A stretch of DNA of 64,000 nucleotides from a virus. The notes beneath the pieces were generated by a model. That model did not search any database, had not been told where the DNA came from, and worked only from the letters and a program-made list of their open reading frames with translations. The DNA lies in IMG/VR virus record IMGVR_UViG_3300005534_000011, positions 1 to 64,000 of that record; one strand, written 5' to 3'. Made by a program: the position numbers and the translations under genes. Positions 1-64,000 of this stretch are shown in pieces. Every line of letters begins with the position of its first letter. Within the stretch, counting starts at the first letter, position 1.

Positions 1-348
1 GATGCTGGTCGTGAACGTGAGAAGGCCGAAGTTGAAAAAGCAACTTCCCAGATCAAGTACGAACAAGCTCAAATTGATGCAAAGACCACGAAAGAGAAAG
101 CTGAAGCCGAAGCATATGCCAAGAAAGTGGTGATGCAGGCGGATGGTGCGCTGACTCAGAAACTGAATGCATGGGTTGAGAGCCAGAAGGTCTGGGCATC
201 TGCCGCACGCCATGCTCCGGTTCCACAACTCATCATGGGTGGTAGTAGTGAAGGTGCAGGTCGTCAGAGTGAAATCCAAACCATCGCTGGACTTGTTGGT
301 GTAAAAGCTGCCAAAGACCTGATGCTGGACCTGAACGTCAAGCAATAA
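1..348 (+). CDS. SPFH/band 7 (prohibitin-like) protein, C-terminal part
   Basis: The gene enters from the left edge in frame 1; the last 115 residues are visible. They begin with a long charged helix rich in Glu, Lys and Ala (about fragment residues 5-50, repeated EKA and EAEA steps) and pass into a hydrophobic, proline-containing tail with VPQLIMGG. This order is typical of the end of stomatin/prohibitin (SPFH) proteins, membrane-associated ring-forming scaffolds. The SPFH domain itself would lie upstream, outside the window, so the family call rests on the helical tail only. A terminator follows 20 bases after the stop. Confidence 0.6.
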   Translation, partial: DAGREREKAEVEKATSQIKYEQAQIDAKTTKEKAEAEAYAKKVVMQADGALTQKLNAWVESQKVWASAARHAPVPQLIMGGSSEGAGRQSEIQTIAGLVGVKAAKDLMLDLNVKQ

Positions 349-367
349 TTCAATCAATTGAATAAGG

Positions 368-390
368 AACCCGGTGAAAGCCGGGTTTTT
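368..390 (+). terminator. Rho-independent terminator after the SPFH gene
   Basis: AACCCGG and CCGGGTT (368-374, 381-387) form a 7-bp stem closed by TGAAAG, followed by T5. It ends four bases before the next start codon, so gene 394 has little room for its own leader. Confidence 0.85.
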
Positions 391-393
391 AAT

Positions 394-669
394 ATGAAAA
401 AGATACCAAATCTGTTCCTAAACGGTTATGTTGCAATTCGTAACCAAGATGCGTTTCAATATGGTCTTGTCGGTCATAGCACAGGTGTTGTCAAACGTCG
501 ATTTACCGATGGTATGAAATCCCATTACATCAAGTTCGATGCCCAGACCGACTTTGGATTGTATCAACCAATCAATCCGGTAGCCCTCAAGGGCTTTCTG
601 AACGATATGAAAGGCGTCAATGTCAGTTCGGATGAGCTGATTCGGTTGATGTTGGAAAACCTAGGTTGA
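394..669 (+). CDS. Hypothetical protein, 91 aa
   Basis: Starts at ATG 394, just past the terminator hairpin; a TTG upstream in the same frame would place the hairpin inside the gene and is unlikely. The protein is mixed alpha/beta with a basic patch (VVKRR) and no membrane segment; I do not recognise it. No clear Shine-Dalgarno sequence precedes the start. It ends in a TTGA overlap with the SLOG gene, so the two are probably translated together. Confidence 0.6.
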   Translation: MKKIPNLFLNGYVAIRNQDAFQYGLVGHSTGVVKRRFTDGMKSHYIKFDAQTDFGLYQPINPVALKGFLNDMKGVNVSSDELIRLMLENLG

Positions 670-1238
670 TCGTTACTGGAATTGGCTCTAGGGAAATTGA
701 TACAATCCAATTTGAGATTTGTCAGAACCTCGCTACAGTCCTCGCTAATAAAGGCTGGCATTTACGGTCTGGTGGTGCTAGAGGGGCAGATACTGCATGG
801 GAATTGGGGTTTACTGGATCTGATCGAAAAACGATCTATCTCCCAGAACGCAATTTCAATGGTCGTGGGAATGCCCCTTATTTCAAAGTTCCATCGGATT
901 GGCATGAGCTATGGTTCGAAGCTCAAGAAATTGCCCGTAAAATCCATCCAAGATTTGATGCAATGGCGGAATTTGGTCAGAACGCTCATACCCGGAATGT
1001 GTTTCAGGTACTCGGAGACGACCTAAAGACCAAGGCTGATTTGGTTATTGCATGCGCAGAACCAAACGGTCGGTCTGTTAAGGGTGGTACTGCTACAGCA
1101 TTCAATCTGGCAAAGGCGCTTGGTGTCACCACATTCAATGTATGGCTACCTCAAGACAGAGAAACCATCTATAAAATTTATGCACCCGAACTAGATGGTC
1201 AGGATCTTAGAACCGGGCAAGTCTCGTTATTAGATTGA
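666..1238 (+). CDS. SLOG / DprA-like nucleotide-binding Rossmann protein
   Basis: Begins at TTG 666, whose last bases overlap the preceding TGA. The N-terminus MIVTGIGSRE is the beta1-loop of a Rossmann fold, and SGGARGADTAWE (about residues 35-46) matches the GSGGARGxD nucleotide-binding loop of the SLOG/LOG/DprA group. Later GGTATAFNLAKALG (about 141-154) looks like the second glycine-rich segment. Family members bind nucleotides or nucleotide-derived messengers, or act in DNA uptake (DprA). In a phage it could sense or process a nucleotide signal; the ligand cannot be read from sequence. Confidence 0.75.
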   Translation: MIVTGIGSREIDTIQFEICQNLATVLANKGWHLRSGGARGADTAWELGFTGSDRKTIYLPERNFNGRGNAPYFKVPSDWHELWFEAQEIARKIHPRFDAMAEFGQNAHTRNVFQVLGDDLKTKADLVIACAEPNGRSVKGGTATAFNLAKALGVTTFNVWLPQDRETIYKIYAPELDGQDLRTGQVSLLD

Positions 1239-1280
1239 ACCTCACAAAACTAGATATCGACAAAATAAATCTCGATTCTG

Positions 1281-1309
1281 TTTATTAACTCCCAAAACTG
1301 ATATAGAAT
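1281..1309 (+). promoter_or_regulatory. Promoter of the GATTCTGTTTA class
   Basis: TTTATT (1281-1286), 17-base spacer, TAGAAT (1304-1309), preceded by GATTCTG as in the promoters at 8354, 44448, 44526, 56315 and 58941. The expected start site falls almost on ATG 1316. Confidence 0.6.
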
Positions 1310-1315
1310 AGGCTT

Positions 1316-1618
1316 ATGAGCACACAAATTACTTCGGCAATGATTCAATATTGGTCACTGACCGATGCACAAAAAGTCAAATTTCCAGCGGGTGAAATCC
1401 GGGATCTGATTGCCCGGAAAACCTTCTACGAAAGCTCTACAATCTCCGCGATTACCATCCTTGGCTGGATGGCGGATAACCTTCAAATTTCGTTTGAAGA
1501 ACGGAAAAACATTCTGTCTCTGATCGAAGCGGTAGAGAAAGAACCACGTTTAACCAAAACCGAGCTGACTGAACAGCTTAATACCCTGTTGACAATCGTC
1601 AACCATTATACCAAATAA
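1316..1618 (+). CDS. Hypothetical helical protein, 100 aa
   Basis: ATG 1316 opens a mostly helical, soluble protein with no recognised domain. Only a short AGG lies upstream, three bases before the start. The -10 box of the upstream promoter ends six bases before the ATG, so the message may be leaderless or the gene may depend on read-through. The next gene starts 9 bases after the stop. Confidence 0.65.
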   Translation: MSTQITSAMIQYWSLTDAQKVKFPAGEIRDLIARKTFYESSTISAITILGWMADNLQISFEERKNILSLIEAVEKEPRLTKTELTEQLNTLLTIVNHYTK

Positions 1619-1627
1619 GGTAATTTG

Positions 1628-1987
1628 ATGAAATCTAAAAATTTCATGTCACCAATTGAAGTGATGATTTATAGTGCTGTACTGGTACTGATTCTTCTTT
1701 TTGGTGGTGCTAAAGCGATTCTGTACCTTTCCACCGGCAACGATGTGAACGTGACGGTGACCGACAAGGGCGAGCGTTGTAAATCGGTTGGGGACTGTAA
1801 GTACCTGATCTACACCGATAAAGGCACCTTCGAAGATCGCGATTCGTGGTTGAATTGGAAATTCAATTCCAGCGATATCTACGGCGATATCAAACGTGAC
1901 ACCAAGTACACCTTCCATACCAACGGGATTCGTGTTGCATTCCTGAGCTGGTATCCAAACATCGCATCGGTACAGGAAGTCAAGTAA
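1628..1987 (+). CDS. Membrane-anchored hypothetical protein, 119 aa
   Basis: Start is ATG 1628. A hydrophobic segment at residues 12-32 anchors a soluble domain with CKSVGDCKYLIYTDKGTFE, DSWLNWKFNSSDIYG and a final FLSWYPNI stretch. This arrangement resembles a small membrane-bound protein family found in several T4-like and other tailed phages, of unknown function (recalled, not searched). The C-terminal domain should face the periplasm, where the two cysteines could pair. The stop overlaps the start of the HD gene (TAATG). Confidence 0.7.
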   Translation: MKSKNFMSPIEVMIYSAVLVLILLFGGAKAILYLSTGNDVNVTVTDKGERCKSVGDCKYLIYTDKGTFEDRDSWLNWKFNSSDIYGDIKRDTKYTFHTNGIRVAFLSWYPNIASVQEVK

Positions 1988-2469
1988 TGGGAACTTTTCT
2001 GGGTGGTATTTTCGCTGTATCTGCAATGGCTCATCAATTTGATATAGACAAGGGCGGTAAGGCATATTTCCTGCATTGCATCACGGTAATGGAAAATGCA
2101 CGAAAAATGGGCGTCACGAATGAAGTGAGTCTTGCACTCGCGGTTTCTCATGATGTCGGGGAAGATCACCCGGAAATGGTCAAGCATCTTTTGATGCATG
2201 CCAGAGCCCATGGTGTACTGGAAAAGTTCGAATCTGGGCTGGACTTGTTGACCAAGCGTATGGATGAGCCTTATGAGGATTTCATCAAACGCATCATCGA
2301 TTCTGGTCGGATTGATATTATCCGCATCAAAAAAGCTGACCTCAAGCACAACTCCTGTATCACAAGGCTCAAGGGCGTGCGTCCTAGCGACATTGCTCGG
2401 GTGCAGAAATACCACAAATCTTGGTTGGATCTGGAATTCGCGGAAGTCAATCTGAATGTTAGTGTCTGA
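1987..2469 (+). CDS. HD-domain phosphohydrolase of the RelA/SpoT/MESH1 type
   Basis: The 160-residue protein carries the order of motifs seen in ppGpp-hydrolase HD domains: AHQ near residue 16, KGGKAYFLH ending in H30, SHDVGED with H55-D56 and E59-D60, the LTKRMDEPYEDFI strand-helix, and KKADLKHN with D118 as the distal metal ligand. MESH1 and the SpoT hydrolase domain cut pyrophosphate from (p)ppGpp, and MESH1 also hydrolyses NADPH. Length matches a stand-alone MESH1 domain. It could lower the host stringent alarmone during infection; the substrate is inferred from family only. Confidence 0.75.
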   Translation: MGTFLGGIFAVSAMAHQFDIDKGGKAYFLHCITVMENARKMGVTNEVSLALAVSHDVGEDHPEMVKHLLMHARAHGVLEKFESGLDLLTKRMDEPYEDFIKRIIDSGRIDIIRIKKADLKHNSCITRLKGVRPSDIARVQKYHKSWLDLEFAEVNLNVSV

Positions 2470-2644
2470 ATATAAAAAACTGCTTGCAAGTCACGACTGG
2501 TTCTATCAGAATTCCGATGACCACGGGGAGTGGTCAGCCGGGAGGGCGGTGTTTTACACGCTTTGTCGGCAACAGGGGATTTTGGATCTAGACGCTTCGA
2601 TCTGGAACGAGTATTGCCCTGCGGAATTCAAGTTGTACAAATAA
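2456..2644 (+). CDS. Hypothetical protein, 62 aa
   Basis: ATG 2456 lies 14 bases inside the HD gene. The small acidic protein contains HDWFYQNSDDHGEWSAG and a conserved-looking WNEYCP near the end. A similar short protein is familiar from other tailed phages but has no assigned role. It shares the message with the HD hydrolase, so the two are made together. Confidence 0.6.
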   Translation: MLVSEYKKLLASHDWFYQNSDDHGEWSAGRAVFYTLCRQQGILDLDASIWNEYCPAEFKLYK

Positions 2645-2677
2645 TAACCAAAATAGGATATTGGGGGCAGGATCAAA

Positions 2678-3502
2678 ATGGGTGCAGTTGCAATTGTGGG
2701 TGATGTGGATAGTTCTTGCATTTCCTTTGCAGATGATGTAGTCAAATTTGATCTGTCCTACGACATTCTCGTACTTCAAGCAATCATCGAAGTCAAGAGT
2801 GTTCAGGGTGATACGCACAACTTGCCGAAGAATTTGATTAAAATTTTCGACAAGTATGCAACCAAGCAGGCGCTAGGGTGTGAGTTTACTCCGGTCGATG
2901 GCGTAGGGGATAGTGGGTACGACATCGAATTTATCTCCGAAGTGTTGGGTAAGTGCTTTACTTTCCTCGGGAATGGCTCGTTCGCAGAGGTGTTTAGCCT
3001 CGGTTCAGAGTGGGTTCTAAAAGTCAACTGTCGAGATACTTTTCATTCGCCGGTTGATGGTGGGTTTGGCTGGATGAAGACCTGCACCAAGCACCAAGGG
3101 AATCCATATATCCCTAACCTTTCGTCGATTGAACAGCGTGGACATTTGTACATTGCTGTGGTAGAGCATCTGCATCTTGGGGTCGGTCTGTCGTTCGAAG
3201 ATGGATCGCTTGGGGATCTGTCCGATGAATCCTACACCCCAGATTTTGATGTAATCACCTATATGGATGAGTCTGAGTTCACCTTCGGCCAGTTCATCAA
3301 ACACAGCCCAAAAGATGCAATTGCCGTGGCACGAGTGTATGAGTCACATCGCCGGGATGTACGCGGCTGCGACGACATCAGCCGAGACAATGTGATGCAT
3401 CGTGGTGGGTTTCCGGTCCTCACAGACCCAATCTGTGACACAAAGAGTGGATATACGCAATTGGAACAAGGTTCTTCGTTTTCATGGATGTCGCGGAATT
3501 AA
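2678..3502 (+). CDS. Kinase-fold protein A
   Basis: The 274-residue protein has a glycine-rich loop GNGSFAEV (residues 98-105), a candidate ATP-anchoring lysine in VLKV (K115), a catalytic-loop-like DISRDNVM (about 233-240) and LTDPIC in place of the DFG strand. This order matches bacterial and phage Ser/Thr kinase-like folds such as T7 gp0.7. Residues 1-90 form an extra N-terminal part without a recognised domain. It overlaps the next kinase-like gene by 19 bases and is one of three related proteins (others at 3484 and 43135). Activity and targets are unknown. Confidence 0.6.
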   Translation: MGAVAIVGDVDSSCISFADDVVKFDLSYDILVLQAIIEVKSVQGDTHNLPKNLIKIFDKYATKQALGCEFTPVDGVGDSGYDIEFISEVLGKCFTFLGNGSFAEVFSLGSEWVLKVNCRDTFHSPVDGGFGWMKTCTKHQGNPYIPNLSSIEQRGHLYIAVVEHLHLGVGLSFEDGSLGDLSDESYTPDFDVITYMDESEFTFGQFIKHSPKDAIAVARVYESHRRDVRGCDDISRDNVMHRGGFPVLTDPICDTKSGYTQLEQGSSFSWMSRN

Positions 3503-4098
3503 TCAAATGTCTAGGTGTTGGTGATTTGCGAGGGGCGATGGTTTATGCCCCTCGCGTTTTCCATGAAACCCTAGAATTGCAACGGCTATTGCCGGACGGT
3601 TGGAAATATCACGGGACAGGCTTCTATTCGCTGGTGATAGGTCCGACCGATTCAAATATGGTGTTCAAGCTATCGTGGAAGGGATCTGATCCATGGATTC
3701 AGTACGCAGAGCACGTAACCCAGCAACCAATGGACTCAAACCCATTGATGCCCAAAATTTACAATCTGTTTGTAGACGATGGTCGGGCAATTGCTGTCAT
3801 GGAACGTCTCTATGAATCCGAAATTGTCCATAGTGTTGGTATGTCGAATGTTGTAAAACTCTGTAGAAATCAATGGTTTAGCAATCAGTTTAAAACTCTG
3901 ACCGCCAAGCGAAAGAAAATTGCAGATTTTTTACGATATCAGTTTGACATGCGCGGGAACCGCAATTACAATACAAACAACCTAGCTGATATCGTGATTT
4001 GGATGGCTGGGTTACCGGATGCAAAAGTGGATTGTCACGGGTCAAACTGGATGATTCGCACAACCGGACAACTCGTACTTACCGATCCGATTGGATAA
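3484..4098 (+). CDS. Kinase-fold protein B
   Basis: A 204-residue relative of the preceding protein, with GTGFYSLV (44-51), FKLSWKG with K62, DCHGSNWMI (183-191) and LTDPIG at the very end. The HGxN loop plus the LTDP strand is the best match of the three to aminoglycoside-phosphotransferase-like and T7 gp0.7-like kinases. The chain stops just after the metal-binding Asp (D201), so the usual helical C-terminal lobe beyond it is missing. It may be a minimal kinase or a pseudokinase. Confidence 0.6.
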   Translation: MDVAELIKCLGVGDLRGAMVYAPRVFHETLELQRLLPDGWKYHGTGFYSLVIGPTDSNMVFKLSWKGSDPWIQYAEHVTQQPMDSNPLMPKIYNLFVDDGRAIAVMERLYESEIVHSVGMSNVVKLCRNQWFSNQFKTLTAKRKKIADFLRYQFDMRGNRNYNTNNLADIVIWMAGLPDAKVDCHGSNWMIRTTGQLVLTDPIG

Positions 4099-4109
4099 AA
4101 GGAAATATC

Positions 4110-4400
4110 ATGAAAACTTCTATGTTGGTTCTTGCACTCGCTCTTGGCACTCTGGCCGGTTGTGCATCGAAAGCTGATATCGATCACAGTGAAGCTCGTA
4201 CCGATGGTACGCGAGTCTTCTACAACTGTTCGTCGCTGATTCAGAAACAGTTGGTGATTCAACAGTTCAACCAGTGCTACCTGAATGGTCCGAAGACCAA
4301 GGAGAATCGGTTCGACTGTGAAGAAGTTGCCCGCTCCATGGCGTGTGACCGAATGGTCGAAGTCACCCAGCACGCTCCGGTTGCTGAAATCAAACCATAA
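4110..4400 (+). CDS. Small lipoprotein, 96 aa
   Basis: ATG 4110 follows AAAGGAA. Residues 1-17 form a signal peptide ending in LAGC, so Cys18 should be lipidated and the protein exported by Sec. The mature part has cysteines that could form two disulfides and an ARSMACDRM segment, but no known domain. A longer reading of this frame from 3999 lies inside the kinase gene and is not needed. A strong terminator follows 19 bases after the stop, ending this operon. Confidence 0.8.
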   Translation: MKTSMLVLALALGTLAGCASKADIDHSEARTDGTRVFYNCSSLIQKQLVIQQFNQCYLNGPKTKENRFDCEEVARSMACDRMVEVTQHAPVAEIKP

Positions 4401-4419
4401 TTTCACATCACCTCAAATG

Positions 4420-4441
4420 GGCGGCGATTGCCGCCTTTTTT
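4420..4441 (+). terminator. Rho-independent terminator
   Basis: GGCGGC and GCCGCC (4420-4425, 4430-4435) with a GATT loop, then T6. Ends the 1.3-4.4 kb operon. Confidence 0.9.
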
Positions 4442-4459
4442 ATTGCTTGGAATAAATTG

Positions 4460-4744
4460 ATGAAACCAGTTCTAGATTACGCCGACCGTGAAATCATGGT
4501 TGGTAATTTCGTTGCCTACTCCACATCAACAGGTGGTATGGGCATTTACAAGGTAGCGAAACTCAATCAGAAAGACCCTGATTGGCCTAGTTTGTCTGCT
4601 ACGGAATATTTTCAAAAAAACATAGGCGAACCATTCTACCGTGGGAGTGATAAGACTGTGTGTCTCAAATTCCCGCATGCTGCCATTGTCCTACCTGATG
4701 GATTCTTCAATACCAGCGAAGAATTGTACTCGAATTTGGTTTGA
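4460..4744 (+). CDS. Small beta-rich hypothetical protein, 94 aa
   Basis: ATG 4460 directly after the terminator. The N-terminus has IMVGNFVAYSTSTGGMGIYKV, a strand-turn-strand pattern like SH3/KOW-type small barrels; proteins at 4799, 7037 and 20574 begin in a comparable way. No catalytic motif is visible. The promoter at 4741 overlaps its last codons and serves the following gene. Confidence 0.6.
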   Translation: MKPVLDYADREIMVGNFVAYSTSTGGMGIYKVAKLNQKDPDWPSLSATEYFQKNIGEPFYRGSDKTVCLKFPHAAIVLPDGFFNTSEELYSNLV

Positions 4745-4768
4745 TATTCTGTTTCGGTATGGTAAGAT
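4741..4768 (+). promoter_or_regulatory. Promoter for the 4799-6157 operon
   Basis: TTGATA (4741-4746), 16-base spacer containing TTCTGTTT, TAAGAT (4763-4768). Leader of about 25 bases to ATG 4799. Confidence 0.6.
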
Positions 4769-4798
4769 GGCTCTATCGAAACAGAATGGAAATTGGCA

Positions 4799-5071
4799 AT
4801 GCTCATTGACCGATATGGTAAAGAAGTTTATCCGGGTGAATGGTTTATTCGGATGGATCAAAATAACGAAGGGCGGGTGTATCTCGTTGAAGGATACCCT
4901 AAAGAGGGTTATGTAGCTGTTCATGAACACAAGCCAATCTATGACACGGTGTCAATGTTGGTTATTCTGGAATTAATTCCAGCCCGTTTGAAACAAACCA
5001 TCAAACTCCCGTCCGGGGTACTTTGGTATCCTAAAGTGCTTCTGCCAAAGGTAGGTGCCCGTGAGCAATAG
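4799..5071 (+). CDS. Small beta-rich hypothetical protein, 90 aa
   Basis: Start taken as ATG 4799. The sequence DRYGKEVYPGEWFIRM followed by a GRVYLVEGY strand again suggests a small SH3-like barrel. Nothing catalytic is seen. Its end overlaps the next gene by 11 bases. Confidence 0.6.
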   Translation: MLIDRYGKEVYPGEWFIRMDQNNEGRVYLVEGYPKEGYVAVHEHKPIYDTVSMLVILELIPARLKQTIKLPSGVLWYPKVLLPKVGAREQ

Positions 5072-5366
5072 CCGCCGCAAATTCCTCTGCATGGATTGTA
5101 AAGTGGATACCGGTAAAATCGGTGAACATTACATGCTGGCAGATTCAACGTGGAATTTGATCCATGATTCCAACAAAGGTATGCTCTGTATTGGTTGCGT
5201 CGAAACCCGATTGGGTCGGCAATTGATCAATACAGATTTCAACGATTCTCATGTTAACAAACCGTTTCCGGGGAAATTTTTCAGTGGACGACTCCACAAT
5301 CGAATTAACAATATCGAAATTGATGCAAATCGAACAGGGCGTCAGGGCACTCGATGCGCTGCATGA
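5061..5366 (+). CDS. Zinc-binding hypothetical protein (CxxC...CxxC)
   Basis: Probable GTG start at 5061, inside the end of the previous gene; GTG 5055 is also possible. CMDCKVDTGKIGEHYML and GMLCIGCVETRLGRQL contain two CxxC pairs that likely bind one zinc. This pattern, with the ETRLGR helix, recurs in many tailed phages as an unassigned small protein. The last 25 residues are less structured and overlap the following gene. Confidence 0.65.
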   Translation: MSNSRRKFLCMDCKVDTGKIGEHYMLADSTWNLIHDSNKGMLCIGCVETRLGRQLINTDFNDSHVNKPFPGKFFSGRLHNRINNIEIDANRTGRQGTRCAA

Positions 5367-5457
5367 ACTGCTGTCGTTGGGTAAACCTGTAGATCAGGAC
5401 CATATCGACCTGTTGGATGCTGCATTGTTCCGAATCAACAAAGGGTTGGAAAATTAA
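5284..5457 (+). CDS. Hypothetical helical protein, about 57 aa
   Basis: GTG 5284 is preferred because GGGGAA stands upstream; ATG 5251 and ATG 5323 are alternatives. The body is two amphipathic helices (DALHELLSLG, DLLDAALFRINKG). It overlaps the zinc protein and leads into the thioredoxin-like gene four bases after its stop, so it sits in the same message. No family recognised. Confidence 0.5.
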   Translation: MDDSTIELTISKLMQIEQGVRALDALHELLSLGKPVDQDHIDLLDAALFRINKGLEN

Positions 5458-5460
5458 GTA

Positions 5461-5682
5461 ATGACTAAGATTTTTGGTGCTGCATGGTGTGGCAACTGTT
5501 CGACAGCTAAAAAAGCTCTCGATACCATTGGGTTTGTGTATGAGTACGTCGATATCGATACAGATATGGATCAAGCCCAAGCAAACAATATCCGTTCACT
5601 CCCAACGATGATTACCGAAGCCGGTGACCGTCTGATTGGCTCTGCGAAGATTATCGAATTTGTCAATTCTCAAAGCAATTGA
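5461..5682 (+). CDS. Thioredoxin/glutaredoxin-like protein
   Basis: A 73-residue protein with the redox motif WCGNC at residues 9-13, a following helix (STAKKALDTIG), YVDIDTD on strand 2 and a cis-proline in SLPTM. These are the standard thioredoxin-fold landmarks in a minimal form, comparable in role to T4 NrdC, which reduces ribonucleotide reductase. The substrate here is not shown; no reductase gene lies in the window. Confidence 0.85.
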   Translation: MTKIFGAAWCGNCSTAKKALDTIGFVYEYVDIDTDMDQAQANNIRSLPTMITEAGDRLIGSAKIIEFVNSQSN

Positions 5683-6157
5683 TCGCGCTTACCGGGTTTC
5701 TCAAGAACGCAAATATGATCGTATCTACTGGTCGTTAGACCTGCATGGTACGGTCCTGCATGGGAACTATCTGGCTAACACATATGAATGGATTTCACCA
5801 GAGATTCCGGGACTTCTGAGAAAGCTCTCAGAATTTGATGAAACCCATTTCATTCTCTGGAGTTCTCTACACCCGGAAGAAATTCCGAATGTGTTGAGGT
5901 TCTTCCATGACGCTGGTATCCATGTATTCGCCGTCAATGGCAACCCACTGGAAGGTAACACCCAGACCGGGAACTTTGATGCAAAGTTCTATACCTCGAT
6001 CATCGTAGATGATAAAGCTGGGTTCGATCCTGCGGATTGGGATCAGGTTTACCGGGCTACGATTCACTACCGTGAACGCTACGGCTTTACCGGTGGGAAT
6101 TATTACCCACATCGATCAGATATTGAGAAATGGCCTCTAGGCTGGCAATACGTTTAA
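5660..6157 (+). CDS. HAD-like hydrolase
   Basis: Start uncertain; TTG 5660 within the end of the thioredoxin gene is the best placed. YWSLDLHGTVLHGNY contains the HAD motif I (DxxGT form), ILWSSLHPEEI gives the motif II serine on its strand, and IIVDDKAGFD is the acidic motif III/IV. Phage HAD proteins of this size are often annotated as nucleotidase-like phosphatases, but the substrate is unknown. The gene closes its operon, with a terminator six bases after the stop. Confidence 0.7.
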   Translation: MSILKAIDRAYRVSQERKYDRIYWSLDLHGTVLHGNYLANTYEWISPEIPGLLRKLSEFDETHFILWSSLHPEEIPNVLRFFHDAGIHVFAVNGNPLEGNTQTGNFDAKFYTSIIVDDKAGFDPADWDQVYRATIHYRERYGFTGGNYYPHRSDIEKWPLGWQYV

Positions 6158-6162
6158 TCAAT

Positions 6163-6186
6163 AGCCCGGTATATCCGGGCTTTTTA
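6163..6186 (+). terminator. Rho-independent terminator
   Basis: AGCCCGG and CCGGGCT (6163-6169, 6175-6181), loop TATAT, then T-rich tract. Confidence 0.9.
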
Positions 6187-6230
6187 TTGCTTAGAGATTG
6201 ATTCGAAACAGAATTTTTGTTTTGAAAGTG

Positions 6231-6259
6231 TTTAGAATGCTCTGAAACTGATGTATGAT
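6231..6259 (+). promoter_or_regulatory. Promoter for the 6299-8358 operon
   Basis: TTTAGA (6231-6236), 17 bases, TATGAT (6254-6259) with TG one base upstream. The spacer repeats the ATGxxCTGAAAC element found at 44532. Confidence 0.65.
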
Positions 6260-6298
6260 GACCACATAAGCAAATAATCAACAGAATAGGAGCATATG

Positions 6299-6637
6299 AT
6301 GTATTCAACCAATCAATTCAGTCGTGACCTCGCTATTGCTACCTATCGGGAATATCGTGACCCAAATCTGAGACGTACTAAAGTGAAATCCCTCTACGAT
6401 AAATTTGGGGTATCCGAAGTTCTGTTCGATGGCCGTATTATTGGTTGGAATGTTGGACAAAATCAGTTTGTATGTTTCAAGAAACGTTATGCCACCGAAG
6501 CCGATGCGAGACTGGTTACGTCTGTAGGTATGATCAAATCAAAAGGTCGATTCGCTGCCACTGGAGTCTATCACTGCAAGAACTGTGATGGTTGGCACGC
6601 GACCAGTAAGGGTCATATGGCCGGGAAGTATAAATGA
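6299..6637 (+). CDS. Hypothetical protein with CxxC-GWH motif, 112 aa
   Basis: AGGAG at 6288-6292 selects ATG 6299 (ATG 6296 is too close). The protein ends with YHCKNCDGWHATSKGH, a CxxC plus histidine signature seen at the end of many small phage proteins and likely a zinc site. The rest is basic and helical (YREYRDPNLRRTKVK). First gene of its operon. Function unknown. Confidence 0.7.
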   Translation: MYSTNQFSRDLAIATYREYRDPNLRRTKVKSLYDKFGVSEVLFDGRIIGWNVGQNQFVCFKKRYATEADARLVTSVGMIKSKGRFAATGVYHCKNCDGWHATSKGHMAGKYK

Positions 6638-6834
6638 TTCTTTACCAAGAATTTGATACAATGATCGAATGCAATCCCTCCCGATCTGTAATGGAAGATT
6701 TTTCTGTTCGCTTGGGAGTTGCTGTAGAAGATTTGATGTTTTCTGACGTTCAATCCATGTGTCATGATATCGCGGGCATTATCGAACGCGCATTTGACTG
6801 GTCTGAACGCATTACTGATCGTATGGGAGAGTAA
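6634..6834 (+). CDS. Hypothetical protein, 66 aa
   Basis: ATG 6634 makes a 4-base ATGA overlap with the previous stop. Acidic, all-helical, no motif recognised. Five bases separate it from the next gene. Confidence 0.6.
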   Translation: MILYQEFDTMIECNPSRSVMEDFSVRLGVAVEDLMFSDVQSMCHDIAGIIERAFDWSERITDRMGE

Positions 6835-6839
6835 GAAGT

Positions 6840-7037
6840 ATGTTTGATATTCTGGCTAAAGCAGTTCGTATGAGCCTGTCCACTACTCCACATGGTCGTA
6901 AATTGATGTTGAGTTGGAAAGACTCTCAAATCAAAGCAGAATTGAAAGACCCATGCTTCTTTGGGGTAAAGAATCCCATCAAAGTAAAAGAACATGCTGT
7001 AAAGCATTTTGAGAAATTGGCGGAACTTCGAAAATAA
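6840..7037 (+). CDS. Hypothetical protein, 65 aa
   Basis: ATG 6840 follows AAGAAG. Basic protein with a Lys-rich C-terminus (VKEHAVKHFEKLAELRK). Its stop is joined to the next gene by TAATG. No family recognised. Confidence 0.6.
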   Translation: MFDILAKAVRMSLSTTPHGRKLMLSWKDSQIKAELKDPCFFGVKNPIKVKEHAVKHFEKLAELRK

Positions 7038-7669
7038 TGGAATACAAAGACTATTTGGGCATCCCAATTAACCCCGGTGATTTTGTAGTGGCGGCGACGA
7101 ATCGCGGCTCCCTTGAAAAGTGTATCGTAATTGGCTACACACCAACCATGGTTCGTACAAGTTGTGGGTTGTATGGGCCAAAATATTGCATGGTTGCAAA
7201 TGAACAGTTGCAGATATCCGGTCAACAGGTTTGGATGGATGCAGAACGCCTGAAATATCAAGACAAACTTGATCATAAGATAGAAAAGCCAAAAATCAGT
7301 TGGCGCTATCTGGTTGGGGTTTTTACTGATACCTCAACCGGAAACAAGGTTGGATGTGTCCTAAAGCTGGATGGGACCACGATTGATCGGTTTAAGTCTG
7401 CCCGACAGGAATGGGTTAAAAATCGTGGGTATAACCCGGATACTGCATATTATTTGCAGCATGTTTACAAAGGTTATAAAGCGGTTCCCAATGGGTACAT
7501 CGAAGAGTTTGATAGAGGATACAGTCGGTACGATAAAGGTGATTCATTAGCCACAATCAAAATCCACGGTATGCAAGATTGTATCGATAATCCAATGCCA
7601 CTGGACCAATTTATGGTGGCTTTCCCAACATTCAATTTGGATACGCTTCGCAAAGACGGTAAAATCTGA
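7037..7669 (+). CDS. Hypothetical protein with N-terminal SH3-like segment, 210 aa
   Basis: Residues 1-60 (GIPINPGDFVVAAT, KCIVIGYTP) look like a small beta-barrel of the type also seen at 4460 and 20574. A second half (ISWRYLVGVF to DTLRKDGKI) is alpha/beta without known motifs. It overlaps the next gene by one base in TGATG. No enzymatic role can be suggested. Confidence 0.6.
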   Translation: MEYKDYLGIPINPGDFVVAATNRGSLEKCIVIGYTPTMVRTSCGLYGPKYCMVANEQLQISGQQVWMDAERLKYQDKLDHKIEKPKISWRYLVGVFTDTSTGNKVGCVLKLDGTTIDRFKSARQEWVKNRGYNPDTAYYLQHVYKGYKAVPNGYIEEFDRGYSRYDKGDSLATIKIHGMQDCIDNPMPLDQFMVAFPTFNLDTLRKDGKI

Positions 7670-8358
7670 TGAGCAAACGAATTCGAACTAAAAGATACTG
7701 GTATTTTGTGACTCAAGATTTTATGGGTAACAAAATGGATTTGTATCCACGGCTGCCTCACTCCGCAGGTGAAGATGAACCGCGTGTTAAACGCATCTGT
7801 GTTGCGCCAACTGCTGGACATTGTATGTCGGCAATTGTGATGCACCCAAGTGATCCGATTTATGTATATCGGACTGCTAGGCGAGTGACAGCGGAAAAGG
7901 CATGGGATGTTGGTGATTCGCCAATTACCCAAGAACATTTCATACGCCGTAAAAGTAAGTTCGAATTCGTTTCCGCAATTTCGCCTGAATGGGTCCGCGT
8001 TTACTCAAATCGTGGGGCATTCGATGATCGGGGGTACAAGCCCGGAGACAACGGCTACAAGGAACAGAAACGCCAGAAGGAACAATTGATCAGGGCTGTT
8101 GTCAAACTAGATCGGAGATTAGGTATTATCGCCGAATCCAATGAACTATTCCGATTTGAAGGTGAGCGAAAGCTGTTGGGTGATGTCTGGCCCACTCAAT
8201 CACCTTGGAATGACATGAACACCCGTGATTATGTTCTGGAAGTGACTGGGCTCAAGCCACCTCAACCTCCTAAGCAACTTGATGTGAAAGGGATGCTTGA
8301 ACGCTTGAACTCACACATTTCGGCGAGCTTAGAAACAAAACTACAGAATTCTGTTTAG
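7669..8358 (+). CDS. Hypothetical protein, 229 aa
   Basis: Basic protein starting MSKRIRTKRYW, with a long charged helix YKEQKRQKEQLIRAVVKL near the middle and a proline-rich LKPPQPPKQL close to the end. The last codons overlap the next promoter (8354-8382). No recognisable family. Confidence 0.6.
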   Translation: MSKRIRTKRYWYFVTQDFMGNKMDLYPRLPHSAGEDEPRVKRICVAPTAGHCMSAIVMHPSDPIYVYRTARRVTAEKAWDVGDSPITQEHFIRRKSKFEFVSAISPEWVRVYSNRGAFDDRGYKPGDNGYKEQKRQKEQLIRAVVKLDRRLGIIAESNELFRFEGERKLLGDVWPTQSPWNDMNTRDYVLEVTGLKPPQPPKQLDVKGMLERLNSHISASLETKLQNSV

Positions 8359-8382
8359 ATTTTTAGAAAACAGGTGTATGAT
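8354..8382 (+). promoter_or_regulatory. Promoter of the GATTCTGTTTAGA class
   Basis: TTTAGA (8354-8359), 17 bases, TATGAT (8377-8382) with TG upstream, preceded by ATTCTG. Drives the 8465 gene after a leader of about 75 bases. Confidence 0.65.
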
Positions 8383-8464
8383 GCACCTTAGCAACCCAAA
8401 GCGATAGACGATAATTTGGGTAAGGAATAATATCGGAATAAAATCAAACTAACGGTGAAGAAAG

Positions 8465-8674
8465 ATGAGCATTTATAAAAAGAGTTTGCATTACATCAAT
8501 ATGACCCTATCCATGATAGGCATCATGTTCAGTCTGTATATCATTGGGTGGGTGCAGGAAGACCATAATTTCATGATTGGTGCGTCGTGCTTCTTTCTGT
8601 TTTTGGGTTGTATGGTTGCCAGTACCCTTGGGTGGCTGAAATCTATACCCAAAAGAAATACACCGGGAGTTTGA
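8465..8674 (+). CDS. Small inner-membrane protein, two TM segments
   Basis: ATG 8465 after GAAGAAAG. Hydrophobic segments at about residues 12-30 and 38-58 with a short polar loop (QEDHN) and a basic C-terminus (KSIPKRN) point to a two-pass inner-membrane protein with both ends in the cytoplasm. No family recognised; phage proteins of this kind often act in exclusion or lysis control, but nothing here shows it. Confidence 0.65.
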   Translation: MSIYKKSLHYINMTLSMIGIMFSLYIIGWVQEDHNFMIGASCFFLFLGCMVASTLGWLKSIPKRNTPGV

Positions 8675-8728
8675 TGTTATTAGCGCCTGCAACGAGCTAT
8701 AGCGCCGATACACAAGCTTTTAAAACAG

Positions 8729-8791
8729 ACCCTATGCGTTGGTGTAGGGTATTTGATTAAATCGTCTATAGAGGCTCACAGAGCCTTATAG
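8729..8791 (+). promoter_or_regulatory. Two consecutive hairpins in the 8811 leader
   Basis: ACCCTA/TAGGGT (8729-8734, 8745-8750) and a longer stem pairing 8766-8777 with 8781-8791 (CTATAGAGGCTC against GAGCCTTATAG, one bulge, loop ACA). No T-run follows, so an mRNA structure or operator is more likely than a terminator. They lie 20-80 bases before the gene at 8811. Confidence 0.5.
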
Positions 8792-8810
8792 GCATTGTGA
8801 GAATTACATC

Positions 8811-9221
8811 ATGTTCAAACTAGAAGAAGTCTCCCAGAAAATCGCTGATCATTTGACCCGGCAGAAGGCTGTGTCTAAAAATATTGACGAACACTGCAAA
8901 TATCGCGGTGATAATGGTCTTATGTGCGCAGTCGGCTGCCTGATTACCGATACCGAATACAATTCAACCATCGAAGGACAAACCGTCATCGAACCCGGTG
9001 TTATGAAAATTGTATTGAGTTCAATCGCACCGGAACTTGGCGCAGCAGCAATGTACACAACCGGGGTTGATAAACTCACAGCTTTGCTGGGCATGTGGCA
9101 GGATTACCACGATAGCATTGATAGTGTTGAATACCAGCAATGGATCAAAACTCAAGATCCAGTCAACAGCCCTCAGACCTTCCATGAAACCCTGAAATCC
9201 AAAGGTTGCTTTGATGTCTAA
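8811..9221 (+). CDS. CAxG-motif protein 1 (YRG..GLxCAVGCLI type)
   Basis: The 136-residue protein contains CKYRGDNGLMCAVGCLITD (residues 29-47), the signature of a phage family without known function. The neighbouring protein at 9214 and the one at 18535 share it closely, and seven more proteins in the window share the shorter C-A-x-G motif. The N-terminal helix (EEVSQKIADHLTRQK) is also conserved in its neighbour. Three cysteines could bind metal or form a catalytic site. A Shine-Dalgarno sequence is weak (GTGAGA, 13 bases upstream). Confidence 0.7.
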   Translation: MFKLEEVSQKIADHLTRQKAVSKNIDEHCKYRGDNGLMCAVGCLITDTEYNSTIEGQTVIEPGVMKIVLSSIAPELGAAAMYTTGVDKLTALLGMWQDYHDSIDSVEYQQWIKTQDPVNSPQTFHETLKSKGCFDV

Positions 9222-9606
9222 TTTGATCAAAATGTCGGAGACAATCCGCGACCACCTGACCAAGCAGCGGATGAAATCCATGGCAGCATATGGTGGAAAT
9301 ATGACACAGGATTGTGCATACCGTGGTGGAAACGGACTTATGTGCGCAGTCGGTTGTCTGATTACCGATGAAGCATATTTTGAAGGTTTGGAGGGCCATT
9401 GTGCAGACGATAACCGTGTCGTTGAAGCACTGTTCAATTCTCTTGGGTTTGAATTGACCGAAGATATGGTCAACCTGTGTATGGTCTGGCAAGGGTATCA
9501 TGATGACACTCATAATGGTTTTAGCTATCGTGGCTGGATTGACTACCAGCTTGACCGTACCAGTCCTGAAATGTTCCATATCCACATGATGGGATGTCAT
9601 TCCTAA
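9214..9606 (+). CDS. CAxG-motif protein 2, tandem paralogue of 8811
   Basis: ATG 9214, eight bases after AAAGG, overlaps the previous stop by 8 bases. Residues 1-15 (MSETIRDHLTKQR) and CAYRGGNGLMCAVGCLITD align directly with the preceding protein, as does the later WQ.YHD segment, so this is a tandem duplication that has diverged. Function unknown. Confidence 0.7.
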   Translation: MSNLIKMSETIRDHLTKQRMKSMAAYGGNMTQDCAYRGGNGLMCAVGCLITDEAYFEGLEGHCADDNRVVEALFNSLGFELTEDMVNLCMVWQGYHDDTHNGFSYRGWIDYQLDRTSPEMFHIHMMGCHS

Positions 9607-9806
9607 TGAAGCTTCTGATCGGCAACAATCAATGGACAACTGTTTGTGATGGGTGTAATCGAACCATCCACACCGGAACCTATGTTGTCGATCAAGACCT
9701 TTGCACCTATTGCATCAATATGGGGAATATCCGAAATGTCTTGGCTCAAGTGGCAATCCGGTCGGCAAGAGAGCGGCTACTCCAAACTCCTGCTATTGCA
9801 AGGTAA
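9606..9806 (+). CDS. Zinc-ribbon hypothetical protein, 66 aa
   Basis: Joined to the previous gene by TAATG. CDGC (residues 14-17) and CTYC (about 33-36) form a four-cysteine zinc site in an otherwise small protein; the C-terminus is a basic helix. No specific role. Confidence 0.6.
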   Translation: MKLLIGNNQWTTVCDGCNRTIHTGTYVVDQDLCTYCINMGNIRNVLAQVAIRSARERLLQTPAIAR

Positions 9807-10068
9807 GAAATTCGATTTCTGGCTCCTTCGGTTCACGGAAGGTTCTTGCATCAATTGGCATGTAGATAAAGTCTATGCAGGTAGGCATTTCCGATTGAAT
9901 GTTTATGTCAAGAGTGCTGAGATTGGTGGTGAATTCCGAACCACCGGATCAATCATCAAGAACAGATTCTTCTGTTTGTTTCGCCCGGATATTCACCGAC
10001 ATTCTGTAACGATGGTCAATAAAGGCTCTCGTTATGTATTATCATTTGGTTTTGTTTTAAAAGAGTAG
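9736..10068 (+). CDS. Minimal 2OG-Fe(II) dioxygenase-like protein
   Basis: ATG 9736 has GGGGAA upstream and gives a 110-residue protein. WHVD supplies the HxD pair (H42, D44), LNVYVKS and GGEF are the next strands, and RPDIHRHSV supplies the distal histidine (H87 or H89), followed by a candidate 2-oxoglutarate-binding arginine in GSRYVLSF (R99). This is the order of the double-stranded beta-helix of prolyl-4-hydroxylase-like enzymes, in a very short version. The gene overlaps the zinc-ribbon gene by 71 bases. Substrate unknown. Confidence 0.65.
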   Translation: MSWLKWQSGRQESGYSKLLLLQGKKFDFWLLRFTEGSCINWHVDKVYAGRHFRLNVYVKSAEIGGEFRTTGSIIKNRFFCLFRPDIHRHSVTMVNKGSRYVLSFGFVLKE

Positions 10069-10071
10069 ATT

Positions 10072-10563
10072 ATGATAACAATTCGCAAAAAGACTCCCAG
10101 TAAATCGTGGAAATTGATTCGTCAGAAAAGTACCGGTAATATTTTGACCGATGATCATTGTCTGTATCAGCAAGATCCGGCATATATCAAAAAACTGATC
10201 ATCGAAGCTCATGATGCAATCGCCAACGGTGGTACTGCACCCAATCATAAATTTGGCGCTTATTACTACTCGTTTACTGGAACTTTCGAAGACTACGAAC
10301 AACTGGATCATATTCCGGTAATGCGTGGTGAATTCGAATTTGATAGTATTCACAACGGCACCAGTAGCATTCAGATTTACTTCAAATCTCGTGCCGGTGG
10401 GAAATATACCCTGAAAGGTAATGATGCGAACAATTTCTTTCAGAAAGTTGGTCAGGGCAAAATTCGGATGTCTGGTGATGGGTTCTATGAATTCAATTTC
10501 ACTTTCACCAAATCGTCTACCAAGGTTTTCATGATCCTTGAGCCAGATAATGCTCATATCTAA
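10072..10563 (+). CDS. Hypothetical beta-rich protein, 163 aa
   Basis: The C-terminal two thirds alternate strands (GEFEFDSI, SIQIYFKSRAGGKYTLKG, FYEFNFTFTKSSTKVFMILEP), suggesting a beta-sandwich. The N-terminus is basic. No motif recognised. It sits four bases after the oxygenase gene and overlaps the next gene by 14 bases. Confidence 0.6.
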   Translation: MITIRKKTPSKSWKLIRQKSTGNILTDDHCLYQQDPAYIKKLIIEAHDAIANGGTAPNHKFGAYYYSFTGTFEDYEQLDHIPVMRGEFEFDSIHNGTSSIQIYFKSRAGGKYTLKGNDANNFFQKVGQGKIRMSGDGFYEFNFTFTKSSTKVFMILEPDNAHI

Positions 10564-10765
10564 ACCGACCTACGCCTACACAGGCACCGGGAAGAACAAG
10601 GGCGGCGTGTATGAATTGGTATTGGATTCCACGGAACACAATACCATCAAATGCGCCGGGACTCTGAAACACATAGAAGTGGTTATGTATCGAGATACCA
10701 CAACCCATCAGATTTATCTGAGGGAAAAATCCGACTTCCACAACAAAATGAAGCTCATTCAATGA
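10550..10765 (+). CDS. Hypothetical protein, 71 aa
   Basis: ATG 10550 with GAG seven bases upstream. Small beta-rich protein (YELVLDST, IKCAGTLKHIEVVMYRD). It ends in an ATGA overlap with the endonuclease gene, so the two are read from one message. Confidence 0.6.
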   Translation: MLISKPTYAYTGTGKNKGGVYELVLDSTEHNTIKCAGTLKHIEVVMYRDTTTHQIYLREKSDFHNKMKLIQ

Positions 10766-11337
10766 CTATATTAGTAGGTGGTATCGGTCGTTACGAAAAG
10801 GGCCGATACGCTGGGTGGTCGAGTGGTAAGAATACCAAAGAGTACAATTTGTGGGACTCAATGATCAAACGTTGTATCCCATGTGGTTCTGAGCAAATCC
10901 GCCATCCATCCTACATAGGATGTTCGGTTCATCTAGATTTTATCAAATTCCAAGACTTCGCTGAATGGTGCCAACATCAAATAGGATTTGGTAATGACGG
11001 CTGGGCATTGGATAAGGATATTCTCGTACCCGGTAACAAGGTCTACGGACCTGATACCTGTGCGTTTGTGCCACGGCAATTAAATCAATTGTTAACCCAC
11101 AAACGTTCGACTCAGGGTGAATATCCAACCGGTGTAGATCATCATAAACGCACTGGGAAGTATCGAGCTAGCATCGGGATCGACGGTGTGCAGACGCACA
11201 TTGGCTATTTTGAAACCCCAGAACAAGCAGAATGTGCTTATAAACAGGCCAAGCTATCGGATATCCGTAGACACGCTGAAATCTGGAAATCCAAATTGGA
11301 CCTTCGGGTCTATGAAAGGCTAATGAACTATGAATAA
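10762..11337 (+). CDS. HNH/AP2-type homing endonuclease 1
   Basis: The 191-residue protein has GCSVHLDFIKFQDFAEWC, then WALDKDILVPGNKVYGPDTC followed by FVP, the degenerate HNH core typical of phage intron-less homing enzymes, and a C-terminal AP2-like DNA-binding repeat (PTGVDHHKRTGKYRASIGI, YFETPEQAECAYKQAK). Paralogues lie at 23351 and 57805. Such enzymes cut related phage genomes lacking the gene and copy themselves by recombination. The gene fits its operon with ATGA overlaps, suggesting a clean insertion. Confidence 0.8.
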   Translation: MTILVGGIGRYEKGRYAGWSSGKNTKEYNLWDSMIKRCIPCGSEQIRHPSYIGCSVHLDFIKFQDFAEWCQHQIGFGNDGWALDKDILVPGNKVYGPDTCAFVPRQLNQLLTHKRSTQGEYPTGVDHHKRTGKYRASIGIDGVQTHIGYFETPEQAECAYKQAKLSDIRRHAEIWKSKLDLRVYERLMNYE

Positions 11338-11851
11338 AGTCACTACGAACACCGGACTGGAAATTTATGATATCCCAAAACTCGAACGATCCGATTGGGA
11401 ACATCTGGTCCCATTTGGATTTGCCTGCGGTGAATATATGTTTCGCTGCTCCGGCTGCAAGGAATGCTGGGAAGGTGTTGATAAGCGATCTTCTTATTGT
11501 TTTGAATGCGCCAAAACCAGACATGCCGAATATCGAGTCGAAATCGAAAATTTCGATCCGCTTGTTGAAATCCAGAAAGTCTCCCGAATCGTCGGGAACA
11601 CCCGAGAAAACCAGAAAGATGTTCTGGCTAGCGCCCTCGAAGAACTGGGAGAGCTTTCCGTTGAGGTTCGAATCGCCCACGGAACAAAACCCGGACCTGC
11701 CGGGGTTGATGGCATCGTAGGTGAAGCAATTGATGTTATCCTTTGCGGCTTCGACATGATCCATACCGAGCTTGGTGAATTGAACCCGGATGTCATCTAT
11801 CCGATCATGAAAAAGAAGCTCGCCAAGTGGCAGAGAAAATATTCGAAATAA
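11330..11851 (+). CDS. Zinc ribbon plus MazG-type NTP pyrophosphohydrolase
   Basis: Residues 36-65 hold four cysteines (CSGC, then CFEC) of a zinc ribbon. The C-terminal half has LEELGELSVEVRI and GEAIDVILCGFDMI, the ExxE and ExxxD metal-binding helices of all-alpha NTP pyrophosphohydrolases (MazG/dUTPase-like). These remove pyrophosphate from (d)NTPs or alarmone precursors. The fused N-terminal ribbon is unusual and may direct the enzyme to a nucleic acid or a partner. Last gene before a promoter. Confidence 0.75.
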   Translation: MNKVTTNTGLEIYDIPKLERSDWEHLVPFGFACGEYMFRCSGCKECWEGVDKRSSYCFECAKTRHAEYRVEIENFDPLVEIQKVSRIVGNTRENQKDVLASALEELGELSVEVRIAHGTKPGPAGVDGIVGEAIDVILCGFDMIHTELGELNPDVIYPIMKKKLAKWQRKYSK

Positions 11852-11856
11852 AAAGC

Positions 11857-11884
11857 TTGCACCCGGAACAGAATGCTGTATTCT
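11857..11884 (+). promoter_or_regulatory. Sigma70-type promoter
   Basis: TTGCAC (11857-11862), 16-base spacer, TATTCT (11879-11884) with TG just upstream. Leader of about 25 bases to ATG 11916. Confidence 0.7.
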
Positions 11885-11915
11885 GATCGAAATCAAACAC
11901 AGCAAGGAATGAATG

Positions 11916-12248
11916 ATGACCTCGGTTACCCCAATCTTCGATGCATTTGTTGAATTCTGTTCCGGTCGGCCCATGGCTCAACCAATCGACCATAGCTCCT
12001 ATACCACCTGTGCGGTAGGCCAGTTCTGGGTCTATAACTACCCTGATGGGTCCAACCATGACAACATCAGTGCATCTAGGTTGATGTGGAGAATGGTAGA
12101 CGAAATCGGATCGATTTCGTTGGAATTGATGAAAACATTCAACCAGTACATCGGCAATGCTGCGATGACTGGAAATATCCCAACCTTCGGCCATCTGGCG
12201 GCATGGTTGCATCGATTTCAACATGATGTAAAAGAGGCTTCGCAATGA
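11916..12248 (+). CDS. CAxG-motif protein 3 (TTCAVGQF type)
   Basis: AAGGA seven bases upstream selects ATG 11916. SSYTTCAVGQFWVYNY (about residues 27-42) is the short form of the CAxG motif shared with the proteins at 26522, 27523, 27858 and 28205. A second conserved feature is the closing segment FGHLAAWLHRF, matching YKDLADWLNSL at 26522. First gene of an operon running to about 15.3 kb. Confidence 0.65.
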   Translation: MTSVTPIFDAFVEFCSGRPMAQPIDHSSYTTCAVGQFWVYNYPDGSNHDNISASRLMWRMVDEIGSISLELMKTFNQYIGNAAMTGNIPTFGHLAAWLHRFQHDVKEASQ

Positions 12249-12445
12249 TTATGTGGACAATTGGTTACCTCCTGATGTGGGTAGTTGTTATCTGGGTCGG
12301 GTGTGTTGGTGTATTCGCAGCATTGGTCGGTAGTCAATTCCAGAAGGAATTGGGTTGGGTTGGGATTGTAATGATCCTTATCAGTGCCGGATGTGGGTGG
12401 AAATTGATGCAATGTATCAACATCACAGTTAACCTGCCGGTTTAA
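12245..12445 (+). CDS. Small membrane protein, two TM segments
   Basis: ATGA overlap with the CAxG gene. Hydrophobic stretches at residues 5-27 and 38-56, separated by SQFQKELGW. No domain recognised. A membrane gene directly downstream of a CAxG gene occurs again at 26842 and 28573. Confidence 0.6.
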   Translation: MIMWTIGYLLMWVVVIWVGCVGVFAALVGSQFQKELGWVGIVMILISAGCGWKLMQCINITVNLPV

Positions 12446-12453
12446 GGAATTGT

Positions 12454-12891
12454 ATGAAAACCGTAAAAATCAAAGATTTTCGTCAAGGTAAAACCTTCTA
12501 CTCCGTGATGGCATTCCCTCTCGATGATCGGATGAGGGGAAATGCTGAAGTTCAGGTGTATAACATCGAATCGATTGCCCATAAACATCCAAGTCGCGGC
12601 CCATCTGATACTATTTCTAGTTTTCTGAGGGATACCCTCTGGTTTAACACTAGTGAGTGGCGTAAGGATTATTTCACGAAGGTTCCAACACTTCGGAAAA
12701 GTTATCATTCCATTACCGATTCTGGTGTTGGTGTTGGCAAGACCAATTACAACTTCCACCGGGTGTTTAATACCCGGAAACAGGCCCAGCGGTATGCAGA
12801 TCGGATGAACTCCGGCTGCCTCACTCATGAAGAACGTATTCACGCTGAACATTTGAATGATCGTCGTATGATGGTTAGTTGGTACGACTAA
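12454..12891 (+). CDS. Hypothetical protein, 145 aa
   Basis: AAGGAATTGT precedes ATG 12454. Basic alpha/beta protein; HRVFNTRKQAQRYADRMNSG is a helix that resembles the end of small phage DNA-interacting proteins, but nothing specific. Joined to the next gene by TAATG. Confidence 0.6.
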   Translation: MKTVKIKDFRQGKTFYSVMAFPLDDRMRGNAEVQVYNIESIAHKHPSRGPSDTISSFLRDTLWFNTSEWRKDYFTKVPTLRKSYHSITDSGVGVGKTNYNFHRVFNTRKQAQRYADRMNSGCLTHEERIHAEHLNDRRMMVSWYD

Positions 12892-13184
12892 TGCACGTTC
12901 CTTATTCGATGGATGATAGCGAACCAGATTTGGGGTGTGGGTTTGGCGGTATCACTCAAGATGACCACAAAATAGGTTGGCGGGATTATGAAACCGTTCA
13001 TATCCCACCGGAACCAAAGCCTGAATTTGTGTTCATGACTGAAATGGATTTGGTGAAATCGGATGTGTTTATGAAGCATATCCGAATGGCGCTGAAGGGC
13101 AAAGATCGACAGATCCATGAACTCCGGCTTGAAATTCTTGAATTATCGCAAAGTCTTGGGCGGAAAATTATTGATAAGGGATAA
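12891..13184 (+). CDS. Hypothetical protein with C-terminal coiled coil, 97 aa
   Basis: An acidic, glycine-rich N-terminus (DDSEPDLGCGFGG) is followed by a helix with heptad leucines (KDRQIHELRLEILELSQSLG, residues 73-92). No family recognised. Confidence 0.6.
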   Translation: MHVPYSMDDSEPDLGCGFGGITQDDHKIGWRDYETVHIPPEPKPEFVFMTEMDLVKSDVFMKHIRMALKGKDRQIHELRLEILELSQSLGRKIIDKG

Positions 13185-13446
13185 TTGCGACGAATTCATA
13201 TTATTCGTTGAAGAATGCTCGTTTGATGGTGGTATTGACATATTCGAGCGGATCGCAGATGTAAACTGGAATAAACCAAATTCCGACCCTGATATCAGAA
13301 TCACTCGTATGTCATCTTATGGCCCTCAAACTCCGGGTGGTGAATATCATGGTGAATTTGATATAGGGAATATTACTTTCTGGTTTCATCTTGAATCCTC
13401 AAATATTCGGGGTGATGTAATGCACTCATGGGAAATGCACGAATGA
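13171..13446 (+). CDS. Hypothetical protein, about 91 aa
   Basis: Start uncertain. TTG 13171 (GGCGGA upstream) gives a 14-base overlap; ATG 13117 would overlap the previous gene by 68 bases, more than usual here. Acidic beta-rich protein ending FDIGNITFWFHLESS. Coupled to the next gene by ATGA. Confidence 0.5.
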   Translation: MIRDNCDEFILFVEECSFDGGIDIFERIADVNWNKPNSDPDIRITRMSSYGPQTPGGEYHGEFDIGNITFWFHLESSNIRGDVMHSWEMHE

Positions 13447-13664
13447 AAACTTGGTTGCGAAATCTGGTGGAACGTCCCCAGAATATGATGGAAATCGGAA
13501 ATGCTGCTATGATCGACCTCAATGAAGTGTCGGCTGTCTACAAAGAAGGGTTTTCACTGGTAATTCGAATCGGTGGTATGGGTGTGATCAAGCTCGAATC
13601 ACGCCAGTTGTACCAATCGGTTGATTACACCTATAAAGCTATTGCAGAAAGGTTGCTGAAATGA
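13443..13664 (+). CDS. Hypothetical protein, 73 aa
   Basis: ATG 13443. Mixed protein in which MIDLNEVSAVYKEGFSLVIRI and GVIKLESRQLY form a strand-turn-strand unit. No family recognised. ATGA overlap at both ends. Confidence 0.6.
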   Translation: MKTWLRNLVERPQNMMEIGNAAMIDLNEVSAVYKEGFSLVIRIGGMGVIKLESRQLYQSVDYTYKAIAERLLK

Positions 13665-14062
13665 TCATCAATAAAAATTCGTGGCACTACAAATTGGTCT
13701 GCCATTTCAGTTCCGGTTGGGCTGTACCTGATAGTTTGTGCCCATATGTCCGGGCACTCATTCTGTACATGCTCCTGTGTGTGGTAATGGCCTTTGGTGC
13801 AATTGCATTGGTAGTTGTGTTTATTTGGGGTCCGATCCAAACTTGGTTGGGCTGGGCTGGTTTGATGCAACTGAACGAAAACCAATATACTGCCGGGATT
13901 GTAGTTCACGGCATTTATGTAATGGGGTTTCTCAGTTGGCTCACCAAGAAGTTTTGGATTGACAAACCAACCAAAACTTCACCGCCGAAGGAACCATCTA
14001 TTTTTATGGAATACCTCAAGGCCAAGAAACAAAAGCTGTGCCCGATGTTGACTTTCAAGTAA
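13661..14062 (+). CDS. Membrane protein, two TM segments, 133 aa
   Basis: Hydrophobic segments at about residues 32-57 and 79-97. The loop between them (GPIQTWLGWAGLMQLNENQ) is short and the C-terminus is basic with KTSPPKEP and KAKKQK, so both ends should be cytoplasmic. No known family. Confidence 0.65.
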   Translation: MIINKNSWHYKLVCHFSSGWAVPDSLCPYVRALILYMLLCVVMAFGAIALVVVFIWGPIQTWLGWAGLMQLNENQYTAGIVVHGIYVMGFLSWLTKKFWIDKPTKTSPPKEPSIFMEYLKAKKQKLCPMLTFK

Positions 14063-14079
14063 TTACAGGAAATTAGAGA

Positions 14080-14274
14080 ATGAGTACAATTTTTACAAAC
14101 CCAAAAGGTGAAGTTGTTTGGGAACATCACGAAACCTTTACCCCACAAGTCGGGACCATGTATCAACAAGATGGTTGGGTATTCAAGGTTGATCATGTGG
14201 AGCTGCGGGTTATCGAAGATACTTCCGGCCCAATGGTGTTCAAACAACTCAAATCGTTTGTCAAGTTGGTATAA
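14080..14274 (+). CDS. Hypothetical protein, 64 aa
   Basis: ATG 14080 after AGGAAATTAGAGA. Beta-rich (GEVVWEHHETFT, YQQDGWVFKVDHVELRVIED), probably a small barrel. Joined to the next gene by TAATG. Confidence 0.6.
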   Translation: MSTIFTNPKGEVVWEHHETFTPQVGTMYQQDGWVFKVDHVELRVIEDTSGPMVFKQLKSFVKLV

Positions 14275-14462
14275 TGAACCTTACCGGGAACACCCGCTAT
14301 CGAAGTAACTGGTTGGGTAAGTTGATCCTTCAGGTTGAATATACCTATGAAGAATCCGGTTGTTATGATATGGATTGGCGTACTGTTATTCTCTGGAGAG
14401 ACGCAAAGGTCGAAGACCTAACCGGTATTAAGGTATTTTTGAGTAATCAAAATGATCAATGA
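14274..14462 (+). CDS. Hypothetical protein, 62 aa
   Basis: Small protein with strands KLILQVEYTYEESG and WRTVILWRDAKVEDL. No motif. Overlaps the next gene by 11 bases. Confidence 0.6.
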   Translation: MNLTGNTRYRSNWLGKLILQVEYTYEESGCYDMDWRTVILWRDAKVEDLTGIKVFLSNQNDQ

Positions 14463-14991
14463 AACTCTGTACACCTGCCATGCATGCAACGGCCATAGTC
14501 GATTTGAATACGATTTGAACCAATCGATTGATTGTGCTGTGTGCAAAGGTGAAGGTTACGTTCCTCTCGAACTGCTGGACGTTAAACCAGTCAAAGAATC
14601 GATTGACGAAATGTTCCAATGCAAAGGTATTTTAGCGATGGCTGGGGTAACCGAATTCTCCCAAGGTATGAGAGGGTCGATCCCATTCAAGATTGGGGAT
14701 AAGTTCAAAACCCTGCGCGGAATTGAAGTCGAATGCATCCAGCTCAGTGATACCAAAGGCTATGAAACCGCCCGGTTCTCTGATGGTGGATGGCGATATA
14801 ATCGGGATAGTGATCGTGGACGGGCAACCGCCAGCCGCTGGGATGACCCATGGAACATTTTACCGAAATACCCGGAACCTACAGAACCTGTGTGGGGTCT
14901 ATGTCCACACAAAAAACAATCTGGTGGATGTAAATTCCACAACCTTCAATGTGGGTATCCAAAATGTGATACCACACCAACCGAGAAATAA
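14452..14991 (+). CDS. Zinc-finger protein with DnaJ-like CxxC pairs, 179 aa
   Basis: CHACNGHSRF (residues 9-18) and CAVCKGEGYV (28-37) are CxxCxG repeats as in DnaJ-type zinc fingers. A central GDKFKTLRGIEVECIQL strand pair and a second cysteine cluster at the end (CPHKKQSGGCKFH, CGYPKC) follow. Possibly two zinc modules around a small barrel. Function unknown. Confidence 0.65.
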   Translation: MINETLYTCHACNGHSRFEYDLNQSIDCAVCKGEGYVPLELLDVKPVKESIDEMFQCKGILAMAGVTEFSQGMRGSIPFKIGDKFKTLRGIEVECIQLSDTKGYETARFSDGGWRYNRDSDRGRATASRWDDPWNILPKYPEPTEPVWGLCPHKKQSGGCKFHNLQCGYPKCDTTPTEK

Positions 14992-14994
14992 AGA

Positions 14995-15285
14995 ATGATT
15001 ATCGCCCTCGCAATTTGCACCGACAAACAACTGTTCCAATTCGTTCGTGAACTCCCATCTGATTATCCGACTGATGACGAAACTGCATCGGTGATTGCTG
15101 GATACGCCCTTGACAATCTCTCGAAGTCGTGCGACCAAACCGAAGTGTTTACCAACGCAATGGTTACCACTCTTCAGGTAGAAGATCAAGGATTTGCAAA
15201 TCTGATTCGGAATTGGATTTACAAACACCTCGAAGTCGAACCGACCAAGGTGTCCGCAGTTCATACAGCTCAACAAGCTGAGTGA
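14995..15285 (+). CDS. Hypothetical helical protein, 96 aa
   Basis: Starts three bases after the previous stop. All-helical acidic protein (ASVIAGYALDNLSKS, FANLIRNWIYKHLEV). Last gene of the operon, 10 bases before a terminator. No family recognised. Confidence 0.6.
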   Translation: MIIALAICTDKQLFQFVRELPSDYPTDDETASVIAGYALDNLSKSCDQTEVFTNAMVTTLQVEDQGFANLIRNWIYKHLEVEPTKVSAVHTAQQAE

Positions 15286-15295
15286 TTTGATAAAA

Positions 15296-15321
15296 AAGCC
15301 TCGGGAAACCGGGGCTTTTTA
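15296..15321 (+). terminator. Rho-independent terminator (AAGCCTCGG type)
   Basis: AAGCCTCGG and CCGGGGCTT around a GAAA loop, then T5ATTTT. The same hairpin sequence recurs at 29148. Confidence 0.92.
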
Positions 15322-15334
15322 TTTTGTAAAAGTG

Positions 15335-15363
15335 TTTGTATTCCGAATCAATCGTGGTAGAAT
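15335..15363 (+). promoter_or_regulatory. Promoter for the 15390 operon
   Basis: TTTGTA (15335-15340), 17 bases, TAGAAT (15358-15363). Short leader with AATAGGAG. Confidence 0.6.
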
Positions 15364-15389
15364 TCCCACATCGAATAGGAGATTCCAAT

Positions 15390-15785
15390 ATGGCAGTTAA
15401 TCAAATGCATCCTTGTATGTGGTGTCAATACCCACTGCATCAGATGCAAACAGATTGTCCAGAGTGTGATGCTCCAGAAAGCCCTGAACAAAAAGCTTTG
15501 GTTGACAAGGTGATTCGATCTGAAGCCGCTCTGCGCACCGTTCGCAATTTGAAGCTGAAACAAATGAGCATGGATAAAACCCGTGCGGAAAAGCTTCAAG
15601 GTACTTATCCATCGGATGGTGAATATCAACCCGAATTCGAGCTATGTGATGCTTGGGGTAATATCATCGTATGGGAAGTTAGTAGGCAGCGTTGGGCGAT
15701 TGTTTCTCTGACTCACTGGGATCTGTACAAGGTCTGTTATCCACATTGGGCATATCTGCCCCAAACCCCGGAAATAAAATTATGA
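15390..15785 (+). CDS. Zinc-binding hypothetical protein, 131 aa
   Basis: TAGGAG precedes ATG 15390. CMWCQYPLHQMQTDCPECD (residues 9-27) has two CxxC pairs in rubredoxin-like spacing. A basic helix follows (LRTVRNLKLKQMSMDKTRAEK), then a beta-rich end with several tryptophans. No known family. First gene after the promoter. Confidence 0.65.
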   Translation: MAVNQMHPCMWCQYPLHQMQTDCPECDAPESPEQKALVDKVIRSEAALRTVRNLKLKQMSMDKTRAEKLQGTYPSDGEYQPEFELCDAWGNIIVWEVSRQRWAIVSLTHWDLYKVCYPHWAYLPQTPEIKL

Positions 15786-16381
15786 ACATCGACGGTTATG
15801 TAGTAATCAGCGGCGACGAATTGTCTACGAATGCTGCCAAAATGTTGGATCACTACCAGCATCGAAACGAACTCCGGGTGAAACTGGATCTTGACAATGA
15901 ATTGGCGTTCAAAGCCTCTCAGGATTCTCTGGCGATTGATTTGGATGATTACCGGGCATATGGCCGTGCATGGACTGATTACCTGATGGCAGTTGATCGT
16001 GCGACCATTTATGAGCCTATCAAGCTCTTTGGGTTCATCCCAGTTGGTCGCCGAGAAAAATTCAGTGCGGTTAAGTGTTACCAATCACTGAAAAATACCA
16101 ATGACAACTTCTGGCGACATATCAGCATTTTCAATCTTGAATATCTGACTGAGAATGAAGTTGCCAATTTCCGAGATTACTACCTCGGTAAACATCCTGC
16201 ATATACCAACAAGTTTAATCTTGAATTCCTTCAAGGTTTGATCGGACTGCCTAAAAAGGAAGTTGTGTATCTGAGTATCACCGATTACCAAACCTACAAG
16301 AAATGGTGGACTGGTTATCGTTCTGCCGGTGAAATTCAACCATGCGACCTGCTTGTTGAATCTAATGGTGACATTGTATGA
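15782..16381 (+). CDS. Hypothetical protein, 199 aa
   Basis: ATGA overlap. Helical acidic protein with an embedded hydrophobic IKLFGFIPVGRREKF and aromatic-rich segments (WTDYLMAVDRATIYEP, YQTYKKWWTGYRS). No motif recognised; not clearly a membrane protein. Confidence 0.6.
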   Translation: MNIDGYVVISGDELSTNAAKMLDHYQHRNELRVKLDLDNELAFKASQDSLAIDLDDYRAYGRAWTDYLMAVDRATIYEPIKLFGFIPVGRREKFSAVKCYQSLKNTNDNFWRHISIFNLEYLTENEVANFRDYYLGKHPAYTNKFNLEFLQGLIGLPKKEVVYLSITDYQTYKKWWTGYRSAGEIQPCDLLVESNGDIV

Positions 16382-16632
16382 TTACAGCACAGGAAATTAA
16401 AAAAGAATTACAGGTGATCAACCAATGTCAAGGGTTGGATGTCTGGATTACCGGCACCATCAAGCCATTGTTCATCCGAAGTATGGGTACTCCTATTACG
16501 GTTGATACCAAATTGGTAAGTTGGCCGCCAAACCCATTCGAAGCTGCCATGCGTCTACGTGGGTTTAATGTGGCATGGGAATGTGCGGATCGACCTTGTT
16601 CCAGTCCATATTGGACTATTTCGTTAGATTAA
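16378..16632 (+). CDS. Hypothetical protein, 84 aa
   Basis: ATGA overlap with the preceding gene. Small alpha/beta protein with a cysteine pair near the end (WECADRPCSSPYW). No family recognised. Confidence 0.6.
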   Translation: MITAQEIKKELQVINQCQGLDVWITGTIKPLFIRSMGTPITVDTKLVSWPPNPFEAAMRLRGFNVAWECADRPCSSPYWTISLD

Positions 16633-16659
16633 CAGCGTTTTCATCAAATAGAGATTAGA

Positions 16660-16947
16660 ATGAATCAAGAACACCCAAAATATCCGGGCTTTTACTTTGT
16701 ACCTCTGGAAACAGATCCAGATTTGATCGAATTAACCTTGGCAGAACGTCAAGTAATGTTGTCCGAAGAAGGCAACTATGCGGTCATGCTGGCGGATATG
16801 TCCAATCCAAGTTATCAGACTGACGTACACTGTGCGTGTGATAACGCTCGAATCCCAACCCATCGTCACAAAGAAAATCTGGTTCACAAAACCGATGGTT
16901 TCAAAGATTACCTGCAACATCGGGTTGCTGCGGTATTGATGCATTGA
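16660..16947 (+). CDS. Hypothetical protein, 95 aa
   Basis: ATG 16660. Acidic protein with CACDNARIPTHRHKEN, a cysteine/histidine cluster that may bind metal. TTGA overlap with the next gene. Confidence 0.6.
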   Translation: MNQEHPKYPGFYFVPLETDPDLIELTLAERQVMLSEEGNYAVMLADMSNPSYQTDVHCACDNARIPTHRHKENLVHKTDGFKDYLQHRVAAVLMH

Positions 16948-17234
16948 GTATATGTGACCATAAATCAGATGACTGCACATGCCCGTTTGCATTCACAATG
17001 GCATCTGAACAGGCTCAGAATTACGGATGTCTCCCAGAGCCGTGGGATATCCGTAATATGCGGTTTCATCATGGTAAGACATGGGCATGTCATTCAGACC
17101 CAACCAAACCTTGTATCGGTGGATTGGAGTTCCTGAAAGAACGTAATGAACCTTACAAGATCATTGATACCGTTCTTCTGACATTAGACGATGATTGGTC
17201 AAAATTTGTACAACCGGTGCCTAATGAACATTAA
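16944..17234 (+). CDS. Cysteine-rich hypothetical protein, 96 aa
   Basis: TTG 16944 overlaps the previous TGA, the same arrangement as at 666 and 17555. CDHKSDDCTCPFAFT and WACHSDPTKPCIGGLEFL contain six cysteines with histidines, a likely zinc-binding family known from several phages as an unassigned protein. Confidence 0.6.
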   Translation: MSICDHKSDDCTCPFAFTMASEQAQNYGCLPEPWDIRNMRFHHGKTWACHSDPTKPCIGGLEFLKERNEPYKIIDTVLLTLDDDWSKFVQPVPNEH

Positions 17235-17451
17235 AAATTTGCTGTCTTTGTTGGGTGAAGCCCCGGATGGTCAATTGGATCATTCGATGGCGAGCAAGTT
17301 CGCTGAAATGGCGAAGCGTGATACCAATCCAACCGCCAAAGAAGTTTGTGACATCTTGGATCAATCTGCATATGCCTCCTTGGCGAGTGGGTTTACCATG
17401 ATTGTTATGGACACTCTATGGAAACAGTTGTTGAAATTAGAGGCTGCGTAA
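17224..17451 (+). CDS. Hypothetical helical protein, 75 aa
   Basis: ATG 17224 overlaps the previous gene by 11 bases. All-helical (ASKFAEMAKRDTN, TAKEVCDILDQSAYA). TAATG join to the next gene. Confidence 0.6.
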   Translation: MNIKNLLSLLGEAPDGQLDHSMASKFAEMAKRDTNPTAKEVCDILDQSAYASLASGFTMIVMDTLWKQLLKLEAA

Positions 17452-17558
17452 TGGGCTACGTCGAATGTACCCGATGTCCTTGGTGGGCTCATTGGAAATT
17501 CATGGGGCCGAACTACACATGCCCTAAATGTGGATCTGCTACAAGGAGTTTGGATTGA
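17451..17558 (+). CDS. Tiny zinc-ribbon protein, 35 aa
   Basis: ATG 17451 overlaps the previous TAA. CTRCPWW near the start and CPKCGS near the end form a two-CxxC zinc ribbon with little else. Coupling at both ends (TAATG, TTGA) makes it a credible gene in spite of its size. Confidence 0.6.
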   Translation: MGYVECTRCPWWAHWKFMGPNYTCPKCGSATRSLD

Positions 17559-17698
17559 TCCCATCATTCATGCTGCCTATGCCGCCTAGAAAATCCAAAG
17601 AACAATTACTTCAAATCGAAAAGGATTTGATGGCGGCTAAGATCATGGAGTCCTTGAAGAAATACCAACCAAAAAAGACCAAGAAGAAATCAAAATGA
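17555..17698 (+). CDS. Small basic protein, 47 aa
   Basis: TTG 17555 in a TTGA overlap; ATG 17570 and ATG 17579 are alternatives. Two Lys-rich helices and a tail of KPKKTKKKSK character suggest nucleic-acid binding. ATGA overlap with the next gene. Confidence 0.5.
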   Translation: MIPSFMLPMPPRKSKEQLLQIEKDLMAAKIMESLKKYQPKKTKKKSK

Positions 17699-18048
17699 TC
17701 TATAAAATGTACCTAGACGATGTTAGAGATCCATATAACGACTATGTGTTGGTCCGATCTATGGATGCTGCCATCAAATACATCAAATCAAATGGGTTCC
17801 CGCAAGTGATTTCGTTTGACCATGATTTGGGTATGGTTGGATCTAAAACCGGAAATCTCTGGGTCGGTGCGGAAGTCGAAGCTCCAACAGGATATGACTT
17901 CGCCAAATGGTTGATCGAACAGGATATGAATGATCCGTGGATGCTGAAAAACAAATTCAGGTTCTATGTCCATTCCGCGAATCCGGTTGGTGCGGCCAAT
18001 ATCAAAGGGTTATTGGTGAATTACATCAATTACATCAACCGCCCATAA
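17695..18048 (+). CDS. Cyclic-phosphate processing receiver-like protein
   Basis: The 117-residue protein has YLDDVRDP (D8, D9) at strand 1, ISFDHDLG at strand 3, TGYDFAKWLIEQD as the central helix, and YVHSANPVGAANIKGLL at the end, the VHSANPxG motif of the group known as cyclic-phosphate-processing receiver domains. These resemble response-regulator receivers but are proposed to act on cyclic phosphate ends of nucleotides or RNA. In a phage this could belong to RNA end repair or messenger degradation. Last gene of its operon. Confidence 0.75.
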   Translation: MIYKMYLDDVRDPYNDYVLVRSMDAAIKYIKSNGFPQVISFDHDLGMVGSKTGNLWVGAEVEAPTGYDFAKWLIEQDMNDPWMLKNKFRFYVHSANPVGAANIKGLLVNYINYINRP

Positions 18049-18050
18049 GA

Positions 18051-18072
18051 GCTGTAACGAAATCGTTACAGC
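18051..18072. repeat. Perfect inverted repeat GCTGTAACGA/TCGTTACAGC
   Basis: Ten-base arms with a two-base loop, three bases after a stop codon and just upstream of the promoter at 18081. No T-run follows on the plus strand. Its TGTAACG/CGTTACA core recurs in the larger hairpin at 26220-26262. Confidence 0.75.
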
Positions 18073-18080
18073 AAAAAGTC

Positions 18081-18109
18081 TTGCACCCATCAGCGAATCG
18101 TGACAGAAT
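18081..18109 (+). promoter_or_regulatory. Sigma70-type promoter
   Basis: TTGCAC (18081-18086), 17 bases, CAGAAT (18104-18109). Leader with AAAGGAA before ATG 18133. Confidence 0.55.
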
Positions 18110-18132
18110 TGGTCACATCAAAAGGAATCGTA

Positions 18133-18330
18133 ATGAATATCAAATTTCGTGAAAATCTGAATCGTTATCAAGTAGACGTGATCGTCAACGGTCAGGTTGT
18201 GTATTCCAATAACGAATATCGTGGGGCCGCTGAATGGGCCAAGCTTCGATATAATCTGAGTGACCGTGATCTGGAAATGATTTATCGCGATTACAAAGAA
18301 GACCTCGAATCCGACGATGATGAGGATTGA
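18133..18330 (+). CDS. Hypothetical protein, 65 aa
   Basis: AAAGGAATCGTA precedes ATG 18133. Strand-rich start (YQVDVIVNGQVVYSN), a helix, then an acidic tail of DLESDDDED. The acidic tail could mimic nucleic acid or dock on a DNA-binding protein. No family recognised. Confidence 0.6.
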   Translation: MNIKFRENLNRYQVDVIVNGQVVYSNNEYRGAAEWAKLRYNLSDRDLEMIYRDYKEDLESDDDED

Positions 18331-18332
18331 TT

Positions 18333-18557
18333 GTGGTGTACATGTCTTGTCATCAATTACGGGCTGAAGTCAAAAAACTTCAGATCCAGCTTCAAACGAT
18401 GACTGAGTTACACCAATCAGCAGTTGAACATATTGAACACCTTGACAAGAGGATTGCATCAATGACTTCAACTGCAACGGTAATCATCGAATTGAATGAT
18501 GAACCGAACTACAATATCACAGGTGGGTTTATCGATGATTACGTTAGCAACTCTTAA
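18333..18557 (+). CDS. Small coiled-coil protein, 74 aa
   Basis: GTG 18333 lies seven bases after GAGG; ATG 18342 is possible. LRAEVKKLQIQLQTMTELHQ continues as a coiled coil to about residue 45. The last third is polar. Overlaps the next gene by 23 bases. Confidence 0.5.
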   Translation: MVYMSCHQLRAEVKKLQIQLQTMTELHQSAVEHIEHLDKRIASMTSTATVIIELNDEPNYNITGGFIDDYVSNS

Positions 18558-18906
18558 AGATGCAACCGAGCAGCAAGTCTTTGATCAGGTTGCAATCCAT
18601 ATGATCAAACAAGGTAAGAAATCTCTCACCGGTGTTGGGAATTGCGCGTACCGTGGGGTTGATGGGTTGAAGTGTGCGGCTGGATGTTTAATTGCGGATG
18701 ATGAGTACAACCCCGCATTTGATATCGAAAATAATTCATGGTATAAACTGGTCGATAATGGTTATGTACCAGATTACCATAGTAAATTGATTATTCAGCT
18801 ACAAAGACTTCATGATAATTCCCCTGAGCGTCATTGGGAAAGTGAGTTGAGGGGTATGGCATTTGGTAGGGGTCTATCTGATGAGGTGTTGAATGATCCG
18901 GTATAA
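18535..18906 (+). CDS. CAxG-motif protein 4 (YRG..GLKCAAGCLI type)
   Basis: ATG 18535 with AGGTGGG upstream. NCAYRGVDGLKCAAGCLIADDEY (split here as CAYRG and CAAGCLI) aligns with the pair at 8811 and 9214, and the N-terminal helix (QVFDQVAIHMIKQG) also matches. It is a dispersed paralogue 9 kb away, showing that the family has spread within this genome. Function unknown. Confidence 0.7.
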   Translation: MITLATLKDATEQQVFDQVAIHMIKQGKKSLTGVGNCAYRGVDGLKCAAGCLIADDEYNPAFDIENNSWYKLVDNGYVPDYHSKLIIQLQRLHDNSPERHWESELRGMAFGRGLSDEVLNDPV

Positions 18907-19126
18907 CATTTCAGCGTATGTCAATCACACTTATAGTTGGGGTGAACCATCCCAACAAGCCGTTATAGCAATTGACGAATCCGTTAAAGGTGATTGGGTA
19001 AAGTTTGGAGATGTTGAAAAATATATCCGGGCGGAACATTATCATCTAACTGAAATCTCGGAATTACGGGCTCAATTAGATCGTGCTAATGCAATGATTG
19101 CCCTATTCATGGAAAATGTTAAATGA
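18893..19126 (+). CDS. Hypothetical protein, 77 aa
   Basis: Starts 14 bases inside the previous gene. Beta-rich N-terminus and a heptad-containing helix at the end (LTEISELRAQLDRANAMIAL). ATGA join to the next gene. Confidence 0.55.
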   Translation: MIRYNISAYVNHTYSWGEPSQQAVIAIDESVKGDWVKFGDVEKYIRAEHYHLTEISELRAQLDRANAMIALFMENVK

Positions 19127-19227
19127 CATACATTCTTGTTGGCATTATCGTGATATTGGTATCGGTAATCTTTGTTGCTGGTTTTATGGTATGCAGATTC
19201 ATTAGCAAGTTCAAGGCATTCAAATGA
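19123..19227 (+). CDS. Single-pass membrane miniprotein, 34 aa
   Basis: ATG 19123 (ATGA overlap). Residues 3-25 form one hydrophobic helix, followed by a basic tail (CRFISKFKAFK). Also ends in ATGA with the next gene. Coupling at both ends supports it; no role known. Confidence 0.55.
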   Translation: MTYILVGIIVILVSVIFVAGFMVCRFISKFKAFK

Positions 19228-19481
19228 AAATTACGATTACTGATTTGGATCATCCAACTAATGCCGAAAAGGAAAGCAGGATTTCTGTCGGCGCTGGTAG
19301 TATTCAAAATGGCATGGTCGAACATGCTCTATTTTTCAAGAGCAACGGCCAAAGTCTAACCACGATTACCGACCGAGAATCGCTGGTAAAGCTTCGGGAT
19401 GGATTGGATCAATATTTGAGGGACCATCCAGAACCTAAACAACTCGGTGCAAGAACTGATGGTCTTTACACATGGTTCTAA
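19224..19481 (+). CDS. Hypothetical protein, 85 aa
   Basis: ATGA overlap. Starts with a KITITDLDHP strand, then a soluble alpha/beta body with ITDRESLVKLRDGLDQYL helix. No family recognised. Confidence 0.6.
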   Translation: MKITITDLDHPTNAEKESRISVGAGSIQNGMVEHALFFKSNGQSLTTITDRESLVKLRDGLDQYLRDHPEPKQLGARTDGLYTWF

Positions 19482-19528
19482 TGGTCGGTGCATGCATCAA
19501 TTGTTATAAATTTCGAAGGTGAGTTTAA

Positions 19529-19753
19529 ATGAAATATATTTTGATTATAGCAGCACTTTTGATGCTAGGTGGTTGCGAAGGCAAATCCAATGCGGAAATC
19601 GCGATTCACTACTCGGAACATGGTCAGAAAATCATGGATCGGGCAGGTGAAGTTTGTAAGAATTGGGTTGTATATTACTTCGTTGCCTATGACCGTGGTG
19701 GAATGTTGGCACCCGCGTTTAATCAGGATTCCACTGTTAAAACCTGTAAATGA
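19529..19753 (+). CDS. Small lipoprotein, 74 aa
   Basis: AAGGTGAG precedes ATG 19529. Signal peptide of 15 residues ending in LGGC, so Cys16 is the lipid site. The mature chain of 59 residues has two more cysteines (VCKNW, KTCK) able to form a disulfide. A leader of 47 bases contains TATAAATT, close to a T4 late -10, but not a convincing match. Confidence 0.75.
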   Translation: MKYILIIAALLMLGGCEGKSNAEIAIHYSEHGQKIMDRAGEVCKNWVVYYFVAYDRGGMLAPAFNQDSTVKTCK

Positions 19754-19800
19754 TTGAATCAATCCATACCCTTGTTGAATAAAATTTTAGAGAATATAGA

Positions 19801-20307
19801 ATGAAAACCACTGTACAAGCTTTGCTGAACGTTCTGGTTGGCCGTGACCCAAATGAAGTTGTCATGATTGAAAATAACGAACTTCGAATTGTTGCTACCA
19901 TCAATTTGCTTGGTGCTCAAGAACCGACCCCACAAATCATCTGTAATGCGGATACCAAAACCGACCCGGTATTGCGAGCCGCAGTGAACCCAGAGCCGCC
20001 AGTAGGCGATGTTAAAGTTGAAACCCGTGGTCGTCCGCGTAAAGCCGAAGATGATCCAAAATCGCCGTATGTAAAACGAACCACCCAGAACGTTGCCAAT
20101 GGCAATCGTGCATGGCAGGTTGAAGATATCACCCTTATGGCTGGATTGCGTGCTAAAGGTGTGAGCTTCCATGACATCGGTAAAGTCTTTGGTCGCACTG
20201 CCAGAGCGATTGAATGCCAACTACATTACCTGCGTCACCCAGAAGCTCGCCCTACCCCAAAGCCACGGGTAGTTCCGGCTGATAGTAATTCTGTTCAATT
20301 GATGTAA
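19801..20307 (+). CDS. Putative DNA-binding protein: AT-hook plus helix-turn-helix
   Basis: Residues 75-82 (RGRPRKAE) are an AT-hook that would enter the minor groove of AT-rich DNA. The C-terminal part WQVEDITLMAGLRAKGVSFHDIGKVFGRTARAIECQLHYL is Myb/GcrA-like: three short helices with conserved Trp and a recognition helix. The N-terminal 13 codons are almost identical to those of the small gene at 22707. It may regulate early genes or act on host nucleoid; direct evidence is absent. Confidence 0.65.
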   Translation: MKTTVQALLNVLVGRDPNEVVMIENNELRIVATINLLGAQEPTPQIICNADTKTDPVLRAAVNPEPPVGDVKVETRGRPRKAEDDPKSPYVKRTTQNVANGNRAWQVEDITLMAGLRAKGVSFHDIGKVFGRTARAIECQLHYLRHPEARPTPKPRVVPADSNSVQLM

Positions 20308-20319
20308 TAGGTAATAAAA

Positions 20320-20577
20320 ATGTACTATTACCAAAAAGCTATGGACCTTCTTCAAGAAATTTATGATAATTTCTCGGAAGAGGATAAAGTCTGGTTTCAA
20401 TCCGAGAAGCCAATTGCAATGCATTCGACCCTTGGGATGCATTTAAGAAACCACTGTAATATGTGGGACTATGTATGGGTTCCTGAATTGATTGATGGTG
20501 TAGATCATTCTCCTAATCATCCAGATGCCATCAGTCAAAAGGCTATCAAAGACTTTCAAGCAAAGGTGTTGGGATGA
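20320..20577 (+). CDS. Hypothetical protein of a phage/plasmid family, 85 aa
   Basis: MHSTLGMHLRNHCNMW followed by PNHPDAISQKAIKDF resembles a small family with a (H/S)xxxGxxIRNxxxLW core and a final HPDDxS helix that is common in phages and mobile elements (recalled as DUF6794-like). No biochemical role is known. ATGA join to the next gene. Confidence 0.6.
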   Translation: MYYYQKAMDLLQEIYDNFSEEDKVWFQSEKPIAMHSTLGMHLRNHCNMWDYVWVPELIDGVDHSPNHPDAISQKAIKDFQAKVLG

Positions 20578-20810
20578 GTGATATTGAAGCCGGTGATATT
20601 GTCACCGGCTATCACACAGGCTATTGGAAAGTAATCAAGTCGTTTCAGAATCAAATTGAATATCAGCGAATTGACGTTGTATCCAAGAAACCTGTCATTA
20701 AATCCTGTCATGTTAACTATTGTACAAAAATCGATCCAGACGCATTACGCATTGAAATGATTGCCGAAGCTGATCGGATCTATGACCTAATCAAGAGGGC
20801 AACAAATTGA
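20574..20810 (+). CDS. Small beta-barrel-like hypothetical protein, 78 aa
   Basis: GDIVTGYHTGYWKVIKSF and IEYQRIDVVSKKPV read as strands of a small SH3-like barrel, then a C-terminal helix. TTGATG join to the next gene. Confidence 0.6.
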   Translation: MSDIEAGDIVTGYHTGYWKVIKSFQNQIEYQRIDVVSKKPVIKSCHVNYCTKIDPDALRIEMIAEADRIYDLIKRATN

Positions 20811-21163
20811 TGGAAAGGACAAAAGAAGCCCTTGCGGCTAAAATCCGTGCATGGGAATTTAATGCCGGGGAAAGTTTCATTGACTATTACATGCACGATA
20901 ATGTCAAGAATGTTTCTTGGGCATTCTGGTTGCTTGGTAAAGGGTTTACCGAACGAGCCAATTTCTTGATCGATCTGATCCAAGCCGGTAACAAGTGCAT
21001 CGATCAAGAACTGTTGTACGAGCTTTATAACAACCCTGAAGATCCTGCTAACTGGTCCACAGCTTTGTATCTGAAAGATGTTCTGCTATGGGCGGAATTC
21101 CTTGTAGCATCTGATCGGTACTGGAAAGCCATTTGTGAATGGTTTGCAGAAAATGATGCATAA
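20810..21163 (+). CDS. Hypothetical helical protein, 117 aa
   Basis: ATG 20810. Helical with aromatic-rich ends (LLWAEFLVASDRYWKAICEWF). No family recognised. Overlaps the next gene by 11 bases. Confidence 0.6.
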   Translation: MERTKEALAAKIRAWEFNAGESFIDYYMHDNVKNVSWAFWLLGKGFTERANFLIDLIQAGNKCIDQELLYELYNNPEDPANWSTALYLKDVLLWAEFLVASDRYWKAICEWFAENDA

Positions 21164-21488
21164 AGAACCAGTGGCGTATATATCCGAAGTGTCTTTATCG
21201 TTTTTGAATCAACGTAAAGACATCGGTAATATATCATGGCGTCTAAACTTGGCTACTAGCCCATCGGGTGATGAAACTGTTGGATTATACACCAACCCAA
21301 ATTTGATATTACCAGACCTACTCGATAAAATAGATGAGGTTTTGCGTCATGCCTCTGGGGTTGAACAATGCATCGGCCATATCAAATCTGGTGCCAATGT
21401 AACCCCAAGTGAATTGTGGTCTGCATGTGATTCATTGGATCAAGTTTTTGCCGCCATCAGAAAGGCGAAGGAACTCTTAAAATCATGA
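21153..21488 (+). CDS. Hypothetical protein, 111 aa
   Basis: Two adjacent ATG codons (21153, 21156). The start EPVAYISEVSLSFLN and VGLYTNP match a short segment often seen in phage early proteins (PVAY...LY), here followed by two helices. Function unknown. Confidence 0.55.
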   Translation: MMHKEPVAYISEVSLSFLNQRKDIGNISWRLNLATSPSGDETVGLYTNPNLILPDLLDKIDEVLRHASGVEQCIGHIKSGANVTPSELWSACDSLDQVFAAIRKAKELLKS

Positions 21489-21688
21489 GCCTAGAAGAAA
21501 TCGAGAAGCTGTACCCGGTTCTCCCTAAATGTCCATTCTGCAATTCCCCAGCGTCTCCTAATTCCCATTGGGGTAGATGTTGGGTGGAATGTCATGAATG
21601 CGGTGCAAGGGGTCCAAAGTTCTCAATGAAGTTCGATTCAAAACTTGCATATGAGCATGTTATTAAAGCATGGATGGTAAGATTATGA
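21485..21688 (+). CDS. Lar-like zinc-ribbon protein
   Basis: The 67-residue protein follows the pattern LPKCPFCNSPASP, VECHECGARGPKF and AIxxW-like IKAWM, as in Lar (restriction alleviation) proteins of phages and prophages. Rac prophage Lar modulates type I restriction; most relatives are uncharacterised. Four cysteines bind zinc. An anti-restriction role is possible but not shown. Confidence 0.65.
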   Translation: MSLEEIEKLYPVLPKCPFCNSPASPNSHWGRCWVECHECGARGPKFSMKFDSKLAYEHVIKAWMVRL

Positions 21689-21879
21689 TCAAAATCGATT
21701 ATCAACTCTTGAAAGAAACCGCATTAGCCACATCAGGTGATATGCCAATCGATCCTCAAATTCTCTTGCAGATATTGTGTGAACTCCAAGAGAATTTGAG
21801 GATTCGTGATATAATGCGGGATCAGCTAATAGAAAAGACTTCCAAGATAACCAAAATTCAAAGGATATTGGGGAAATGA
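21685..21879 (+). CDS. Hypothetical helical protein, 64 aa
   Basis: ATGA overlap at both ends. All helices (ILLQILCELQENLRIRDIMRD). No family recognised. Confidence 0.55.
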   Translation: MIKIDYQLLKETALATSGDMPIDPQILLQILCELQENLRIRDIMRDQLIEKTSKITKIQRILGK

Positions 21880-22343
21880 TAGAAATCGAACGCAAGTTTT
21901 TGGTAGATGCATCAAAGCTGCCGGGATGTTTGATTCCTATCAGAATCGCCCAAGGTTATTTGAATCAAGATCCTGATAGAACGGTTCGAATTCGCATGGC
22001 CGGGGATAAAGGATTTCTTACCATCAAAGGTAGATCCAGCGACAATGGCTTATCCCGGTATGAATGGGAAAAGGAAATTGATTCAAATGATGCCAGAGAT
22101 TTGTTGGGGATGTGTTCCAATGTCCTTGACAAGTCCCGCTACCATATGATTCATCAAGGCAAGCTCTGGGAAATTGATGTATTCCACGGAATGAATGAAG
22201 GATTGGTTGTCGCTGAAATAGAATTGACATCCGAAACAGAATCCTTTAATCTACCTGAATGGATTACCCAAGAGGTAACCGGGGATTCGGATTACTACAA
22301 TTCGAACCTTTCAATCAATCCCTATAAGCTTTGGATCAAATAA
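21876..22343 (+). CDS. CYTH-domain triphosphate tunnel enzyme
   Basis: MIEIERKFLV is the ExExK signature of the CYTH superfamily (E3, E5, K7) that binds metal and triphosphate. RTVRIRMAGDKGFLTIKG supplies the next basic strands, WEKEI and VAEIELTSE are the acidic strands of the tunnel. At 155 residues it matches bacterial stand-alone TTM proteins (inorganic triphosphatase, thiamine-triphosphatase, class IV adenylate cyclase). Triphosphatase activity is most likely; the physiological substrate is open. Confidence 0.85.
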   Translation: MIEIERKFLVDASKLPGCLIPIRIAQGYLNQDPDRTVRIRMAGDKGFLTIKGRSSDNGLSRYEWEKEIDSNDARDLLGMCSNVLDKSRYHMIHQGKLWEIDVFHGMNEGLVVAEIELTSETESFNLPEWITQEVTGDSDYYNSNLSINPYKLWIK

Positions 22344-22501
22344 TGAAACTTTATGTACTTGACACCGGTTGTGAAACAATCCAAGTGATTGCCAATTCCA
22401 AGGATCATGCGGTAGAGCTGACTAAAGAACAAACTGGAAATGATTACGGTCATATGCATTGGGATGAATATGAACCCGGTGTAGTGGTTGGTGGTTGGTA
22501 A
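22343..22501 (+). CDS. Hypothetical protein, 52 aa
   Basis: ATG 22343 overlaps the CYTH stop (TAATG) and its own stop overlaps the next ATG in the same way. KLYVLDTGCETIQVIANS is a strand pair followed by a helix (HAVELTKEQ). No family recognised. Confidence 0.55.
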   Translation: MKLYVLDTGCETIQVIANSKDHAVELTKEQTGNDYGHMHWDEYEPGVVVGGW

Positions 22502-22710
22502 TGGCAATCAGAAAATATCCAAGTGGTGCAACCCATTGTGTCTATCCGGGGCATCATTATGATGAAATCTATTTCCGAGTAGCCAACTCCGGGGAGTATC
22601 TTGAATACTTTAACATGAATCGGCATGAATGGGTTAGAAATGTCCTACATCCGATGTCATGGTTGAATACCATCCATAAACTCGAAGACCCTGATGCGGT
22701 GAACGAATGA
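22501..22710 (+). CDS. Hypothetical protein, 69 aa
   Basis: ATG 22501. Aromatic- and histidine-rich (CVYPGHHYDEIYFRV, MNRHEWVRN). Possibly a small beta protein. ATGA join to the next gene. Confidence 0.55.
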   Translation: MAIRKYPSGATHCVYPGHHYDEIYFRVANSGEYLEYFNMNRHEWVRNVLHPMSWLNTIHKLEDPDAVNE

Positions 22711-22826
22711 AAACCACTGTACAAGATTTGATGAACGTTCTGCGGGCGATGTTTGATGAAATGGTTTCCGAGGGTATGTCTAAGGAAGATTTCCAAGAAG
22801 CTATCAGCCAACTTGAATTGAATTGA
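22707..22826 (+). CDS. Small helical protein, 39 aa, N-terminus duplicated from 19801
   Basis: Begins MKTTVQDLMNVL, compared with MKTTVQALLNVL at 19801; the two starts differ at only a few of 36 bases. The remainder is an acidic helical pair (DEMVSEGMSKEDFQEAISQ). It looks like the dimerisation or docking segment of the AT-hook protein freed from its DNA-binding part, and could antagonise it. That role is inference. Confidence 0.55.
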   Translation: MKTTVQDLMNVLRAMFDEMVSEGMSKEDFQEAISQLELN

Positions 22827-22884
22827 TCAATAATGGTAGCTCTAAGTTCATGATCAAATTGATTCGAGCACATTTGGAGAAATT

Positions 22885-23130
22885 ATGATCCATATACTAA
22901 CAGCAGCCGAGCGGATAGAATTCCTAAATGATATGATTAAGGATGACATGCGAAAAGAAGCGTCCAAGGATTGGATGATACAGGAATTCACCAACTATCG
23001 GTTCTATAATCCTGAATGCTATGGGCATGATACCGACGAAAAGATCCATGATTATATGAATCGATTTCATAAGAAAGTTCCTAAACAAGTAGCCACCGAG
23101 TTATGGGAACAATACAAGGTGTCTGAGTAA
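22885..23130 (+). CDS. Hypothetical helical protein, 81 aa
   Basis: GGAGAAATT precedes ATG 22885. Charged helical protein (MIKDDMRKEASKDWMIQEF). TAATG join to the next gene. No family recognised. Confidence 0.6.
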   Translation: MIHILTAAERIEFLNDMIKDDMRKEASKDWMIQEFTNYRFYNPECYGHDTDEKIHDYMNRFHKKVPKQVATELWEQYKVSE

Positions 23131-23318
23131 TGGTCACAAAAGATTTGTTTGATAAGATCCTAGCAAGGATGGGCACCCCGGAAGAACGATTAGCCAATGC
23201 CAGAGCACGAACCAAAAAGATCAATGATGAAATCATCCGAAGAAATCGTTGCCCGGAATGTGGTGTGGATACCATCAATTATTCCCATACCTTCAGATGC
23301 TCATGGAGAGGAATGTAA
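23130..23318 (+). CDS. Hypothetical protein with CxxC, 62 aa
   Basis: Basic N-terminal helix (ARARTKKINDEIIRRN) followed by CPECGVDTIN and FRCSW, a probable three- or four-ligand zinc site. Stop overlaps a short frame of eight codons that I do not call a gene. Confidence 0.55.
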   Translation: MVTKDLFDKILARMGTPEERLANARARTKKINDEIIRRNRCPECGVDTINYSHTFRCSWRGM

Positions 23319-23350
23319 TGAAATTGGAGAGTAGAATAGACTAATGAATA

Positions 23351-23995
23351 TTGTATAAGAATCTAGTTGCTGGAATAGGCATCTATGAGAAAGGTTTGTA
23401 TCCAAGAGAGTTGGCCGGTAAGCGGGTATATTCAACTTGGAGTGGGTTGTTAAATCGATGTTATGGGATTAAGACTGGGATTAAGAATCAATCCTATAAA
23501 GGTTGTTCAGTCCACCCAGATTTCATCAAATTCCAAGACTTCGCAGCGTGGGCGTGTAAGCAGGTAGGATTCGATAAAGAAGGTTGGCATCTGGATAAAG
23601 ACATTCTAGTACCGGGTAACAAGGTCTACGGGCCGGATACGTGTTGCTATGTACCAACCCAAATCAATTCCCTAATCATCAAACCCACACTACCCGACGA
23701 TTTACCAGTTGGGATTACATACTACAAACCAACTAATAGATATGTGGCGTCCATTGGTATATCTGGGACTCGAAAGTATCTTGGGTGTAGCAATTCCATA
23801 GATGAGCTTATGCCATTGTATCAAGCTGCAAAGTCTGAATACATTATTCAGGTGGCGAATCAATGGAAAGATCAGATTGGTTGGCGGGTATATGTGGCGT
23901 TGATTGAACTGGCTGATAACATTCTCGGGAAATATGTAGGAAGAAAGATCGTGGATTCTGAATTTTTACAGCAGCGATTTTTGATAAGACGGTAG
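23351..23995 (+). CDS. HNH/AP2-type homing endonuclease 2
   Basis: Paralogue of the proteins at 10762 and 57805: GCSVHPDFIKFQDFAAW, WHLDKDILVPGNKVYGPDTC followed by YVP, and a looser C-terminal AP2-like part. The first credible codon is TTG 23351, without Shine-Dalgarno, while an ATG just upstream (23344) runs into a stop after four codons. The C-terminus is longer and less similar than in the other two. The copy may be decaying or poorly expressed. It borders the gene-free region at 24.0 kb. Confidence 0.65.
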   Translation: MYKNLVAGIGIYEKGLYPRELAGKRVYSTWSGLLNRCYGIKTGIKNQSYKGCSVHPDFIKFQDFAAWACKQVGFDKEGWHLDKDILVPGNKVYGPDTCCYVPTQINSLIIKPTLPDDLPVGITYYKPTNRYVASIGISGTRKYLGCSNSIDELMPLYQAAKSEYIIQVANQWKDQIGWRVYVALIELADNILGKYVGRKIVDSEFLQQRFLIRR

Positions 23996-24459
23996 GGAAA
24001 CTTTTTAGAGCAAAATTTGCTGTGAAAAATTTTTTGGAATCGACCATATGGAAAACTTTTTAGAAAAATCTGTATGGTGAAAATTTTTTTGGAATCGGGG
24101 GAGTGGTCTTATAATTCTCTCGATCCCACTAAACTGCCAAGGAAACCCCCAAAAAGGGACCCTGATTCACCCTCCCCCCGGCCCTCCCGGACACTACCCC
24201 CACCATCCATAATAGAACAGAATCACTAGTCACCCCAGTGTATCACAATCAATTCCGAAACACCATATAGTTTCGAACCATCCGCAATCGATTCCCAATC
24301 CTTTGCATCATATCCAACCCACTCTATAAGCTCCTACAAGGGCCATAGCAGCCGCGATAGCATCAAACCCTACCCAATGCATCAAATAGTATTCAATCAA
24401 TCTCCTATCAATCCTATATCGATTCCTATGTATTGAAACAAATTGATTGCATCAAATGC
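23996..24459. other. Gene-free boundary region with two AT-rich direct repeats
   Basis: From just after the endonuclease stop, two imperfect repeats of about 50 bases lie end to end (about 23996-24046 and 24050-24098); both contain AAACTTTTTAGA and TTTTTTGGAATCG. A strongly C-rich plus strand follows (24121-24200) and then pyrimidine-rich sequence without open frames of note. It separates the operon-style genes on the left from the promoter-per-unit genes on the right. Confidence 0.6.
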
Positions 24460-24487
24460 TTGACAACCTATCACAGTGGTATAGAAT
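24460..24487 (+). promoter_or_regulatory. Promoter with GCATCAAATGC abutting the -35
   Basis: GCATCAAATGC (24449-24459), TTGACA (24460-24465), 16 bases, TAGAAT (24482-24487). Same arrangement as at 35752, 37261 and 40752. Confidence 0.8.
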
Positions 24488-24518
24488 GATGATCATCCAA
24501 ACCAATAGGAGATACCAA

Positions 24519-24899
24519 ATGAGTTACAAGGATCTAGAAGCCGAGATAAAGGCGTGGGCGAATCTGGAGGCTTATGCTCATCAGCAGAAGCTAGAAGCCG
24601 AGGAAGCTAAGCGACAAGCGAAACGGGACAAGCGGGATAAGAAGTTGGGGAAACCGGGGAAAGGTCTGTTGGTAGCCAAGCTTCCCGCTCCGAAGTTAGA
24701 CCGACCGACCAAGATGTATAAACGCATTACGATTGAATGCAGGCCGATACAGCACAGGAAGTGGGGCGAACCGGTCGAGGTTACATATGAGGTTCAAGCC
24801 TTGACAGATGCGGTTGCCGAGGTGGCAGCGATCAAGCAAGCAAGGGTTGACGGTTATAGCTTTGATCGGGTTGTACATATAACCACGTTTGAAAAGTGA
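24519..24899 (+). CDS. Basic hypothetical protein, 126 aa
   Basis: AGGAG precedes ATG 24519. A long Lys/Arg/Glu helix (EAEEAKRQAKRDKRDKKLG, residues 29-47) leads to a beta-rich C-terminal domain (YKRITIECRPI, VTYEVQALTDAVAE). No family recognised; nucleic-acid contact is plausible from charge. Own promoter and terminator. Confidence 0.65.
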   Translation: MSYKDLEAEIKAWANLEAYAHQQKLEAEEAKRQAKRDKRDKKLGKPGKGLLVAKLPAPKLDRPTKMYKRITIECRPIQHRKWGEPVEVTYEVQALTDAVAEVAAIKQARVDGYSFDRVVHITTFEK

Positions 24900-24916
24900 A
24901 AGGATGTAGGTGTTTG

Positions 24917-24944
24917 AAAAGCCTTGAGAAATCAGGGCTTTTTG
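24917..24944 (+). terminator. Rho-independent terminator
   Basis: AAAAGCCTTGA and TCAGGGCTTTT (24917-24927, 24932-24942) with a GAAA loop and a T-run. Confidence 0.88.
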
Positions 24945-24986
24945 GTATAGGGTAGAATCGCTGGAAAAATAAATTGATTCTACCCC

Positions 24987-25014
24987 TTGACATCACAATA
25001 GAATCAGATAATCT
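24987..25014 (+). promoter_or_regulatory. Sigma70-type promoter
   Basis: TTGACA (24987-24992), 16 bases, TAATCT (25009-25014). Leader of about 65 bases ending in AAGGGGAA. Confidence 0.7.
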
Positions 25015-25087
25015 TACCACAACAAAGCAACATTCATTCAACCACCCAAACGGGTTAAGGCTTTACTAATCGATCAAGGGGAATACC

Positions 25088-25552
25088 ATGCGCCAAGTAT
25101 CTAAAGCAGCTCAGGCAGAAACCATTTCTACTAACGTACTCGAAACCGCATCGACCGCCCTGTCACTGGCCGAAGATGCGTTGATCAAAGCAAAGGAAGC
25201 TTTGGCCGCTGCCGGTGGTTCTGGTGGGTCCAAGTCGGGAAGGGGATCGAAAGGTAAAGGTGGGGATCAAACCCCTGATAACGCTTCCAAGGGCTCGGCG
25301 GGTCGTAACCCTTCACCGGAACAGCTTGAGATTCGTTCCGCAATTATCGAAGCTTTGCAATCCGGTGAAATCAAGTTCTTTACCATCGCCGAAGTGACCG
25401 AAGCCATGAAAGCTGACCGTATCCAAACCCGGAACGCGGTCAACTATCTGGAAGCTCAGAACATGGTTGTTCGGTACGGTGAAAAACTCCCAGAAGGTCG
25501 CGGCCAGCGGGAATTGATCTACAAGGCCGGAGTAGTTCCAGTCCCGGCCTAA
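25088..25552 (+). CDS. Putative winged-helix DNA-binding protein
   Basis: Residues 1-50 are Ala-rich helix, 48-85 a flexible Gly/Ser/Lys linker, and 80-150 a winged-helix-like domain: EIRSAIIEALQSGEIKFFTIAEVTEAM, then the recognition helix RIQTRNAVNYLEAQNMV and a wing (RYGEKLPEGRGQRELIYKA). The proteins at 42402 and 29243 share this kind of domain. A phage transcription regulator is likely; one of these could be the reader of the dyad promoters. Confidence 0.65.
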   Translation: MRQVSKAAQAETISTNVLETASTALSLAEDALIKAKEALAAAGGSGGSKSGRGSKGKGGDQTPDNASKGSAGRNPSPEQLEIRSAIIEALQSGEIKFFTIAEVTEAMKADRIQTRNAVNYLEAQNMVVRYGEKLPEGRGQRELIYKAGVVPVPA

Positions 25553-25568
25553 TGGGTTGGTAATGTAT

Positions 25569-25593
25569 AAAGCCCCTTAACCGGGGCTTTTTG
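25569..25593 (+). terminator. Rho-independent terminator (AAGCCCC/GGGGCTT)
   Basis: AAGCCCC and GGGGCTT around TTAACC, then T5. Sequence nearly repeated at 43034. Confidence 0.92.
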
Positions 25594-25625
25594 TTGTCTA
25601 GGGTTCTAGGGATTTGATATAAACC

Positions 25626-25735
25626 CATATAGCAACATTCCCCAGTAATCCACACCAATCATCAGATAGACTCCTAAACCCTCTCAAATCCCCTTAGAAT
25701 CAACCAAAACCATATAGCAACATTCTAACCCTAAA
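25626..25735 (+). repeat. Direct repeat CATATAGCAACATTC, two copies
   Basis: Exact 15-base copies at 25626-25640 and 25721-25735, 95 bases apart, in the leader region between a terminator and the 25749 promoter. AGCAACATTC also occurs near 25026. Meaning unknown. Confidence 0.6.
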
Positions 25736-25748
25736 CCCATTCCCACAC

Positions 25749-25776
25749 TTGACATTCGGAATTGATGGTTTAAGGT
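25749..25776 (+). promoter_or_regulatory. Sigma70-type promoter
   Basis: TTGACA (25749-25754), 16 bases, TAAGGT (25771-25776). Confidence 0.65.
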
Positions 25777-25807
25777 ATAGGAACATTCCAGAACATATAG
25801 GCATCAC

Positions 25808-26035
25808 ATGAAACTCTTCTATGTAGCAATCTTTCTGGTGGTAGCAAGTCTCCCTGTAGGCTTTATCGGTATCTATGCAGCTTGGGACAGAACACCACCT
25901 CAATACCGCTTATTGCAGTTGGATCAAATCATGCATACCGGTGGAATGGTCTATCTCGCCATGGTCGCCGGATCGGTTCTGCTGTTTCTGGTCTGGTTGT
26001 CCCTTCCACTGAATCGCAGGGATTATCGGGTTTGA
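25808..26035 (+). CDS. Small membrane protein, two TM segments
   Basis: Hydrophobic segments at residues 4-25 and 45-67 with an intervening polar loop (WDRTPPQYRLLQLDQ) and an Arg-rich end (NRRDYRV), placing both ends in the cytoplasm. Single-gene unit with its own promoter. No family recognised. Confidence 0.65.
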   Translation: MKLFYVAIFLVVASLPVGFIGIYAAWDRTPPQYRLLQLDQIMHTGGMVYLAMVAGSVLLFLVWLSLPLNRRDYRV

Positions 26036-26441
26036 TTTGATTGGGTATTCAATAGGTGAAATATCCCTCAATTTGATGGAATACCAGTGAATTCTGCTGA
26101 ATGCTTTCGAGAGTGTTAGGGAATTTGTGTGGTATTTGATGGAATTACGGGATTTGATGGAATTTTTGTTGCATCAAATTTAGCGGACGAACTTGGACTA
26201 ACGAGAAAGTCTATCATTTAAGTGTAACGTTTTCATTCCACTGGAACGGTTTCGTTACACTTCCCAGAATTCCCAAACCATTCAATATCTCTCAATCATC
26301 CCAATGATTCTATAAGGGTTTGGTTCTATTATCAATCCCCTTAATAGTATCTGCTAAAATATCAATTTGATTGATTTGATTATATTTTGATCAATCCCAA
26401 AACCCCCGCTAATTTATTTCAAAATCCCCCTTGATTAAAGC
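26036..26441. other. Gene-free region with TTTGATGGAAT repeats and a large hairpin
   Basis: TTTGATGGAAT occurs three times between 26070 and 26170. Arms AAGTGTAACG (26220-26229) and CGTTACACTT (26253-26262) enclose a second short stem TTCC/GGAA (26236-26239, 26243-26246). No T-run follows. AT-rich sequence without convincing open frames continues to the 26442 promoter. Confidence 0.6.
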
Positions 26442-26469
26442 TTGATTCTGTTTCGATTCCTGCTATTCT
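26442..26469 (+). promoter_or_regulatory. Promoter for the 26522 CAxG unit
   Basis: TTGATT (26442-26447), 16-base spacer ending in TGC, TATTCT (26464-26469). The spacer includes CTGTTTCGATTC, as near 4747. Confidence 0.65.
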
Positions 26470-26521
26470 ATACCTATTACCACCTATCAACTATTACCTA
26501 CCAGCTTCTAAGGGGTTTCAC

Positions 26522-26842
26522 ATGGCTAGCATTATGGAACAATTCAAGGCTTGGGTTAACATTCAAGCCACCGATGATCCTGATCGAATCATTGACCATC
26601 ATTCATGGGTTTCCTGTGCTATTGGGGAGTTTGCTACTCACTTAGGTTATAATGGGTTTCCTGCCCATCAAGTGAGTGATGCTTTCAAGCGTCATTATGG
26701 AATTGATGCATGGAAATTATTGGGGAATGCTGGTTCTGTTTATAGTGGCTTCGGTTCCGGTTGGAAAATGGTTGTTGATATGACCACCTATAAGGATTTG
26801 GCGGATTGGTTGAATTCTTTGAATCCCTTGGAGCCATTCTAA
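26522..26842 (+). CDS. CAxG-motif protein 5 (SCAIGEF type)
   Basis: AAGGGG precedes ATG 26522. WVSCAIGEFATHLGY (about residues 29-43) is the motif; an N-terminal helix (IMEQFKAWVNIQA) and a closing YKDLADWLNSL flank it. The order helix, CAxG, long linker, closing helix is shared with the proteins at 11916, 27523 and 27858. TAATG join to a membrane gene. Confidence 0.65.
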   Translation: MASIMEQFKAWVNIQATDDPDRIIDHHSWVSCAIGEFATHLGYNGFPAHQVSDAFKRHYGIDAWKLLGNAGSVYSGFGSGWKMVVDMTTYKDLADWLNSLNPLEPF

Positions 26843-27027
26843 TGCATTGGGTTGGTTCGCTGATTATTATAGGTCTTTTGATGGCCTGTACCGGAATGAT
26901 GGTAATTGGCTATGGTGATATGCCTAAGCATTCATTTTGGTATGTGATTGTTTTGGATTCATCTGTTGTCTTGATAGGGGTTTGTGTTCTATCATTGATT
27001 GGGCTGTTGGGTTTCTTGAAGGTATAG
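26842..27027 (+). CDS. Small membrane protein, two TM segments
   Basis: TAATG coupling to the CAxG gene. Hydrophobic residues 4-24 and 34-58. No family recognised. Confidence 0.6.
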   Translation: MHWVGSLIIIGLLMACTGMMVIGYGDMPKHSFWYVIVLDSSVVLIGVCVLSLIGLLGFLKV

Positions 27028-27036
27028 GGGAATTTT

Positions 27037-27201
27037 ATGAAAGCATTATATCATGTAACCGCAAAATCTAAGGGGTTTGTAGTTCATACCTCTTTTCAAG
27101 TGGCTGATAGTGTGGAATCCGCTATTGAAATTATAAAGGAGTTTTATGCGGTTGTTCCGAAGGATTCCCAATGGTCTGCATATAAAAGGCGGGAATTATG
27201 A
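27037..27201 (+). CDS. Hypothetical protein, 54 aa
   Basis: AGGGGAATTTT precedes ATG 27037. LYHVTAKSKGFVVHTSFQV reads as two strands, then a helix (SAIEIIKEFYAV), similar to a small ferredoxin-like half. ATGA join to the next gene. Confidence 0.55.
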   Translation: MKALYHVTAKSKGFVVHTSFQVADSVESAIEIIKEFYAVVPKDSQWSAYKRREL

Positions 27202-27377
27202 TATTGGTTGAATCCATTGTAATTGATGGTAAATTGATTGGGGCGATAATGATGGATTATAACGGTTATTTCTATCGTCCTAATCAATTAGGGGTTTTGG
27301 GTTGGTTGAAATATATGTTTTCCGATATCTATTACTTCGGATCTATCTCTGAGCTTAAAGAGTCCTTATTGAATTGA
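27198..27377 (+). CDS. Hypothetical protein, 59 aa
   Basis: ATG 27198 overlaps the previous TGA. Hydrophobic and aromatic-rich (VESIVIDGKLIGAIMMD, WLKYMFSDIYYFGS), no clear membrane span. No family recognised. Confidence 0.5.
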   Translation: MILVESIVIDGKLIGAIMMDYNGYFYRPNQLGVLGWLKYMFSDIYYFGSISELKESLLN

Positions 27378-27378
27378 T

Positions 27379-27435
27379 GTAAATGCTAATATTTTGATGC
27401 TTTGGGGCGATTTATACCAGAATATTAGCATTTAC
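27379..27435. repeat. 15-bp perfect inverted repeat
   Basis: GTAAATGCTAATATT (27379-27393) pairs exactly with AATATTAGCATTTAC (27421-27435) across a 27-base loop. It lies directly after the 27198 gene and before a T-rich stretch, so it could act as a terminator in either direction. Confidence 0.7.
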
Positions 27436-27465
27436 TATTTTGTTTTGATTCTTGCTTGAAATGGC

Positions 27466-27493
27466 TTGACTTTTGTTTTGATTCTGGTAAGCT
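27466..27493 (+). promoter_or_regulatory. Promoter for the triple CAxG unit
   Basis: TTGACT (27466-27471), 16 bases, TAAGCT (27488-27493). TTTTGTTTTGATTCT is repeated at 27438 and 27471. Confidence 0.6.
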
Positions 27494-27522
27494 TCTCCCA
27501 TTCCTTAATTGAGTGATACAAA

Positions 27523-27861
27523 ATGACTATCCAATCCGCCGATTTGAAATTGATCACCGAATTCCGCGACTTCTGTGCATCTAAAGGTAATGAGCCTATC
27601 CAGCATCGGGATGGCTGGGGCCATGCGAACTGGAATACCTGTGCTGTTGGACAATTCGCTAAGTTCAAAGATATTCCCAATATCGATGGTGACCGTATGG
27701 CCGGGATGTTGAAATCTGCGTTTAACATCATTCAAAATACCCCATATGGTTTCATGATTGATTTGGGTAGTGGTGACTCGGCAGAAGAACAATATCCGAC
27801 CTATGATAAGGTTGCGGATGCTGTAACTACCATCATCAATAAATTTCAGGGGGTTGTATGA
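27523..27861 (+). CDS. CAxG-motif protein 6 (NTCAVGQF type)
   Basis: First of three tandem paralogues. LKLITEFRDFCASKG is a conserved N-terminal helix, WGHANWNTCAVGQFAKFKDIP the motif region, and YPTYDKVADAVTTIINK the closing helix, each present in the next two genes. The tandem array implies repeated duplication under selection for diversity. Function unknown. Confidence 0.7.
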   Translation: MTIQSADLKLITEFRDFCASKGNEPIQHRDGWGHANWNTCAVGQFAKFKDIPNIDGDRMAGMLKSAFNIIQNTPYGFMIDLGSGDSAEEQYPTYDKVADAVTTIINKFQGVV

Positions 27862-28190
27862 TCCTTTCAGAAACCACTCGTGATGAGGCGTTGACCCTGA
27901 TCACTGAGTTCCGGGACTTCTGTTTGACCCGTGGTGATGCTCCTATTCAACATCTGAATAGACTGGGTTCCGGTTGGGATACCTGCGCAGTGGCCGAGTT
28001 TGCGGCAACCAAACAAATCCCCGCCCATTCTCCGGGTAATGTAATGGCTTGTATGTTGCGACATGCTTTTCGCACTATCGATAATACTTCGGTGTTTATG
28101 ATTGAATTGGGCTTGGTTTATAGTGCTCAATCCAAGTATCCAACCTTCGACAAGTTGGCCGCAGATTTGACCACTATTCTTAATCAATAA
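27858..28190 (+). CDS. CAxG-motif protein 7 (DTCAVAEF type)
   Basis: ATGA overlap with the preceding paralogue. LTLITEFRDFCLTRGDAPIQH and GWDTCAVAEFAATKQIP align with it, but the motif glycine is replaced by alanine (CAVA). If the glycine matters for activity, this copy may be altered or inactive. Closing helix YPTFDKLAADLTTILNQ. Confidence 0.7.
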   Translation: MILSETTRDEALTLITEFRDFCLTRGDAPIQHLNRLGSGWDTCAVAEFAATKQIPAHSPGNVMACMLRHAFRTIDNTSVFMIELGLVYSAQSKYPTFDKLAADLTTILNQ

Positions 28191-28204
28191 GGTATATCAT
28201 TAAC

Positions 28205-28576
28205 ATGAAACCACATAACGCTCTGAAATTGATTGAATCTTTCAGGGACTATTGCTTGACCCGTGGTAAAGATCAAATTGTCCACAAAGTACCGGGTGGT
28301 TGGGCAAGTTGGAATACCTGCGCTGTTGGTCAATTCGCCGATTACAAGAAGATCAAAAAGGGCGATGCCGGGCGTGGTAATAACATGTACGAAAAATTGC
28401 TTACAGCTTATAAAGCAGTGGGTATTTCGTATGGTATCGGGGTGCTGTTGTATAAATTGGGTGATACACGAACCGCCGAAAAACATTATCCAACCTTCGA
28501 CAAGCTCGCCAAAGCTTTGACCAAGGATATCAAAACCGGTATGGGTAACATCAAAGCCAATAAGGTGAAGGCATGA
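28205..28576 (+). CDS. CAxG-motif protein 8 (NTCAVGQF type)
   Basis: Third tandem paralogue: LKLIESFRDYCLTRGKDQI, ASWNTCAVGQFADYKKIKKG, and YPTFDKLAKALTKDIKTG at the end. It has an extra basic tail (KANKVKA). ATGA join to the prepilin-like miniprotein. Confidence 0.7.
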   Translation: MKPHNALKLIESFRDYCLTRGKDQIVHKVPGGWASWNTCAVGQFADYKKIKKGDAGRGNNMYEKLLTAYKAVGISYGIGVLLYKLGDTRTAEKHYPTFDKLAKALTKDIKTGMGNIKANKVKA

Positions 28577-28698
28577 AAAGCAATCAAAAAGGTTTTACCG
28601 CTGTTGAATTGTGGATTTGCATCTGGGGTGTTATCTGTGTTGGTCTGATGGTTGGTGCTATCGGTATCGGCCTGCATTTCATCATGAAATTCTGGTAA
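28573..28698 (+). CDS. Membrane miniprotein with type IV prepilin-like N-terminus, 41 aa
   Basis: ATG 28573 overlaps the previous stop. The sequence KSNQKGFTAVELWICIWGVI matches the class III signal pattern: short basic leader, G-F-T cleavage site, Glu at +5, then a hydrophobic helix (about residues 13-36). The protein ends right after the helix, with no pilin globular domain. It could be a mimic that is processed by PilD or enters the pilus machinery, or simply a single-pass membrane protein with a chance resemblance. Confidence 0.5.
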   Translation: MKSNQKGFTAVELWICIWGVICVGLMVGAIGIGLHFIMKFW

Positions 28699-28711
28699 TT
28701 TCAAAAGTAAT

Positions 28712-28739
28712 TTGACATTTGATGCAAAGGTGCTATCCT
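28712..28739 (+). promoter_or_regulatory. Strong promoter with TTTGATGC spacer
   Basis: TTGACA (28712-28717), 16-base spacer starting TTTGATGCAA and ending TGC, TATCCT (28734-28739). Confidence 0.8.
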
Positions 28740-28765
28740 CTAACCATCACTAAGGGGATTGCATC

Positions 28766-29143
28766 ATGTTAGATATTCATGTTGGTTCTGATCTGTTCAA
28801 AGCTGGTGTTACCGAAGATGGTCAAGACTTCATAGGCGAACGCTGGTTTGTTCAAGCCGAAGCGGTCAACGGTCAACGTTGGGTGCATATAGCTCGCTTC
28901 GATTCAACCAAGGCGGTTGATGGTGAGGATTGTGACGGGATGGTGTTCTTCCCGGACAACCGTGTAGAGGCTCTGGGGCGTGCTGAATCCTTGGCGGCAA
29001 ATGTTCGATTGTTCCTGAATGCTGGTGGTAAGTTGACCCCAGAGTTTTGGATTGAGGTCGATCCTAGATATGGTTCGATTGCATATCAAACCCTTGACAA
29101 TCAAGGGTATTTCAAGGATCTAGAACGCAAAGCTGAATTTTGA
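28766..29143 (+). CDS. Hypothetical protein, 125 aa
   Basis: AAGGGG precedes ATG 28766. Acidic alpha/beta protein with WFVQAEAVNGQRWVHIARFDS, a strand pair, and NRVEALGRAESLAANVRLFLN, a helix; this layout is common in phage early proteins of unknown role. Single-gene unit with promoter and terminator. Confidence 0.65.
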   Translation: MLDIHVGSDLFKAGVTEDGQDFIGERWFVQAEAVNGQRWVHIARFDSTKAVDGEDCDGMVFFPDNRVEALGRAESLAANVRLFLNAGGKLTPEFWIEVDPRYGSIAYQTLDNQGYFKDLERKAEF

Positions 29144-29147
29144 TGAA

Positions 29148-29174
29148 AAGCCTCGGGAAACCGGGGCTTTTTAT
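29148..29174 (+). terminator. Rho-independent terminator (AAGCCTCGG type)
   Basis: AAGCCTCGG and CCGGGGCTT with GAAA loop and T5, the same stem and loop as at 15296. Confidence 0.92.
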
Positions 29175-29187
29175 TTGGGGTTGGGTA

Positions 29188-29215
29188 TTGCATCAAATCC
29201 ATAGGGTGTTATACT
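29188..29215 (+). promoter_or_regulatory. Promoter with ACACCAACC leader
   Basis: TTGCAT (29188-29193) followed by CAAAT, 16-base spacer ending TGT, TATACT (29210-29215). Leader contains TACACCAACC. Confidence 0.82.
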
Positions 29216-29242
29216 GACCCTACACCAACCGAGGGGCAGACC

Positions 29243-29452
29243 ATGAACCGTAAAGAAGCATTCCTAAAGATCAAATCCGTAGCGGCGGATGATGGGTTTA
29301 CCAAACTGGATGTTCTGCCGATGTTCAAAGGTGTAGCACCTTCGGTTGTTAATGGCTATTTGAAAGCCGCGTATGAACTTGGGTTCATTACCCTGAATGC
29401 AGGCAACCCGCTGTGCATGTACCCGACCATCAATCTGCGCAACCTGAAATAA
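29243..29452 (+). CDS. Small helix-turn-helix-like protein, 69 aa
   Basis: GAGGGGCAG precedes ATG 29243. KEAFLKIKSVAADDGFTKLDVL, VAPSVVNGYLKAAYELGFITL form a compact winged-helix-like core in which the second segment would be the recognition helix; the wing is short. Related in style to the domains at 25088 and 42402. Followed by gene 29466 in the same message. Confidence 0.55.
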   Translation: MNRKEAFLKIKSVAADDGFTKLDVLPMFKGVAPSVVNGYLKAAYELGFITLNAGNPLCMYPTINLRNLK

Positions 29453-29465
29453 TTAGGAGGTAACC

Positions 29466-29783
29466 ATGGAAATTTTGGTTCATAACAGTATCAATTTCGT
29501 TAATGGTTTGGCGATGAATATCACCAACCCAGATACATTCTCGGTCCCAAGCCTTGACGAAAAGCTGGCGGTAAAACCGGGTGGTCATATCAAGATTGGG
29601 GTTAAGGTGAACTCCCATAACATCAATTGCGAACGGTTTTGGGGTCGGGTGGTTCAAAACGATACCGATAACCATATCATCACAGTGATGATTGACAATG
29701 ATTTGATTTGTACCGACATTCATGGGCTGCGTTATGATGATTGTATTCAAGTGCCCTATGATGTCGTGTTAGATGTAATTTGA
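29466..29783 (+). CDS. Hypothetical beta-rich protein, 105 aa
   Basis: A full AGGAGGT Shine-Dalgarno stands before ATG 29466. Strands GHIKIGVKVNSHNI, FWGRVVQND, HIITVMIDNDLI and CIQVPYDVVLDVI suggest a small barrel. No family recognised. High translation is expected from the RBS. Confidence 0.65.
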   Translation: MEILVHNSINFVNGLAMNITNPDTFSVPSLDEKLAVKPGGHIKIGVKVNSHNINCERFWGRVVQNDTDNHIITVMIDNDLICTDIHGLRYDDCIQVPYDVVLDVI

Positions 29784-29795
29784 TCAAATAGGGGT

Positions 29796-29824
29796 TTGCA
29801 TTTGATGTAAACCCTTGCTATACT
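29796..29824 (+). promoter_or_regulatory. Dyad promoter
   Basis: TTGCAT (29796-29801), 17-base spacer, TATACT (29819-29824). The -35 and spacer lie inside a dyad TTTGCAT/ATGTAAA flanked by GGG and CCC. Confidence 0.85.
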
Positions 29825-29857
29825 GCTATCACACCAACCAAATCAAGGAATACCAAA

Positions 29858-30121
29858 ATGGCTATCGTCAAAGCTGTTGCAAACACCCAAGACCTGAACA
29901 AAAACTGTGTTCTAATCTCAAAGGTTGTTAATCAGGTGGACGGCAACACGGTGCTGGTTTATATCCTGTTCATCAATAACAAGCCGGTCAACCACACTGC
30001 AAGCTTTGACCGCGCACTGGGTTGGTATGACAAGAATGTGACCGACGTTGTTAACCCGGTTGAAGTGGTTGAAATCGGCCATTATGCGTGTGGTACTATC
30101 CACATCAAAGAAACCCGATAA
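29858..30121 (+). CDS. Hypothetical protein, 87 aa
   Basis: CAAGGAATACC precedes ATG 29858. Beta-rich (NCVLISKVVNQV, TVLVYILFINNKPV). Starts MAIVKAVANT, similar to MSIIKAIEIK at 30200, so the two units may share leader and start by duplication. No family recognised. Confidence 0.6.
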   Translation: MAIVKAVANTQDLNKNCVLISKVVNQVDGNTVLVYILFINNKPVNHTASFDRALGWYDKNVTDVVNPVEVVEIGHYACGTIHIKETR

Positions 30122-30138
30122 ATTTGATCAAATAGGGG

Positions 30139-30166
30139 TTGCATTTGATGTAACCCCTGCTATACT
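30139..30166 (+). promoter_or_regulatory. Dyad promoter
   Basis: TTGCAT (30139-30144), 16-base spacer ending TGC, TATACT (30161-30166). Arms AGGGGTTGCAT and ATGTAACCCCT (one G-T pair). The upstream context TTTGATCAAATA also occurs at 29790 and 34720. Confidence 0.87.
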
Positions 30167-30199
30167 AACCCCATACCAACCAAATCAAGGAATACCAAA

Positions 30200-30517
30200 A
30201 TGTCTATCATCAAAGCAATCGAAATCAAAATCGTCAAAGCTGGCACTGAACATTTGGTCCACCATCAAGCGGCGATAACCCTTGAATTCGCCCCTCAGTT
30301 TGTAGGCGATATCATCAAGTCCATTTGTGGTTGCGAGCTGGACGATGACGACCACAACGATTTGAACGACTTGCATGTTTATGGCGTAATGGCGAGCCGG
30401 TTCGGTAAAGATTGGGAATTCTATGTAACTGCCAAGGTTACCTACCCCGATGATATCAATTTGGATTCCAACGTGGATTCGGATATGTTCGCCCGCAAAT
30501 ATAAGAACACTTTGTAA
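30200..30517 (+). CDS. Hypothetical protein, 105 aa
   Basis: Leader and first codons closely copy those of 29858. Acidic in the middle (CELDDDDHNDLNDL), strand-rich afterwards (WEFYVTAKVTYPDD). No family recognised. TAATG join to a small basic peptide. Confidence 0.6.
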   Translation: MSIIKAIEIKIVKAGTEHLVHHQAAITLEFAPQFVGDIIKSICGCELDDDDHNDLNDLHVYGVMASRFGKDWEFYVTAKVTYPDDINLDSNVDSDMFARKYKNTL

Positions 30518-30573
30518 TGACCAAGCGAAAGAGGCTCTATAAGCTGTTGCGGAAGCTCTGGAAGTTTCTTTGA
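30517..30573 (+). CDS. Cationic amphipathic peptide, 18 aa
   Basis: ATG 30517 overlaps the preceding TAA. The 18-residue product is MTKRKRLYKLLRKLWKFL: basic residues on one helical face and Leu/Trp/Phe on the other. It ends nine bases before a terminator. The frame is short enough to arise by chance, but the coupling and the amphipathic pattern make it worth noting. Confidence 0.4.
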   Translation: MTKRKRLYKLLRKLWKFL

Positions 30574-30581
30574 TGGTATCC

Positions 30582-30610
30582 AACCCGGTCTAATCAGCCG
30601 GGTTTTATTT
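30582..30610 (+). terminator. Rho-independent terminator
   Basis: AACCCGG and CCGGGTT (30582-30588, 30598-30604) then TTATTTT. Confidence 0.88.
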
Positions 30611-30725
30611 TGCCTAGACATCTTGACAACCATACAAAAAATATGAGAAAATGAATTGACGACCTATATTTGTGGTTGGCATGAAAATTTCCGTGAACTA
30701 TTTGATGCAAATAGCTTTAAACCGC

Positions 30726-30753
30726 TTGTATTGCATCAAATTAGGAGTATACT
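30726..30753 (+). promoter_or_regulatory. Promoter with ACACCAACC leader
   Basis: TTGTAT (30726-30731), 16-base spacer TGCATCAAATTAGGAG, TATACT (30748-30753). Same layout as 36395. Confidence 0.8.
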
Positions 30754-30786
30754 GACCCTACACCAACCGAAACAGGGAATTCAAAC

Positions 30787-31227
30787 ATGAACGCTTTCAC
30801 CCAAGCCCACACGATGACTAAAGAAATCATTCAAGCTGGTGATAACTACGCGGCCACGTTTGCCCTGTGCCTGAAACACATCAAGGGGTCTATCATGACA
30901 GAAGCTCAGAAGCTGGCAGCACAATTCATAGCCGATGCTAAAGCCCGCATAGTCGAGTTGGAAGCGTTCAAATCGACTAACCCAAGCGGTTATGTCGTAA
31001 TCACCGGGGAAGATGTTAAAATGTCCCTGCAATTTGATGCAGGTTCGGTAAAGGTTTGCAGGATCGAATCCGCTACCCGATACAGCGAACGCCGCATAGC
31101 AGACGCTATCGCTTCTCAAGTACGGAATGGTGCCAATTACAAGGCCAAATCCATTTGGTTGATTGATCAGATTGTAAATGATATCGAATGTCAACAAGAC
31201 CTGATCCGTCAATGTGAATCGATTTAA
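30787..31227 (+). CDS. Hypothetical protein, 146 aa
   Basis: CAGGGAATTC precedes ATG 30787. The first 32 residues, with HTMTKEIIQAGDNYAATFAL, match the start of a common phage early protein of unknown role. The rest is helical with one beta hairpin (GYVVITGEDVKMSLQF). Single-gene unit. The stop codon lies in a tandem AATCGATTTA repeat (31217-31236). Confidence 0.65.
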   Translation: MNAFTQAHTMTKEIIQAGDNYAATFALCLKHIKGSIMTEAQKLAAQFIADAKARIVELEAFKSTNPSGYVVITGEDVKMSLQFDAGSVKVCRIESATRYSERRIADAIASQVRNGANYKAKSIWLIDQIVNDIECQQDLIRQCESI

Positions 31228-31254
31228 ATCGATTTAAAATAATCGAAATAGGGG

Positions 31255-31283
31255 TTGCAATTTGATGTAACCCCTAGTAAACT
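31255..31283 (+). promoter_or_regulatory. Dyad promoter
   Basis: TTGCAA (31255-31260), 17 bases, TAAACT (31278-31283). Arms AGGGGTT/AACCCCT. Almost identical to the promoter at 40028. Confidence 0.82.
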
Positions 31284-31316
31284 GCAATTACACCAATCGA
31301 AATGGAAGTTGGCAAA

Positions 31317-31556
31317 ATGATCATCATCAAAGACGAGTTCACTAGCGGCGCTCAGGTAAGCATGGAAATGGATAAGGACGCGGGCGAGCTGTTCGTTTTC
31401 CATTGCCCTGCCGGTCAAGGCTGCAAGGTCAATAAATGGCCTTTGGATAGCTATCATATGCCCATTGCGATGGCGTATTACACGGAATGCTGCACAATTG
31501 AACAGCCAGAACCAGACGACATCGATTCAACTTTTGCATGCATGTGTGACGAATAA
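31317..31556 (+). CDS. Hypothetical protein, 79 aa
   Basis: ATG 31317 is chosen by analogy with the shared leader (GGAAGTTGGCAAA); an ATG at 31302 lies inside the leader. Acidic beta-rich protein with cysteines (FHCPAGQGC, TECCTI, CMCDE) that may bind metal. No family recognised. Confidence 0.6.
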   Translation: MIIIKDEFTSGAQVSMEMDKDAGELFVFHCPAGQGCKVNKWPLDSYHMPIAMAYYTECCTIEQPEPDDIDSTFACMCDE

Positions 31557-31574
31557 CCAGCGTCAATATAGGGT

Positions 31575-31603
31575 TTGCATTTGATGTAAACCCTTGCTAG
31601 AAT
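31575..31603 (+). promoter_or_regulatory. Dyad promoter
   Basis: TTGCAT (31575-31580), 17 bases, TAGAAT (31598-31603). Arms AGGGTTTGCAT and ATGTAAACCCT, differing from the AGGGGTT version on both sides at once. Confidence 0.85.
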
Positions 31604-31636
31604 CTAATCACACCAACCAAATCAAGGATTATCGAA

Positions 31637-31846
31637 ATGGCTACCGAAACCCACCTGACCCGCGAAGTGTTCACCCTCAATAAGCAGTCTGTTGGCGTCA
31701 AAGTTGCTTATAATGGTTGGTGTGCCACCTATAACGGTGACGACTGTTCGTTGTCTGATATCCCGGCTCAGTACCACGAAACCATCCGTAAGGTGGTGAC
31801 CGTAATTTGCCTCGAAAATAACTGGGTTGATATGGGGGCGGTGTAA
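31637..31846 (+). CDS. Hypothetical protein, 69 aa
   Basis: ATG 31637. Short alpha/beta protein (VGVKVAYNGWCATYNGDDC). TAATG join to the next gene. No family recognised. Confidence 0.6.
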   Translation: MATETHLTREVFTLNKQSVGVKVAYNGWCATYNGDDCSLSDIPAQYHETIRKVVTVICLENNWVDMGAV

Positions 31847-32061
31847 TGAGAGAACAATTAATCAAATTGATACAAGCGTGGCAAACTTTGGGGTTTATTA
31901 ATAGTACCCTAATGCGACCTGTCGATTATGATAGGCTGGTGTCGTCCAGACGTGCTATAGAAGTGGCTGTTAAAGCGCTCGCCGGGGTTAGCAGTTCGGC
32001 CAGCATCATTGAAGCTATGCAGGTCGTGGGTATTACCCATGATGACCTTGACCATCAATAA
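31846..32061 (+). CDS. Hypothetical helical protein, 71 aa
   Basis: Coupled by TAATG. Helical throughout (REQLIKLIQAWQTLG, RRAIEVAVKALAG). A protein of this style accompanies early operons in many phages; role unknown. Confidence 0.6.
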   Translation: MREQLIKLIQAWQTLGFINSTLMRPVDYDRLVSSRRAIEVAVKALAGVSSSASIIEAMQVVGITHDDLDHQ

Positions 32062-32072
32062 GGGATTTGATC

Positions 32073-32306
32073 ATGGCAATCGGCGAACGCAAAAGCATCA
32101 AAGGGGCACCATCACTCAAGGTTTTTGAATCGGTGATGATTAACCCACACGGTCGGGCAATCCGGTTGGACATCTGGAAGACCGACCAGACCGATGTTAA
32201 TGATAGTATTTTCGTTTTCTGTGCCAATGATTTTATCCAGACCTACGACACCGACAAGACCCTTTTGCTTGTCGAGCTGGCCGCGTACATGGTGGATAAC
32301 CTGTAA
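32073..32306 (+). CDS. Hypothetical protein, 77 aa
   Basis: AAGGG precedes ATG 32073. Basic start, then strands AIRLDIWKTD and SIFVFCANDF and a final helix (TLLLVELAAYMVDNL). No family recognised. Third gene of its unit. Confidence 0.6.
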   Translation: MAIGERKSIKGAPSLKVFESVMINPHGRAIRLDIWKTDQTDVNDSIFVFCANDFIQTYDTDKTLLLVELAAYMVDNL

Positions 32307-32323
32307 TTTGATGCAAAAGGGGT

Positions 32324-32351
32324 TTGCATTTGATGCAACCCCTGTTATACT
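32324..32351 (+). promoter_or_regulatory. Dyad promoter, exact GCATTTGATGC core
   Basis: TTGCAT (32324-32329), 16-base spacer ending TGT, TATACT (32346-32351). Arms GGGGTTTGCAT and ATGCAACCCC. Confidence 0.87.
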
Positions 32352-32376
32352 GGTATCACACAAGGGAGATACCACC

Positions 32377-32547
32377 ATGTTAGACAACAAGTTTTCAAAG
32401 GGCGACAAAGTTCAAGCCGATGGCCCTTTCTGGCTTACCGTCACCGAAGTGCGTGCTAATGGCTGGTATAGCTGCATTTTCGGTGCCATCGGCGGTTATG
32501 CTGGTTCTTTCCGTGAAACCCAACTTTCAAAATATACTGGAGCATAA
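32377..32547 (+). CDS. Small SH3-like protein, 56 aa
   Basis: AAGGGAG precedes ATG 32377. FSKGDKVQADGPFWLTVTEV, WYSCIF and FRETQLSKY read as a five-strand barrel of KOW/SH3 type; the protein at 36993 begins in a similar way. The last seven codons lie in a 27-base sequence repeated at 32886. Confidence 0.65.
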   Translation: MLDNKFSKGDKVQADGPFWLTVTEVRANGWYSCIFGAIGGYAGSFRETQLSKYTGA

Positions 32548-32912
32548 CATGGGCCTTCTCATTAGCGTTTACCGTTCGGCTGGCTGTGACTGCACTAACA
32601 ACGGTGTGTCGTCTCGTTATGATCAACTGACCCTAGTTAATGTGGGTGGTCCTTTCGAGCCATCCAATACCGCCCCGGCTGCGTGGTTGGTCAAACATCG
32701 TACAATGCCGGGTGTTGTGTATATCGTGTGTGAAGACCCGGCAACTAGCAAACGTGCCCATATGGCTGGTGGGAACTTCGGCGGTACGAGTGATTCCCGG
32801 TTTTCATCTGAAATGGCAAAACTTACCGGCTGTGCAAACTGGCACGGTGCTGCGAAGATTCACGACCGATACGAATAACCTACCACAACTTTCAAAATAT
32901 ACTGGAGCATAA
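32521..32912 (+). repeat. 27-bp exact direct repeat in front of two consecutive genes
   Basis: Identical copies at 32521-32547 and 32886-32912; both contain TTCAAAATATACTGGAGC, with TGGAG as ribosome-binding site for the genes starting at 32549 and 32916. In the first copy the sequence also encodes the end of gene 32377; the second copy is non-coding. Confidence 0.85.
32549..32878 (+). CDS. Hypothetical protein, 109 aa
   Basis: ATG 32549 follows CTGGAGCATAAC. Alpha/beta protein with CDCTNNG near the start and a Gly/Ser-rich middle; MPGVVYIVCEDP and CANWHGAAKIHDRY recur in form in early phage proteins without role. Second gene of its unit. Confidence 0.6.
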   Translation: MGLLISVYRSAGCDCTNNGVSSRYDQLTLVNVGGPFEPSNTAPAAWLVKHRTMPGVVYIVCEDPATSKRAHMAGGNFGGTSDSRFSSEMAKLTGCANWHGAAKIHDRYE

Positions 32913-32915
32913 ACC

Positions 32916-33155
32916 ATGTGGTACGAAATCAATGTTTCACTAAAAGGTAAGCACTTTTTCGCAACCGCCAAACGTAGCATTACCGACCGGGAGCAACTGA
33001 AAAAAGCGTATACCGTGTTTGCGGAAAAGTTCCCGGCAAGTGAAGGCTATGAACTGACTGTTACCAACTATGCGGTATCGGGTTATACGGTTGACCCAAT
33101 GACAGGCGAGCCGCCACGGCAGACCATCGGCGATATGGAACTCGACAAGGATTGA
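32916..33155 (+). CDS. Hypothetical protein, 79 aa
   Basis: ATG 32916. Beta-alpha-beta layout (YEINVSLKGKHFFATA, REQLKKAYTVFAEKFP, YELTVTNYAVSGY). Role unknown. Separated by one base from the next gene. Confidence 0.6.
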   Translation: MWYEINVSLKGKHFFATAKRSITDREQLKKAYTVFAEKFPASEGYELTVTNYAVSGYTVDPMTGEPPRQTIGDMELDKD

Positions 33156-33156
33156 T

Positions 33157-33360
33157 ATGAAATGCCCAAACTGTAAACAAGAATTGATGTTAAATTCACC
33201 GGTAGAATACAACGTGGAAACCTACCGAAAACCCGCTGTAGGTGTTGCGTTATGTTGTGGGGTTGGTATCAGGCTTGAGGTTGTTACTACCTTTAAAGCT
33301 ACGGTATACACCGGTAAGGCCATCTTTGACGACTGGGGTTATGAAATCAAACCAGCGTAA
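33157..33360 (+). CDS. Zinc-ribbon hypothetical protein, 67 aa
   Basis: MKCPNCKQEL gives one CxxC and LCCGVG the second cysteine pair; the rest is beta-rich. Last gene of the four-gene unit. Confidence 0.6.
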   Translation: MKCPNCKQELMLNSPVEYNVETYRKPAVGVALCCGVGIRLEVVTTFKATVYTGKAIFDDWGYEIKPA

Positions 33361-33364
33361 TACA

Positions 33365-33396
33365 AATAAACCCGGCGAAAGTCGGGTTTATTTTTG
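33365..33396 (+). terminator. Rho-independent terminator, 10-bp perfect stem
   Basis: AATAAACCCG and CGGGTTTATT (33365-33374, 33383-33392) followed by T-rich sequence. Confidence 0.92.
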
Positions 33397-33404
33397 CCTA
33401 TTAC

Positions 33405-33432
33405 TTGCATTTGATGCAATACCTGCTATAAT
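33405..33432 (+). promoter_or_regulatory. Dyad promoter with consensus -10
   Basis: TTGCAT (33405-33410), 16-base spacer TTGATGCAATACCTGC, TATAAT (33427-33432). The core dyad TTGCATTTGATGCAA is perfect. Confidence 0.9.
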
Positions 33433-33462
33433 TTGATCATAACCCAGATAAGGAATATGATC

Positions 33463-33564
33463 ATGAAAGCACTACTCAACCGGGACCGTTCAAACGTTGA
33501 TGATATCGGTTTGATTATGGTATCTGTTCTGGCGGTTGTCAGTATCCTATGGACCATCAGCTAA
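33463..33564 (+). CDS. Single-pass membrane miniprotein, 33 aa
   Basis: AAGGAATATGATC precedes ATG 33463. A charged start (MKALLNRDRSNVDD) is followed by one hydrophobic helix, residues 15-32. A strong private promoter supports it as a real gene. Function unknown. Confidence 0.6.
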   Translation: MKALLNRDRSNVDDIGLIMVSVLAVVSILWTIS

Positions 33565-33577
33565 TTTTGTTTCAGGG

Positions 33578-33605
33578 TTGCAATCTGGTTTGGATGTGCT
33601 ATTCT
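33578..33605 (+). promoter_or_regulatory. Promoter without an obvious gene
   Basis: TTGCAA (33578-33583), 16-base spacer ending TGC, TATTCT (33600-33605). The next 120 bases hold no credible frame; a hairpin AATTGAAA/TTTCAATT at about 33693-33717 could end a short RNA. Confidence 0.55.
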
Positions 33606-33733
33606 ATAGTTACTGGGGCGGCTCAGAGGCAATCACCGAAGTACCCTTGAATTTGAGTTGGCACGATTCTTGTCATAGCAATTACAATGCCAGAATTGAA
33701 ACAAATTATTTTCAATTAATTGCATCAAATAGC

Positions 33734-33761
33734 TTGACCACGCTTCTAGATGCTGTAGACT
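33734..33761 (+). promoter_or_regulatory. Promoter with GCATCAAAT upstream
   Basis: TTGACC (33734-33739), 16-base spacer ending TG, TAGACT (33756-33761). GCATCAAATAGC abuts the -35. Confidence 0.78.
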
Positions 33762-33796
33762 GACCATATCGAAACAAAACATCAGGAGTAACAAAC

Positions 33797-34210
33797 ATGA
33801 AAGTAGTAGCCGATTATCCAGCTTATCAAATCATCGATATGGAACAGGATGTACTAGACTGGCCGGAAGATACCAAAATCAATATGGCGATTGCCTATGA
33901 ATCCCGGCAGTATGGCACCATGTACCGGATGTATTATATTTCTGGTGTGGCTGCATATGTTCGTAAGTCCAATAACGAAAGCCCGGAAGAGTATCACAGT
34001 GACCCGGAAGCCGCTGTAACTCGTGCAAAATCGATGGGTCAGGCCCTGTATTGGGTAAGTGAGTGCTCTACCAGTATCACCGCGTGGAACCGTCCTAAAG
34101 AAACCCATATTTTGGGTAAGGTCTGGCAGAAAATCCGGTTTGATGGTAAGTTGTTCGAACTGGTACACAATCGCGCCGAATTCTATAGCCTGAAAGAAAT
34201 TTCGGAATAG
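33797..34210 (+). CDS. Hypothetical protein, 137 aa
   Basis: CAGGAGTAACAAAC precedes ATG 33797. Mixed alpha/beta protein, tyrosine-rich (YESRQYGTMYRMYYISG), ending with a DGKLFELVHNRAEFYSLKEI strand-helix. No family recognised. Single-gene unit. Confidence 0.62.
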   Translation: MKVVADYPAYQIIDMEQDVLDWPEDTKINMAIAYESRQYGTMYRMYYISGVAAYVRKSNNESPEEYHSDPEAAVTRAKSMGQALYWVSECSTSITAWNRPKETHILGKVWQKIRFDGKLFELVHNRAEFYSLKEISE

Positions 34211-34223
34211 CATCAAATAGGGG

Positions 34224-34251
34224 TTGCATCAATTGCAGCCCCTGCTATACT
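34224..34251 (+). promoter_or_regulatory. Dyad promoter (variant core)
   Basis: TTGCAT (34224-34229), 16-base spacer ending TGC, TATACT (34246-34251). Arms AGGGGTTGCA and TGCAGCCCCT. Confidence 0.85.
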
Positions 34252-34284
34252 AACCCCACACCAACCAAATCAGGATTACATAAC

Positions 34285-34719
34285 ATGCAAATTTCTAAAG
34301 ACATAACCGCAAACGTTCTGGCCGGTGTAATAACCTCCGATGTTAAACGTGTAGAGGCTGCCCGTGTATTGGGTATGTTCCGGGTTGTTCTGGTCGAGGA
34401 TGAAACTTACAGTTTTGAAGACCTGTGCGGCGATATGTATAACCCGGAAGCTAACCCGGATGTTGATGTAACGGTGTTGGCTCGCCAGAAGCGTGCATAT
34501 CGTGCCAGAGTGAACCGCGACGGTGTGTATGGTTCATTGGCTCAGGTACGGAATACACCAACTGGGTTATGGGTCACGGTTGAATCAATCTGGGGTTTTG
34601 TGGGTGAAGATTTTATCGGTTCCGGTTATGAATCGGACTTTATCGAAAATGCAAGTGAGTGGTTGTTTACAAACCTCGATTTGCCGAAGCTTCAAGCGGC
34701 GTTCAAAGATTTGATGTAA
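34285..34719 (+). CDS. Hypothetical protein, 144 aa
   Basis: CAGGATTACATAAC precedes ATG 34285. The first third, helix plus SYSFEDLCGDMYNPEANPDV, resembles early phage proteins containing a DLxGDxxNP segment; the rest is alpha/beta with aromatic residues (GLWVTVESIWGFVGEDF). Role unknown. Confidence 0.62.
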   Translation: MQISKDITANVLAGVITSDVKRVEAARVLGMFRVVLVEDETYSFEDLCGDMYNPEANPDVDVTVLARQKRAYRARVNRDGVYGSLAQVRNTPTGLWVTVESIWGFVGEDFIGSGYESDFIENASEWLFTNLDLPKLQAAFKDLM

Positions 34720-34735
34720 TTTGATCAAATAGGGG

Positions 34736-34764
34736 TTGTATATGATGCAACCCCTTGCTATAAT
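34736..34764 (+). promoter_or_regulatory. Dyad promoter
   Basis: TTGTAT (34736-34741), 17 bases, TATAAT (34759-34764). Arms AGGGGTTGTAT and ATGCAACCCCT. Confidence 0.87.
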
Positions 34765-34791
34765 TACCTCACACAAACCGGAGTACATAAC

Positions 34792-35046
34792 ATGCACAAC
34801 ATCCAAGCGGTCAACGACAAACTAACCGAAGGTAAAGCCACTGACCTACTGTTTACCGGGTTTCGTCAGGCCATGCGTGATGGCATGAACTATGCCCATT
34901 TCAATAGTGGGTGTGATGCGTTCGGGTTGGATGTTGTCGAAGTCCCAAGGGTCAACCAACTTAACGGCCAAAAATATTGGTCCCTTCGGTTGTATTGCGA
35001 TTGTAAATTGGTTGCAACCGCCTACGCGGATGAACATGATTTGTAA
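34792..35046 (+). CDS. Hypothetical protein, 84 aa
   Basis: CGGAGTACATAAC precedes ATG 34792. Helical first half (KATDLLFTGFRQAMRDG), then strands with cysteines (KYWSLRLYCDCKLVATAYAD). No family recognised. Confidence 0.6.
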   Translation: MHNIQAVNDKLTEGKATDLLFTGFRQAMRDGMNYAHFNSGCDAFGLDVVEVPRVNQLNGQKYWSLRLYCDCKLVATAYADEHDL

Positions 35047-35050
35047 GGGC

Positions 35051-35078
35051 TTGACAATCCAGTTACACCTGATAGGCT
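35051..35078 (+). promoter_or_regulatory. Sigma70-type promoter without dyad
   Basis: TTGACA (35051-35056), 16 bases, TAGGCT (35073-35078). Lacks the GCAT dyad and the ACACCAACC leader. Confidence 0.7.
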
Positions 35079-35106
35079 GAATCACTTTTTACCTTGAGGC
35101 GTCACC

Positions 35107-35301
35107 ATGCAAACCACGACCGTATCTCAAACCGCCTATAACCCCTCTCAGGGCGTTGTAAGCAGCCAACCCATGCAACCGGCCTACCGTGCCGAGTACA
35201 ACCCACTGTCGGCCCGCTGGATGGTTCTGAGCGAGTTTGATGTATGTGTGCAGGCTGGTTTGAGCAAAGTTGCGGCTATTGCATTAGCCGAAAGCCTCTA
35301 A
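35107..35301 (+). CDS. Hypothetical protein, 64 aa
   Basis: TTGAGGCGTCACC precedes ATG 35107. Polar, Gln/Pro/Ser-rich first half, then a helical end (EFDVCVQAGLSKVAAIALAESL). Role unknown. Terminator ten bases downstream. Confidence 0.6.
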   Translation: MQTTTVSQTAYNPSQGVVSSQPMQPAYRAEYNPLSARWMVLSEFDVCVQAGLSKVAAIALAESL

Positions 35302-35311
35302 AGATTTGAAA

Positions 35312-35334
35312 AGAGCCCCGAAAGGGGCTTTTTG
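35312..35334 (+). terminator. Rho-independent terminator
   Basis: AGCCCC and GGGGCT around GAAA (35314-35319, 35324-35329), then T5. Confidence 0.9.
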
Positions 35335-35361
35335 TTGTCTAAAAATAATTTGATGTAATCA

Positions 35362-35389
35362 TTGACATAACAATTCTGTTCTGTATAAT
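35362..35389 (+). promoter_or_regulatory. Consensus sigma70 promoter
   Basis: TTGACA (35362-35367), 16-base spacer ending CTG, TATAAT (35384-35389). Leader with ATACCAACC. Confidence 0.88.
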
Positions 35390-35421
35390 TCAATCCATAC
35401 CAACCAATCGGATTAATCAAA

Positions 35422-35694
35422 ATGCTTACTCAAACCAGCCTGAAACATCCAGTAATGCAAGACCGCATCCTGTCCGGGTTGATCGAAGCCCAGACCAAGG
35501 CCGAAAACGCCGGTCATGGTCGCGCCTACGTGGCTAATTCGAAAGGTAACAACATCATGCGGGTGGACGTGTTCAAACCGGGCCAAGTCGATTGGCTGCC
35601 GAAGGGTGGTGTTATTGTGTACGGTGAAAGCTCCCGGACCATTACCAACATGGTGGAATCCGCGTTGGGTTCTAAGCTTTCCGACTTGATTTGA
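35422..35694 (+). CDS. Hypothetical protein, 90 aa
   Basis: ATG 35422. Helix (LSGLIEAQTKAENAG) then a basic beta segment (NIMRVDVFKPGQ, GVIVYGESSRTI) and a final helix. No family recognised. Expressed from one of the strongest-looking promoters of the window. Confidence 0.62.
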   Translation: MLTQTSLKHPVMQDRILSGLIEAQTKAENAGHGRAYVANSKGNNIMRVDVFKPGQVDWLPKGGVIVYGESSRTITNMVESALGSKLSDLI

Positions 35695-35697
35695 TCA

Positions 35698-35724
35698 TAA
35701 GCCCCTGATTCTAGGGGCTTTTTA
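35698..35724 (+). terminator. Rho-independent terminator
   Basis: AAGCCCCT and AGGGGCTT around GATTCT, then T-run; the same element recurs at 38822 and, with the loop inverted, at 40697. Confidence 0.92.
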
Positions 35725-35751
35725 TTGTCAAAAAATATTTGCATCAAATGC

Positions 35752-35779
35752 TTGCAATGGTCTGAAATGGGTGTAGACT
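35752..35779 (+). promoter_or_regulatory. Promoter with GCATCAAATGC abutting the -35
   Basis: AAAAATATTTGCATCAAATG precedes TTGCAA (35752-35757); 16 bases; TAGACT (35774-35779). Confidence 0.8.
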
Positions 35780-35811
35780 ACCTATATCGAAACCAAACAG
35801 AGGATTCAATC

Positions 35812-36042
35812 ATGGCCCGTCGCGAAATACAACTGACTTGGAAAGGCGAAGATGGTGTAGAATTCACCTCTAACACCGCTATCAATGGAACAGAAGACGA
35901 AATCATTGATTATTACATGAATAATCAATTTAACGTTGGTAAGGGTCCGAACGATTATATGGCGGTTTGTGTTGCACTGGATTTTACCGATGTTAAACCG
36001 GTTGATGTATTCGGAATTAATAACTCGTTTGGGGGTCTGTGA
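35812..36042 (+). CDS. Hypothetical protein, 76 aa
   Basis: AGAGGATTCAATC precedes ATG 35812. Acidic, beta-rich then alpha (EDEIIDYYMNNQF). TGATG join to the next gene. Confidence 0.6.
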   Translation: MARREIQLTWKGEDGVEFTSNTAINGTEDEIIDYYMNNQFNVGKGPNDYMAVCVALDFTDVKPVDVFGINNSFGGL

Positions 36043-36374
36043 TGCTCTATACATTGCTTGGTTTGTACCTGATGACCGGTGCTACTAGCCCAACTGATAC
36101 TGTCGAGAAAATCGAGGGCATGCATTTGGAACAATCGGTTTGTGTTCAACGTGCCAAAATTCTGGCGGATGAATTGGGTGGGGCTCGCTGCCGACCAGAA
36201 GAGGAACTAGACGAAAACACACCGTATCGGAATACCCTCACAAAGATTCAATTGCCATCGGGTCGGGTTATTGAGTTGTGGTACACCCGTGGGGTTTGGT
36301 CTTATCCTGCTGATTTGGTTGATGAGGATCGGGAGCTTATCGAGCAATACACCCAATTCGAATACAGCCGCTGA
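36042..36374 (+). CDS. Hypothetical protein, possibly exported, 110 aa
   Basis: ATG 36042, with GGGGG upstream. Residues 1-14 are hydrophobic (MLYTLLGLYLMTGA) and could be a short signal peptide, after which two cysteines (SVCVQRA, ARCRPEE) may pair. The weak basic start leaves export uncertain. No family recognised. Confidence 0.55.
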   Translation: MLYTLLGLYLMTGATSPTDTVEKIEGMHLEQSVCVQRAKILADELGGARCRPEEELDENTPYRNTLTKIQLPSGRVIELWYTRGVWSYPADLVDEDRELIEQYTQFEYSR

Positions 36375-36394
36375 AAATAAAATCGGAATAGGGG

Positions 36395-36422
36395 TTGTAT
36401 TGCATCAAATTGAGATTATACT
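36395..36422 (+). promoter_or_regulatory. Promoter with ACACCAACC leader
   Basis: TTGTAT (36395-36400), 16-base spacer starting TGCATCAAAT, TATACT (36417-36422). Confidence 0.83.
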
Positions 36423-36453
36423 AACCCCACACCAACCAAATCGAGTAAAGATC

Positions 36454-36699
36454 ATGAAAACCGCGACCAAGACCTACGCCATAGTTGACGTTAAAAAATG
36501 GTGGTTCTCGCACTTCACCATCAATGGCAATGGGGTTTATAGTTTCACCATCCAAACCGAAACCGGTGAAATCATCAGCGGCAAGACAGCTCCCGGCCTG
36601 AATCAACATCTGTCGATGAGTCCTGCTAAGCTGGCAGACGTGACCATCAGCACAACCCCGACCGGTCGTATCAAGATGACCAACGCCAACCGGGCCTAA
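36454..36699 (+). CDS. Hypothetical protein, 81 aa
   Basis: GAGTAAAGATC precedes ATG 36454. Basic beta-rich protein (WWFSHFTINGNGVYSFTIQ). No family recognised. Single-gene unit. Confidence 0.6.
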   Translation: MKTATKTYAIVDVKKWWFSHFTINGNGVYSFTIQTETGEIISGKTAPGLNQHLSMSPAKLADVTISTTPTGRIKMTNANRA

Positions 36700-36718
36700 A
36701 GAATTTGATGTAAGGGGG

Positions 36719-36746
36719 TTGCTAATTGATGCAACCCTGTTATAAT
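36719..36746 (+). promoter_or_regulatory. Dyad promoter (variant)
   Basis: TTGCTA (36719-36724), 16-base spacer ending TGT, TATAAT (36741-36746). Arms GGGTTGC and GCAACCC. Confidence 0.82.
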
Positions 36747-36778
36747 TCCAGCACACCAACCGAAATAGGGATTCAAAA

Positions 36779-36991
36779 ATGGCTATCGCACACGACATAA
36801 CCTGCAAGAACTCGACCAATCCTAAAGGCTTTCACGTTAGCTTTAATGGTCGCCGGGCTGGGGCGTTGGGTGTTACCTATGCCGTGCAAATCAACGTTTA
36901 CGCGGATACCGAAGAAATGGCACACACCGCCATCTATCAGGAATATGAACACCTGATGTTCGTCAAAATCACTCCTATCAATGGTGATTGA
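36779..36991 (+). CDS. Hypothetical protein, 70 aa
   Basis: TAGGGATTCAAAA precedes ATG 36779. Beta-rich with basic patch (FHVSFNGRRAGALG, TYAVQINVYADT). No family recognised. Two bases before the next start. Confidence 0.6.
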   Translation: MAIAHDITCKNSTNPKGFHVSFNGRRAGALGVTYAVQINVYADTEEMAHTAIYQEYEHLMFVKITPINGD

Positions 36992-36992
36992 T

Positions 36993-37223
36993 ATGACCAC
37001 TAATCGGGTGTTCAAGAAGGGTGACACCGTAGGTTTAAAGGCATCGGTTCGTAAAGGTTGGAAGTGTCCAGAAGGCCGAGAGGACAACCAAACCGCCGAT
37101 ATCAGAGCGACCTACAGCGATAAAGGCGAATGCTGGTTAGACCATGATTTACACGGCTGCAAGTATTGGAATCAAGAGGATTTGATTTTGATTCAAGCGG
37201 TTGAAGACAAGACGCCCCAATAG
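36993..37223 (+). CDS. Small SH3-like protein, 76 aa
   Basis: ATG 36993 directly after the previous stop. FKKGDTVGLKASVRKGW opens a barrel-like sequence comparable to that at 32377; GECWLDHDLHGCKYW has two cysteines with a histidine. Role unknown. The stop codon overlaps the loop of a terminator. Confidence 0.6.
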   Translation: MTTNRVFKKGDTVGLKASVRKGWKCPEGREDNQTADIRATYSDKGECWLDHDLHGCKYWNQEDLILIQAVEDKTPQ

Positions 37224-37232
37224 GGGCTTTTT
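37214..37232 (+). terminator. Rho-independent terminator overlapping a stop codon
   Basis: GCCCC and GGGGC (37214-37218, 37223-37227) with an AATA loop containing part of the TAG stop, then T5. Confidence 0.85.
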
Positions 37233-37260
37233 GTTGTTCAAAAATATTTGCATCAAATGC

Positions 37261-37288
37261 TTGCAATAGGTTGGAAACCGGTTATAAT
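37261..37288 (+). promoter_or_regulatory. Promoter with GCATCAAATGC abutting the -35
   Basis: AAAATATTTGCATCAAATGC precedes TTGCAA (37261-37266); 16 bases; TATAAT (37283-37288). Confidence 0.86.
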
Positions 37289-37319
37289 GAACCACACCAA
37301 CCAAATCAAGGATTCAAAA

Positions 37320-37727
37320 ATGAAAACCCAAGCCGAACTGATTCAAGAAGCTGTTACCAACGCCGCCGAAGGTTGTGCAATATTCAATGCAAAAATGGTC
37401 GAACTGTTTCCGGTGTATATTGCACTGGCACGCCCTCGTAAGTTGCTGGGTGATAACGTAGAAATCGAATTCGCCAACGTTTCCAACCGTTCCGAATGCT
37501 CTAGCGGGATTCTGATGAATGCTAGTGGTCATATGCGGTTTATGATGCAACTTAACGAAGGTGTTAATACCGTCGCAAATTCGTTTGATATTGACTTATT
37601 GACGTGGCATCATCAAGCACGTAGTGTTTTGAAGTTCCGTCGAATCAAAGGCAAGACCCCAGCCGAAGCCCTGCAAAAGTTGGCGGTCTGGTTTGAAAAG
37701 AATCAGGACATTATCAAGGCAATCTAA
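37320..37727 (+). CDS. Hypothetical protein, 135 aa
   Basis: CAAGGATTCAAAA precedes ATG 37320. Helical N-terminus (AELIQEAVTNAAEG), beta middle (DNVEIEFANVS, HMRFMMQLNEGVN) and a closing helix (TPAEALQKLAVWFEKN). No family recognised. Confidence 0.62.
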   Translation: MKTQAELIQEAVTNAAEGCAIFNAKMVELFPVYIALARPRKLLGDNVEIEFANVSNRSECSSGILMNASGHMRFMMQLNEGVNTVANSFDIDLLTWHHQARSVLKFRRIKGKTPAEALQKLAVWFEKNQDIIKAI

Positions 37728-37738
37728 TTGGGGTGGCT

Positions 37739-38086
37739 ATGGAAAAGGATTTGTTAGCACCGTGTGACAAGTGCCCCAGCATCACCGATAAGGAAGTGGG
37801 TTATATCGCTGGGGCTTCTGTAATGCTGTTTAAGACGTTCAACGGATCAAGCCGATATGTTTATCAGGTGCAAGGCCGTAACGTCGCTGTGATGCATATA
37901 GCGGCTGATATGAGCAAAGCTGCTAGGGTTGTGTCGGTGTATGCATTACCAGATTATAAAAATGCCGGGTTGTTCCGAAAGTTGTATTACAGTGCCATGA
38001 AAGATCATGGCCGGGTCAAGTTAGGTGATGAATTGTCTAACTGTACTCAAGTGCTCGACTTAATCCACGAAATCAAAAACATCTAA
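37739..38086 (+). CDS. Hypothetical protein with GNAT-like segment, 115 aa
   Basis: GGGGTGG precedes ATG 37739. CDKCPS near the start is a CxxC. VVSVYALPDYKNAGLFRKLYYSAMKDHG (split by function into strand and helix) resembles the acetyl-CoA-binding loop and helix of GNAT acetyltransferases, where a Q/RxxG loop follows a YVxPxYR strand. The rest of the fold is too short for a normal GNAT, so this is a weak assignment. Confidence 0.45.
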   Translation: MEKDLLAPCDKCPSITDKEVGYIAGASVMLFKTFNGSSRYVYQVQGRNVAVMHIAADMSKAARVVSVYALPDYKNAGLFRKLYYSAMKDHGRVKLGDELSNCTQVLDLIHEIKNI

Positions 38087-38096
38087 GGGCTTGATC

Positions 38097-38315
38097 ATGT
38101 GTCGCAAATTCATCAAAAATTCTGATATGCGGGAATTGGTCAACTTTGCCGAGGGGATCGGCTATAGTGTGGAACTAACCAAGGGTAAGCACCTAAAGTT
38201 TACCCTTCCCGGTGTGTCGCCGGTCTTCACAAGTTCAACCCCCAGTGATTACAGAAGCTGGGCTAACTGTCGAGCACGCTTGAAGCGGTTGGTGTCTGGG
38301 CTGATGGCGGCCTAA
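38097..38315 (+). CDS. HicA-like small protein, 72 aa
   Basis: ATG 38097. YSVELTKGKHLKFTLPG resembles the GxH strand of HicA mRNA interferases, and VFTSSTPSDYRSWANCRARL is the shared tail of a phage HicA-like group. No HicB antitoxin is next to it. Catalytic His is present (KGKH), but activity in this phage subgroup is untested as far as I know. Confidence 0.55.
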   Translation: MCRKFIKNSDMRELVNFAEGIGYSVELTKGKHLKFTLPGVSPVFTSSTPSDYRSWANCRARLKRLVSGLMAA

Positions 38316-38335
38316 AAATAATTTGATGCAATCCC

Positions 38336-38364
38336 TTGACGGGGTGGTTAGGTTGCATCATACT
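38336..38364 (+). promoter_or_regulatory. Sigma70-type promoter
   Basis: TTGACG (38336-38341), 17 bases, CATACT (38359-38364). TTTGATGCAATCC lies just upstream. Confidence 0.65.
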
Positions 38365-38391
38365 GACTACACAATCAAAGGAGCTACACAA

Positions 38392-38610
38392 ATGAAACTT
38401 ACACCATTGCAAGCAAGTAAGAAAATCCGCGAACATCTGAATCAAGGTAACGGCATATACATTGATGGTCGTTACTATGATGTCAGGGTACATGCTGGAA
38501 TGTTGCAGGTTTCCGACTTTCGAAGCTGGTTTGTTGTGCAACCCGGTGCCGAGTTCCGTAACAGCCACGGTCGTACACTCTTCACCTATGAACCGATAGA
38601 AGGGGCTTGA
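38392..38610 (+). CDS. Hypothetical protein, 72 aa
   Basis: AAGGAGCTACACAA precedes ATG 38392. Helix (ASKKIREHLNQG) then strands (GIYIDGRYYDVRVHAGMLQV). No family recognised. Confidence 0.6.
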   Translation: MKLTPLQASKKIREHLNQGNGIYIDGRYYDVRVHAGMLQVSDFRSWFVVQPGAEFRNSHGRTLFTYEPIEGA

Positions 38611-38611
38611 C

Positions 38612-38818
38612 ATGGCGAACCAAATCACCGCTATGCAAACTCAAGTTGATGAGCTTACAACCCGCATCAACTTAGCTGATGACAGCTTGCAATCATTCCG
38701 GGCGTATCTGTCAAGTCCGAAATTCACCGGGGACAGTGAGTTACAAGGTTACATATCAATTCAAGATGTTGAACACCATCTAGCCGCTATCTGGCGGGAG
38801 TTACACGGTTTGAATTGA
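38612..38818 (+). CDS. Small coiled-coil protein, 68 aa
   Basis: One base after the previous stop. TAMQTQVDELTTRINLADDS is a heptad helix; the second half is helical as well. Terminator follows immediately. No family recognised. Confidence 0.6.
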   Translation: MANQITAMQTQVDELTTRINLADDSLQSFRAYLSSPKFTGDSELQGYISIQDVEHHLAAIWRELHGLN

Positions 38819-38821
38819 TCC

Positions 38822-38847
38822 AAGCCCCTGATTCTAGGGGCTTTTTA
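38822..38847 (+). terminator. Rho-independent terminator
   Basis: AAGCCCCT and AGGGGCTT around GATTCT with T5, identical to 35699. Confidence 0.92.
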
Positions 38848-38874
38848 TTGTCCAAAAATATTTGTATCAAATGC

Positions 38875-38902
38875 TTGCATTACATCAAATAGCTGTTAGA
38901 AT
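38875..38902 (+). promoter_or_regulatory. Promoter with upstream GTATCAAATGC
   Basis: AAAAATATTTGTATCAAATG precedes TTGCAT (38875-38880); 16 bases; TAGAAT (38897-38902). One base differs from the GCATCAAATGC element. Confidence 0.8.
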
Positions 38903-38934
38903 GAACTCACACCAACCGAAACAGGAATTCGAAA

Positions 38935-39147
38935 ATGGTCATGAAACTGGAACAAATAACCGAAGCTCTGAAAAACAAACATTTGGAAACTGTCAAGAAG
39001 GAACTATGTCGGTATGGTGATATCTTGGATGTGCAGGACTGGGAAGACCACCACGGGGCACATCGTTGTTATACCATTCAATACCAAAATGCAAGTTTCG
39101 ATATATCTATGTTGAACGGTGCAACCATCAATATCAAACAGGGTTGA
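38935..39147 (+). CDS. Hypothetical protein, 70 aa
   Basis: CAGGAATTCGAAA precedes ATG 38935 (ATG 38941 also possible). Helical start (EQITEALKNKHLETVKKEL) and beta end (CYTIQYQNASFDISML). No family recognised. Confidence 0.58.
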   Translation: MVMKLEQITEALKNKHLETVKKELCRYGDILDVQDWEDHHGAHRCYTIQYQNASFDISMLNGATINIKQG

Positions 39148-39151
39148 ACAT

Positions 39152-39328
39152 ATGAAATTTCAAGACACCTTTACAGACCGGCTGACCGGACAAAAGTTTA
39201 CGGTTGAAATTGAAATCAACCAAGGCGAAGTGTCGAAATTGTTAGCCGCTAGGGCATGGGGCAGCAAGTCCGGGAAAAGTCAAGCCCTGAATGGTGATAT
39301 CAAATGCAAAATTATTAAACGTGAATAG
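39152..39328 (+). CDS. Small basic protein, 58 aa
   Basis: ATG 39152, four bases after the previous stop. Beta start (KFTVEIEINQGE), Lys/Ser-rich end (SKSGKSQ, KCKIIKRE). No family recognised. Confidence 0.58.
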   Translation: MKFQDTFTDRLTGQKFTVEIEINQGEVSKLLAARAWGSKSGKSQALNGDIKCKIIKRE

Positions 39329-39341
39329 CATCAAATAGGGG

Positions 39342-39369
39342 TTGCATTTGATGCAACCCCTGCTATACT
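39342..39369 (+). promoter_or_regulatory. Dyad promoter, perfect 11-bp arms
   Basis: TTGCAT (39342-39347), 16-base spacer ending TGC, TATACT (39364-39369). Arms AGGGGTTGCAT and ATGCAACCCCT with TTG between them: the clearest example of the class. Confidence 0.92.
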
Positions 39370-39400
39370 AACCCCATACCAACCAAATCGAGTAAACATC

Positions 39401-39646
39401 ATGGCACGTCAAACCCGCTACACCGTACAGGCACTACGCGCAGATATCAAAGAATTGAACGAGACTTTGAAGGCAACCGGGTACTATCTGGGGGTTGAAT
39501 GCCGCAACGGTTACACCGGGTTGGACGAATACCGGGTTAGTACAGACCCGGCTAAGCGTGATACTTGCGTTCGCAATATCGAATGTGGGTCGCCCCGCGA
39601 TTGTTGGGAAGCGGCTCGCCTGTATACCCCACGCGATAACAGCTAA
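39401..39646 (+). CDS. Basic hypothetical protein, 81 aa
   Basis: CGAGTAAACATC precedes ATG 39401. Arg-rich helical start (RQTRYTVQALRADIKELN), then GYYLGVECRNGY and a C-terminal CGSPRDCWEAARLY. This layout, ending in a conserved-looking CxxxxDCW, is known from early phage proteins without role. Confidence 0.6.
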   Translation: MARQTRYTVQALRADIKELNETLKATGYYLGVECRNGYTGLDEYRVSTDPAKRDTCVRNIECGSPRDCWEAARLYTPRDNS

Positions 39647-39664
39647 AATAGTTTGATAAAGGGT

Positions 39665-39693
39665 TTACATTTGATGTAAACCCTTGCTAGAAT
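39665..39693 (+). promoter_or_regulatory. Dyad promoter, perfect 11-bp arms with changed sequence
   Basis: TTACAT (39665-39670), 17 bases, TAGAAT (39688-39693). Arms AGGGTTTACAT and ATGTAAACCCT: both sides changed relative to 39342 while pairing is kept. Confidence 0.85.
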
Positions 39694-39726
39694 CTAATCA
39701 CACCAACCGCTTTAGGAGCTTTCAAA

Positions 39727-40017
39727 ATGAAAAATCTGATTCTTGGTATCGCACTGGTAACCGCATCCTTCGCCGCTGTTGCGGATGGTCAACAAAAATG
39801 CGCAGAATTGGTTCACACCAGAACTCTGGCCCCAATCTCCGAATTCTCCGACGCAACCGCCGCCACTCCTTATTACACCGTGGCTCGCCAAAAAGGCGGT
39901 TCGACCACTACCTATCAATGTGATGGGATGGGTAACTATCGGCAGTTGATGGATTACGGGTGGTCCATCTGGCGCACCGGTAACGAATGGAACGCTGTTC
40001 ACTGGATGCAGGGTTGA
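39727..40017 (+). CDS. Secreted periplasmic protein, 96 aa
   Basis: TAGGAGCTTTCAAA precedes ATG 39727. MKNLILGIALVTASFAAVAD is a clear Sec signal peptide with cleavage after AVA (about residue 19). The mature 77 residues contain two cysteines (KCAELV, YQCDGM) likely paired in the periplasm, then an aromatic C-terminus. No family recognised; an envelope role such as exclusion of other phages is possible. Confidence 0.72.
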   Translation: MKNLILGIALVTASFAAVADGQQKCAELVHTRTLAPISEFSDATAATPYYTVARQKGGSTTTYQCDGMGNYRQLMDYGWSIWRTGNEWNAVHWMQG

Positions 40018-40027
40018 TAAAAAGGGG

Positions 40028-40056
40028 TTGCAATTTGATGTAACCCCTAGTAAACT
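40028..40056 (+). promoter_or_regulatory. Dyad promoter
   Basis: TTGCAA (40028-40033), 17 bases, TAAACT (40051-40056). Near copy of 31255 including the downstream GCAATCACACCAACC. Confidence 0.82.
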
Positions 40057-40087
40057 GCAATCACACCAACCGATAGAGGGTCCGAAC

Positions 40088-40354
40088 ATGTCTTACATCG
40101 TCGCCAAAGCAGCAAAGGCCCTCCTAGACAAAGCTCTGGATGAGGCGTCGGCGGAACTTCGACAATTCGATCAGTTCAAGGGTGCAATGGGCATGACCCC
40201 GGACCATATCAAAGCTACCCCGGAGTTTCGGAAAGCAAAACATGCATTTGATGTAGCTTTTCAGACTTCCCGGAATTTTAACGGGGACTTTAACAAACGG
40301 TACAAAAAAGAAATTGCCGCCGACCGTCGCGCACGCTACAATCAATCCATTTAA
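40088..40354 (+). CDS. Helical hypothetical protein, 88 aa
   Basis: GAGGGTCCGAAC precedes ATG 40088. Highly charged and helical (AKALLDKALDEASAELRQFDQ, KRYKKEIAADRRARY). No family recognised. Shares the message with 40367. Confidence 0.62.
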   Translation: MSYIVAKAAKALLDKALDEASAELRQFDQFKGAMGMTPDHIKATPEFRKAKHAFDVAFQTSRNFNGDFNKRYKKEIAADRRARYNQSI

Positions 40355-40366
40355 GGAGTTACAACC

Positions 40367-40684
40367 ATGTCCGAATTGATCAAAGAACTATCCGCCGCTC
40401 TGGACTTCGCCACCGAAGTTTTGAATACGGCACCCCCGCAAATCTGTCAGGTCAAACTGACCGCCGAACCGGGTAAGGTTTGGATTCGTCTGGTGTATAC
40501 CGAATTGAACCGGGACGGAACTGTAAGCGACCGTAGCCGCTGCTGGGGGTTCATGGATGCAGACGGCAACCTCTGGAAGTCGGCAGGCTGGAAGGCCCCA
40601 GCCAAAAACAAACCACGCGGAACACTGGCGGATTTGCACGACCCCAAGAAGGTCGAAAGCTGGCGGTATGGTGGTGTGCAATAA
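40367..40684 (+). CDS. Hypothetical protein, 105 aa
   Basis: AAGGAGTTACAACC precedes ATG 40367. Helical start, beta middle (GKVWIRLVYTELNRDG), tryptophan-rich WKSAGWKAPAKNKPRG loop. No family recognised. Terminator 12 bases after the stop. Confidence 0.62.
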   Translation: MSELIKELSAALDFATEVLNTAPPQICQVKLTAEPGKVWIRLVYTELNRDGTVSDRSRCWGFMDADGNLWKSAGWKAPAKNKPRGTLADLHDPKKVESWRYGGVQ

Positions 40685-40696
40685 CCGAAATTGATG

Positions 40697-40724
40697 AAAA
40701 GCCCCTAGAATCAGGGGCTTTTTG
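40697..40724 (+). terminator. Rho-independent terminator
   Basis: AAAAGCCCCT and AGGGGCTTTT around AGAATC, then T-run. Confidence 0.92.
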
Positions 40725-40751
40725 TTGTCCAAAAATATTTGCATCAAATGC

Positions 40752-40779
40752 TTGACCGGCCCTCAAATTGATGTAAACT
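40752..40779 (+). promoter_or_regulatory. Promoter with GCATCAAATGC abutting the -35
   Basis: AAAAATATTTGCATCAAATG precedes TTGACC (40752-40757); 16 bases; TAAACT (40774-40779). A small hairpin AAAGGC/GCCTTT (40790-40806) lies in the leader before the RBS AAGGGAG. Confidence 0.8.
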
Positions 40780-40824
40780 AACCATATCGAAAGGCAAAAC
40801 GCCTTTTCCAAGGGAGTCAAGACC

Positions 40825-41646
40825 ATGGCAGTAGTAGATAGCAAAGACCTGTACACCTTCATATCGACCGGCGACAAAGTGGCTATGTACACCCTGCGGG
40901 TTATGTGTCTGTGCCGGGTTCAGGTGGGTGATTCCGCATTCAATGAAATGCGTGACTATTACATTCAAAACCTGTCGAACGACAAGGCAACCGCCGAAGC
41001 GAAAGCGGCTGAAATGTCCGGCCTGATGAATCTGGAATTTAAAGGGAACGCGGATTTTGAATTGAATGAAATCCGTCGAATCCGTGACGAAATGGCATCC
41101 GAAAAACGTGAAGCGGCAGAACGGGCGCATCAAGAGCGTATCGCCGAATGGGCGGCAGAACGCGCAGAACAGATTCAAGCTGGTGTGTTCATCATGGGTA
41201 AACATACCGGTAAAACCGCCGCCGAAGTCGCTGTAGAGGATTTGGGGTATCTGTTCTGGCTGGCCGGTGAAGTGGAAGCAAACGGCAAACTAGGGATTTG
41301 TGCGAAAATCGCCGCTAATTACATCCAGTTGACCGGGGTTGAACTCCCCGGCTACATCGGTGAAGTTGATCAACCAATTGAAGTAACCGCAACCCTGAAG
41401 CGTGTGTTTTGGACCCAATCCCAATACCCTACATTGATGCACATTGCAACTACCGTACAGGGTAACGAGATTGTGTTTTTCAGCGTTGCTCAGGGCTTCA
41501 AGGAAATTGAAATCGGCCAGACCTTCACCATCACCGGCACCGTTAAAGAACAGAGAGAAGGCTGGGGCGGTACTAAACAGACTGTTATCGGCAAACCTAA
41601 GCTCCCTAAGCCAGCCAAAGCGGCAAAGGTTAAGAAGGTGGTTTGA
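40825..41646 (+). CDS. Protein with ExoX C-terminal-like segment, 273 aa
   Basis: The largest protein of the 25-43 kb region. After a helical, charged N-terminal half (coiled coil around residues 90-115), FIMGKHTGKTAAEVAVEDLGYLFWLAGE (residues ~124-151) matches the FGKYKGKxxxEVAxxDPxYLxWL segment found at the C-terminus of exodeoxyribonuclease X and in many phage proteins. The last 100 residues have OB-like strands (FTITGTVKEQREGWGG) and a Lys/Ala/Pro tail. DNA or RNA binding is likely; no nuclease catalytic motif is seen. Confidence 0.6.
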   Translation: MAVVDSKDLYTFISTGDKVAMYTLRVMCLCRVQVGDSAFNEMRDYYIQNLSNDKATAEAKAAEMSGLMNLEFKGNADFELNEIRRIRDEMASEKREAAERAHQERIAEWAAERAEQIQAGVFIMGKHTGKTAAEVAVEDLGYLFWLAGEVEANGKLGICAKIAANYIQLTGVELPGYIGEVDQPIEVTATLKRVFWTQSQYPTLMHIATTVQGNEIVFFSVAQGFKEIEIGQTFTITGTVKEQREGWGGTKQTVIGKPKLPKPAKAAKVKKVV

Positions 41647-41911
41647 CAGGACATCAAAGCGGGTCTAAGGTGGTGTTAAGCGTACACGGATGTATGCGGT
41701 TGTTGGGCGTCCACTCCCAACCGCCAGCCCCTTGCCCGCAAGTCTAAAAGCTTCGCGGGCATTTTTATGTCAATTTTTAGAGTATCGAAATGAAATATCA
41801 TCAAAATTTGATGTTGCATTGCATCAAAACCTATGGCAAAATGATAGTAATCGGAGCATATACCCCATTTCTGGCGGTCATGATCTGGTCTGAAATCAAA
41901 AACATTTTGGG
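41647..41911 (+). other. Gene-poor stretch with structured RNA-like sequence and terminator
   Basis: After the 40825 gene, two neighbouring stems can form: GCGGTT...GGG with CCCAACCGC (about 41697-41724) and the terminator stem TGCCCGC/GCGGGCA (41734-41761). One frame of 24 codons (41841-41915, hydrophobic) has no RBS. I see no tRNA in spite of the structure. Confidence 0.45.
41733..41767 (+). terminator. Rho-independent terminator
   Basis: TGCCCGC (41734-41740) and GCGGGCA (41755-41761) with a 14-base loop, then T5. Confidence 0.85.
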
Positions 41912-41939
41912 TTGATTTTAAAAAGGAGTTTGATAGAAT
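41912..41939 (+). promoter_or_regulatory. Possible promoter close to the 41954 start
   Basis: TTGATT (41912-41917), 16 bases, TAGAAT (41934-41939). The expected start would remove most of the GGAAGGG ribosome-binding site, so this may be fortuitous. Confidence 0.35.
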
Positions 41940-41953
41940 AGGAAGGGTAAGAC

Positions 41954-42313
41954 ATGAAAGCCAAGAATTTGATACATGAATTGATTCCAGCGGAAAAACG
42001 GCTGGCTAAGATTGATGAAATCGACCGGGAGTTAGAGCGGCGGTTAGCAGCTCAGGAAATCACCCTTGTCGAGTATTTCGAAACCAAACAACCCTTGACA
42101 GTCAAGCGGTTTAAAGAGTTTCGGTTAGTTGCACGGGCTCGCGGTTGGAACCTGAGCGAAAACCTTGATGTACCCGAGGTGTCAGAAGCTCTAGAAGAAC
42201 CCGAGGTGTTAGAGGTTCTGGAACCAGCCAAGCCGGTGCCCATTCGTCAAAGGCTGTTAGGCTTCTTGATTGTATTACTGATGATGTGTGCTGTTTCGTG
42301 GGTTTGGCGGTGA
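41954..42313 (+). CDS. Tail-anchored membrane protein, 119 aa
   Basis: GGAAGGG precedes ATG 41954. A charged cytoplasmic part with coiled-coil features (ELERRLAAQEI) leads to an acidic Val/Glu/Pro repeat (VPEVSEALEEPEVLEVLEP, residues 76-94) and a C-terminal hydrophobic helix (LLGFLIVLLMMCAVSWVW). Orientation is N-in with the helix at the very end. No family recognised. Confidence 0.62.
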   Translation: MKAKNLIHELIPAEKRLAKIDEIDRELERRLAAQEITLVEYFETKQPLTVKRFKEFRLVARARGWNLSENLDVPEVSEALEEPEVLEVLEPAKPVPIRQRLLGFLIVLLMMCAVSWVWR

Positions 42314-42344
42314 TACATCAAACCCAAAAATGATGCAAAAGTGC

Positions 42345-42372
42345 TTTACAACCCAACTGGGTTTGATATAAT
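42345..42372 (+). promoter_or_regulatory. Promoter with consensus -10
   Basis: TTTACA (42345-42350), 16-base spacer ACCCAACTGGGTTTGA containing ACCCA/TGGGT, TATAAT (42367-42372). Confidence 0.82.
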
Positions 42373-42401
42373 CAACCTACTTACTTAAAAGGATGTACAT
42401 C

Positions 42402-42917
42402 ATGACCAAATCGACCGCTACCCAAGCCGCCAAACCAGCTAAAGCCAAAACCACTGCTGTGTCGGCACCCAATCTAACAACCGTGGGTCCGGTTGTGGAC
42501 AAGACCCCGCCGAAGCGTGTACGCAAGCCAGCCGCACCCAAGGCGGTCCCAACCACACCGGTTCAAGTTGCCCCAGTTGTTCCTGTAACGCCTGTAGCAC
42601 CTGTGATCGTTATCCCGGTCAAAACCGGTGCAGGCCGTCCAATCTCGGCAGAAGCCGCGAAAGTTCGTCGTCGGGTGGTGGGTGTGTGGTTCAAACTGGT
42701 CGCGGCTGGTGAAACCGAGGTGACGGTTAAGGCAACCGCCAAAATTGTCAAGCTCAAAAAGGTCACTGTATCCAACACTATCCGTTGGGCTGAATCGGTT
42801 GGACTCATTACCCGAATCGGTTACAAGTTGAAAGCCGGTCCCGGTCGTAAAGAAGTGTTCTATACCGTCAACCCGGCCAAGCTGACCGAAATGGTAGCGA
42901 TTCCAGAGGCGGCGTGA
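42402..42917 (+). CDS. Putative DNA-binding protein: Pro/Ala-rich N-terminus plus winged helix
   Basis: AAGGA selects ATG 42402. Residues 1-75 are a disordered Ala/Lys/Pro/Val tract of histone-H1-like composition. The C-terminal part (AAKVRRRVVGVWFKLVAAG, TVKATAKIVKLKKVTVSNTI, RWAESVGLITRIGYKL) forms a winged-helix-like domain like that at 25088. It may coat DNA or act as regulator; the strong promoter suggests abundance. Confidence 0.62.
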   Translation: MTKSTATQAAKPAKAKTTAVSAPNLTTVGPVVDKTPPKRVRKPAAPKAVPTTPVQVAPVVPVTPVAPVIVIPVKTGAGRPISAEAAKVRRRVVGVWFKLVAAGETEVTVKATAKIVKLKKVTVSNTIRWAESVGLITRIGYKLKAGPGRKEVFYTVNPAKLTEMVAIPEAA

Positions 42918-43015
42918 TGTTCTGTCGCATTTGTGGGGCTCGCCTGTACGTGAAGGGGGTTTGCACCATCTTTTGCCCTAACCGTAAGTGTGGGGTTGGA
43001 CCACCCTTTACATAA
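42917..43015 (+). CDS. Tiny zinc-ribbon protein, 32 aa
   Basis: ATG 42917 overlaps the previous TGA. CRICGARLY and CPNRKCGVG place four cysteines in ribbon spacing. Coupled to the winged-helix gene, so possibly a partner. Confidence 0.55.
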   Translation: MFCRICGARLYVKGVCTIFCPNRKCGVGPPFT

Positions 43016-43033
43016 GACACCTGAAACCAAATC

Positions 43034-43058
43034 AAAGCCCCTTAACCGGGGTTTTTTG
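43034..43058 (+). terminator. Rho-independent terminator
   Basis: GCCCC and GGGGT around TTAACC with T6; near copy of 25569 with one wobble pair. Confidence 0.82.
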
Positions 43059-43076
43059 TTGTCTGTAGAAAAGTGG

Positions 43077-43104
43077 TTGACCTAGTGACAGATTCGTGTA
43101 TAGT
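43077..43104 (+). promoter_or_regulatory. Sigma70-type promoter
   Basis: TTGACC (43077-43082), 16-base spacer ending TG, TATAGT (43099-43104). Confidence 0.75.
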
Positions 43105-43134
43105 GCCGCCCATTCTGTTTTGAATAGGTGACCC

Positions 43135-43788
43135 ATGAATCAAAATACAATCCTAGACCTGTTCCGACATCATCAGGACCGCAACCTAACCGATTACAGG
43201 GCGCTCAAGTTGGCTTTCTGGTATGACATGCAACAAGCCGGGGCCGAGCTGTTAGGGGCCGGATGGTATAGCACGGTGTGGGCAATTGGTGGGCGAGTGT
43301 ACAAGATCAATTCGGGATCGAACGGCGGGCGTGATGGGTTTGTGCATTGGGTTGATGGTATCCGTGGGTTTGATTCCAACCCCCACTTGCCTAGGGTTGG
43401 TTCAATCGCTGTGGATTATGAGAGGTATTGCATCGAATTAGAGCCCCTGACCCCTTTGCAGCCTAGCGACTTCGAATTGATGGGGTTTGCTGGATTTGAT
43501 ACAACTGTTAAAGGGCTGGCTGATTATGTCCGGGGATTGCCTGATTTGGTCGAGGCTATCGAGCTGGCGTATGGGATCGTACAACGGGTGAACCCCGAAC
43601 ATGACTATGGCCCTAACCCTGATTTGTTCTGTAAGCTGTCGTCTATTGACTTTTCGAACGGTTCACGGTTCCCTAATTTGATGAAACGCGGGGATACACT
43701 GGTACTTAACGATCCGGTTGCCTATAGTGCTGAATCAATCGAGCCCTATAACATCAAATTGCGTCAAAGTCTAGGTCTAGCGGCCTGA
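43135..43788 (+). CDS. Kinase-fold protein C
   Basis: The 217-residue protein has GAGWYSTV (41-48) as glycine loop, VYKINSG with K57, and LVLNDPVA (189-196) as the metal-binding strand, in the same order as the proteins at 2678 and 3484. The catalytic loop is altered: around IDFSNGSRFPNLMKRG an Asn-x-Met remains but the HxD/HGxN residues are not evident. It may be a pseudokinase or a diverged kinase. It has its own promoter, 40 kb from its relatives. Confidence 0.55.
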   Translation: MNQNTILDLFRHHQDRNLTDYRALKLAFWYDMQQAGAELLGAGWYSTVWAIGGRVYKINSGSNGGRDGFVHWVDGIRGFDSNPHLPRVGSIAVDYERYCIELEPLTPLQPSDFELMGFAGFDTTVKGLADYVRGLPDLVEAIELAYGIVQRVNPEHDYGPNPDLFCKLSSIDFSNGSRFPNLMKRGDTLVLNDPVAYSAESIEPYNIKLRQSLGLAA

Positions 43789-43808
43789 TCTTTATTTGAT
43801 GAAACCTA

Positions 43809-43837
43809 TTGACCCCGGTGAAAGCTGGGGTTATAAT
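43809..43837 (+). promoter_or_regulatory. Promoter with hairpin in the spacer and no clear gene
   Basis: TTGACC (43809-43814), 17 bases, TATAAT (43832-43837). The spacer holds ACCCC/GGGGT arms. Confidence 0.7.
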
Positions 43838-43974
43838 TTGATCATGAAGTAGCGGGGTTGTGAACCCGGAGATAATCAAGGAGGGTGGACGTCATTTGAG
43901 TTGGCATGATTTTTGACTTGCGAGATTCATGCCAGTTTTCTCGAAAATATTTTCAAAAATCGTGAAAATAGTGG

Positions 43975-44003
43975 TTGACACGGATCTTGGGGTATGCTAT
44001 TCT
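43975..44003 (+). promoter_or_regulatory. Sigma70-type promoter without clear gene
   Basis: TTGACA (43975-43980), 17-base spacer ending TGC, TATTCT (43998-44003). Downstream 500 bases are non-coding. Confidence 0.7.
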
Positions 44004-44355
44004 GAGGGGTTGACCCGACGCCCCCTTCTGAAAATTTTTCCGCCCTCCCCTCTCGATTTTTGCGTTTTTCGAGAATTTTTCTCATTTGGATGTTTTCAGG
44101 CCCCCTTCTGATGGAATTCTGTTCAATCCTATGAATTTTCTTCTATATAGTAGCTGCCCTTCGGGTCACATCCGCAAAGCGTCTGTGATTTGTGATAGAA
44201 TTGATTTGTACTATATAGAAAGGATTAGAAATACAGGCGAGCCGTAGGCGAGTCTGTATCCCCGAAGGGGTGGTAGGAGGCTTGGAAGGGTTTGTATTAT
44301 ATATTCGGTTTGGCAGAATTAGTTCTAGGGTATCACACTTTTCAGGAATTCTAAA

Positions 44356-44450
44356 CACCTTGGCAAAAAACTCGACCGGAAACTACCTCGACGGATACTT
44401 GCTCGACCGAAAAAGACCACCACCGGCAAAAAGCTCGACCGATTCTGTTT
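44356..44450 (+). repeat. Iteron-like array, six units of 15-16 bp
   Basis: Units begin at 44356, 44371, 44387, 44402, 44418 and 44434. Four start CTCGACCG or CTCGACGG; two start CACC and continue TTGGCAAAAAA or ACCGGCAAAAAG. Spacing of 15-16 bases puts the units on a changing helical face with regular phase. The array runs into the GATTCTGTTTAGA promoter at 44448. Confidence 0.7.
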
Positions 44451-44476
44451 AGATTCTGAGTCGGTGCCTATATAGT
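44448..44476 (+). promoter_or_regulatory. Promoter of the GATTCTGTTTAGA class, next to the iterons
   Basis: TTTAGA (44448-44453), 17 bases, TATAGT (44471-44476). Confidence 0.65.
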
Positions 44477-44525
44477 AGCTACTCAACCACACCGGAACGG
44501 GTTCAAAATAAAATCATCGATTCTG

Positions 44526-44554
44526 TTTAGAATGACCTGAAACCGTGCAATAAT
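44526..44554 (+). promoter_or_regulatory. Second tandem promoter of the GATTCTGTTTAGA class
   Basis: TTTAGA (44526-44531), 17-base spacer ATGACCTGAAACCGTGC, AATAAT (44549-44554). Confidence 0.65.
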
Positions 44555-44595
44555 AGCTCCACTGAAACAAACAAACCCAAACAAACATTGTGAGA

Positions 44596-45282
44596 ATGAA
44601 ATTGAGCGCGATTAAACAACTGAAAGCCCAAGCAACCACCCAAAACGCAGCCACTCCAGTAGTGGACCTGAGCATCCGCCACCTGCTCGCCAAGGCGCTG
44701 ACCGATTCCGGTAAGTTCGAGGCAGTGAACTCGAAGATGGATAGCCGTCGCGCTTCCCTGTCGATGAAAATCCGTGGTGCCCGTTCCGTTCGTAACTCCG
44801 AAACTCTGGTAGCAATCGCCGCCAAGGCTGGTTTGACCATCCAAGCCCGTCTGACCTCTTCGGATTATTCCGAAACCACTTTCAAAATCGAACAACTGGT
44901 GATTACCAGCGATCTGAAAGCCGCTGCACCGGTCAAGACCCCAACCACCAACGCACTGGTAGCCGGTCTGGCGCTGGGCTCGGTTTATAACGGTTCGGTT
45001 TCGGTTACTCTGGCCGGTGTGTCCCTCGGTTATGTTTCGCAAGAAGTTGCCAACCGAATCAAAGCTCTGGTTGCCGAAGATCAGAAACCAAAAGATCAAT
45101 CGGTTACTCTGGTGAATCTGAACACCAACAAACCGGAAAACGTCATGCTGCCAAATGCCGTGGCCGGTGCCATCAAAGGCAAGGTGCCGAGTTACAATGC
45201 CGGTGAATGGTCGGTGAAAGCCACCGCTGGTATCGTTATTGTTCGACACTCGAAGACCAACGGTCACTGGGTTTCGATCTAA
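44596..45282 (+). CDS. Hypothetical protein downstream of the iterons, 228 aa
   Basis: ATG 44596 is used; GTG 44590 and TTG 44602 are alternatives and none has a good RBS. The N-terminal half is basic and helical (LSAIKQLKAQATTQN, SRRASLSMKIRGARSVRN); the C-terminal half is beta-rich (SVTLAGVSLGYVSQEVANRI, ATAGIVIVRHSKTN). Codon use is regular and its position behind two promoters suggests strong expression. I do not recognise the family; binding to the iterons is a possibility only. Confidence 0.62.
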   Translation: MKLSAIKQLKAQATTQNAATPVVDLSIRHLLAKALTDSGKFEAVNSKMDSRRASLSMKIRGARSVRNSETLVAIAAKAGLTIQARLTSSDYSETTFKIEQLVITSDLKAAAPVKTPTTNALVAGLALGSVYNGSVSVTLAGVSLGYVSQEVANRIKALVAEDQKPKDQSVTLVNLNTNKPENVMLPNAVAGAIKGKVPSYNAGEWSVKATAGIVIVRHSKTNGHWVSI

Positions 45283-45298
45283 TCGAAATTGATTCAAT

Positions 45299-45325
45299 AA
45301 GGGGGCGAAAGCCTCCTTTTCTTTT
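45299..45325 (+). terminator. Rho-independent terminator
   Basis: AAGGGGGC and GCCTCCTT (one G-T pair) with GAAA loop, then TTCTTTT. Confidence 0.82.
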
Positions 45326-45336
45326 AGAGGTATATG

Positions 45337-45807
45337 ATGCAATACAAAACTGTTTACGGCAACCTGTTTGATTTTATGAAATCAGGTGATGCCATGATGC
45401 ACGGTTGCAATGACCAAGGTGTGATGGGTTCGGGTATTGCGTTGGAAGTGAAGACCCGATATCCCGGTGCCTATGCCACGTATCGACACGCCTATGAAAA
45501 TGGTGGGTTGGTATTGGGTGATATCATCCCACATTTTGATAAATCTGGTGTGATCATATTGAATGCCATAACTCAAAATTTCTATGGCAAAGATGGAAAA
45601 CGATACGTCAAATATGATGCAGTAGCCGAATGCTGCCGTCAAATCCGTGGCGCGTTCAAAATCATGCTAGAACCACCAAAAACCCTCTATTTTCCATTGA
45701 TTGGTGCTGGATTGGGTGGTGGTAGTTGGGCTGTCATTTCTGAAATCATCAAATCCGAATTTGATGGAATGGATGGGACCGATTTTGTTCTGGTGGTGTA
45801 TAAATGA
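45337..45807 (+). CDS. Macro-domain (ADP-ribose-binding/processing) protein
   Basis: AGAGG selects ATG 45337. GNLFDFM, MMHGCNDQGVMGSGIALEV (residues 20-38), VIILNAITQ and PLIGAGLGGGSWAVI (around 124-138) are the loop and strand motifs of macro domains of the Poa1p/ALC1-like group that bind or hydrolyse ADP-ribose-1-phosphate or ADP-ribosyl adducts. In a phage such an enzyme could undo ADP-ribosylation or degrade defence messengers. The usual HGCNAQG is HGCNDQG here. Confidence 0.85.
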   Translation: MQYKTVYGNLFDFMKSGDAMMHGCNDQGVMGSGIALEVKTRYPGAYATYRHAYENGGLVLGDIIPHFDKSGVIILNAITQNFYGKDGKRYVKYDAVAECCRQIRGAFKIMLEPPKTLYFPLIGAGLGGGSWAVISEIIKSEFDGMDGTDFVLVVYK

Positions 45808-46103
45808 TTACCGATTTGATGTATAGGGTAAAAGAGCTGACCGAAACCGTTACCAAATTGCAAGCTGAAATCAAGGAATTGCAGGATGTCACCGGTGTGA
45901 CCTTCACCAGATGGAAAGCTGCAAGAAAAGAACAGAATTTGCTTTACATCCAAAACAGAATTGAATATCATCGTTCCCAAGGTGAAGGGCTGATGGGTGC
46001 CAATAAGCTGGCATTTCAAGACCTGAAAGACCTTCATCAAAAGGAACTATTTGATCAGTTTGTAACCGATCAATCTAAAAAATCTGAGGATTGTGGGAAA
46101 TGA
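45804..46103 (+). CDS. Coiled-coil protein, 99 aa
   Basis: ATGA overlap with the macro gene. MYRVKELTETVTKLQAEIKEL (residues 6-26) is a strong coiled coil; the rest is charged helix. ATGA overlap with the lipoprotein gene. No family recognised. Confidence 0.65.
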   Translation: MITDLMYRVKELTETVTKLQAEIKELQDVTGVTFTRWKAARKEQNLLYIQNRIEYHRSQGEGLMGANKLAFQDLKDLHQKELFDQFVTDQSKKSEDCGK

Positions 46104-47029
46104 AAAAGACGTTAATCGCGTGCCTGATTGTATCCATTTTCACTGCCGGGTTGACCGGTTGCGGGAAAAGTGATAAGGAATTGAAACAGGAAGCCGCCGC
46201 CCAACATTGGCAAGATGAACAGGTTGCAAAGGCTCAACAAGCTCAAGCCGATCTGCAATCCCAACAAGCGGCTGCCGCTCAACAGGCCAACGATGACCAA
46301 GAACTGCGGGATATCGTCACGGAACTGAAAAAGGGCGACCCACTGGTCAAAGATGCCTATTACGGTTACAACGAAAAAGGTGATCGGGTGTTGCATGTTG
46401 TGCGTGATAATCCACCACAAACCCAACCACAAGCTGGTTATGGTCAACCCCAGTATCAAAACGCCTCTGGTCAACCGGTGATCATCAATAACCAACCGGC
46501 TCAACAAGCCTCTAGCGGCGTGTCTGAGGCTATCTGGCCTCTGGCCGCTGGTGTTGGTGCGGGTATGTTGCTGGCGCACGCTATGAACAGCGGTGGGGGC
46601 TACAACAGCTATTCCAGCTATCATCAACCGTATAGCACCCACAACTATTCGGATTCGGACTATCGTCGGGAACGAACCTCGGTTGTGAATAACTATCATA
46701 CAACCGTCGTGAACAACACTCGGACGACCTACAAGGCTCAAGCTACGCCTGTCCAACCAACATCGAAGGTTGCACCGGGTTCGTCGAGCTACGCCCAGAC
46801 TAAAGCCTTGTCGAGTCCGGTTGTATCGAAACCTGACGTTCAACCAACTGCTAAGCCTCTGGTAAATGCCCCGGTAAACTCCTATTGGAGCCAACCGAAG
46901 TCCGAACCAGCTAAGACTGCATCGGCAAGTTCGTATAGCCGACCATCCAGCTCTAGTTCCAGTTTTGGTTCTAGCAGTTCTCGGTCTAGCTCCAGTTTCA
47001 GTTCGTCGCGTTCCAGCTCTCGGCGGTAA
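46100..47029 (+). CDS. Large lipoprotein with low-complexity C-terminus, 309 aa
   Basis: ATG 46100. Signal peptide ends in LTGC (Cys21). A Gln/Ala-rich helix (about 30-75) is followed by a GDPLVKDAYYGYNEKGDRVLHVV motif domain, a hydrophobic glycine-containing helix (WPLAAGVGAGMLLAHAM, about 148-164) and a long Tyr/Ser/Thr/Pro region ending in an almost pure Ser/Arg tract. The internal helix and disordered tail suggest an envelope-spanning or surface-exposed lipoprotein. Confidence 0.72.
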   Translation: MKKTLIACLIVSIFTAGLTGCGKSDKELKQEAAAQHWQDEQVAKAQQAQADLQSQQAAAAQQANDDQELRDIVTELKKGDPLVKDAYYGYNEKGDRVLHVVRDNPPQTQPQAGYGQPQYQNASGQPVIINNQPAQQASSGVSEAIWPLAAGVGAGMLLAHAMNSGGGYNSYSSYHQPYSTHNYSDSDYRRERTSVVNNYHTTVVNNTRTTYKAQATPVQPTSKVAPGSSSYAQTKALSSPVVSKPDVQPTAKPLVNAPVNSYWSQPKSEPAKTASASSYSRPSSSSSSFGSSSSRSSSSFSSSRSSSRR

Positions 47030-47031
47030 TC

Positions 47032-47502
47032 ATGAACATCGAACGCTTGCAATTGATGTCTGATATGTTAAGTGAAGTTATTGCCGGTACTTGGCAACCA
47101 ACTTCGGATAATTTACCGAAGTTGCGCGATCATATTCCAGTGCGAAATATTGCGTTCGAGTTGCGAAGTTGGTTCGGGGTAACCCCAGATTATTGTGGAT
47201 ATTCAGCTTGTGCAATCGGTCATGCCTGTATGGATGACCGATTCAACCAACAAGGGTTGGTATTTGGGTTGATCGGACCTGAATATATTACCGATGAAGG
47301 TTATAAAACTTCTTGGCAAAGTGTTGAAGCTTTCTTTGATATCAGCAATGATATGGCAAGGGGACTGTTTAATAGTTCGTCCTACTTTGATCTAGCAACC
47401 TCACACCTCATACAATGGCAGAGGGACGGCTCTCAACCACCAGTATCACCGGCTCAAGTGAAAGCGCGTGTTGACCAATTAATTTTGAAGGGTGTTGCAT
47501 GA
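47032..47502 (+). CDS. CAxG-motif protein 9 (CGYSACAIGHA type)
   Basis: The 156-residue protein has MNIERLQLMSDMLSEV, YCGYSACAIGHACMDDRF (about residues 54-71), and a SWQSVEAFFDISNDMARGLF segment. The tandem neighbour at 47499 shares all three. A WGVT/WGxxxCACALGHA-type family is known from phages and bacteria without a clear role. Included in the CAxG group by the shared core, although the flanks differ. Confidence 0.65.
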   Translation: MNIERLQLMSDMLSEVIAGTWQPTSDNLPKLRDHIPVRNIAFELRSWFGVTPDYCGYSACAIGHACMDDRFNQQGLVFGLIGPEYITDEGYKTSWQSVEAFFDISNDMARGLFNSSSYFDLATSHLIQWQRDGSQPPVSPAQVKARVDQLILKGVA

Positions 47503-47927
47503 ATATCAAACGTTTGGAATTGATGGTAACTATGCTGACCGAAGTTGTCCTTGATAAATGGACACCTGACCAAAAAGCTATGGTGGTATTCACTGGTAAT
47601 AGCTCTAATAAGCCTAGTTTCAATCTCAGTTATTGGGGTCAGGATGATTGTGGTTATTCCGCATGTGCATGTGGTCATGCTGGGTTAGATCCTCGGTTCA
47701 TTGAACAGGGGTTGACCATGCGGAATAACACCATTTACTACAAAGATTTCCGGGATTGGAGAGCTGTAGAAGAATTCTTTGGGGTCAACAGTGCAGTTGC
47801 AGAACTGTTATTCATGAAGAATTCAGGTAAAGATATTGGTTACTTCACCCAAAGTCATGTGATTCGCCGAATTTTGTTGTTACTTGAAGTCGGTGAGAAA
47901 AAATTTATTAAACAACTTGGATATTAA
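47499..47927 (+). CDS. CAxG-motif protein 10, tandem paralogue of 47032
   Basis: ATGA overlap. MNIKRLELMVTMLTEVV, DCGYSACACGHAGLDPRFIEQGL and DWRAVEEFFGVNSAVAELLF align with the preceding protein. The extra cysteine (CACGH) differs from the first copy. Function unknown. Confidence 0.65.
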   Translation: MNIKRLELMVTMLTEVVLDKWTPDQKAMVVFTGNSSNKPSFNLSYWGQDDCGYSACACGHAGLDPRFIEQGLTMRNNTIYYKDFRDWRAVEEFFGVNSAVAELLFMKNSGKDIGYFTQSHVIRRILLLLEVGEKKFIKQLGY

Positions 47928-47929
47928 GA

Positions 47930-48394
47930 ATGAACGTTACCCCAAAGCAAGTTAAAGCACAACGTGAACTTCTGATTAAGAAGTTGAAGGATTATGTCCC
48001 CGAAAGTTTAAGTGACCGAGTGGTTCATTGTATTGTAGGGTTTGGGTTATTTGCACTGTTTCCGGTGCTGGCCGCATCCTATCCAAGTTGCATGTTCATG
48101 GCATACATGGTGTTGTCAATCCTGTTGTGCCTTCAAGTGACTATCGTAGGTGTCATGTCATTCAGTATTCAGATTATGAAACAAATGCCGATTGATATTC
48201 GGAAGATGCAATACACCCTTCTGGGAAATGCTGATCATCGGATTGTCAATATGATCATCGGTCCTATCTTCTGTTGGGCGGTCTTTAATGCAGGGTTTCA
48301 GGCACTCGCAGTGGCAATCTGCCTGTTATCGATTCTGTTGTTTATCATCAACACCCAATATCGAGCTGTATGCAATTCAACTGAAAAGTTTTAA
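47930..48394 (+). CDS. Membrane protein, four predicted TM segments
   Basis: Two hydrophobic pairs at about residues 32-80 and 105-150, split by a polar segment (IQIMKQMPIDIRKMQYTLLG). N-terminal basic helix. No family recognised. TAATG join to the next gene. Confidence 0.65.
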   Translation: MNVTPKQVKAQRELLIKKLKDYVPESLSDRVVHCIVGFGLFALFPVLAASYPSCMFMAYMVLSILLCLQVTIVGVMSFSIQIMKQMPIDIRKMQYTLLGNADHRIVNMIIGPIFCWAVFNAGFQALAVAICLLSILLFIINTQYRAVCNSTEKF

Positions 48395-48555
48395 TGCATA
48401 TCGTTAAAATCAATCGGAAACAAACTCTTCGGTCAAGGCTTAAAAAGCTTTGGTCGAAGTTGTTCCCGCAAAAACCGCGACCGAAATCGGTCATTAAATT
48501 AAAAGAGCTTGACCGAAAGGACTTGTATTATGACCCAAGACAATTCAGGAAGTAA
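48394..48555 (+). CDS. Small basic protein, 53 aa
   Basis: ATG 48394 overlaps the previous TAA. Strongly basic (INRKQTLRSRLKKLWSKLFP, KPRPKSVIKLK), ending DPRQFRK. Nucleic-acid or membrane binding is plausible. Overlaps the next gene by 26 bases. Confidence 0.5.
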   Translation: MHIVKINRKQTLRSRLKKLWSKLFPQKPRPKSVIKLKELDRKDLYYDPRQFRK

Positions 48556-48748
48556 GCCAATAGAATTTACACCCCGCGAAATACTCAGGATGGCTGAAAA
48601 CCCGGATGTTCTCCGGGCGTTAGCAAATGGACATGATTGTTGGGCAATGGAAGCAGAGTCTATGGGGTTTGATGATACATTTCATATAAATCGTGCAGCT
48701 CAATTGAACAAAGAAGCCGACCGACTGGATGAATTGTATGGGTGTTAA
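48530..48748 (+). CDS. Hypothetical protein, 72 aa
   Basis: AAAGGACTTGTATT precedes ATG 48530. Acidic helical protein (FTPREILRMAENPDVLRALANG, AAQLNKEADRLDELYG). The C-terminal helix is typical of small phage early proteins. No family recognised. Confidence 0.6.
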   Translation: MTQDNSGSKPIEFTPREILRMAENPDVLRALANGHDCWAMEAESMGFDDTFHINRAAQLNKEADRLDELYGC

Positions 48749-48792
48749 GCTGACCCGGTTAAATAGAGTTAACAATGATTCCATATGAACAC

Positions 48793-48817
48793 GCCTCGGT
48801 ATGACCGGGGCTTTTTA
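48793..48817 (+). terminator. Rho-independent terminator
   Basis: GCCTCGG and CCGGGGC (48793-48799, 48805-48811) then T5. Confidence 0.88.
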
Positions 48818-48829
48818 TTTGAGCTAATT

Positions 48830-49606
48830 ATGACAGAACATGAAACTAAACCTACCAAAGTAATATTAGGCGGTCAGCGTATGCTAGAGCCTGAGATTCC
48901 TGTTAAAAAGCCTAGAGGACGACCAAAGGGTGGGTCCAATAAAAAACGGGTAAGGCGATCCGAAATCCAATTGGCATTGGATGAAATTGGCAAGAAATCT
49001 CCTAATATCGCTCAAGCGTTGATTGATTCAATATCACAGTTTCAAGTTGATAATGAAAGAATGCGTTTTCTTACCAATGAATATGCACGATCATTTGCCG
49101 AGCGGAAACAATCCACCAGACTATTAACTAATGCGATCCAGCAAATGGCCGAGCAAAAACCTCCATCGAAATCTGATAAGATTGGTATTCACATCTTCAT
49201 TCCAGTCGATTTGCATCATGAATTTCAGAATATCTTGGATAATACCCCACTCAACCGTAACGAAATCCTAACCAATTTGATTCTAAATTACATCAAAGCG
49301 CACAAGGGATTCTCCAATACTATCTTGAGGGATATCAACAGCGATTTGAGCCGGTTGGAGAAGCAAGAGTACCGGAACACTAAGATTGCCGCTGAAATGC
49401 TTGAGAACGCACCATACGACGCTGTAAGGACCGCTGGGAAGAGTTCCGGGGCACCCAAGAAGACCGGTATCCTTGTAGAAGATACAGCGGATCAACAATA
49501 CATGCGAAAGGTGGATCAACCCTATACAGAAGAAGGCGTGACCAAAGCCATGAGAAAATCCAAAGGTCCGACCGTTGATATGTCAGAGTTGTTCAAAAAA
49601 GATTAA
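48830..49606 (+). CDS. AT-hook protein, possibly DNA-binding, 258 aa
   Basis: ATG 48830 (GAG upstream). KKPRGRPKGGSNKKRVRR (residues 24-41) is an AT-hook embedded in a basic patch. A helical region follows, then DKIGIHIFIPVDLHHEFQNI and NRNEILTNLILNYIKAHKG, which resemble a ribbon-helix-helix-type dimerisation unit. The C-terminus is charged and disordered. It is the last plus-strand gene before the convergent late operon. Role may be in DNA packaging, replication or regulation. Confidence 0.6.
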   Translation: MTEHETKPTKVILGGQRMLEPEIPVKKPRGRPKGGSNKKRVRRSEIQLALDEIGKKSPNIAQALIDSISQFQVDNERMRFLTNEYARSFAERKQSTRLLTNAIQQMAEQKPPSKSDKIGIHIFIPVDLHHEFQNILDNTPLNRNEILTNLILNYIKAHKGFSNTILRDINSDLSRLEKQEYRNTKIAAEMLENAPYDAVRTAGKSSGAPKKTGILVEDTADQQYMRKVDQPYTEEGVTKAMRKSKGPTVDMSELFKKD

Positions 49607-49608
49607 TA

Positions 49609-49637
49609 AAAAAGGGAGCCAATGGCTCCCTTTTTGT
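49609..49637. terminator. Bidirectional terminator between convergent operons
   Basis: AAAGGGAGCC and GGCTCCCTTT (49611-49620, 49624-49633) with AAT loop; A-run on one side and T-run on the other serve both strands. Confidence 0.92.
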
Positions 49638-49643
49638 TTTCTA

Positions 49644-49817
49644 TCAATGACGGCTTTGTGAGCGCAGACATTGAAGTTCGTTTGCTACGATTGTGTACTT
49701 AGAGCAATCTGGTGTAACACCAGCGGCTGGTTGGTATGTTTCTGGAACTACTGGACCACCACACGCACTAAGCAAGGCAGCGGTCATCAAGACCATGCCA
49801 ATAACTACTGTTTTCAT
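49644..49817 (-). CDS. Small lipoprotein of the late operon, 57 aa
   Basis: Start CAT 49815-49817, stop at 49644. The signal peptide MKTVVIGMVLMTAALLSAC puts the lipid on Cys19; the mature part is only 39 residues with PVVPETYQP and two more cysteines. Size, lipid anchor and proline content recall outer-membrane spanin subunits, but no partner inner spanin lies next to it, so this is only a suggestion. AGGGTT stands before the start. Confidence 0.7.
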   Translation of the reverse strand: MKTVVIGMVLMTAALLSACGGPVVPETYQPAAGVTPDCSKYTIVANELQCLRSQSRH

Positions 49818-49839
49818 TCGATATAACCCTTAATTATAA

Positions 49840-50589
49840 TCACCAGATATCATACGAGAAATATTTATCGCTGATATTCTTCCATACACCATTGGCACGA
49901 ATTGTATCAATGGCGCTATTCATTGCGGTCAGTTGTTGAGGATCAGTTTTACGAACTGCCATCCCAATTCCATGCCCGTAGTATTTAGAATCGTGAATCT
50001 GTCCACCTACGCAGCTAAACCCTTTACCTTGTGGAGTTTGAAGGAATCCAAAATCAACTTCGATCAATGGTCCCATCACACCATCTAGGCGAGTGTTAGC
50101 AGCTTCTAGGAAGGCTTCTTGTTGGCTTGTATATGATACAACCTTGACACCTTGCGGTTTCAGTACACCATTGGCATATGATTCGTCGGTTGACCCGCGC
50201 AACACACCAATGGTTTTACCAATCGGACTAACACCATCCCGCATTACTGTGCAAGATGCTTCGTGGTAATAGCTTTTGGTAAAGTCAATTACTTTCATCC
50301 GGGCGTCTGTAATAGACATCGCGGTGATGATTGTATCAATTTTCTTGGACTGTAGAGCCGGGATCAACCCATCCCAATCCATTGGCACGAACTCACAGGT
50401 TTTATGCATTTCCGCACAAACTGCAAGTGCAATGTCCACATCAAATCCCTTTACAACACCATCATTACCCATTGATACAAATGGGGGGAGGGTTGTATCA
50501 ACGCCCACTTTCAGGGTGTCACCAGCGCTCGCTGTAAAAGATACCATCAATGCGGCAGCAGCCATCAAACCAACAAAAATCTTATTCAT
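49840..50589 (-). CDS. Periplasmic amino-acid-binding protein (ABC transporter type)
   Basis: ATG at 50589 after GAGAATTGAGA. Signal peptide of about 24 residues (ends FTASAG). Then LKVGVDTTLPPFVSM, GFDVDIALAVCAEM, DWDGLIPALQSKKIDTIITAMSIT, RMKVIDFTKSYY, IGVLRGSTDESYA and GHGIGMAVRKTDPQ: the full set of motifs of family-3 solute-binding proteins for Lys/Arg/Orn/His (ArgT, HisJ, ArtJ). Length 249 is normal. No permease or ATPase gene is nearby. Acquisition from a bacterial host is likely. Confidence 0.9.
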   Translation of the reverse strand: MNKIFVGLMAAAALMVSFTASAGDTLKVGVDTTLPPFVSMGNDGVVKGFDVDIALAVCAEMHKTCEFVPMDWDGLIPALQSKKIDTIITAMSITDARMKVIDFTKSYYHEASCTVMRDGVSPIGKTIGVLRGSTDESYANGVLKPQGVKVVSYTSQQEAFLEAANTRLDGVMGPLIEVDFGFLQTPQGKGFSCVGGQIHDSKYYGHGIGMAVRKTDPQQLTAMNSAIDTIRANGVWKNISDKYFSYDIW

Positions 50590-50604
50590 TCTCAATTCTC
50601 AAAA

Positions 50605-50895
50605 TTAGTTAATATTACAAACAACACCGATCAGACTTGTTAGAGCCTGTGGTTTTGGGGTAGGAGGCGGATATAATGCATCCAATTCACGTTTAACCAA
50701 TGTACCAATCGAAATTTGTAACATGGTTGCAGAAGCGTTGCTATCCGGTGCGATAGATTCCATATGATATGTACGTTGAATGGTGTATGGGGATACATCC
50801 ATCAAGGTAATATCAATTGCATGGGGATCGACGTTGATATCAACGTTAACAATCCCGAGCGTAAAATCAACCGAAGTTATTTTAAATGTATTCAT
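50605..50895 (-). CDS. Hypothetical late protein, 96 aa
   Basis: ATG at 50895 in an ATGA overlap with the PP-loop gene; a longer start inside that gene is unlikely. Beta-rich (VDFTLGIVNVDINVDPHAIDI) with a Pro-rich PPPTPKPQ near the end. May be a virion-associated protein by context. No family recognised. Confidence 0.62.
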   Translation of the reverse strand: MNTFKITSVDFTLGIVNVDINVDPHAIDITLMDVSPYTIQRTYHMESIAPDSNASATMLQISIGTLVKRELDALYPPPTPKPQALTSLIGVVCNIN

Positions 50896-51854
50896 TTCCA
50901 AACAATTTCCCAATTTGCGGATATAGAACTTACCCTATGGAAATCATAGGTGGTTGTACATACCTGATCGTTCATTGCCGTGAACCGGGTTTTACCGGGC
51001 CAGATAGGCTCAAACTTGAGGATGTCAGCGATCAGTTCCTTGTACTGATATTTATACTGGTCAATTCCAACCCCAGCTTTTTCGCTAGCGTCTTTCTGTG
51101 ACCATCCCTCAAATTCTGGGGTATTGAAGAATGCAATATAGCCTTTACCGGGTGGTTGCATGCCCAATTGGACCATAAATTCCAATTCGTCACGGTCCCA
51201 TAGACAGCTAAAATCAATCCACCATGCAAGATTTGCAGCGGTCATAGCTACCGGTATACTATCGGTTAACGGTTTCAGCTTTTTTAACTGAACATCGGCC
51301 CAGTGCTCAGTATTTCCGGTATACCTAGCAATCAATTCTTGTGGGGTCATATCCCAAATATCGGTATAAATTTGTGGATCTTTCATATCATCCAAAAATT
51401 CCCCAACCAATATTGAATCCGCATGAGTTCCGGTGATAACCATCCCACCTCTTTCAGTGACCGAATGAAGAGATTCTAAAGTAATGTCTTCAAATTCGGC
51501 ATACTGTTGAATCCACTCAATAACTTTTGGATCAGCATCAATATCTGATTGTTCCGATCTGGTAAGAGTAATCTTCTGAGTGGTTTTCATACTGCATAGG
51601 TATACCGCAACCAATGTTGAATCCACCCCACCGGAAAACATGATATGAATATCATCGTAATTGGCTAAAATCCATTTTGCTCTGTTCAAACAAGCTTGAT
51701 GGAACGATATATCAGATTTAGGTGCAATTGGTGTATGAATGTATGGATATATTCCGGCGATTCTTGGAATTACGATTGCATTGTTGGTGACATCGGAAAT
51801 TGCCAATCCGAATGAAGATGATTTTACCCATCTGTTATGATATCTGTATGTCAT
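50892..51854 (-). CDS. PP-loop ATP pyrophosphatase (asparagine-synthetase-like)
   Basis: ATG at 51854, two bases after the adhesin stop. IMFSGGVDSTLVAVYL contains the PP-loop SGGVDST (residues 74-80) that binds ATP and releases pyrophosphate. GMVITGTHADSIL and WSQKDASEKAGV may be the further substrate-binding loops. The protein lacks the N-terminal glutaminase domain of asparagine synthetase B. Such enzymes adenylate carboxylates or RNA bases; the target here may be a component of the virion or cell surface. Late expression is inferred from the operon. Confidence 0.75.
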   Translation of the reverse strand: MTYRYHNRWVKSSSFGLAISDVTNNAIVIPRIAGIYPYIHTPIAPKSDISFHQACLNRAKWILANYDDIHIMFSGGVDSTLVAVYLCSMKTTQKITLTRSEQSDIDADPKVIEWIQQYAEFEDITLESLHSVTERGGMVITGTHADSILVGEFLDDMKDPQIYTDIWDMTPQELIARYTGNTEHWADVQLKKLKPLTDSIPVAMTAANLAWWIDFSCLWDRDELEFMVQLGMQPPGKGYIAFFNTPEFEGWSQKDASEKAGVGIDQYKYQYKELIADILKFEPIWPGKTRFTAMNDQVCTTTYDFHRVSSISANWEIVWK

Positions 51855-51855
51855 A

Positions 51856-52728
51856 TTACGCCACCGACCCTGAATAATTACTTGTATTACCAATATAGCT
51901 ACTTACATTACCCCAACCGAGATACGCATATCCAGCGGCACCCCCACCACCAGCCGGACCCGCCACGCTCCAACTACATGTAGAGCCATCATAAGAACCT
52001 GCACCACCGGGAGCACCAGCAGCACCCCAACCACCGCCCCAACCACCCCAACCACCGGCACCAGAAACACCGGGTGCAGTTCCACCGGATTGGGCAATAG
52101 CAAATCCTTGGCCGTTACCGCCGTTACCGCCCCCTGATATTAAGCAAATCGGACCACGGTCACCACCGCCGCTACTGGCATAACCACCAGCACCGCCACC
52201 ACCGCCACCACCGCCGCCGCCATATACCCAACCACCGTTGATATACATGGTAATAGAGCCACCGGCAATAGCAAAAAACTGTAAAGCGTAGCCACCGGCA
52301 CCACCGGCACTACCACCCCACCCAGCATTAGCAGATGCACCAGCAGCACCTAAGCCGCCATATGCTTGAATAGTCCCACGTAGTTCAATTGTGAGTGCAG
52401 TTCCAGTCGGCCATGATCCTATAACACATGCTGGATTCCCTGTAGCGTAAGAATACATGGTCCCAGATAGGATTAGATAAACTTTTGGTTGGTTGTTGTA
52501 TCCATATGCGTTAGCAATTGATCGGAGATTACCATTTTGGGCATCCCCGATAGTTAGTGTAAATGTATTTGACTTGCTTTGTAGATTTGACATTGAAATC
52601 TGACCGGACGGTACTAATGCCAGAGTACGCACCGCAGTATCATTTAAACTTGAATTAGCCCGATTGTAGGCTAACCCAAGTTCGGCGTTAACATCCGAAA
52701 TGGCGATTTGGCCTGATGGTGTTGTCAT
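51856..52728 (-). CDS. Glycine-rich tail adhesin (receptor-binding, gp38-like)
   Basis: The first 45 residues (SGQIAISDVNAELG, SGQISMSNLQ) form an attachment unit seen in phage tail proteins. Residues 120-290 consist of polyglycine tracts (a run of ten Gly near 172) separated by short loops, as in the T2/S16 gp38 adhesins, where polyglycine II helices hold receptor-binding loops at the tip of the long tail fibre. It lies directly after the fibre gene, as gp38 does after gp37 in T2-type phages. It has a near-consensus late promoter of its own. Confidence 0.82.
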   Translation of the reverse strand: MTTPSGQIAISDVNAELGLAYNRANSSLNDTAVRTLALVPSGQISMSNLQSKSNTFTLTIGDAQNGNLRSIANAYGYNNQPKVYLILSGTMYSYATGNPACVIGSWPTGTALTIELRGTIQAYGGLGAAGASANAGWGGSAGGAGGYALQFFAIAGGSITMYINGGWVYGGGGGGGGGGAGGYASSGGGDRGPICLISGGGNGGNGQGFAIAQSGGTAPGVSGAGGWGGWGGGWGAAGAPGGAGSYDGSTCSWSVAGPAGGGGAAGYAYLGWGNVSSYIGNTSNYSGSVA

Positions 52729-52761
52729 GTTTGTTACTCAATAGGTTGAATTTTCTAATGG

Positions 52762-52769
52762 TATTTATC
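52762..52769 (-). promoter_or_regulatory. Possible T4-type late promoter
   Basis: Minus-strand GATAAATA, one mismatch from TATAAATA, about 35 bases upstream of the adhesin start. Confidence 0.5.
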
Positions 52770-52773
52770 AAAT

Positions 52774-52797
52774 AAAAAAGGGGCCAATTGGCCCCTT
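52774..52797 (-). terminator. Rho-independent terminator after the tail fibre
   Basis: Perfect AAGGGGCC/GGCCCCTT palindrome followed on the minus strand by T6. Confidence 0.9.
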
Positions 52798-52802
52798 ATG
52801 AA

Positions 52803-55800
52803 TTACTTGCTAATTGCCTCGATCAATGCCGCGACTTGTTGTTTTAGAGCCTGAATTTCCTTATCCTGCTCTTTAATTGCTTCGACCAATACCGGCACCA
52901 ATCTCTCATATTTCAGAGTTAGATAATGTTCACCTGATTTGGATTCACCTTTAACATCGGTAACATCAAAGGGTGCCTGTTCAACCGCTTGTGGGGTTGT
53001 TGCTTGGATATCCTGTGCCAACAGACCAATTTCTTCTTTGGTTGGATCATATCCGAATGTAGCAGCCAATGCGTTAGCGTTGTAGCTATACCCAGTCCAA
53101 GATTTAACAGTTTCCAATGCGTTAGCAATTGGTTTCAGATTTTCTTTCAGACGTTTGTCAGAGTAATATGCGGTTACGTTACCGGTTGCCGCAATATCGG
53201 ATGCTACATAAAACGCTTTACCACCGTAAACACGAACCCATGTAGTATCCTGCATGAAGATACCACCGCCGTAATCGTTGTTGTACCATCCTGTAGCCCC
53301 TGTAGACCTCCACCAGCTACTATTGATGGTTGTACCACTAAAGGTATGAGTACCGGTATAAGACCCTGTACCACTAGCTGTGAACGCCCCTGCAACAGAT
53401 ACGCTGGAGTTGAATGTCCAAGCTGAACCTGATGCAATCGCACCAGTCGCCAATGTCATGATCAATGGGCGGTTGGTGTTATATGAACCATACTGATCAG
53501 CAGATGCTGTTTGCATCAGATATAGGTTTGTACCATCATTTCGCCAGAATGTTCCGTAGTTGCCTTGAACCATTCTATAGCTGTTGATTGCACTTGATTG
53601 CACTTCACCCGCAAACAGGTTGTTTCTATCCAATTTCGCGGTGTTACTATCAATACCAGCCGTCGATGTAACAGTTAACCCAGTTTCACTGGTGATGATC
53701 GATGCATCCCATGTGCCGGTATCCCACCCGGTGGCTGTGGCCCCAGTCCATGCAAGATTTACATCTTTAACGAATACCGTAGGGTACGACCATACCGAAG
53801 TAGCAGTACCAATCAGAATACAGTTGTTAGTACCATCATGAGCAAATCTAACAGATTGACCAATCGCATTTGCATTACCGTTGTTGGTTGATGCGGATGT
53901 GTATAACCATGTTGCAGGTGCTACCGAATAGTTATACCCGGCTACAATCAACTCACTATTACTTCTACCAACCGCACCCTCATTAATACCAACCGCCATT
54001 TTCAGCATGGTGTTGTTATAACCAACCGGTAACACAATTTTCAGAGTACCTGTAATTGTTGCACTACCACCACCAACAAACTTGGATAATACCATGTCGT
54101 AAGTTTTGGTATTGGCTACCTGATGTGAAATCGGACCTGTAAGAAGTCCGCCAGTTGTTGGAAGCTTAGTCGAATCTGTTACCGTGATGTTAGCAGTCCC
54201 ATCAAATGGAACACCATTGATGGTCCGTGGGATGTTAAGTTTACTTGCAGCAGTTGATAGTCCGTTGATATTGATACTGTAAGTCGATCCCGGAATAATA
54301 GCAGAAATGCTAATCCAGCTCGACCAAACACCTACACCCGGATCATATTGTCTAAATTGAACCGATGGGTTACCACTGTACAAATACGCAAATTGGAATC
54401 TAGCCGATGTATTCGAAATAGACTGCGACCAGACGGTACTGATATACCAATATGATGCACCACCATCCGGGGTATTCACATGGTTGGTTACGATCAGGTT
54501 TAATGCAGTTACGTTCGGGTCATCACCAACTAATGCAACAGCGGTATTCTGTGACATCTGAGCGGCGATTACACCACCTACTTTGTATGTATCTAATGCT
54601 TTATCAACGGTAGTGCCATAAATCTGCAAGAACTTTGCATCAGCTTCGGCTTTACTGTAAACACTCAACGAACCACGAGCGGCAACAGGGTCTGCAATAT
54701 CTGCCAAGTTCTGAGTCTTTTTCAGATACGCGGAACCATGGTTAAGCGTTTCCCAAACATATTTCGCACCGATGTATCCACGATAAATGAAAGTTACCAC
54801 CATACCGTTATCTGTGGTCGCATATGTAGCAGATGTTAGACCATCCAACAACATATTTGAGGTGTTTGGAACTGTGATTGTTACCGGGAATGATGCTGTA
54901 CTAATAGCCGCTGTTACAATATCACCAATCTTAACTTGATCTACTGGCGGTAGCAGAATATTAGATGAAACCACACCGGATAGGGTTACCAAGGTGTTTG
55001 GAACCATTGAGCCCGAAGTCATTACAGGTACGGATTTGGTATCATTGAGATTGATAACCGCCCATTCCCCACCTTTGTACATGAATAGGGTTCTACCACG
55101 CTGCTTTATTCGGAAGGTGGTGGTGTTTTGTAACGCACCGTTAACCCGGAAATAAGCACTACCTGTTGCAGTTACTACCAACGACCCTGATGTAACAGTA
55201 TCTTGATATCTGGTATTAACCTCAACCCAATCACCATCATACATAGTGGCGTTGTTAGGCAGGTTCAAGACTTTGTTGGTTGTATCCAATGTAACAAATA
55301 CAGATTGGTTTGTTAATGGAGCCAACGTCTCTGTCATACGACCTGATTGGGCATTTGAATATGCCATCCATGAACCGGATACCGAATCATAGATCAGGGT
55401 AACCATTGCAGCAGTTCTGGTCATAACAATGGATGGGCTACCATTGATGTTTTTACCGTTACCGTTGATGGTGATGTTAAAGTTAGAACATTGACCCAAT
55501 CCATCAGCAACTACTACCCATTGACCCTGAACCGGGTTAATAGGAAGAATAACAGTTACAGGGGATGTTGAAAGTTGAACGTTGTTCCAAGTGTTCGGGG
55601 CCACAACTGTGTTGACCGAAACCAATTGATATTGAGGTTTGGTTACACGAATAACTCTCCAAGTACCACCCAAGAATACCAATTGAGTTGTATCAGATGA
55701 GTTGATCTGATAGTTAGAAACCCCTGTGTTGTTGAATGTGTTAGTACCGGCACTCAAGATGATAGGGTTGGTTGAAGCTGTCCCTTCATCAATGATGTAA

Positions 55801-56192
55801 ACCATATCCCCTTCTTTGGCATAAATTGGAAGGGTAACTGTCACGGATGTTGCTGCGGTGTTTAGCAATAGGCAATCGCCGGGCTCTGCTGTATACGCAC
55901 CGGTAATTCTCTGCCATAGATTGAATGCGTGAATTTCCTGCCACGCTGTTAGATCAAATGGGCCTAATACTGTAGCAATCTTGGACTTGTATAAACGGTT
56001 TGATCGTTCAACGACAAATCCAATCGGATATGTTCTGGTTGGATCATAGGTTTGTACTGTGTTCTTTGCGATCAAATATTCAATATTGACTGCATCCATC
56101 GGATTGATTGGGTCACCTACGTTGATGACCTGTGCGCCGTTTGCATCAACGCCCAATCTTGCTTTAAATGGTTTTGCTTGTGGTCCGCTCAT
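52803..56192 (-). CDS. Long tail fibre protein with S74 intramolecular chaperone
   Basis: ATG at 56192 with GAGGT upstream gives 1,129 residues; a longer start is less likely. The N-terminus (MSGPQAKPFKARLGVDANGAQ, INVGDPINPMDAVNIEYL) is the phage attachment type. The middle consists of beta-rich repeats. A fibre tip domain leads to YYSDKRLKENLKPI and GYDPTKEEIGLLAQDIQ, the S74 endosialidase-type chaperone, ending in a coiled coil (EQDKEIQALKQQVAALIEAI). The chaperone assists trimer folding and usually cuts itself off at the Ser of the SDKRLK motif. Confidence 0.92.
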   Translation of the reverse strand: MSGPQAKPFKARLGVDANGAQVINVGDPINPMDAVNIEYLIAKNTVQTYDPTRTYPIGFVVERSNRLYKSKIATVLGPFDLTAWQEIHAFNLWQRITGAYTAEPGDCLLLNTAATSVTVTLPIYAKEGDMVYIIDEGTASTNPIILSAGTNTFNNTGVSNYQINSSDTTQLVFLGGTWRVIRVTKPQYQLVSVNTVVAPNTWNNVQLSTSPVTVILPINPVQGQWVVVADGLGQCSNFNITINGNGKNINGSPSIVMTRTAAMVTLIYDSVSGSWMAYSNAQSGRMTETLAPLTNQSVFVTLDTTNKVLNLPNNATMYDGDWVEVNTRYQDTVTSGSLVVTATGSAYFRVNGALQNTTTFRIKQRGRTLFMYKGGEWAVINLNDTKSVPVMTSGSMVPNTLVTLSGVVSSNILLPPVDQVKIGDIVTAAISTASFPVTITVPNTSNMLLDGLTSATYATTDNGMVVTFIYRGYIGAKYVWETLNHGSAYLKKTQNLADIADPVAARGSLSVYSKAEADAKFLQIYGTTVDKALDTYKVGGVIAAQMSQNTAVALVGDDPNVTALNLIVTNHVNTPDGGASYWYISTVWSQSISNTSARFQFAYLYSGNPSVQFRQYDPGVGVWSSWISISAIIPGSTYSININGLSTAASKLNIPRTINGVPFDGTANITVTDSTKLPTTGGLLTGPISHQVANTKTYDMVLSKFVGGGSATITGTLKIVLPVGYNNTMLKMAVGINEGAVGRSNSELIVAGYNYSVAPATWLYTSASTNNGNANAIGQSVRFAHDGTNNCILIGTATSVWSYPTVFVKDVNLAWTGATATGWDTGTWDASIITSETGLTVTSTAGIDSNTAKLDRNNLFAGEVQSSAINSYRMVQGNYGTFWRNDGTNLYLMQTASADQYGSYNTNRPLIMTLATGAIASGSAWTFNSSVSVAGAFTASGTGSYTGTHTFSGTTINSSWWRSTGATGWYNNDYGGGIFMQDTTWVRVYGGKAFYVASDIAATGNVTAYYSDKRLKENLKPIANALETVKSWTGYSYNANALAATFGYDPTKEEIGLLAQDIQATTPQAVEQAPFDVTDVKGESKSGEHYLTLKYERLVPVLVEAIKEQDKEIQALKQQVAALIEAISK

Positions 56193-56256
56193 TATTACCT
56201 CGGTGTCACTTTCGACCGGTTTGTTTAGAAGCAGACGATAATCTGCTATGATATGT

Positions 56257-56264
56257 ATATTTAT
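56257..56264 (-). promoter_or_regulatory. T4-type late promoter
   Basis: Exact TATAAATA on the minus strand, about 65 bases upstream of the fibre start codon, followed by a leader with GAGGTAATA. It would need gp55-type sigma, gp33 and the clamp. Confidence 0.88.
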
Positions 56265-56314
56265 AGGGGAGAATTTGATGGAAAAGGATTCGAAACAAAA
56301 TTTCATCGATTCTG

Positions 56315-56343
56315 TTTAGAATCCACTGATCATGTGGTAAAGT
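56315..56343 (+). promoter_or_regulatory. Promoter for the 56388/RNase H operon
   Basis: TTTAGA (56315-56320) preceded by GATTCTG, 17 bases, TAAAGT (56338-56343). Divergent from the late promoter at 56257. Confidence 0.65.
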
Positions 56344-56387
56344 GGCACCAAATGAACGAACCCAAACCAGTATTTAGTAAGGTGTCT

Positions 56388-56603
56388 ATGACCTATAAAT
56401 TTTCAGAGAGCCAGCACGTCACCTTCAACTACTCCGGGATGACAGGGGTTGGCTACATCCGTGGGGTTTCGACCACTGAGTTGCCTATCGTCGGGTGTAC
56501 CTACATCATCGAGGTGTCTCGCTCGAATATGGACCTACCGACCGATGAGTATCCATTCAGCACATTGTGCATACCAGAGATTGGCATCAAGGAATTAGAA
56601 TGA
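56388..56603 (+). CDS. Hypothetical protein, 71 aa
   Basis: AAGG selects ATG 56388; ATG 56352 is possible. Beta-rich protein (HVTFNYSGMTGVGYIRGV, VGCTYIIEVSRS). Likely a small barrel. ATGA join to the next gene. Confidence 0.6.
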   Translation: MTYKFSESQHVTFNYSGMTGVGYIRGVSTTELPIVGCTYIIEVSRSNMDLPTDEYPFSTLCIPEIGIKELE

Positions 56604-56893
56604 AAAAATCAAAATCATCCAAGCCTGTCACACCAGCGGTAGACACGGTTTGGTATCAAATCGGCGATGAGGAAGGGGTCGGGGTCTTCAAAGGCATTCA
56701 GGATCAAACCGTAGGGTTTTGCATGGTTGACATCACTGCGCACATTCATCGGAAAACTGATGCATTCGCAAAATTTGATGTAACCAATTTGATTCAACCA
56801 ATTCCAATTGCGAATGTTCGACACGTATCCAATGCATATGTGTATGGGTGGATTCAGATGCAGAAAAATTTGATACAATATCGAAAAAGGTAA
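56600..56893 (+). CDS. Hypothetical protein, 97 aa
   Basis: ATG 56600 in ATGA overlap. Basic start (KKSKSSKP), then beta-rich (VWYQIGDEEGVGVFKGIQDQ) as in SH3-like folds. Directly upstream of RNase H. No family recognised. Confidence 0.6.
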   Translation: MKKSKSSKPVTPAVDTVWYQIGDEEGVGVFKGIQDQTVGFCMVDITAHIHRKTDAFAKFDVTNLIQPIPIANVRHVSNAYVYGWIQMQKNLIQYRKR

Positions 56894-56902
56894 AAATACA
56901 GA

Positions 56903-57808
56903 GTGAGTTTAGCGGAATTTCTTGGTGAAGAAGAACGAAAATCGGGTTTGATGATCGTTGACTTCTCCCAAATCATCATCAGTACAATCAACGCGACATT
57001 CCGACCAACCGAAGAATTATCGGTAGACCTGATTCGTCATGTTGCATTGAACTCGATTCGTTTCAATGTCCTTTCCAACAAAGCTATCTACCCGGATATC
57101 GTTCTGGCGTGTGACCGTGGGCCATATTGGCGGAAAGAGATTGCACCATATTACAAAGCCCACCGAAAAGACCAACGGGATGAATCCGGTTGGGATTGGA
57201 AAGTCATATTTGAAGCAATGAATCAGGTGCGTGAAGAACTGCATTTGATCTTTCCTTATAGGACTATCCAGATTCAAGGAATTGAAGCGGATGACATTGC
57301 CGGGGTTCTGACCCATCAGCTATGGCACAAATATGATAGAATCCTTCTGGTTTCGTCTGATAGTGACTGGGCTCAGTTGTCCAAATTCAAGAACGTCAAG
57401 CAATGGTCACCGATTCAGAAAAAGTGGGTCGAACCTAAGCATGGGTCTGCGCATTTGCATTTGATGGAAAAGGTTATCAAGGGTGATTCTAAGGATTGTA
57501 TTGCCAGCATCAAATCTGTTTCAGACCATTTGATGAATTTCCGGGATACCAGACAGAAATCCATCATGCAAAAAGAGCTTGATATCTGGTTACATAATCC
57601 GGTCGAGGACTGGGCCACCGATGAGTTCACAATCAATCGATACTATGAGAATTTGAAATTGTTGGATTTGGGTCTAATCCCCCAAGAGATTCAGGACAAA
57701 ATAATGGCTGCATTTAACGAACCACGTCCAAACGGGGCTAAAATTTTTGATTATTTTGTTAAGCATCGACTAAAGGAAATGATCGGTCGAATAGGTGAAT
57801 TCGTGTGA
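56903..57808 (+). CDS. rnh: RNase H / 5'-3' exonuclease of the T4 type
   Basis: GTG 56903. SGLMIVDFSQIIIS, the DLIRHVALNSIRFNV helix, LACDRGPYWRKEIAPYYK, IEADDIAGVL, LLVSSDSDWAQLSK, VKQWSPIQKKWV and KGDSKDCIAS line up with T4 RNase H (flap endonuclease family) in order and spacing; length 301 versus 305 in T4. The enzyme removes RNA primers and some DNA behind the lagging strand, working with gp32 and the clamp. Acidic residues of the two-metal site (VDF, CDR, ADD, SSDSD) are kept. Confidence 0.93.
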   Translation: MSLAEFLGEEERKSGLMIVDFSQIIISTINATFRPTEELSVDLIRHVALNSIRFNVLSNKAIYPDIVLACDRGPYWRKEIAPYYKAHRKDQRDESGWDWKVIFEAMNQVREELHLIFPYRTIQIQGIEADDIAGVLTHQLWHKYDRILLVSSDSDWAQLSKFKNVKQWSPIQKKWVEPKHGSAHLHLMEKVIKGDSKDCIASIKSVSDHLMNFRDTRQKSIMQKELDIWLHNPVEDWATDEFTINRYYENLKLLDLGLIPQEIQDKIMAAFNEPRPNGAKIFDYFVKHRLKEMIGRIGEFV

Positions 57809-58383
57809 CCAAATTGGTTTATGGAATTGGTATATCAGATCCGGGTCAATATTTTAGTAGGGTTGATGGTAAACACACGGATGAATACCAATTATGGGTC
57901 CGGGTGCTTCAGCGTTGCCAATCTGGTGGGTTGTTTCAGACCAAACAGCCAGCTTATATAGGCTGTTCGGTTCACCCTGATTTTATCAGATTCCAATGGT
58001 TCGCGGAATGGTGTAACAACCAGATTGGATTTGGATTGAAAGGGTGGGCCTTGGATAAAGACATTTTGATCCAAAGCAACAGGGTGTATGGTCCTGATAC
58101 GTGTTGTTTTGTACCGAAGCAATTAAATCAGTTGTTGGCCCACAAACGATCGAATCAAGGATTGCACCCAACCGGTGTTAGCTATTTCAGAAATCGTGGA
58201 AATTATATAGCTCAGATAGGTATTGACGGTAAAAATAAAACTCTTGGATATTTCGAAACCCCAGAGTTGGCCGAAGCTGCTTATAAAATAGCTAAAACAA
58301 ATGACATTCGTAGACAAGCTGAACTCTGGAAAACGCAGATTGATCCTAGAGTTTATGTTGCCCTTCTAAAATATGAGGTGTGA
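57805..58383 (+). CDS. HNH/AP2-type homing endonuclease 3
   Basis: GTG 57805 overlaps the RNase H stop by four bases. GCSVHPDFIRFQWFAEWC, WALDKDILIQSNRVYGPDTC followed by FVP, and PTGVSYFRNRGNYIAQIGI with YFETPELAEAAYKIAK match the copy at 10762 almost throughout; AP2-like repeat intact. It interrupts the replication block right after rnh, a typical site for a mobile endonuclease next to a conserved gene it targets. Confidence 0.8.
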   Translation: MTKLVYGIGISDPGQYFSRVDGKHTDEYQLWVRVLQRCQSGGLFQTKQPAYIGCSVHPDFIRFQWFAEWCNNQIGFGLKGWALDKDILIQSNRVYGPDTCCFVPKQLNQLLAHKRSNQGLHPTGVSYFRNRGNYIAQIGIDGKNKTLGYFETPELAEAAYKIAKTNDIRRQAELWKTQIDPRVYVALLKYEV

Positions 58384-58386
58384 GGT

Positions 58387-58914
58387 ATGAGAACAACGCA
58401 AGAATGGTGGGATGCGGTATCTAACGATCCTGATAAAATGATTGAATGGCTCAAAGCTCAATATCATGGGGAAGTCACCGCATCTAACAGGATTCGCGAG
58501 CTGTTGACCCAATACCCGGAAATGACAAAGTTCGAACGTGATTTGATCGAAATGATTGCGCAAGATGAAACCAATCATGCTGAATGGGTCAAAACTTTGT
58601 TGACCACTCGGGGTATTCCGGCAGAAGTCCTGACCAAAGAAGAACGGTATTGGGATCAGACCCTTCCAAAAGGTAATGCTACATTTTCTCAAATGTGTGC
58701 AATCGGTTATCATGCCGAAACCATGCGGCTTGAAAGGATCAAATTGCTGGCAAAATCTCGAAAATTTGATGATATTGCAGAAGTTTTTCTGCGCATTCTA
58801 CCAGAGGAACGCTTTCATACCAAAGCTTTCATGGTGATGTCAACCCCAGAAGACATCGCGGCTGCGTTACCCGCACACAATGAAGGCTTAAATGCTTTGG
58901 GCTTGGTAGCCTAA
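58387..58914 (+). CDS. Ferritin-like diiron protein
   Basis: ATG 58387. The 175-residue helical protein has a complete diiron ligand set in the right spacing: E29 (YHGEV), E61-x-x-H64 (DETNHAEW), E111 (GYHAETM) and E141-x-x-H144 (PEERFHTKAF). Two E plus ExxH half-sites are the ferritin/rubrerythrin/MiaE-like four-helix signature. It could be an oxygenase, peroxidase or iron store. A diiron enzyme inside a replication operon is unusual; ribonucleotide reductase is excluded by size and motifs. Confidence 0.78.
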   Translation: MRTTQEWWDAVSNDPDKMIEWLKAQYHGEVTASNRIRELLTQYPEMTKFERDLIEMIAQDETNHAEWVKTLLTTRGIPAEVLTKEERYWDQTLPKGNATFSQMCAIGYHAETMRLERIKLLAKSRKFDDIAEVFLRILPEERFHTKAFMVMSTPEDIAAALPAHNEGLNALGLVA

Positions 58915-58923
58915 AATTTTTGA

Positions 58924-58958
58924 ATTCTGGTTTGATTCTGTTTAGATCAAACCAGAAT
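58924..58958. repeat. 13-bp dyad over the rIIA promoter
   Basis: ATTCTGGTTTGAT (58924-58936) and ATCAAACCAGAAT (58946-58958) pair perfectly around TCTGTTTAG, covering the -35 box and half of the spacer of the promoter at 58941. Confidence 0.8.
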
Positions 58959-58969
58959 CATGATAGAAT
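58941..58969 (+). promoter_or_regulatory. rIIA promoter of the GATTCTGTTTAGA class
   Basis: TTTAGA (58941-58946), 17 bases, TAGAAT (58964-58969), inside the dyad described for 58924. Confidence 0.72.
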
Positions 58970-59002
58970 TTACACATCAACACATAGTGAGTAATTAATT
59001 TA

Positions 59003-61147
59003 ATGATTGTAACTCAAGGCACGAATGCAATAAGCAACATTGACGACCGTCACGCATTCACCATCAAAGCTAACGCAAAAGCATTCAAACTGTTGTCCAG
59101 CAACCTGTATTCTAACAAACCACTTGCAATCCTACGTGAAATCGGCTGTAACGCACTCGATTCGCATAAGGCTGCGGGTAAAGAAGATGCACCGTTCAAA
59201 CTGGTACTACCATCCGATATGCATCCATGGTTGGAGATTATCGACTTTGGTACTGGTCTGGATGACGATCAGGTCAAGAACATTTTCACAACCTATTTCG
59301 AATCTACCAAAACCACCAGTAACGATTACATTGGTGCTATGGGTCTTGGATCGAAATCACCGTTCTCGTATACCGATGCATTCGAAGTGTATGCCCGCCA
59401 GAACGGCGTACAGAACACTTACACCTGTTTCCTGAACAAGTCTGGGGCACCTGAGCTATTCCTGCTAGAAACGAATTATGATGACTCTCAGAAGGGTATC
59501 AAGTTCGAAGACGGCGTGACCATCAAGGTTCCTATCAAAGCGAATGATTATCAACTGTTCCGTACCGCTGCACTACAAGCATATAAGTTCTTCCCTGTTA
59601 AACCGGTAGTTGGTGTGACCGGTAAAAACTTCGAATGGGATGAGCCGGTTTATGGGTTTGAAGGTAGCAATTTCAAGGTACTAACCGGGTCGAAACAATG
59701 TTTTGCTCTGATGGGTCCGGTTGCATATCCTCTGGATTTGAACCAATTCACTACAGACGGTTTCATGAAACGCCATATCGATGCCGGTCTTGGTGGGTTT
59801 GTGATCGACTTTGGCATTGGTAAATTGGATGTAAACGCCGGTCGTGAAGGTCTGTCGTATGACGAAGACACTATCGCCAATTTGATTGAAGGCGTGAAAA
59901 ACATTCGACCAGAAATGGCCGCAAAGTTGGAAGCTGATATCGAGAAGTGTGAAACCGTTTATACTGCAATGCGATTCCGTTCGAAAAACGATTCGAAAAA
60001 CCTGTTCCACCTGCAATACAAAGGTAAATCGGTTGGTGAAACCCTTCACTATCGTTTTGTAGATGATAAAACGTCGCTACCTGAATGGCAGTGTAAGGAA
60101 ATCAATTCTCGATACAAAGAGAAATTGAAAGATCGCCGGGCTCATGACATCGCAATTTCACCTGCGGTTGGTGGTAATTTCGTTTTAATTGACGTGAAAC
60201 GTAAGTATCAGAAGAAAATTCGATTCACCAGTGAAGATATGTCGAAAACTATCTTCCTGCAAGCATTGGATGCGGCTGAAGGTCAGGATCAATTTGATGC
60301 AGTGATTGCACGGTTGAACGTGGATGGTACTCCATACAAGTTCATTTCCGATATCGTTGATGAATCTCCGGTTATTAGTCGTGTACCGGGTGATCCTGCA
60401 ACTACAGCGGCTCGGGCAAAGATTACTTACTCTGGTTTCTATAAATACCAGAAGGCGCGAGGGATTATTGCGGTTGGTCAACATACCAACACAAATGGTC
60501 TGGAAATGGATGATCCCGATACCTTTTACATCAAATGGGATACCACTGCAAAACGCTACATCTTCGGTAACCATCAGGTAGCCGGTGATGAGATTTCGGG
60601 TGTGATTTGGGGCATTATTGACGACATTCTTACCACCACCAATCGACCATTGGTAATTGCAACTCAAAAGGTCTATGACAAGATCCCAGAAGATTGGGAA
60701 GACATTACCACATTGATTGCTCCAAAACTGGCCGGTGTGATGTCGCAACAGTCCTTCGTAGAAACTCAACCAAAATGGGCTTCTACCGCGTTGGGCCTTG
60801 TACAAGCTAAATATGATGCATTGGTAGCCGACCCACTGGTTGACCCATTGTTCAAAGAATATTTCGATGCAATTAGAAGTATCAAATTCGGTACATCGTA
60901 TGACTATACCACCCTACAATTTATCAGAAATGTGTATGGTGAGAAGGAAGTCGCGAACCCGTTTGGTTTTGTCTCGAAATTTGCAACAGAAATTTTCAGT
61001 ATGAGTATGCTGAAAACTCTGGCGAGCCGCCACTATAGCAGTTGGCCTGACACAGAATTCAAAGAGTCTTTGATTGTGTTTAGTTCGATGTTGAAATGTG
61101 GTATTATTAACGAACAAAAGCTGAAAAGCATTCTGATGAAGAAATAA
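59003..61147 (+). CDS. rIIA: rIIA-like GHKL ATPase
   Basis: The 714-residue protein matches T4 rIIA (725 aa) in layout. The N-terminus has an ATP-binding GHKL fold: LAILREIGCNALDSH (N-box), IIDFGTGLDDDQV (G1), SNDYIGAMGLGSKSPFSYTDAF (ATP lid), and a later DVNAGREGLSYD. In T4, rIIA and rIIB form a membrane-linked complex needed in lambda lysogens (Rex) and lysis timing. It overlaps the rIIB start by one base (TAATG). Confidence 0.92.
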   Translation: MIVTQGTNAISNIDDRHAFTIKANAKAFKLLSSNLYSNKPLAILREIGCNALDSHKAAGKEDAPFKLVLPSDMHPWLEIIDFGTGLDDDQVKNIFTTYFESTKTTSNDYIGAMGLGSKSPFSYTDAFEVYARQNGVQNTYTCFLNKSGAPELFLLETNYDDSQKGIKFEDGVTIKVPIKANDYQLFRTAALQAYKFFPVKPVVGVTGKNFEWDEPVYGFEGSNFKVLTGSKQCFALMGPVAYPLDLNQFTTDGFMKRHIDAGLGGFVIDFGIGKLDVNAGREGLSYDEDTIANLIEGVKNIRPEMAAKLEADIEKCETVYTAMRFRSKNDSKNLFHLQYKGKSVGETLHYRFVDDKTSLPEWQCKEINSRYKEKLKDRRAHDIAISPAVGGNFVLIDVKRKYQKKIRFTSEDMSKTIFLQALDAAEGQDQFDAVIARLNVDGTPYKFISDIVDESPVISRVPGDPATTAARAKITYSGFYKYQKARGIIAVGQHTNTNGLEMDDPDTFYIKWDTTAKRYIFGNHQVAGDEISGVIWGIIDDILTTTNRPLVIATQKVYDKIPEDWEDITTLIAPKLAGVMSQQSFVETQPKWASTALGLVQAKYDALVADPLVDPLFKEYFDAIRSIKFGTSYDYTTLQFIRNVYGEKEVANPFGFVSKFATEIFSMSMLKTLASRHYSSWPDTEFKESLIVFSSMLKCGIINEQKLKSILMKK

Positions 61148-62019
61148 TGACGAAACTAGAACTACGGTTTATTATCAACGAACAAACGATTTATGTTTGG
61201 TTGAATACCGAGAAGGGCCAGAAAATGTCTGGCACCTTCCTCCGCGCAGAAGATCCACAAGCGTTTGAAACACTTGCAAAAGCACTAAAAGAAGACAACA
61301 AAAAGAAAATCAAAGAACTTGTTTCGATGAAATTCGATCTGATCCAAGCTATCAATAGCTTTGGTGATGGTAAAGTTGGTTTCACTGATGGCGATCTGTT
61401 CTACGTTACCGAAGATGGTGAAAAGAACCCAATCGATACCAAGCTGACCGCGAAAATCAAGGAATTGATTCGTACCGGGGCTGATGCTGGTGTATTGGTT
61501 AAGTTCCTAGACAATCTGTTGGATAACCCAAATCCACGGTCTATCAAGGATTTCTATGATTTCCTGATCGTGAACAACTTGGCAATGACCGAAGACGGCC
61601 ATTTCTTAGCGTATAAGATCGTTGGGCCGAACTTCCTTGATCTGTATACCCGTACCATGGATAACTCCCCCGGTACGGTCGTTAGAATGGATCGTAGCAA
61701 GGTAAACGACAACCCATCACAGACCTGCTCGCATGGCCTGCATATCTGTTCTAAAGACTACCTACCTAGTTATGGTGGTGGTTGGAAGTATGGTGGTAAT
61801 AACAATGGCAACAAGATTGTCGTTGTGAAGGTCAACCCGCGTGATGTTGTTGCGTTCCCGAAAGATTATGCGAACGCCAAAGCCAGAGTATGTGAATATT
61901 CGGTAGTCGGTGAATTTGTGGTGAAAGAAACTCTCAAAGAGCAAATCGCCAAGATTGAAGCCGGTGTGACGGTTAATATTGATGTAGTCAAGAAATTGAT
62001 TGCGGAAACAATGGCCTAA
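61147..62019 (+). CDS. rIIB: rIIB-like protein
   Basis: Residues 150-290 match T4 rIIB: DFLIVNNLAMTEDGHFLAYK, NSPGTVVRMDRSKVNDNPSQ, CSHGLHICSKDYLPS and VVKVNPRDVVAFPKDYANAK. The T4 protein starts with an extra helix-turn-helix of about 40 residues that is missing here, giving 290 instead of 312 residues. Partner of rIIA. Confidence 0.92.
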   Translation: MTKLELRFIINEQTIYVWLNTEKGQKMSGTFLRAEDPQAFETLAKALKEDNKKKIKELVSMKFDLIQAINSFGDGKVGFTDGDLFYVTEDGEKNPIDTKLTAKIKELIRTGADAGVLVKFLDNLLDNPNPRSIKDFYDFLIVNNLAMTEDGHFLAYKIVGPNFLDLYTRTMDNSPGTVVRMDRSKVNDNPSQTCSHGLHICSKDYLPSYGGGWKYGGNNNGNKIVVVKVNPRDVVAFPKDYANAKARVCEYSVVGEFVVKETLKEQIAKIEAGVTVNIDVVKKLIAETMA

Positions 62020-62083
62020 TTGATTAATAATGGGTTGGGTGTAATAGCCCAACTTCATTGAAGTTTAATTGTGAGAGAAATTT

Positions 62084-62395
62084 ATGAGCGTTATCGAGAC
62101 AGGCAACCACGACCACCTTTCCCCTACCGAACTGAAAGCAGTTCAAGATGCTGCCAAAGAAGCGGCTAAATCCCTGATGCGTTCCGATGCCGAAAAAGAT
62201 GTTCGAAACGGTATTAGTGCGATGGTCAAGGAAGAATTCAATATCAAGAAATCCGACTTCAACGATCTGGTAAACCGTTACCATCGTCAGGACAAAGAAG
62301 CCGTGACAGCCAAGCGTGAAAACCAGAACGCATTGTTCGACAAGGTTTTCCCGGACGGCCCTACCCCGCTGAATGATGACGAAGCCGATGAGTAA
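62084..62395 (+). CDS. dsbA: DsbA-like double-stranded DNA-binding protein
   Basis: The C-terminal two thirds (AEKDVRNGISAMVKEEFNI, FNDLVNRYHRQDKEAV, LFDKVFP) align with T4 DsbA, which binds DNA near late promoters and helps late transcription. Length 103 versus 89. Same place as in T4, upstream of 33, 59 and 32. GTGAGAGAAATTT precedes the start. Confidence 0.82.
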   Translation: MSVIETGNHDHLSPTELKAVQDAAKEAAKSLMRSDAEKDVRNGISAMVKEEFNIKKSDFNDLVNRYHRQDKEAVTAKRENQNALFDKVFPDGPTPLNDDEADE

Positions 62396-62618
62396 AATCA
62401 TTCAGTTCAGTACAGCAGTTGAAATTCACGCCCGTGATACAGCATGCAGCTATATTCAGGCGTGTTTAGAAATTGCAGACCAACAGGAAATTGATGAAGA
62501 TCGAATCTCAAAATACATTTCCGAATCCCTTAAACAAAAGATCGAAATTGAAGCAGTTCGAGAAAACACTTTGCGTGGAAAATCGGCTGGGTCTAATCCG
62601 CTAACCGACTTTATTTGA
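62388..62618 (+). CDS. 33: Late transcription co-activator gp33
   Basis: ATG 62388 overlaps dsbA by 8 bases. The 76-residue protein ends SNPLTDFI, the hydrophobic tail that binds the sliding clamp (T4 gp33 ends NTLDFLL). The helical body (IDEDRISKYISESLKQKIEIEA) matches the part that binds the RNA polymerase flap. Shorter than T4 gp33 (112 aa), mainly at the N-terminus. Confidence 0.85.
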   Translation: MSKIIQFSTAVEIHARDTACSYIQACLEIADQQEIDEDRISKYISESLKQKIEIEAVRENTLRGKSAGSNPLTDFI

Positions 62619-62628
62619 TGGAATACTG

Positions 62629-63252
62629 ATGTCCAGTTTGATTCATTTAGATCCCACTTCGATCCCGACTGGATATCGCAACGGGTTTGAAGCATATCGT
62701 CTGTACAAGGCGATCACTACGCATCTGACCACACAGAAATACGATGCATCAAAATATAGATGGCGCGGGTATATCAGCAAAGATCATACCCCCGATTCAT
62801 ACCCAGACAAATTCCTATTCGAGAAGATCGCAAGGCGCTATACCCGTGAGGATTGGCCGTTGTTGTTTGGTCGAATTGGTCTTAATACCGGGTGGATTCG
62901 AGACATTTTAAACGATGAGTCGGAATCAAGATTCTTGGAAGCCCGTGGGTTTATCGAGGATGCCGAAAATAAATTCGGCAATCTGTTTAGATCATACCTC
63001 ATTTCGTTGCATAATAAGGATATGAAGTTTGCCGATTCACTAACAGGCCAGACCCCTTGGATATTCAATCAATTGCAACAGAAAGTGTATCCGATTGAGT
63101 TTGCGGTGCTGTTAGATGCCATATCACCGTTCCTTCATAGACAAAATTCAATCGTTTATGGTGGGATATCTTGGAAAATTCACAAATACAGTATGTTGTT
63201 CTGTATTGATAAAAAGATATTGTCGAATGTTGTTAAATCCGCATGTAGTTAA
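62629..63252 (+). CDS. 59: Replicative helicase loader gp59
   Basis: The 207-residue protein (T4: 217) has the N-terminal basic region and GFEAYRLYKAI, then LISLHNKDMKFADSL and YPIEFAVLLDAISPFLH, in the order of T4 gp59. It loads the gp41 helicase on forked DNA and binds gp32. Its position between 33 and 32 is as in T4. Confidence 0.88.
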   Translation: MSSLIHLDPTSIPTGYRNGFEAYRLYKAITTHLTTQKYDASKYRWRGYISKDHTPDSYPDKFLFEKIARRYTREDWPLLFGRIGLNTGWIRDILNDESESRFLEARGFIEDAENKFGNLFRSYLISLHNKDMKFADSLTGQTPWIFNQLQQKVYPIEFAVLLDAISPFLHRQNSIVYGGISWKIHKYSMLFCIDKKILSNVVKSACS

Positions 63253-63484
63253 CATTTGCTTAGGAACTTGTCAGACCCCATTCAGATTTAATCCCACCAA
63301 AGTTCATGACATCTACGCCAAAGAAAGCTTCTTGTATATTGAACTACTGGTCGATTCCAGTTTTTTGGTGGCATATGAGTTTGAATATCTTGAACTAGAT
63401 GATCTTTGGAAAGACTTTCGGACATTATCTGATTTTTTGACTGATATAAATACTATGCCACATGAGTGGCCGAAGCAAAACTAA
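63227..63484 (+). CDS. Hypothetical protein between 59 and 32, 85 aa
   Basis: ATG 63227 lies 26 bases inside gene 59. Acidic beta-rich protein (FLYIELLVDSSFLVAYEFEYLEL). T4 has nothing in this place. No family recognised. Confidence 0.55.
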   Translation: MLLNPHVVNICLGTCQTPFRFNPTKVHDIYAKESFLYIELLVDSSFLVAYEFEYLELDDLWKDFRTLSDFLTDINTMPHEWPKQN

Positions 63485-63530
63485 ACAAATAATCAAATCT
63501 AAACAAATTAAACAAACGAGAATTTAACGA
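63485..63530 (+). promoter_or_regulatory. A-rich leader of gene 32, possible translational operator
   Basis: Almost free of G, with repeats of AAACAAAT/AAACAAAC type, leading to GAG and ATG 63531. In T4, gp32 binds an unstructured A/T-rich leader to shut off its own translation. Confidence 0.6.
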
Positions 63531-64000
63531 ATGTTCAAGCGTAATCAAAAATCTGCCGCCCAACTTCAAGAACAACTGAAAGAACTGTCCGGTTCCCAGA
63601 AGTTTGAGAAAGACCCTACAGAATGGACCATGACTGTTGATAAAGCAGGTAATGGCTCGGCGGTCATTCGATTCCTGCCAGCAACTGGCGAAGGCGAGGA
63701 AGTAATTCCATTCGTCAAAATGTATTCCCACAGTTTCAAAGATCCGAAGACCAACAAGTGGTACATCGAAAACTGCCCGACTACCATCGGTAAGCCATAC
63801 GATGACTGCCCAGTGTGTTCTACCAACGGTCCTCTTTTTGAAGCTGGTAAAACCAACAAAGAAATGAAAGACCTTGCATCTTCGCGCAGCCGTAAACTGT
63901 CCTACTGGGCAAACATCGTTGTTGTCAAAGATGAAGCGAATCCCGAAGCTGTTGGTGGTACTTTCAAATTCCGTTTCGGTAAAAAAATCTTCGAGAAAAT
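63531..64000 (+). CDS. 32: Single-stranded DNA-binding protein gp32 (N-terminal part)
   Basis: The first 156 residues are visible. MFKRNQKSAAQLQEQL is the cooperativity (B) domain with its LAST-like basic start. GNGSAVIRFLP opens the OB core, and H67, C82, C93, C96 (IENCP, CPVC) are the zinc ligands found in T4 gp32. KLSYWANIVVVKDEANPE and FKFRFGKKIFEK match the core strands. It coats ssDNA in replication, repair and recombination. The gene continues beyond the window. Confidence 0.95.
   Translation, partial: MFKRNQKSAAQLQEQLKELSGSQKFEKDPTEWTMTVDKAGNGSAVIRFLPATGEGEEVIPFVKMYSHSFKDPKTNKWYIENCPTTIGKPYDDCPVCSTNGPLFEAGKTNKEMKDLASSRSRKLSYWANIVVVKDEANPEAVGGTFKFRFGKKIFEK

Follow-up and report, generated by a model that had tools for sequence, protein, structure and literature searches.

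Hairpins enclosing the -35 box of early promoters in a T4-type phage are probably a new version of a known composite terminator/promoter rather than docking sites for a regulator

Many predicted early promoters in the 64,000-nucleotide viral stretch analyzed here (the window) contain an inverted repeat that takes in the -35 box and runs into the spacer. We conclude, with a probability of about 0.74, that this dyad encodes an RNA hairpin and that the elements are composite terminator/promoters of the PeSL (promoter-early stem-loop) kind, a known trick of T4-type phages in a variant that places the -35 box in the stem, and not binding sites for a regulatory protein. A transcript arriving from the upstream gene would fold at the dyad into a hairpin which, lying just past the stop codon, would form the 3' end of the upstream message, either by termination or as a protected end. 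The gene that follows would draw on the same base pairs for its σ70 early promoter, as -35 box and spacer. For many tiny early genes, one message thus probably closes and the next opens within a single short DNA segment. All promoters, genes and terminators were predicted computationally, and "early" denotes the region of small genes, not timing.

A scan of about 20 proteins from the window recovered RIIA, RIIB, DsbA and T4-type tail-fibre families, which identifies a T4-type phage. The nearest named relatives are the Pseudomonas phages Milchi and Astolliot; the gene order is Milchi-like, and a DNA search of named phages returned no near match to this phage. Scans of the window found no Rfam match and no tRNA. 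Hairpin promoters were compared over five related genomes, in which 70 were counted.

An earlier note on this DNA had singled out 16 sites, all of which proved promoter-like, with a -35/-10 pair, a spacer of 16–17 and a downstream ATG. It claimed a dyad over the -35 box and spacer at 12 of them. This holds for 11 (29796, 30139, 31255, 31575, 32324, 34224, 34736, 36719, 39342, 39665 and 40028), which are good σ70 promoters with a stem of 7–12 bp and a folding energy of -13 kcal/mol or better; at 33405 pairing is limited to the 6-bp core TTGCAT/ATGCAA and a normal terminator stands in front. These and related features are as follows.

29790..29816, plus strand: embedded hairpin AGGGGTTTGCA/TGTAAACCCTT over the -35 box (29796) and spacer, with -10 TATACT; about 7 nt past the stop of ORF 29466–29783
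30134..30158, plus strand: embedded hairpin AGGGGTTGCAT/ATGTAACCCCT; -35 at 30139
31250..31275, plus strand: embedded hairpin AGGGGTTGCA/TGTAACCCCT; -35 at 31255
31570..31594, plus strand: embedded hairpin AGGGTTTGCAT/ATGTAAACCCT; -35 at 31575
32318..32343, plus strand: embedded hairpin AGGGGTTTGCAT/ATGCAACCCCT with one bulged T; -35 at 32324
34219..34243, plus strand: embedded hairpin AGGGGTTGCA/TGCAGCCCCT with a U.G pair; -35 at 34224
34731..34755, plus strand: embedded hairpin AGGGGTTGTAT/ATGCAACCCCT with a U.G pair; -35 at 34736
36716..36737, plus strand: embedded hairpin GGGTTGC/GCAACCC; -35 at 36719
39337..39361, plus strand: embedded hairpin AGGGGTTGCAT/ATGCAACCCCT; -35 at 39342
39659..39685, plus strand: embedded hairpin AAGGGTTTACAT/ATGTAAACCCTT, compensatory G-C to A-T; -35 at 39665
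40023..40048, plus strand: embedded hairpin AGGGGTTGCA/TGTAACCCCT; -35 at 40028
33364..33419, plus strand: canonical terminator (33364–33393), then a promoter with the 6-bp core dyad only (33405–33419)
40697..40722, plus strand: canonical intrinsic terminator before the non-hairpin promoter 40752
42350..42363, plus strand: spacer hairpin AACCCA/TGGGTT in the promoter of gene 42402; its counterpart in G001 and G002 is AACCCT/AGGGTT, a double compensatory change
43812..43831, plus strand: spacer hairpin ACCCC..GGGGT in the promoter at 43809

The window has 10 perfect dyads of at least 9 bp, where shuffled sequence gives 1.1. The 15-mer TTGCATTTGATGYAA, allowing at most one mismatch, has eight copies in the 75.9-kb record, seven of them at these promoters, so the dyad is not equally common in coding sequence. 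The sites do form a promoter family, as the earlier note proposed, and it described the paired arm change between 39342 and 39665 correctly. Its common core, GCATTTGATGC, was overstated because the exact 11-mer is present at just three dyad sites (32326, 33407 and 39344); most of the others have GCATTTGATGT or variants instead.

The arms have changed together. The 46 distinct arm pairs tallied contain 441 Watson-Crick, 41 G.U, 3 A.C and 6 other oppositions, and across the five genomes none of 2000 arm shuffles gave as many Watson-Crick pairs as the true arms. Judged from these compensatory changes, the symmetry itself is under selection, in agreement with the earlier proposal. The sense strand gives the better fold at 62 of 79 untied sites. 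The excess of G.U is suggestive at most and was set aside as stand-alone proof of RNA; some of it is to be expected, since the -35 box imposes a left arm rich in G and T, and right-arm transitions then yield G.T. A promoter palindrome with a 3-nt loop also recalls the extruded cruciform promoters of the phage N4 virion RNA polymerase. That reading is hardly credible here, since the sites have the ordinary -35/-10 layout at 16–17 bp spacing, neighboring promoters free of hairpins are built in the same way, and N4 promoter hairpins serve a different polymerase.

In Milchi and Astolliot the pairing is retained and the GCATTTGATGC core is mostly lost: the 8-mer GCATCAAA/TTTGATGC is found in 1 of their 27 hairpin promoters. 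Their loops include TTTCGG, TTACGG, TTCTGG and TTTTGA, some of them UUCG/UACG-like. G004 has a mostly different stem with compensatory changes of its own. A pattern scan of viral contigs for the hairpin promoter gave matches only in this phage group and in G004 and G006. RB49 carries 11 promoter-embedded hairpins in two other designs, unrelated in sequence to those described here. The existence of sequence-unrelated designs in one phage group implies that selection has repeatedly favored joining one unit's end to the beginning of the following unit.

The hairpins are positioned relative to the upstream gene. By our own ORF calls the hairpin begins 5–14 nt past the upstream stop codon in 62 of 68 cases (median 10); in Milchi's own annotation the distance is 6–15 nt in 16 of 16, and in RB49 it is 6–22 nt for the ten hairpins with a listed stop. 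The stems of ordinary terminators in front of other promoters mostly lie 2–18 nt past the stop. Genome compaction alone would also suit a short gap between stop codon and hairpin.

Hairpins and ordinary terminators exclude and replace one another. In the 120 nt upstream, 2 of 70 hairpin promoters have a canonical terminator, compared with 32 of 75 other early promoters (Fisher p=2.7e-9), and the exclusion is also seen at 60 nt (p=1.6e-9). After gene 39401–39646, this phage and G001 have a hairpin where Milchi and Astolliot have a terminator; after gene 40367–40684, this phage and G002 have a terminator where Milchi has a hairpin. To our knowledge, there is no earlier comparative evidence that such a hairpin substitutes for an ordinary terminator at precisely the same position.

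These observations bear on the proposal of the earlier note that a phage-encoded protein reads the GCATTTGATGC dyad. As a DNA operator, the dyad over the -35 box would be bound by a dimeric phage protein that co-represses or co-activates the early units. Such an operator would have no need to follow a stop codon or to exclude terminators. Further points against it are that Milchi and Astolliot retain the hairpin with the 8-mer in 1 of 27 hairpin promoters, that the loops vary freely, and that the word which is conserved is a hexamer, found also where the long dyad is absent. A protein-read dyad was rejected as the main cause of the symmetry because the relatives have lost the core sequence and not the pairing. 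What favors an operator is the density of TTTGATGC/GCATCAAA, 3–12 times higher in the early region than elsewhere, together with the shorter word and the winged-helix protein family discussed below; overall we regard it as improbable.

The 8 nt past the embedded stem contain a mean of 3.6 T, versus 6.3 for ordinary terminators, and the embedded stems lack, directly 3', the U-tract of a canonical intrinsic terminator. Intrinsic termination may therefore be weak or need a factor. A stem with a stable GC base and no U-tract, directly past a stop codon, would also suit a hairpin whose main role is to shape or protect RNA, as a 3'-end stabilizer or a site of nuclease processing, and not to terminate transcription. 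We consider this possible but on the unlikely side: true intrinsic terminators are mutually exclusive and interchangeable with the hairpins, and stems of 7–12 bp are shorter than those of typical RNase III sites.

The composite terminator/promoter also has to be weighed against recombination cassettes, in which similarity would stem from duplication and homologous exchange, not regulation. Near-identical copies precede unrelated genes (31255/40028 and 31575/39665), gene order is heavily rearranged among distant relatives, and PeSLs reportedly take their name from this role. However, compensatory changes require selection on pairing, and adjacency was broken at cassettes no more often than at promoterless gaps (p=0.53; p=0.23 for near and 0.12 for far comparisons, in a small sample of distant genomes). 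Cassettes as preferred breakpoints thus gave no signal, and we judge this account quite improbable.

A separate signal exists at the DNA level. The reverse 11-mer GCATCAAATGC adjoins the -35 box at 24460, 35752, 37261 and 40752, just as the earlier note described. The hexamer ATCAAA/TTTGAT lies at fixed offsets from the -35 box in promoters with and without a long hairpin, with sharp peaks at -16..-9 and +4..+10 in three clades. This fixed word implies that some DNA-level constraint exists too, and common ancestry of the cassettes may lie behind its positions. The features concerned are listed here.

24449..24459, no strand assigned: GCATCAAATGC adjoining the -35 box at 24460 without a long hairpin, a separate DNA word; further copies of the same type at 35741, 37250 and 40741
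42402..42917, plus strand: candidate DNA-binding protein with an Ala/Pro/Lys-rich low-complexity N-terminus and a predicted winged-helix domain
25088..25552, plus strand: paralogue of 42402 (C-terminal domains 27% identical)

Four regulator candidates had been put forward (25088, 29243, 42402 and 19801), and Pfam/PHROGs searches assigned none of them to a regulator family. The structural model of 42402 has a mean pLDDT of 56 (about 70–75 in the domain), and its best PDB match (E=6.5e-4) predicts a winged helix. Phages having the word also have this family, with a paralogue pair in the early region; a search of G006 did not find it, and G006 early promoters have TTTTCTAA in place of the word. 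The predicted winged-helix pair 25088/42402 is a possible reader of ATCAAA/TTTGAT, and a regulon, if there is one, would possibly act through this word and not the dyad as such. Of the regulon first proposed, then, the shorter word survives, along with 42402 from the list of candidates. It is conceivable, if doubtful, that two codes are superposed: an RNA hairpin ending the upstream message and an independent DNA word (at about -50 and -28) that a phage-specific winged-helix protein of the 42402/25088 family reads, switching all early units together. If this is true, virulent T4-type phages related to Milchi and Astolliot would possess a global early regulon not described before.

The proposed composite terminator/promoter would extend such elements from RB49-like phages to the lineage related to Milchi and Astolliot. 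Its geometry, which places the -35 box within the stem, is new. The elements would be compact natural parts of less than 50 bp that insulate neighboring genes, and the analysis also points to a candidate early regulator.

Several known systems offer comparisons. P1 c1 operators and L5 stoperators are scattered phage operators, protein sites independent of RNA pairing. Like the elements described here, they are numerous, resemble one another and are spread across small transcription units; here, in contrast, pairing outlives sequence, and neither repressor nor lysogeny genes were seen. Intrinsic terminators share the GC-rich hairpin directly past the stop codon and the exchange after orthologous genes, but have a U-tract, whereas these elements have a promoter in their downstream half instead. 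T4 middle promoters have a MotA box centered at -30 (PMC2988021). They likewise combine a phage-specific word near -30 with a host-polymerase promoter; the promoters here differ in possessing a -35 box and in their word, ATCAAA/TTTGAT rather than TGCTT, and neither MotA nor AsiA was matched among the approximately 20 window proteins scanned. The closest parallel is with PeSLs, reportedly described in RB49, phi1 and other T4-type phages by Arbiol and colleagues in 2010 and Comeau and colleagues in 2014. The PeSL stem-loop is reportedly an effective terminator, a role for which the exclusion of and interchange with canonical terminators here give indirect evidence. Both kinds of element are early σ70 promoters fused to a stem-loop in a T4-type phage; both are dense among small variable genes, and the RB49 hairpin also lies just past the upstream stop. 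PeSLs have reportedly been tied to modular gene shuffling; in the small sample of distant genomes compared here, no breakpoint enrichment was seen at the cassettes. The sequences are unrelated to those of RB49, a separate ATCAAA word is present, and the stem encloses the -35 box, while the RB49 stems surround the -10 box or fall within the spacer.

The window lies within a 75.9 kb record of a T4-type myovirus. Along with T4-type tail fibre genes, it encodes the following:

25088-25552: first gene of a paralogous pair
42402-42917: second gene of that pair
59003-61147: RIIA
61147-62019: RIIB
62084-62395: DsbA-like transcriptional regulator

The nearest relatives, both uncultivated, are G001 (183 kb) and G002 (168 kb), with RIIA identities of 82-83%; G004 is further off. 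Among named phages, Milchi and Astolliot of Pseudomonas come nearest, their RIIA being 45.5% identical. The Otagovirus label that Astolliot (OM982621.1) carries in GenBank is misleading, because its nucleotide identity to that genus is under 0.2% (PMC11780129, 2025); the same study argued for placing Astolliot and Milchi in a new genus of their own.

An earlier note had described a dyad, with a shared 11-mer core, built into a family of early promoters. All 16 of its coordinates do carry predicted promoters, with -35 and -10 boxes separated by a 16-17 bp spacer. At 11 of the 12 sites assigned a dyad, the stem takes in the -35 box together with much of the spacer, the twelfth being the exception, and the example of both arms changing together is correct. 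The core is less constant than proposed, with exact copies at 3 sites only. The window holds 10 perfect dyads of at least 9 bp, where 1.1 would be expected. One near-match to the dyad (TTGCATTTGATGGAA) at 57455-57469, within the exonuclease gene, lacks a promoter and is retained in G001 and G002; it is probably just coding sequence.

Five genomes were scanned for early promoters without requiring symmetry. Of the ~150 early-type promoters found, 70 have AGGGGTTGYAT..ATRCAACCCCT as their stem or differ from it only slightly, with loops of TTTCGG, TTACGG, TTCTGG or TTTTGA in Milchi and Astolliot. In the window, the hairpin promoters occupy a region of early type, where very small genes lie on a single strand. 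The 46 distinct arm pairs comprise 441 Watson-Crick, 41 G.U, 3 A.C and 6 other pairings, and none of 2000 shufflings of whole right arms reached the observed Watson-Crick number. Four G004 promoters carry a different stem (ATCAAACCGC..GCGGTTTGAT, ATCAAACCCC..GGGGTTTGAT, plus a G.U variant). A third type lies inside the spacer of the gene 42402 promoter, where AACCCA/TGGGTT in the window and AACCCT/AGGGTT in G001 and G002 represent a double compensatory change. The conserved feature of hairpin promoters is the pairing.

The embedded stem at the four G004 promoters (L055, 25001-45000) is unrelated in sequence, has the general form ATCAAACC(G/C)C..G(C/T/G)GGTTTGAT and extends into the -10 box; G002 has one similar copy. 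A GGGG..CCCC hairpin occurs at one promoter of L050 (IMGVR_UViG_3300046491_000064), and a spacer hairpin at promoter 43809, downstream of a gene (43135-43788) whose weak PHROG match (E=0.0025) is a T7-like protein kinase, an inhibitor of host transcription. Elsewhere, 27523-28576 contains three related ORFs in a row (42-50% identity), for which G001 has just one counterpart. In the early regions of G001 (L027/L028) and G002 (L029/L030), hairpin TTGTATTTGATGCAA also appears as TTGCATCAAATACAA with its GGGG/CCCC stem unaltered, as though the middle of the palindrome had been flipped. The promoter scan placed the reversed form at:

G001, 25034
G002, 13426
G002, 25160

The hairpin starts 5-14 nt past the upstream stop codon in 62 of 68 cases (6-15 nt in 16/16 by Milchi's own annotation), much like the ordinary terminator stems ahead of other early promoters, mostly 2-18 nt past the stop. 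A canonical terminator lies within 120 nt upstream of only 2/70 hairpin promoters versus 32/75 others (p=2.7e-9), an exclusion that holds when the cut-off is varied. After gene 39401-39646 there is a hairpin in the window and G001 and a terminator in Milchi and Astolliot; after gene 40367-40684, a terminator in the window and G002 and a hairpin in Milchi. This exclusion, together with replacement after orthologous genes, is the strongest evidence for a role of the hairpin at the end of the upstream message.

The best-supported reading is a single element of ~45 bp that would close one unit and open the next; termination as such we infer. No U-tract follows the stems (3.6 T in the next 8 nt at hairpin promoters versus 6.3 at ordinary terminators), so termination possibly needs a factor, or the stem possibly protects the RNA 3' end instead of terminating. 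Folding is better on the sense strand than on the antisense (62 versus 17; Wilcoxon p=2e-9), a bias that should not be over-read because the -35 box in part imposes it through a G/T-rich left arm.

ATCAAA or TTTGAT recurs at set distances from the -35 box, either upstream (-16 to -9) or within the spacer (+4 to +10). It does so whether or not the promoter has a hairpin, in the clade of the window, in G004 and, mainly among non-hairpin promoters, in Milchi and Astolliot. These offsets account for GCATCAAATGC, which the earlier note saw adjoining the -35 box. The word may be a protein site, or its positions may reflect shared descent of cassettes. Proteins 42402 and 25088, paralogues with 27% identity over the C-terminal domain and found in this phage group only, are candidate readers, a lead and not a result. 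The 42402 domain is a predicted winged helix (H-E-H-H-E-E; pLDDT about 70-75) behind a long, low-complexity Ala/Pro/Lys-rich N-terminal tail; its best PDB match is an ArsR repressor (E=6.5e-4). In early promoters of G006, TTTTCTAA replaces ATCAAA, and several early promoters of the relative L050 share it in the spacer; the 42402 protein has no match in the G006 record, a fragment.

Promoter-early stem-loops (PeSLs) were reportedly described for phage RB49, and the stem-loop is said to be a terminator. Our own test for cassette-linked rearrangement was weak and negative. At least 11 hairpins are embedded in RB49 promoters: four lie within the spacer (e.g., TTGACAGGGGATCGGTGATCCCCTATACT) and seven surround the -10 box (e.g., GGGAGTATGCTATAATACTCCC), with an arm change from GGGAGTA/TACTCCC to GGGGGTA/TACCCCC; the ten with a listed stop codon lie 6-22 nt past it. 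Because RB49, like the window, has promoter-embedded hairpins shortly past stop codons, the window's elements belong to the PeSL kind. They are a new variant, whose stems contain the -35 box, whereas those of RB49 lie inside the spacer or around the -10 box.
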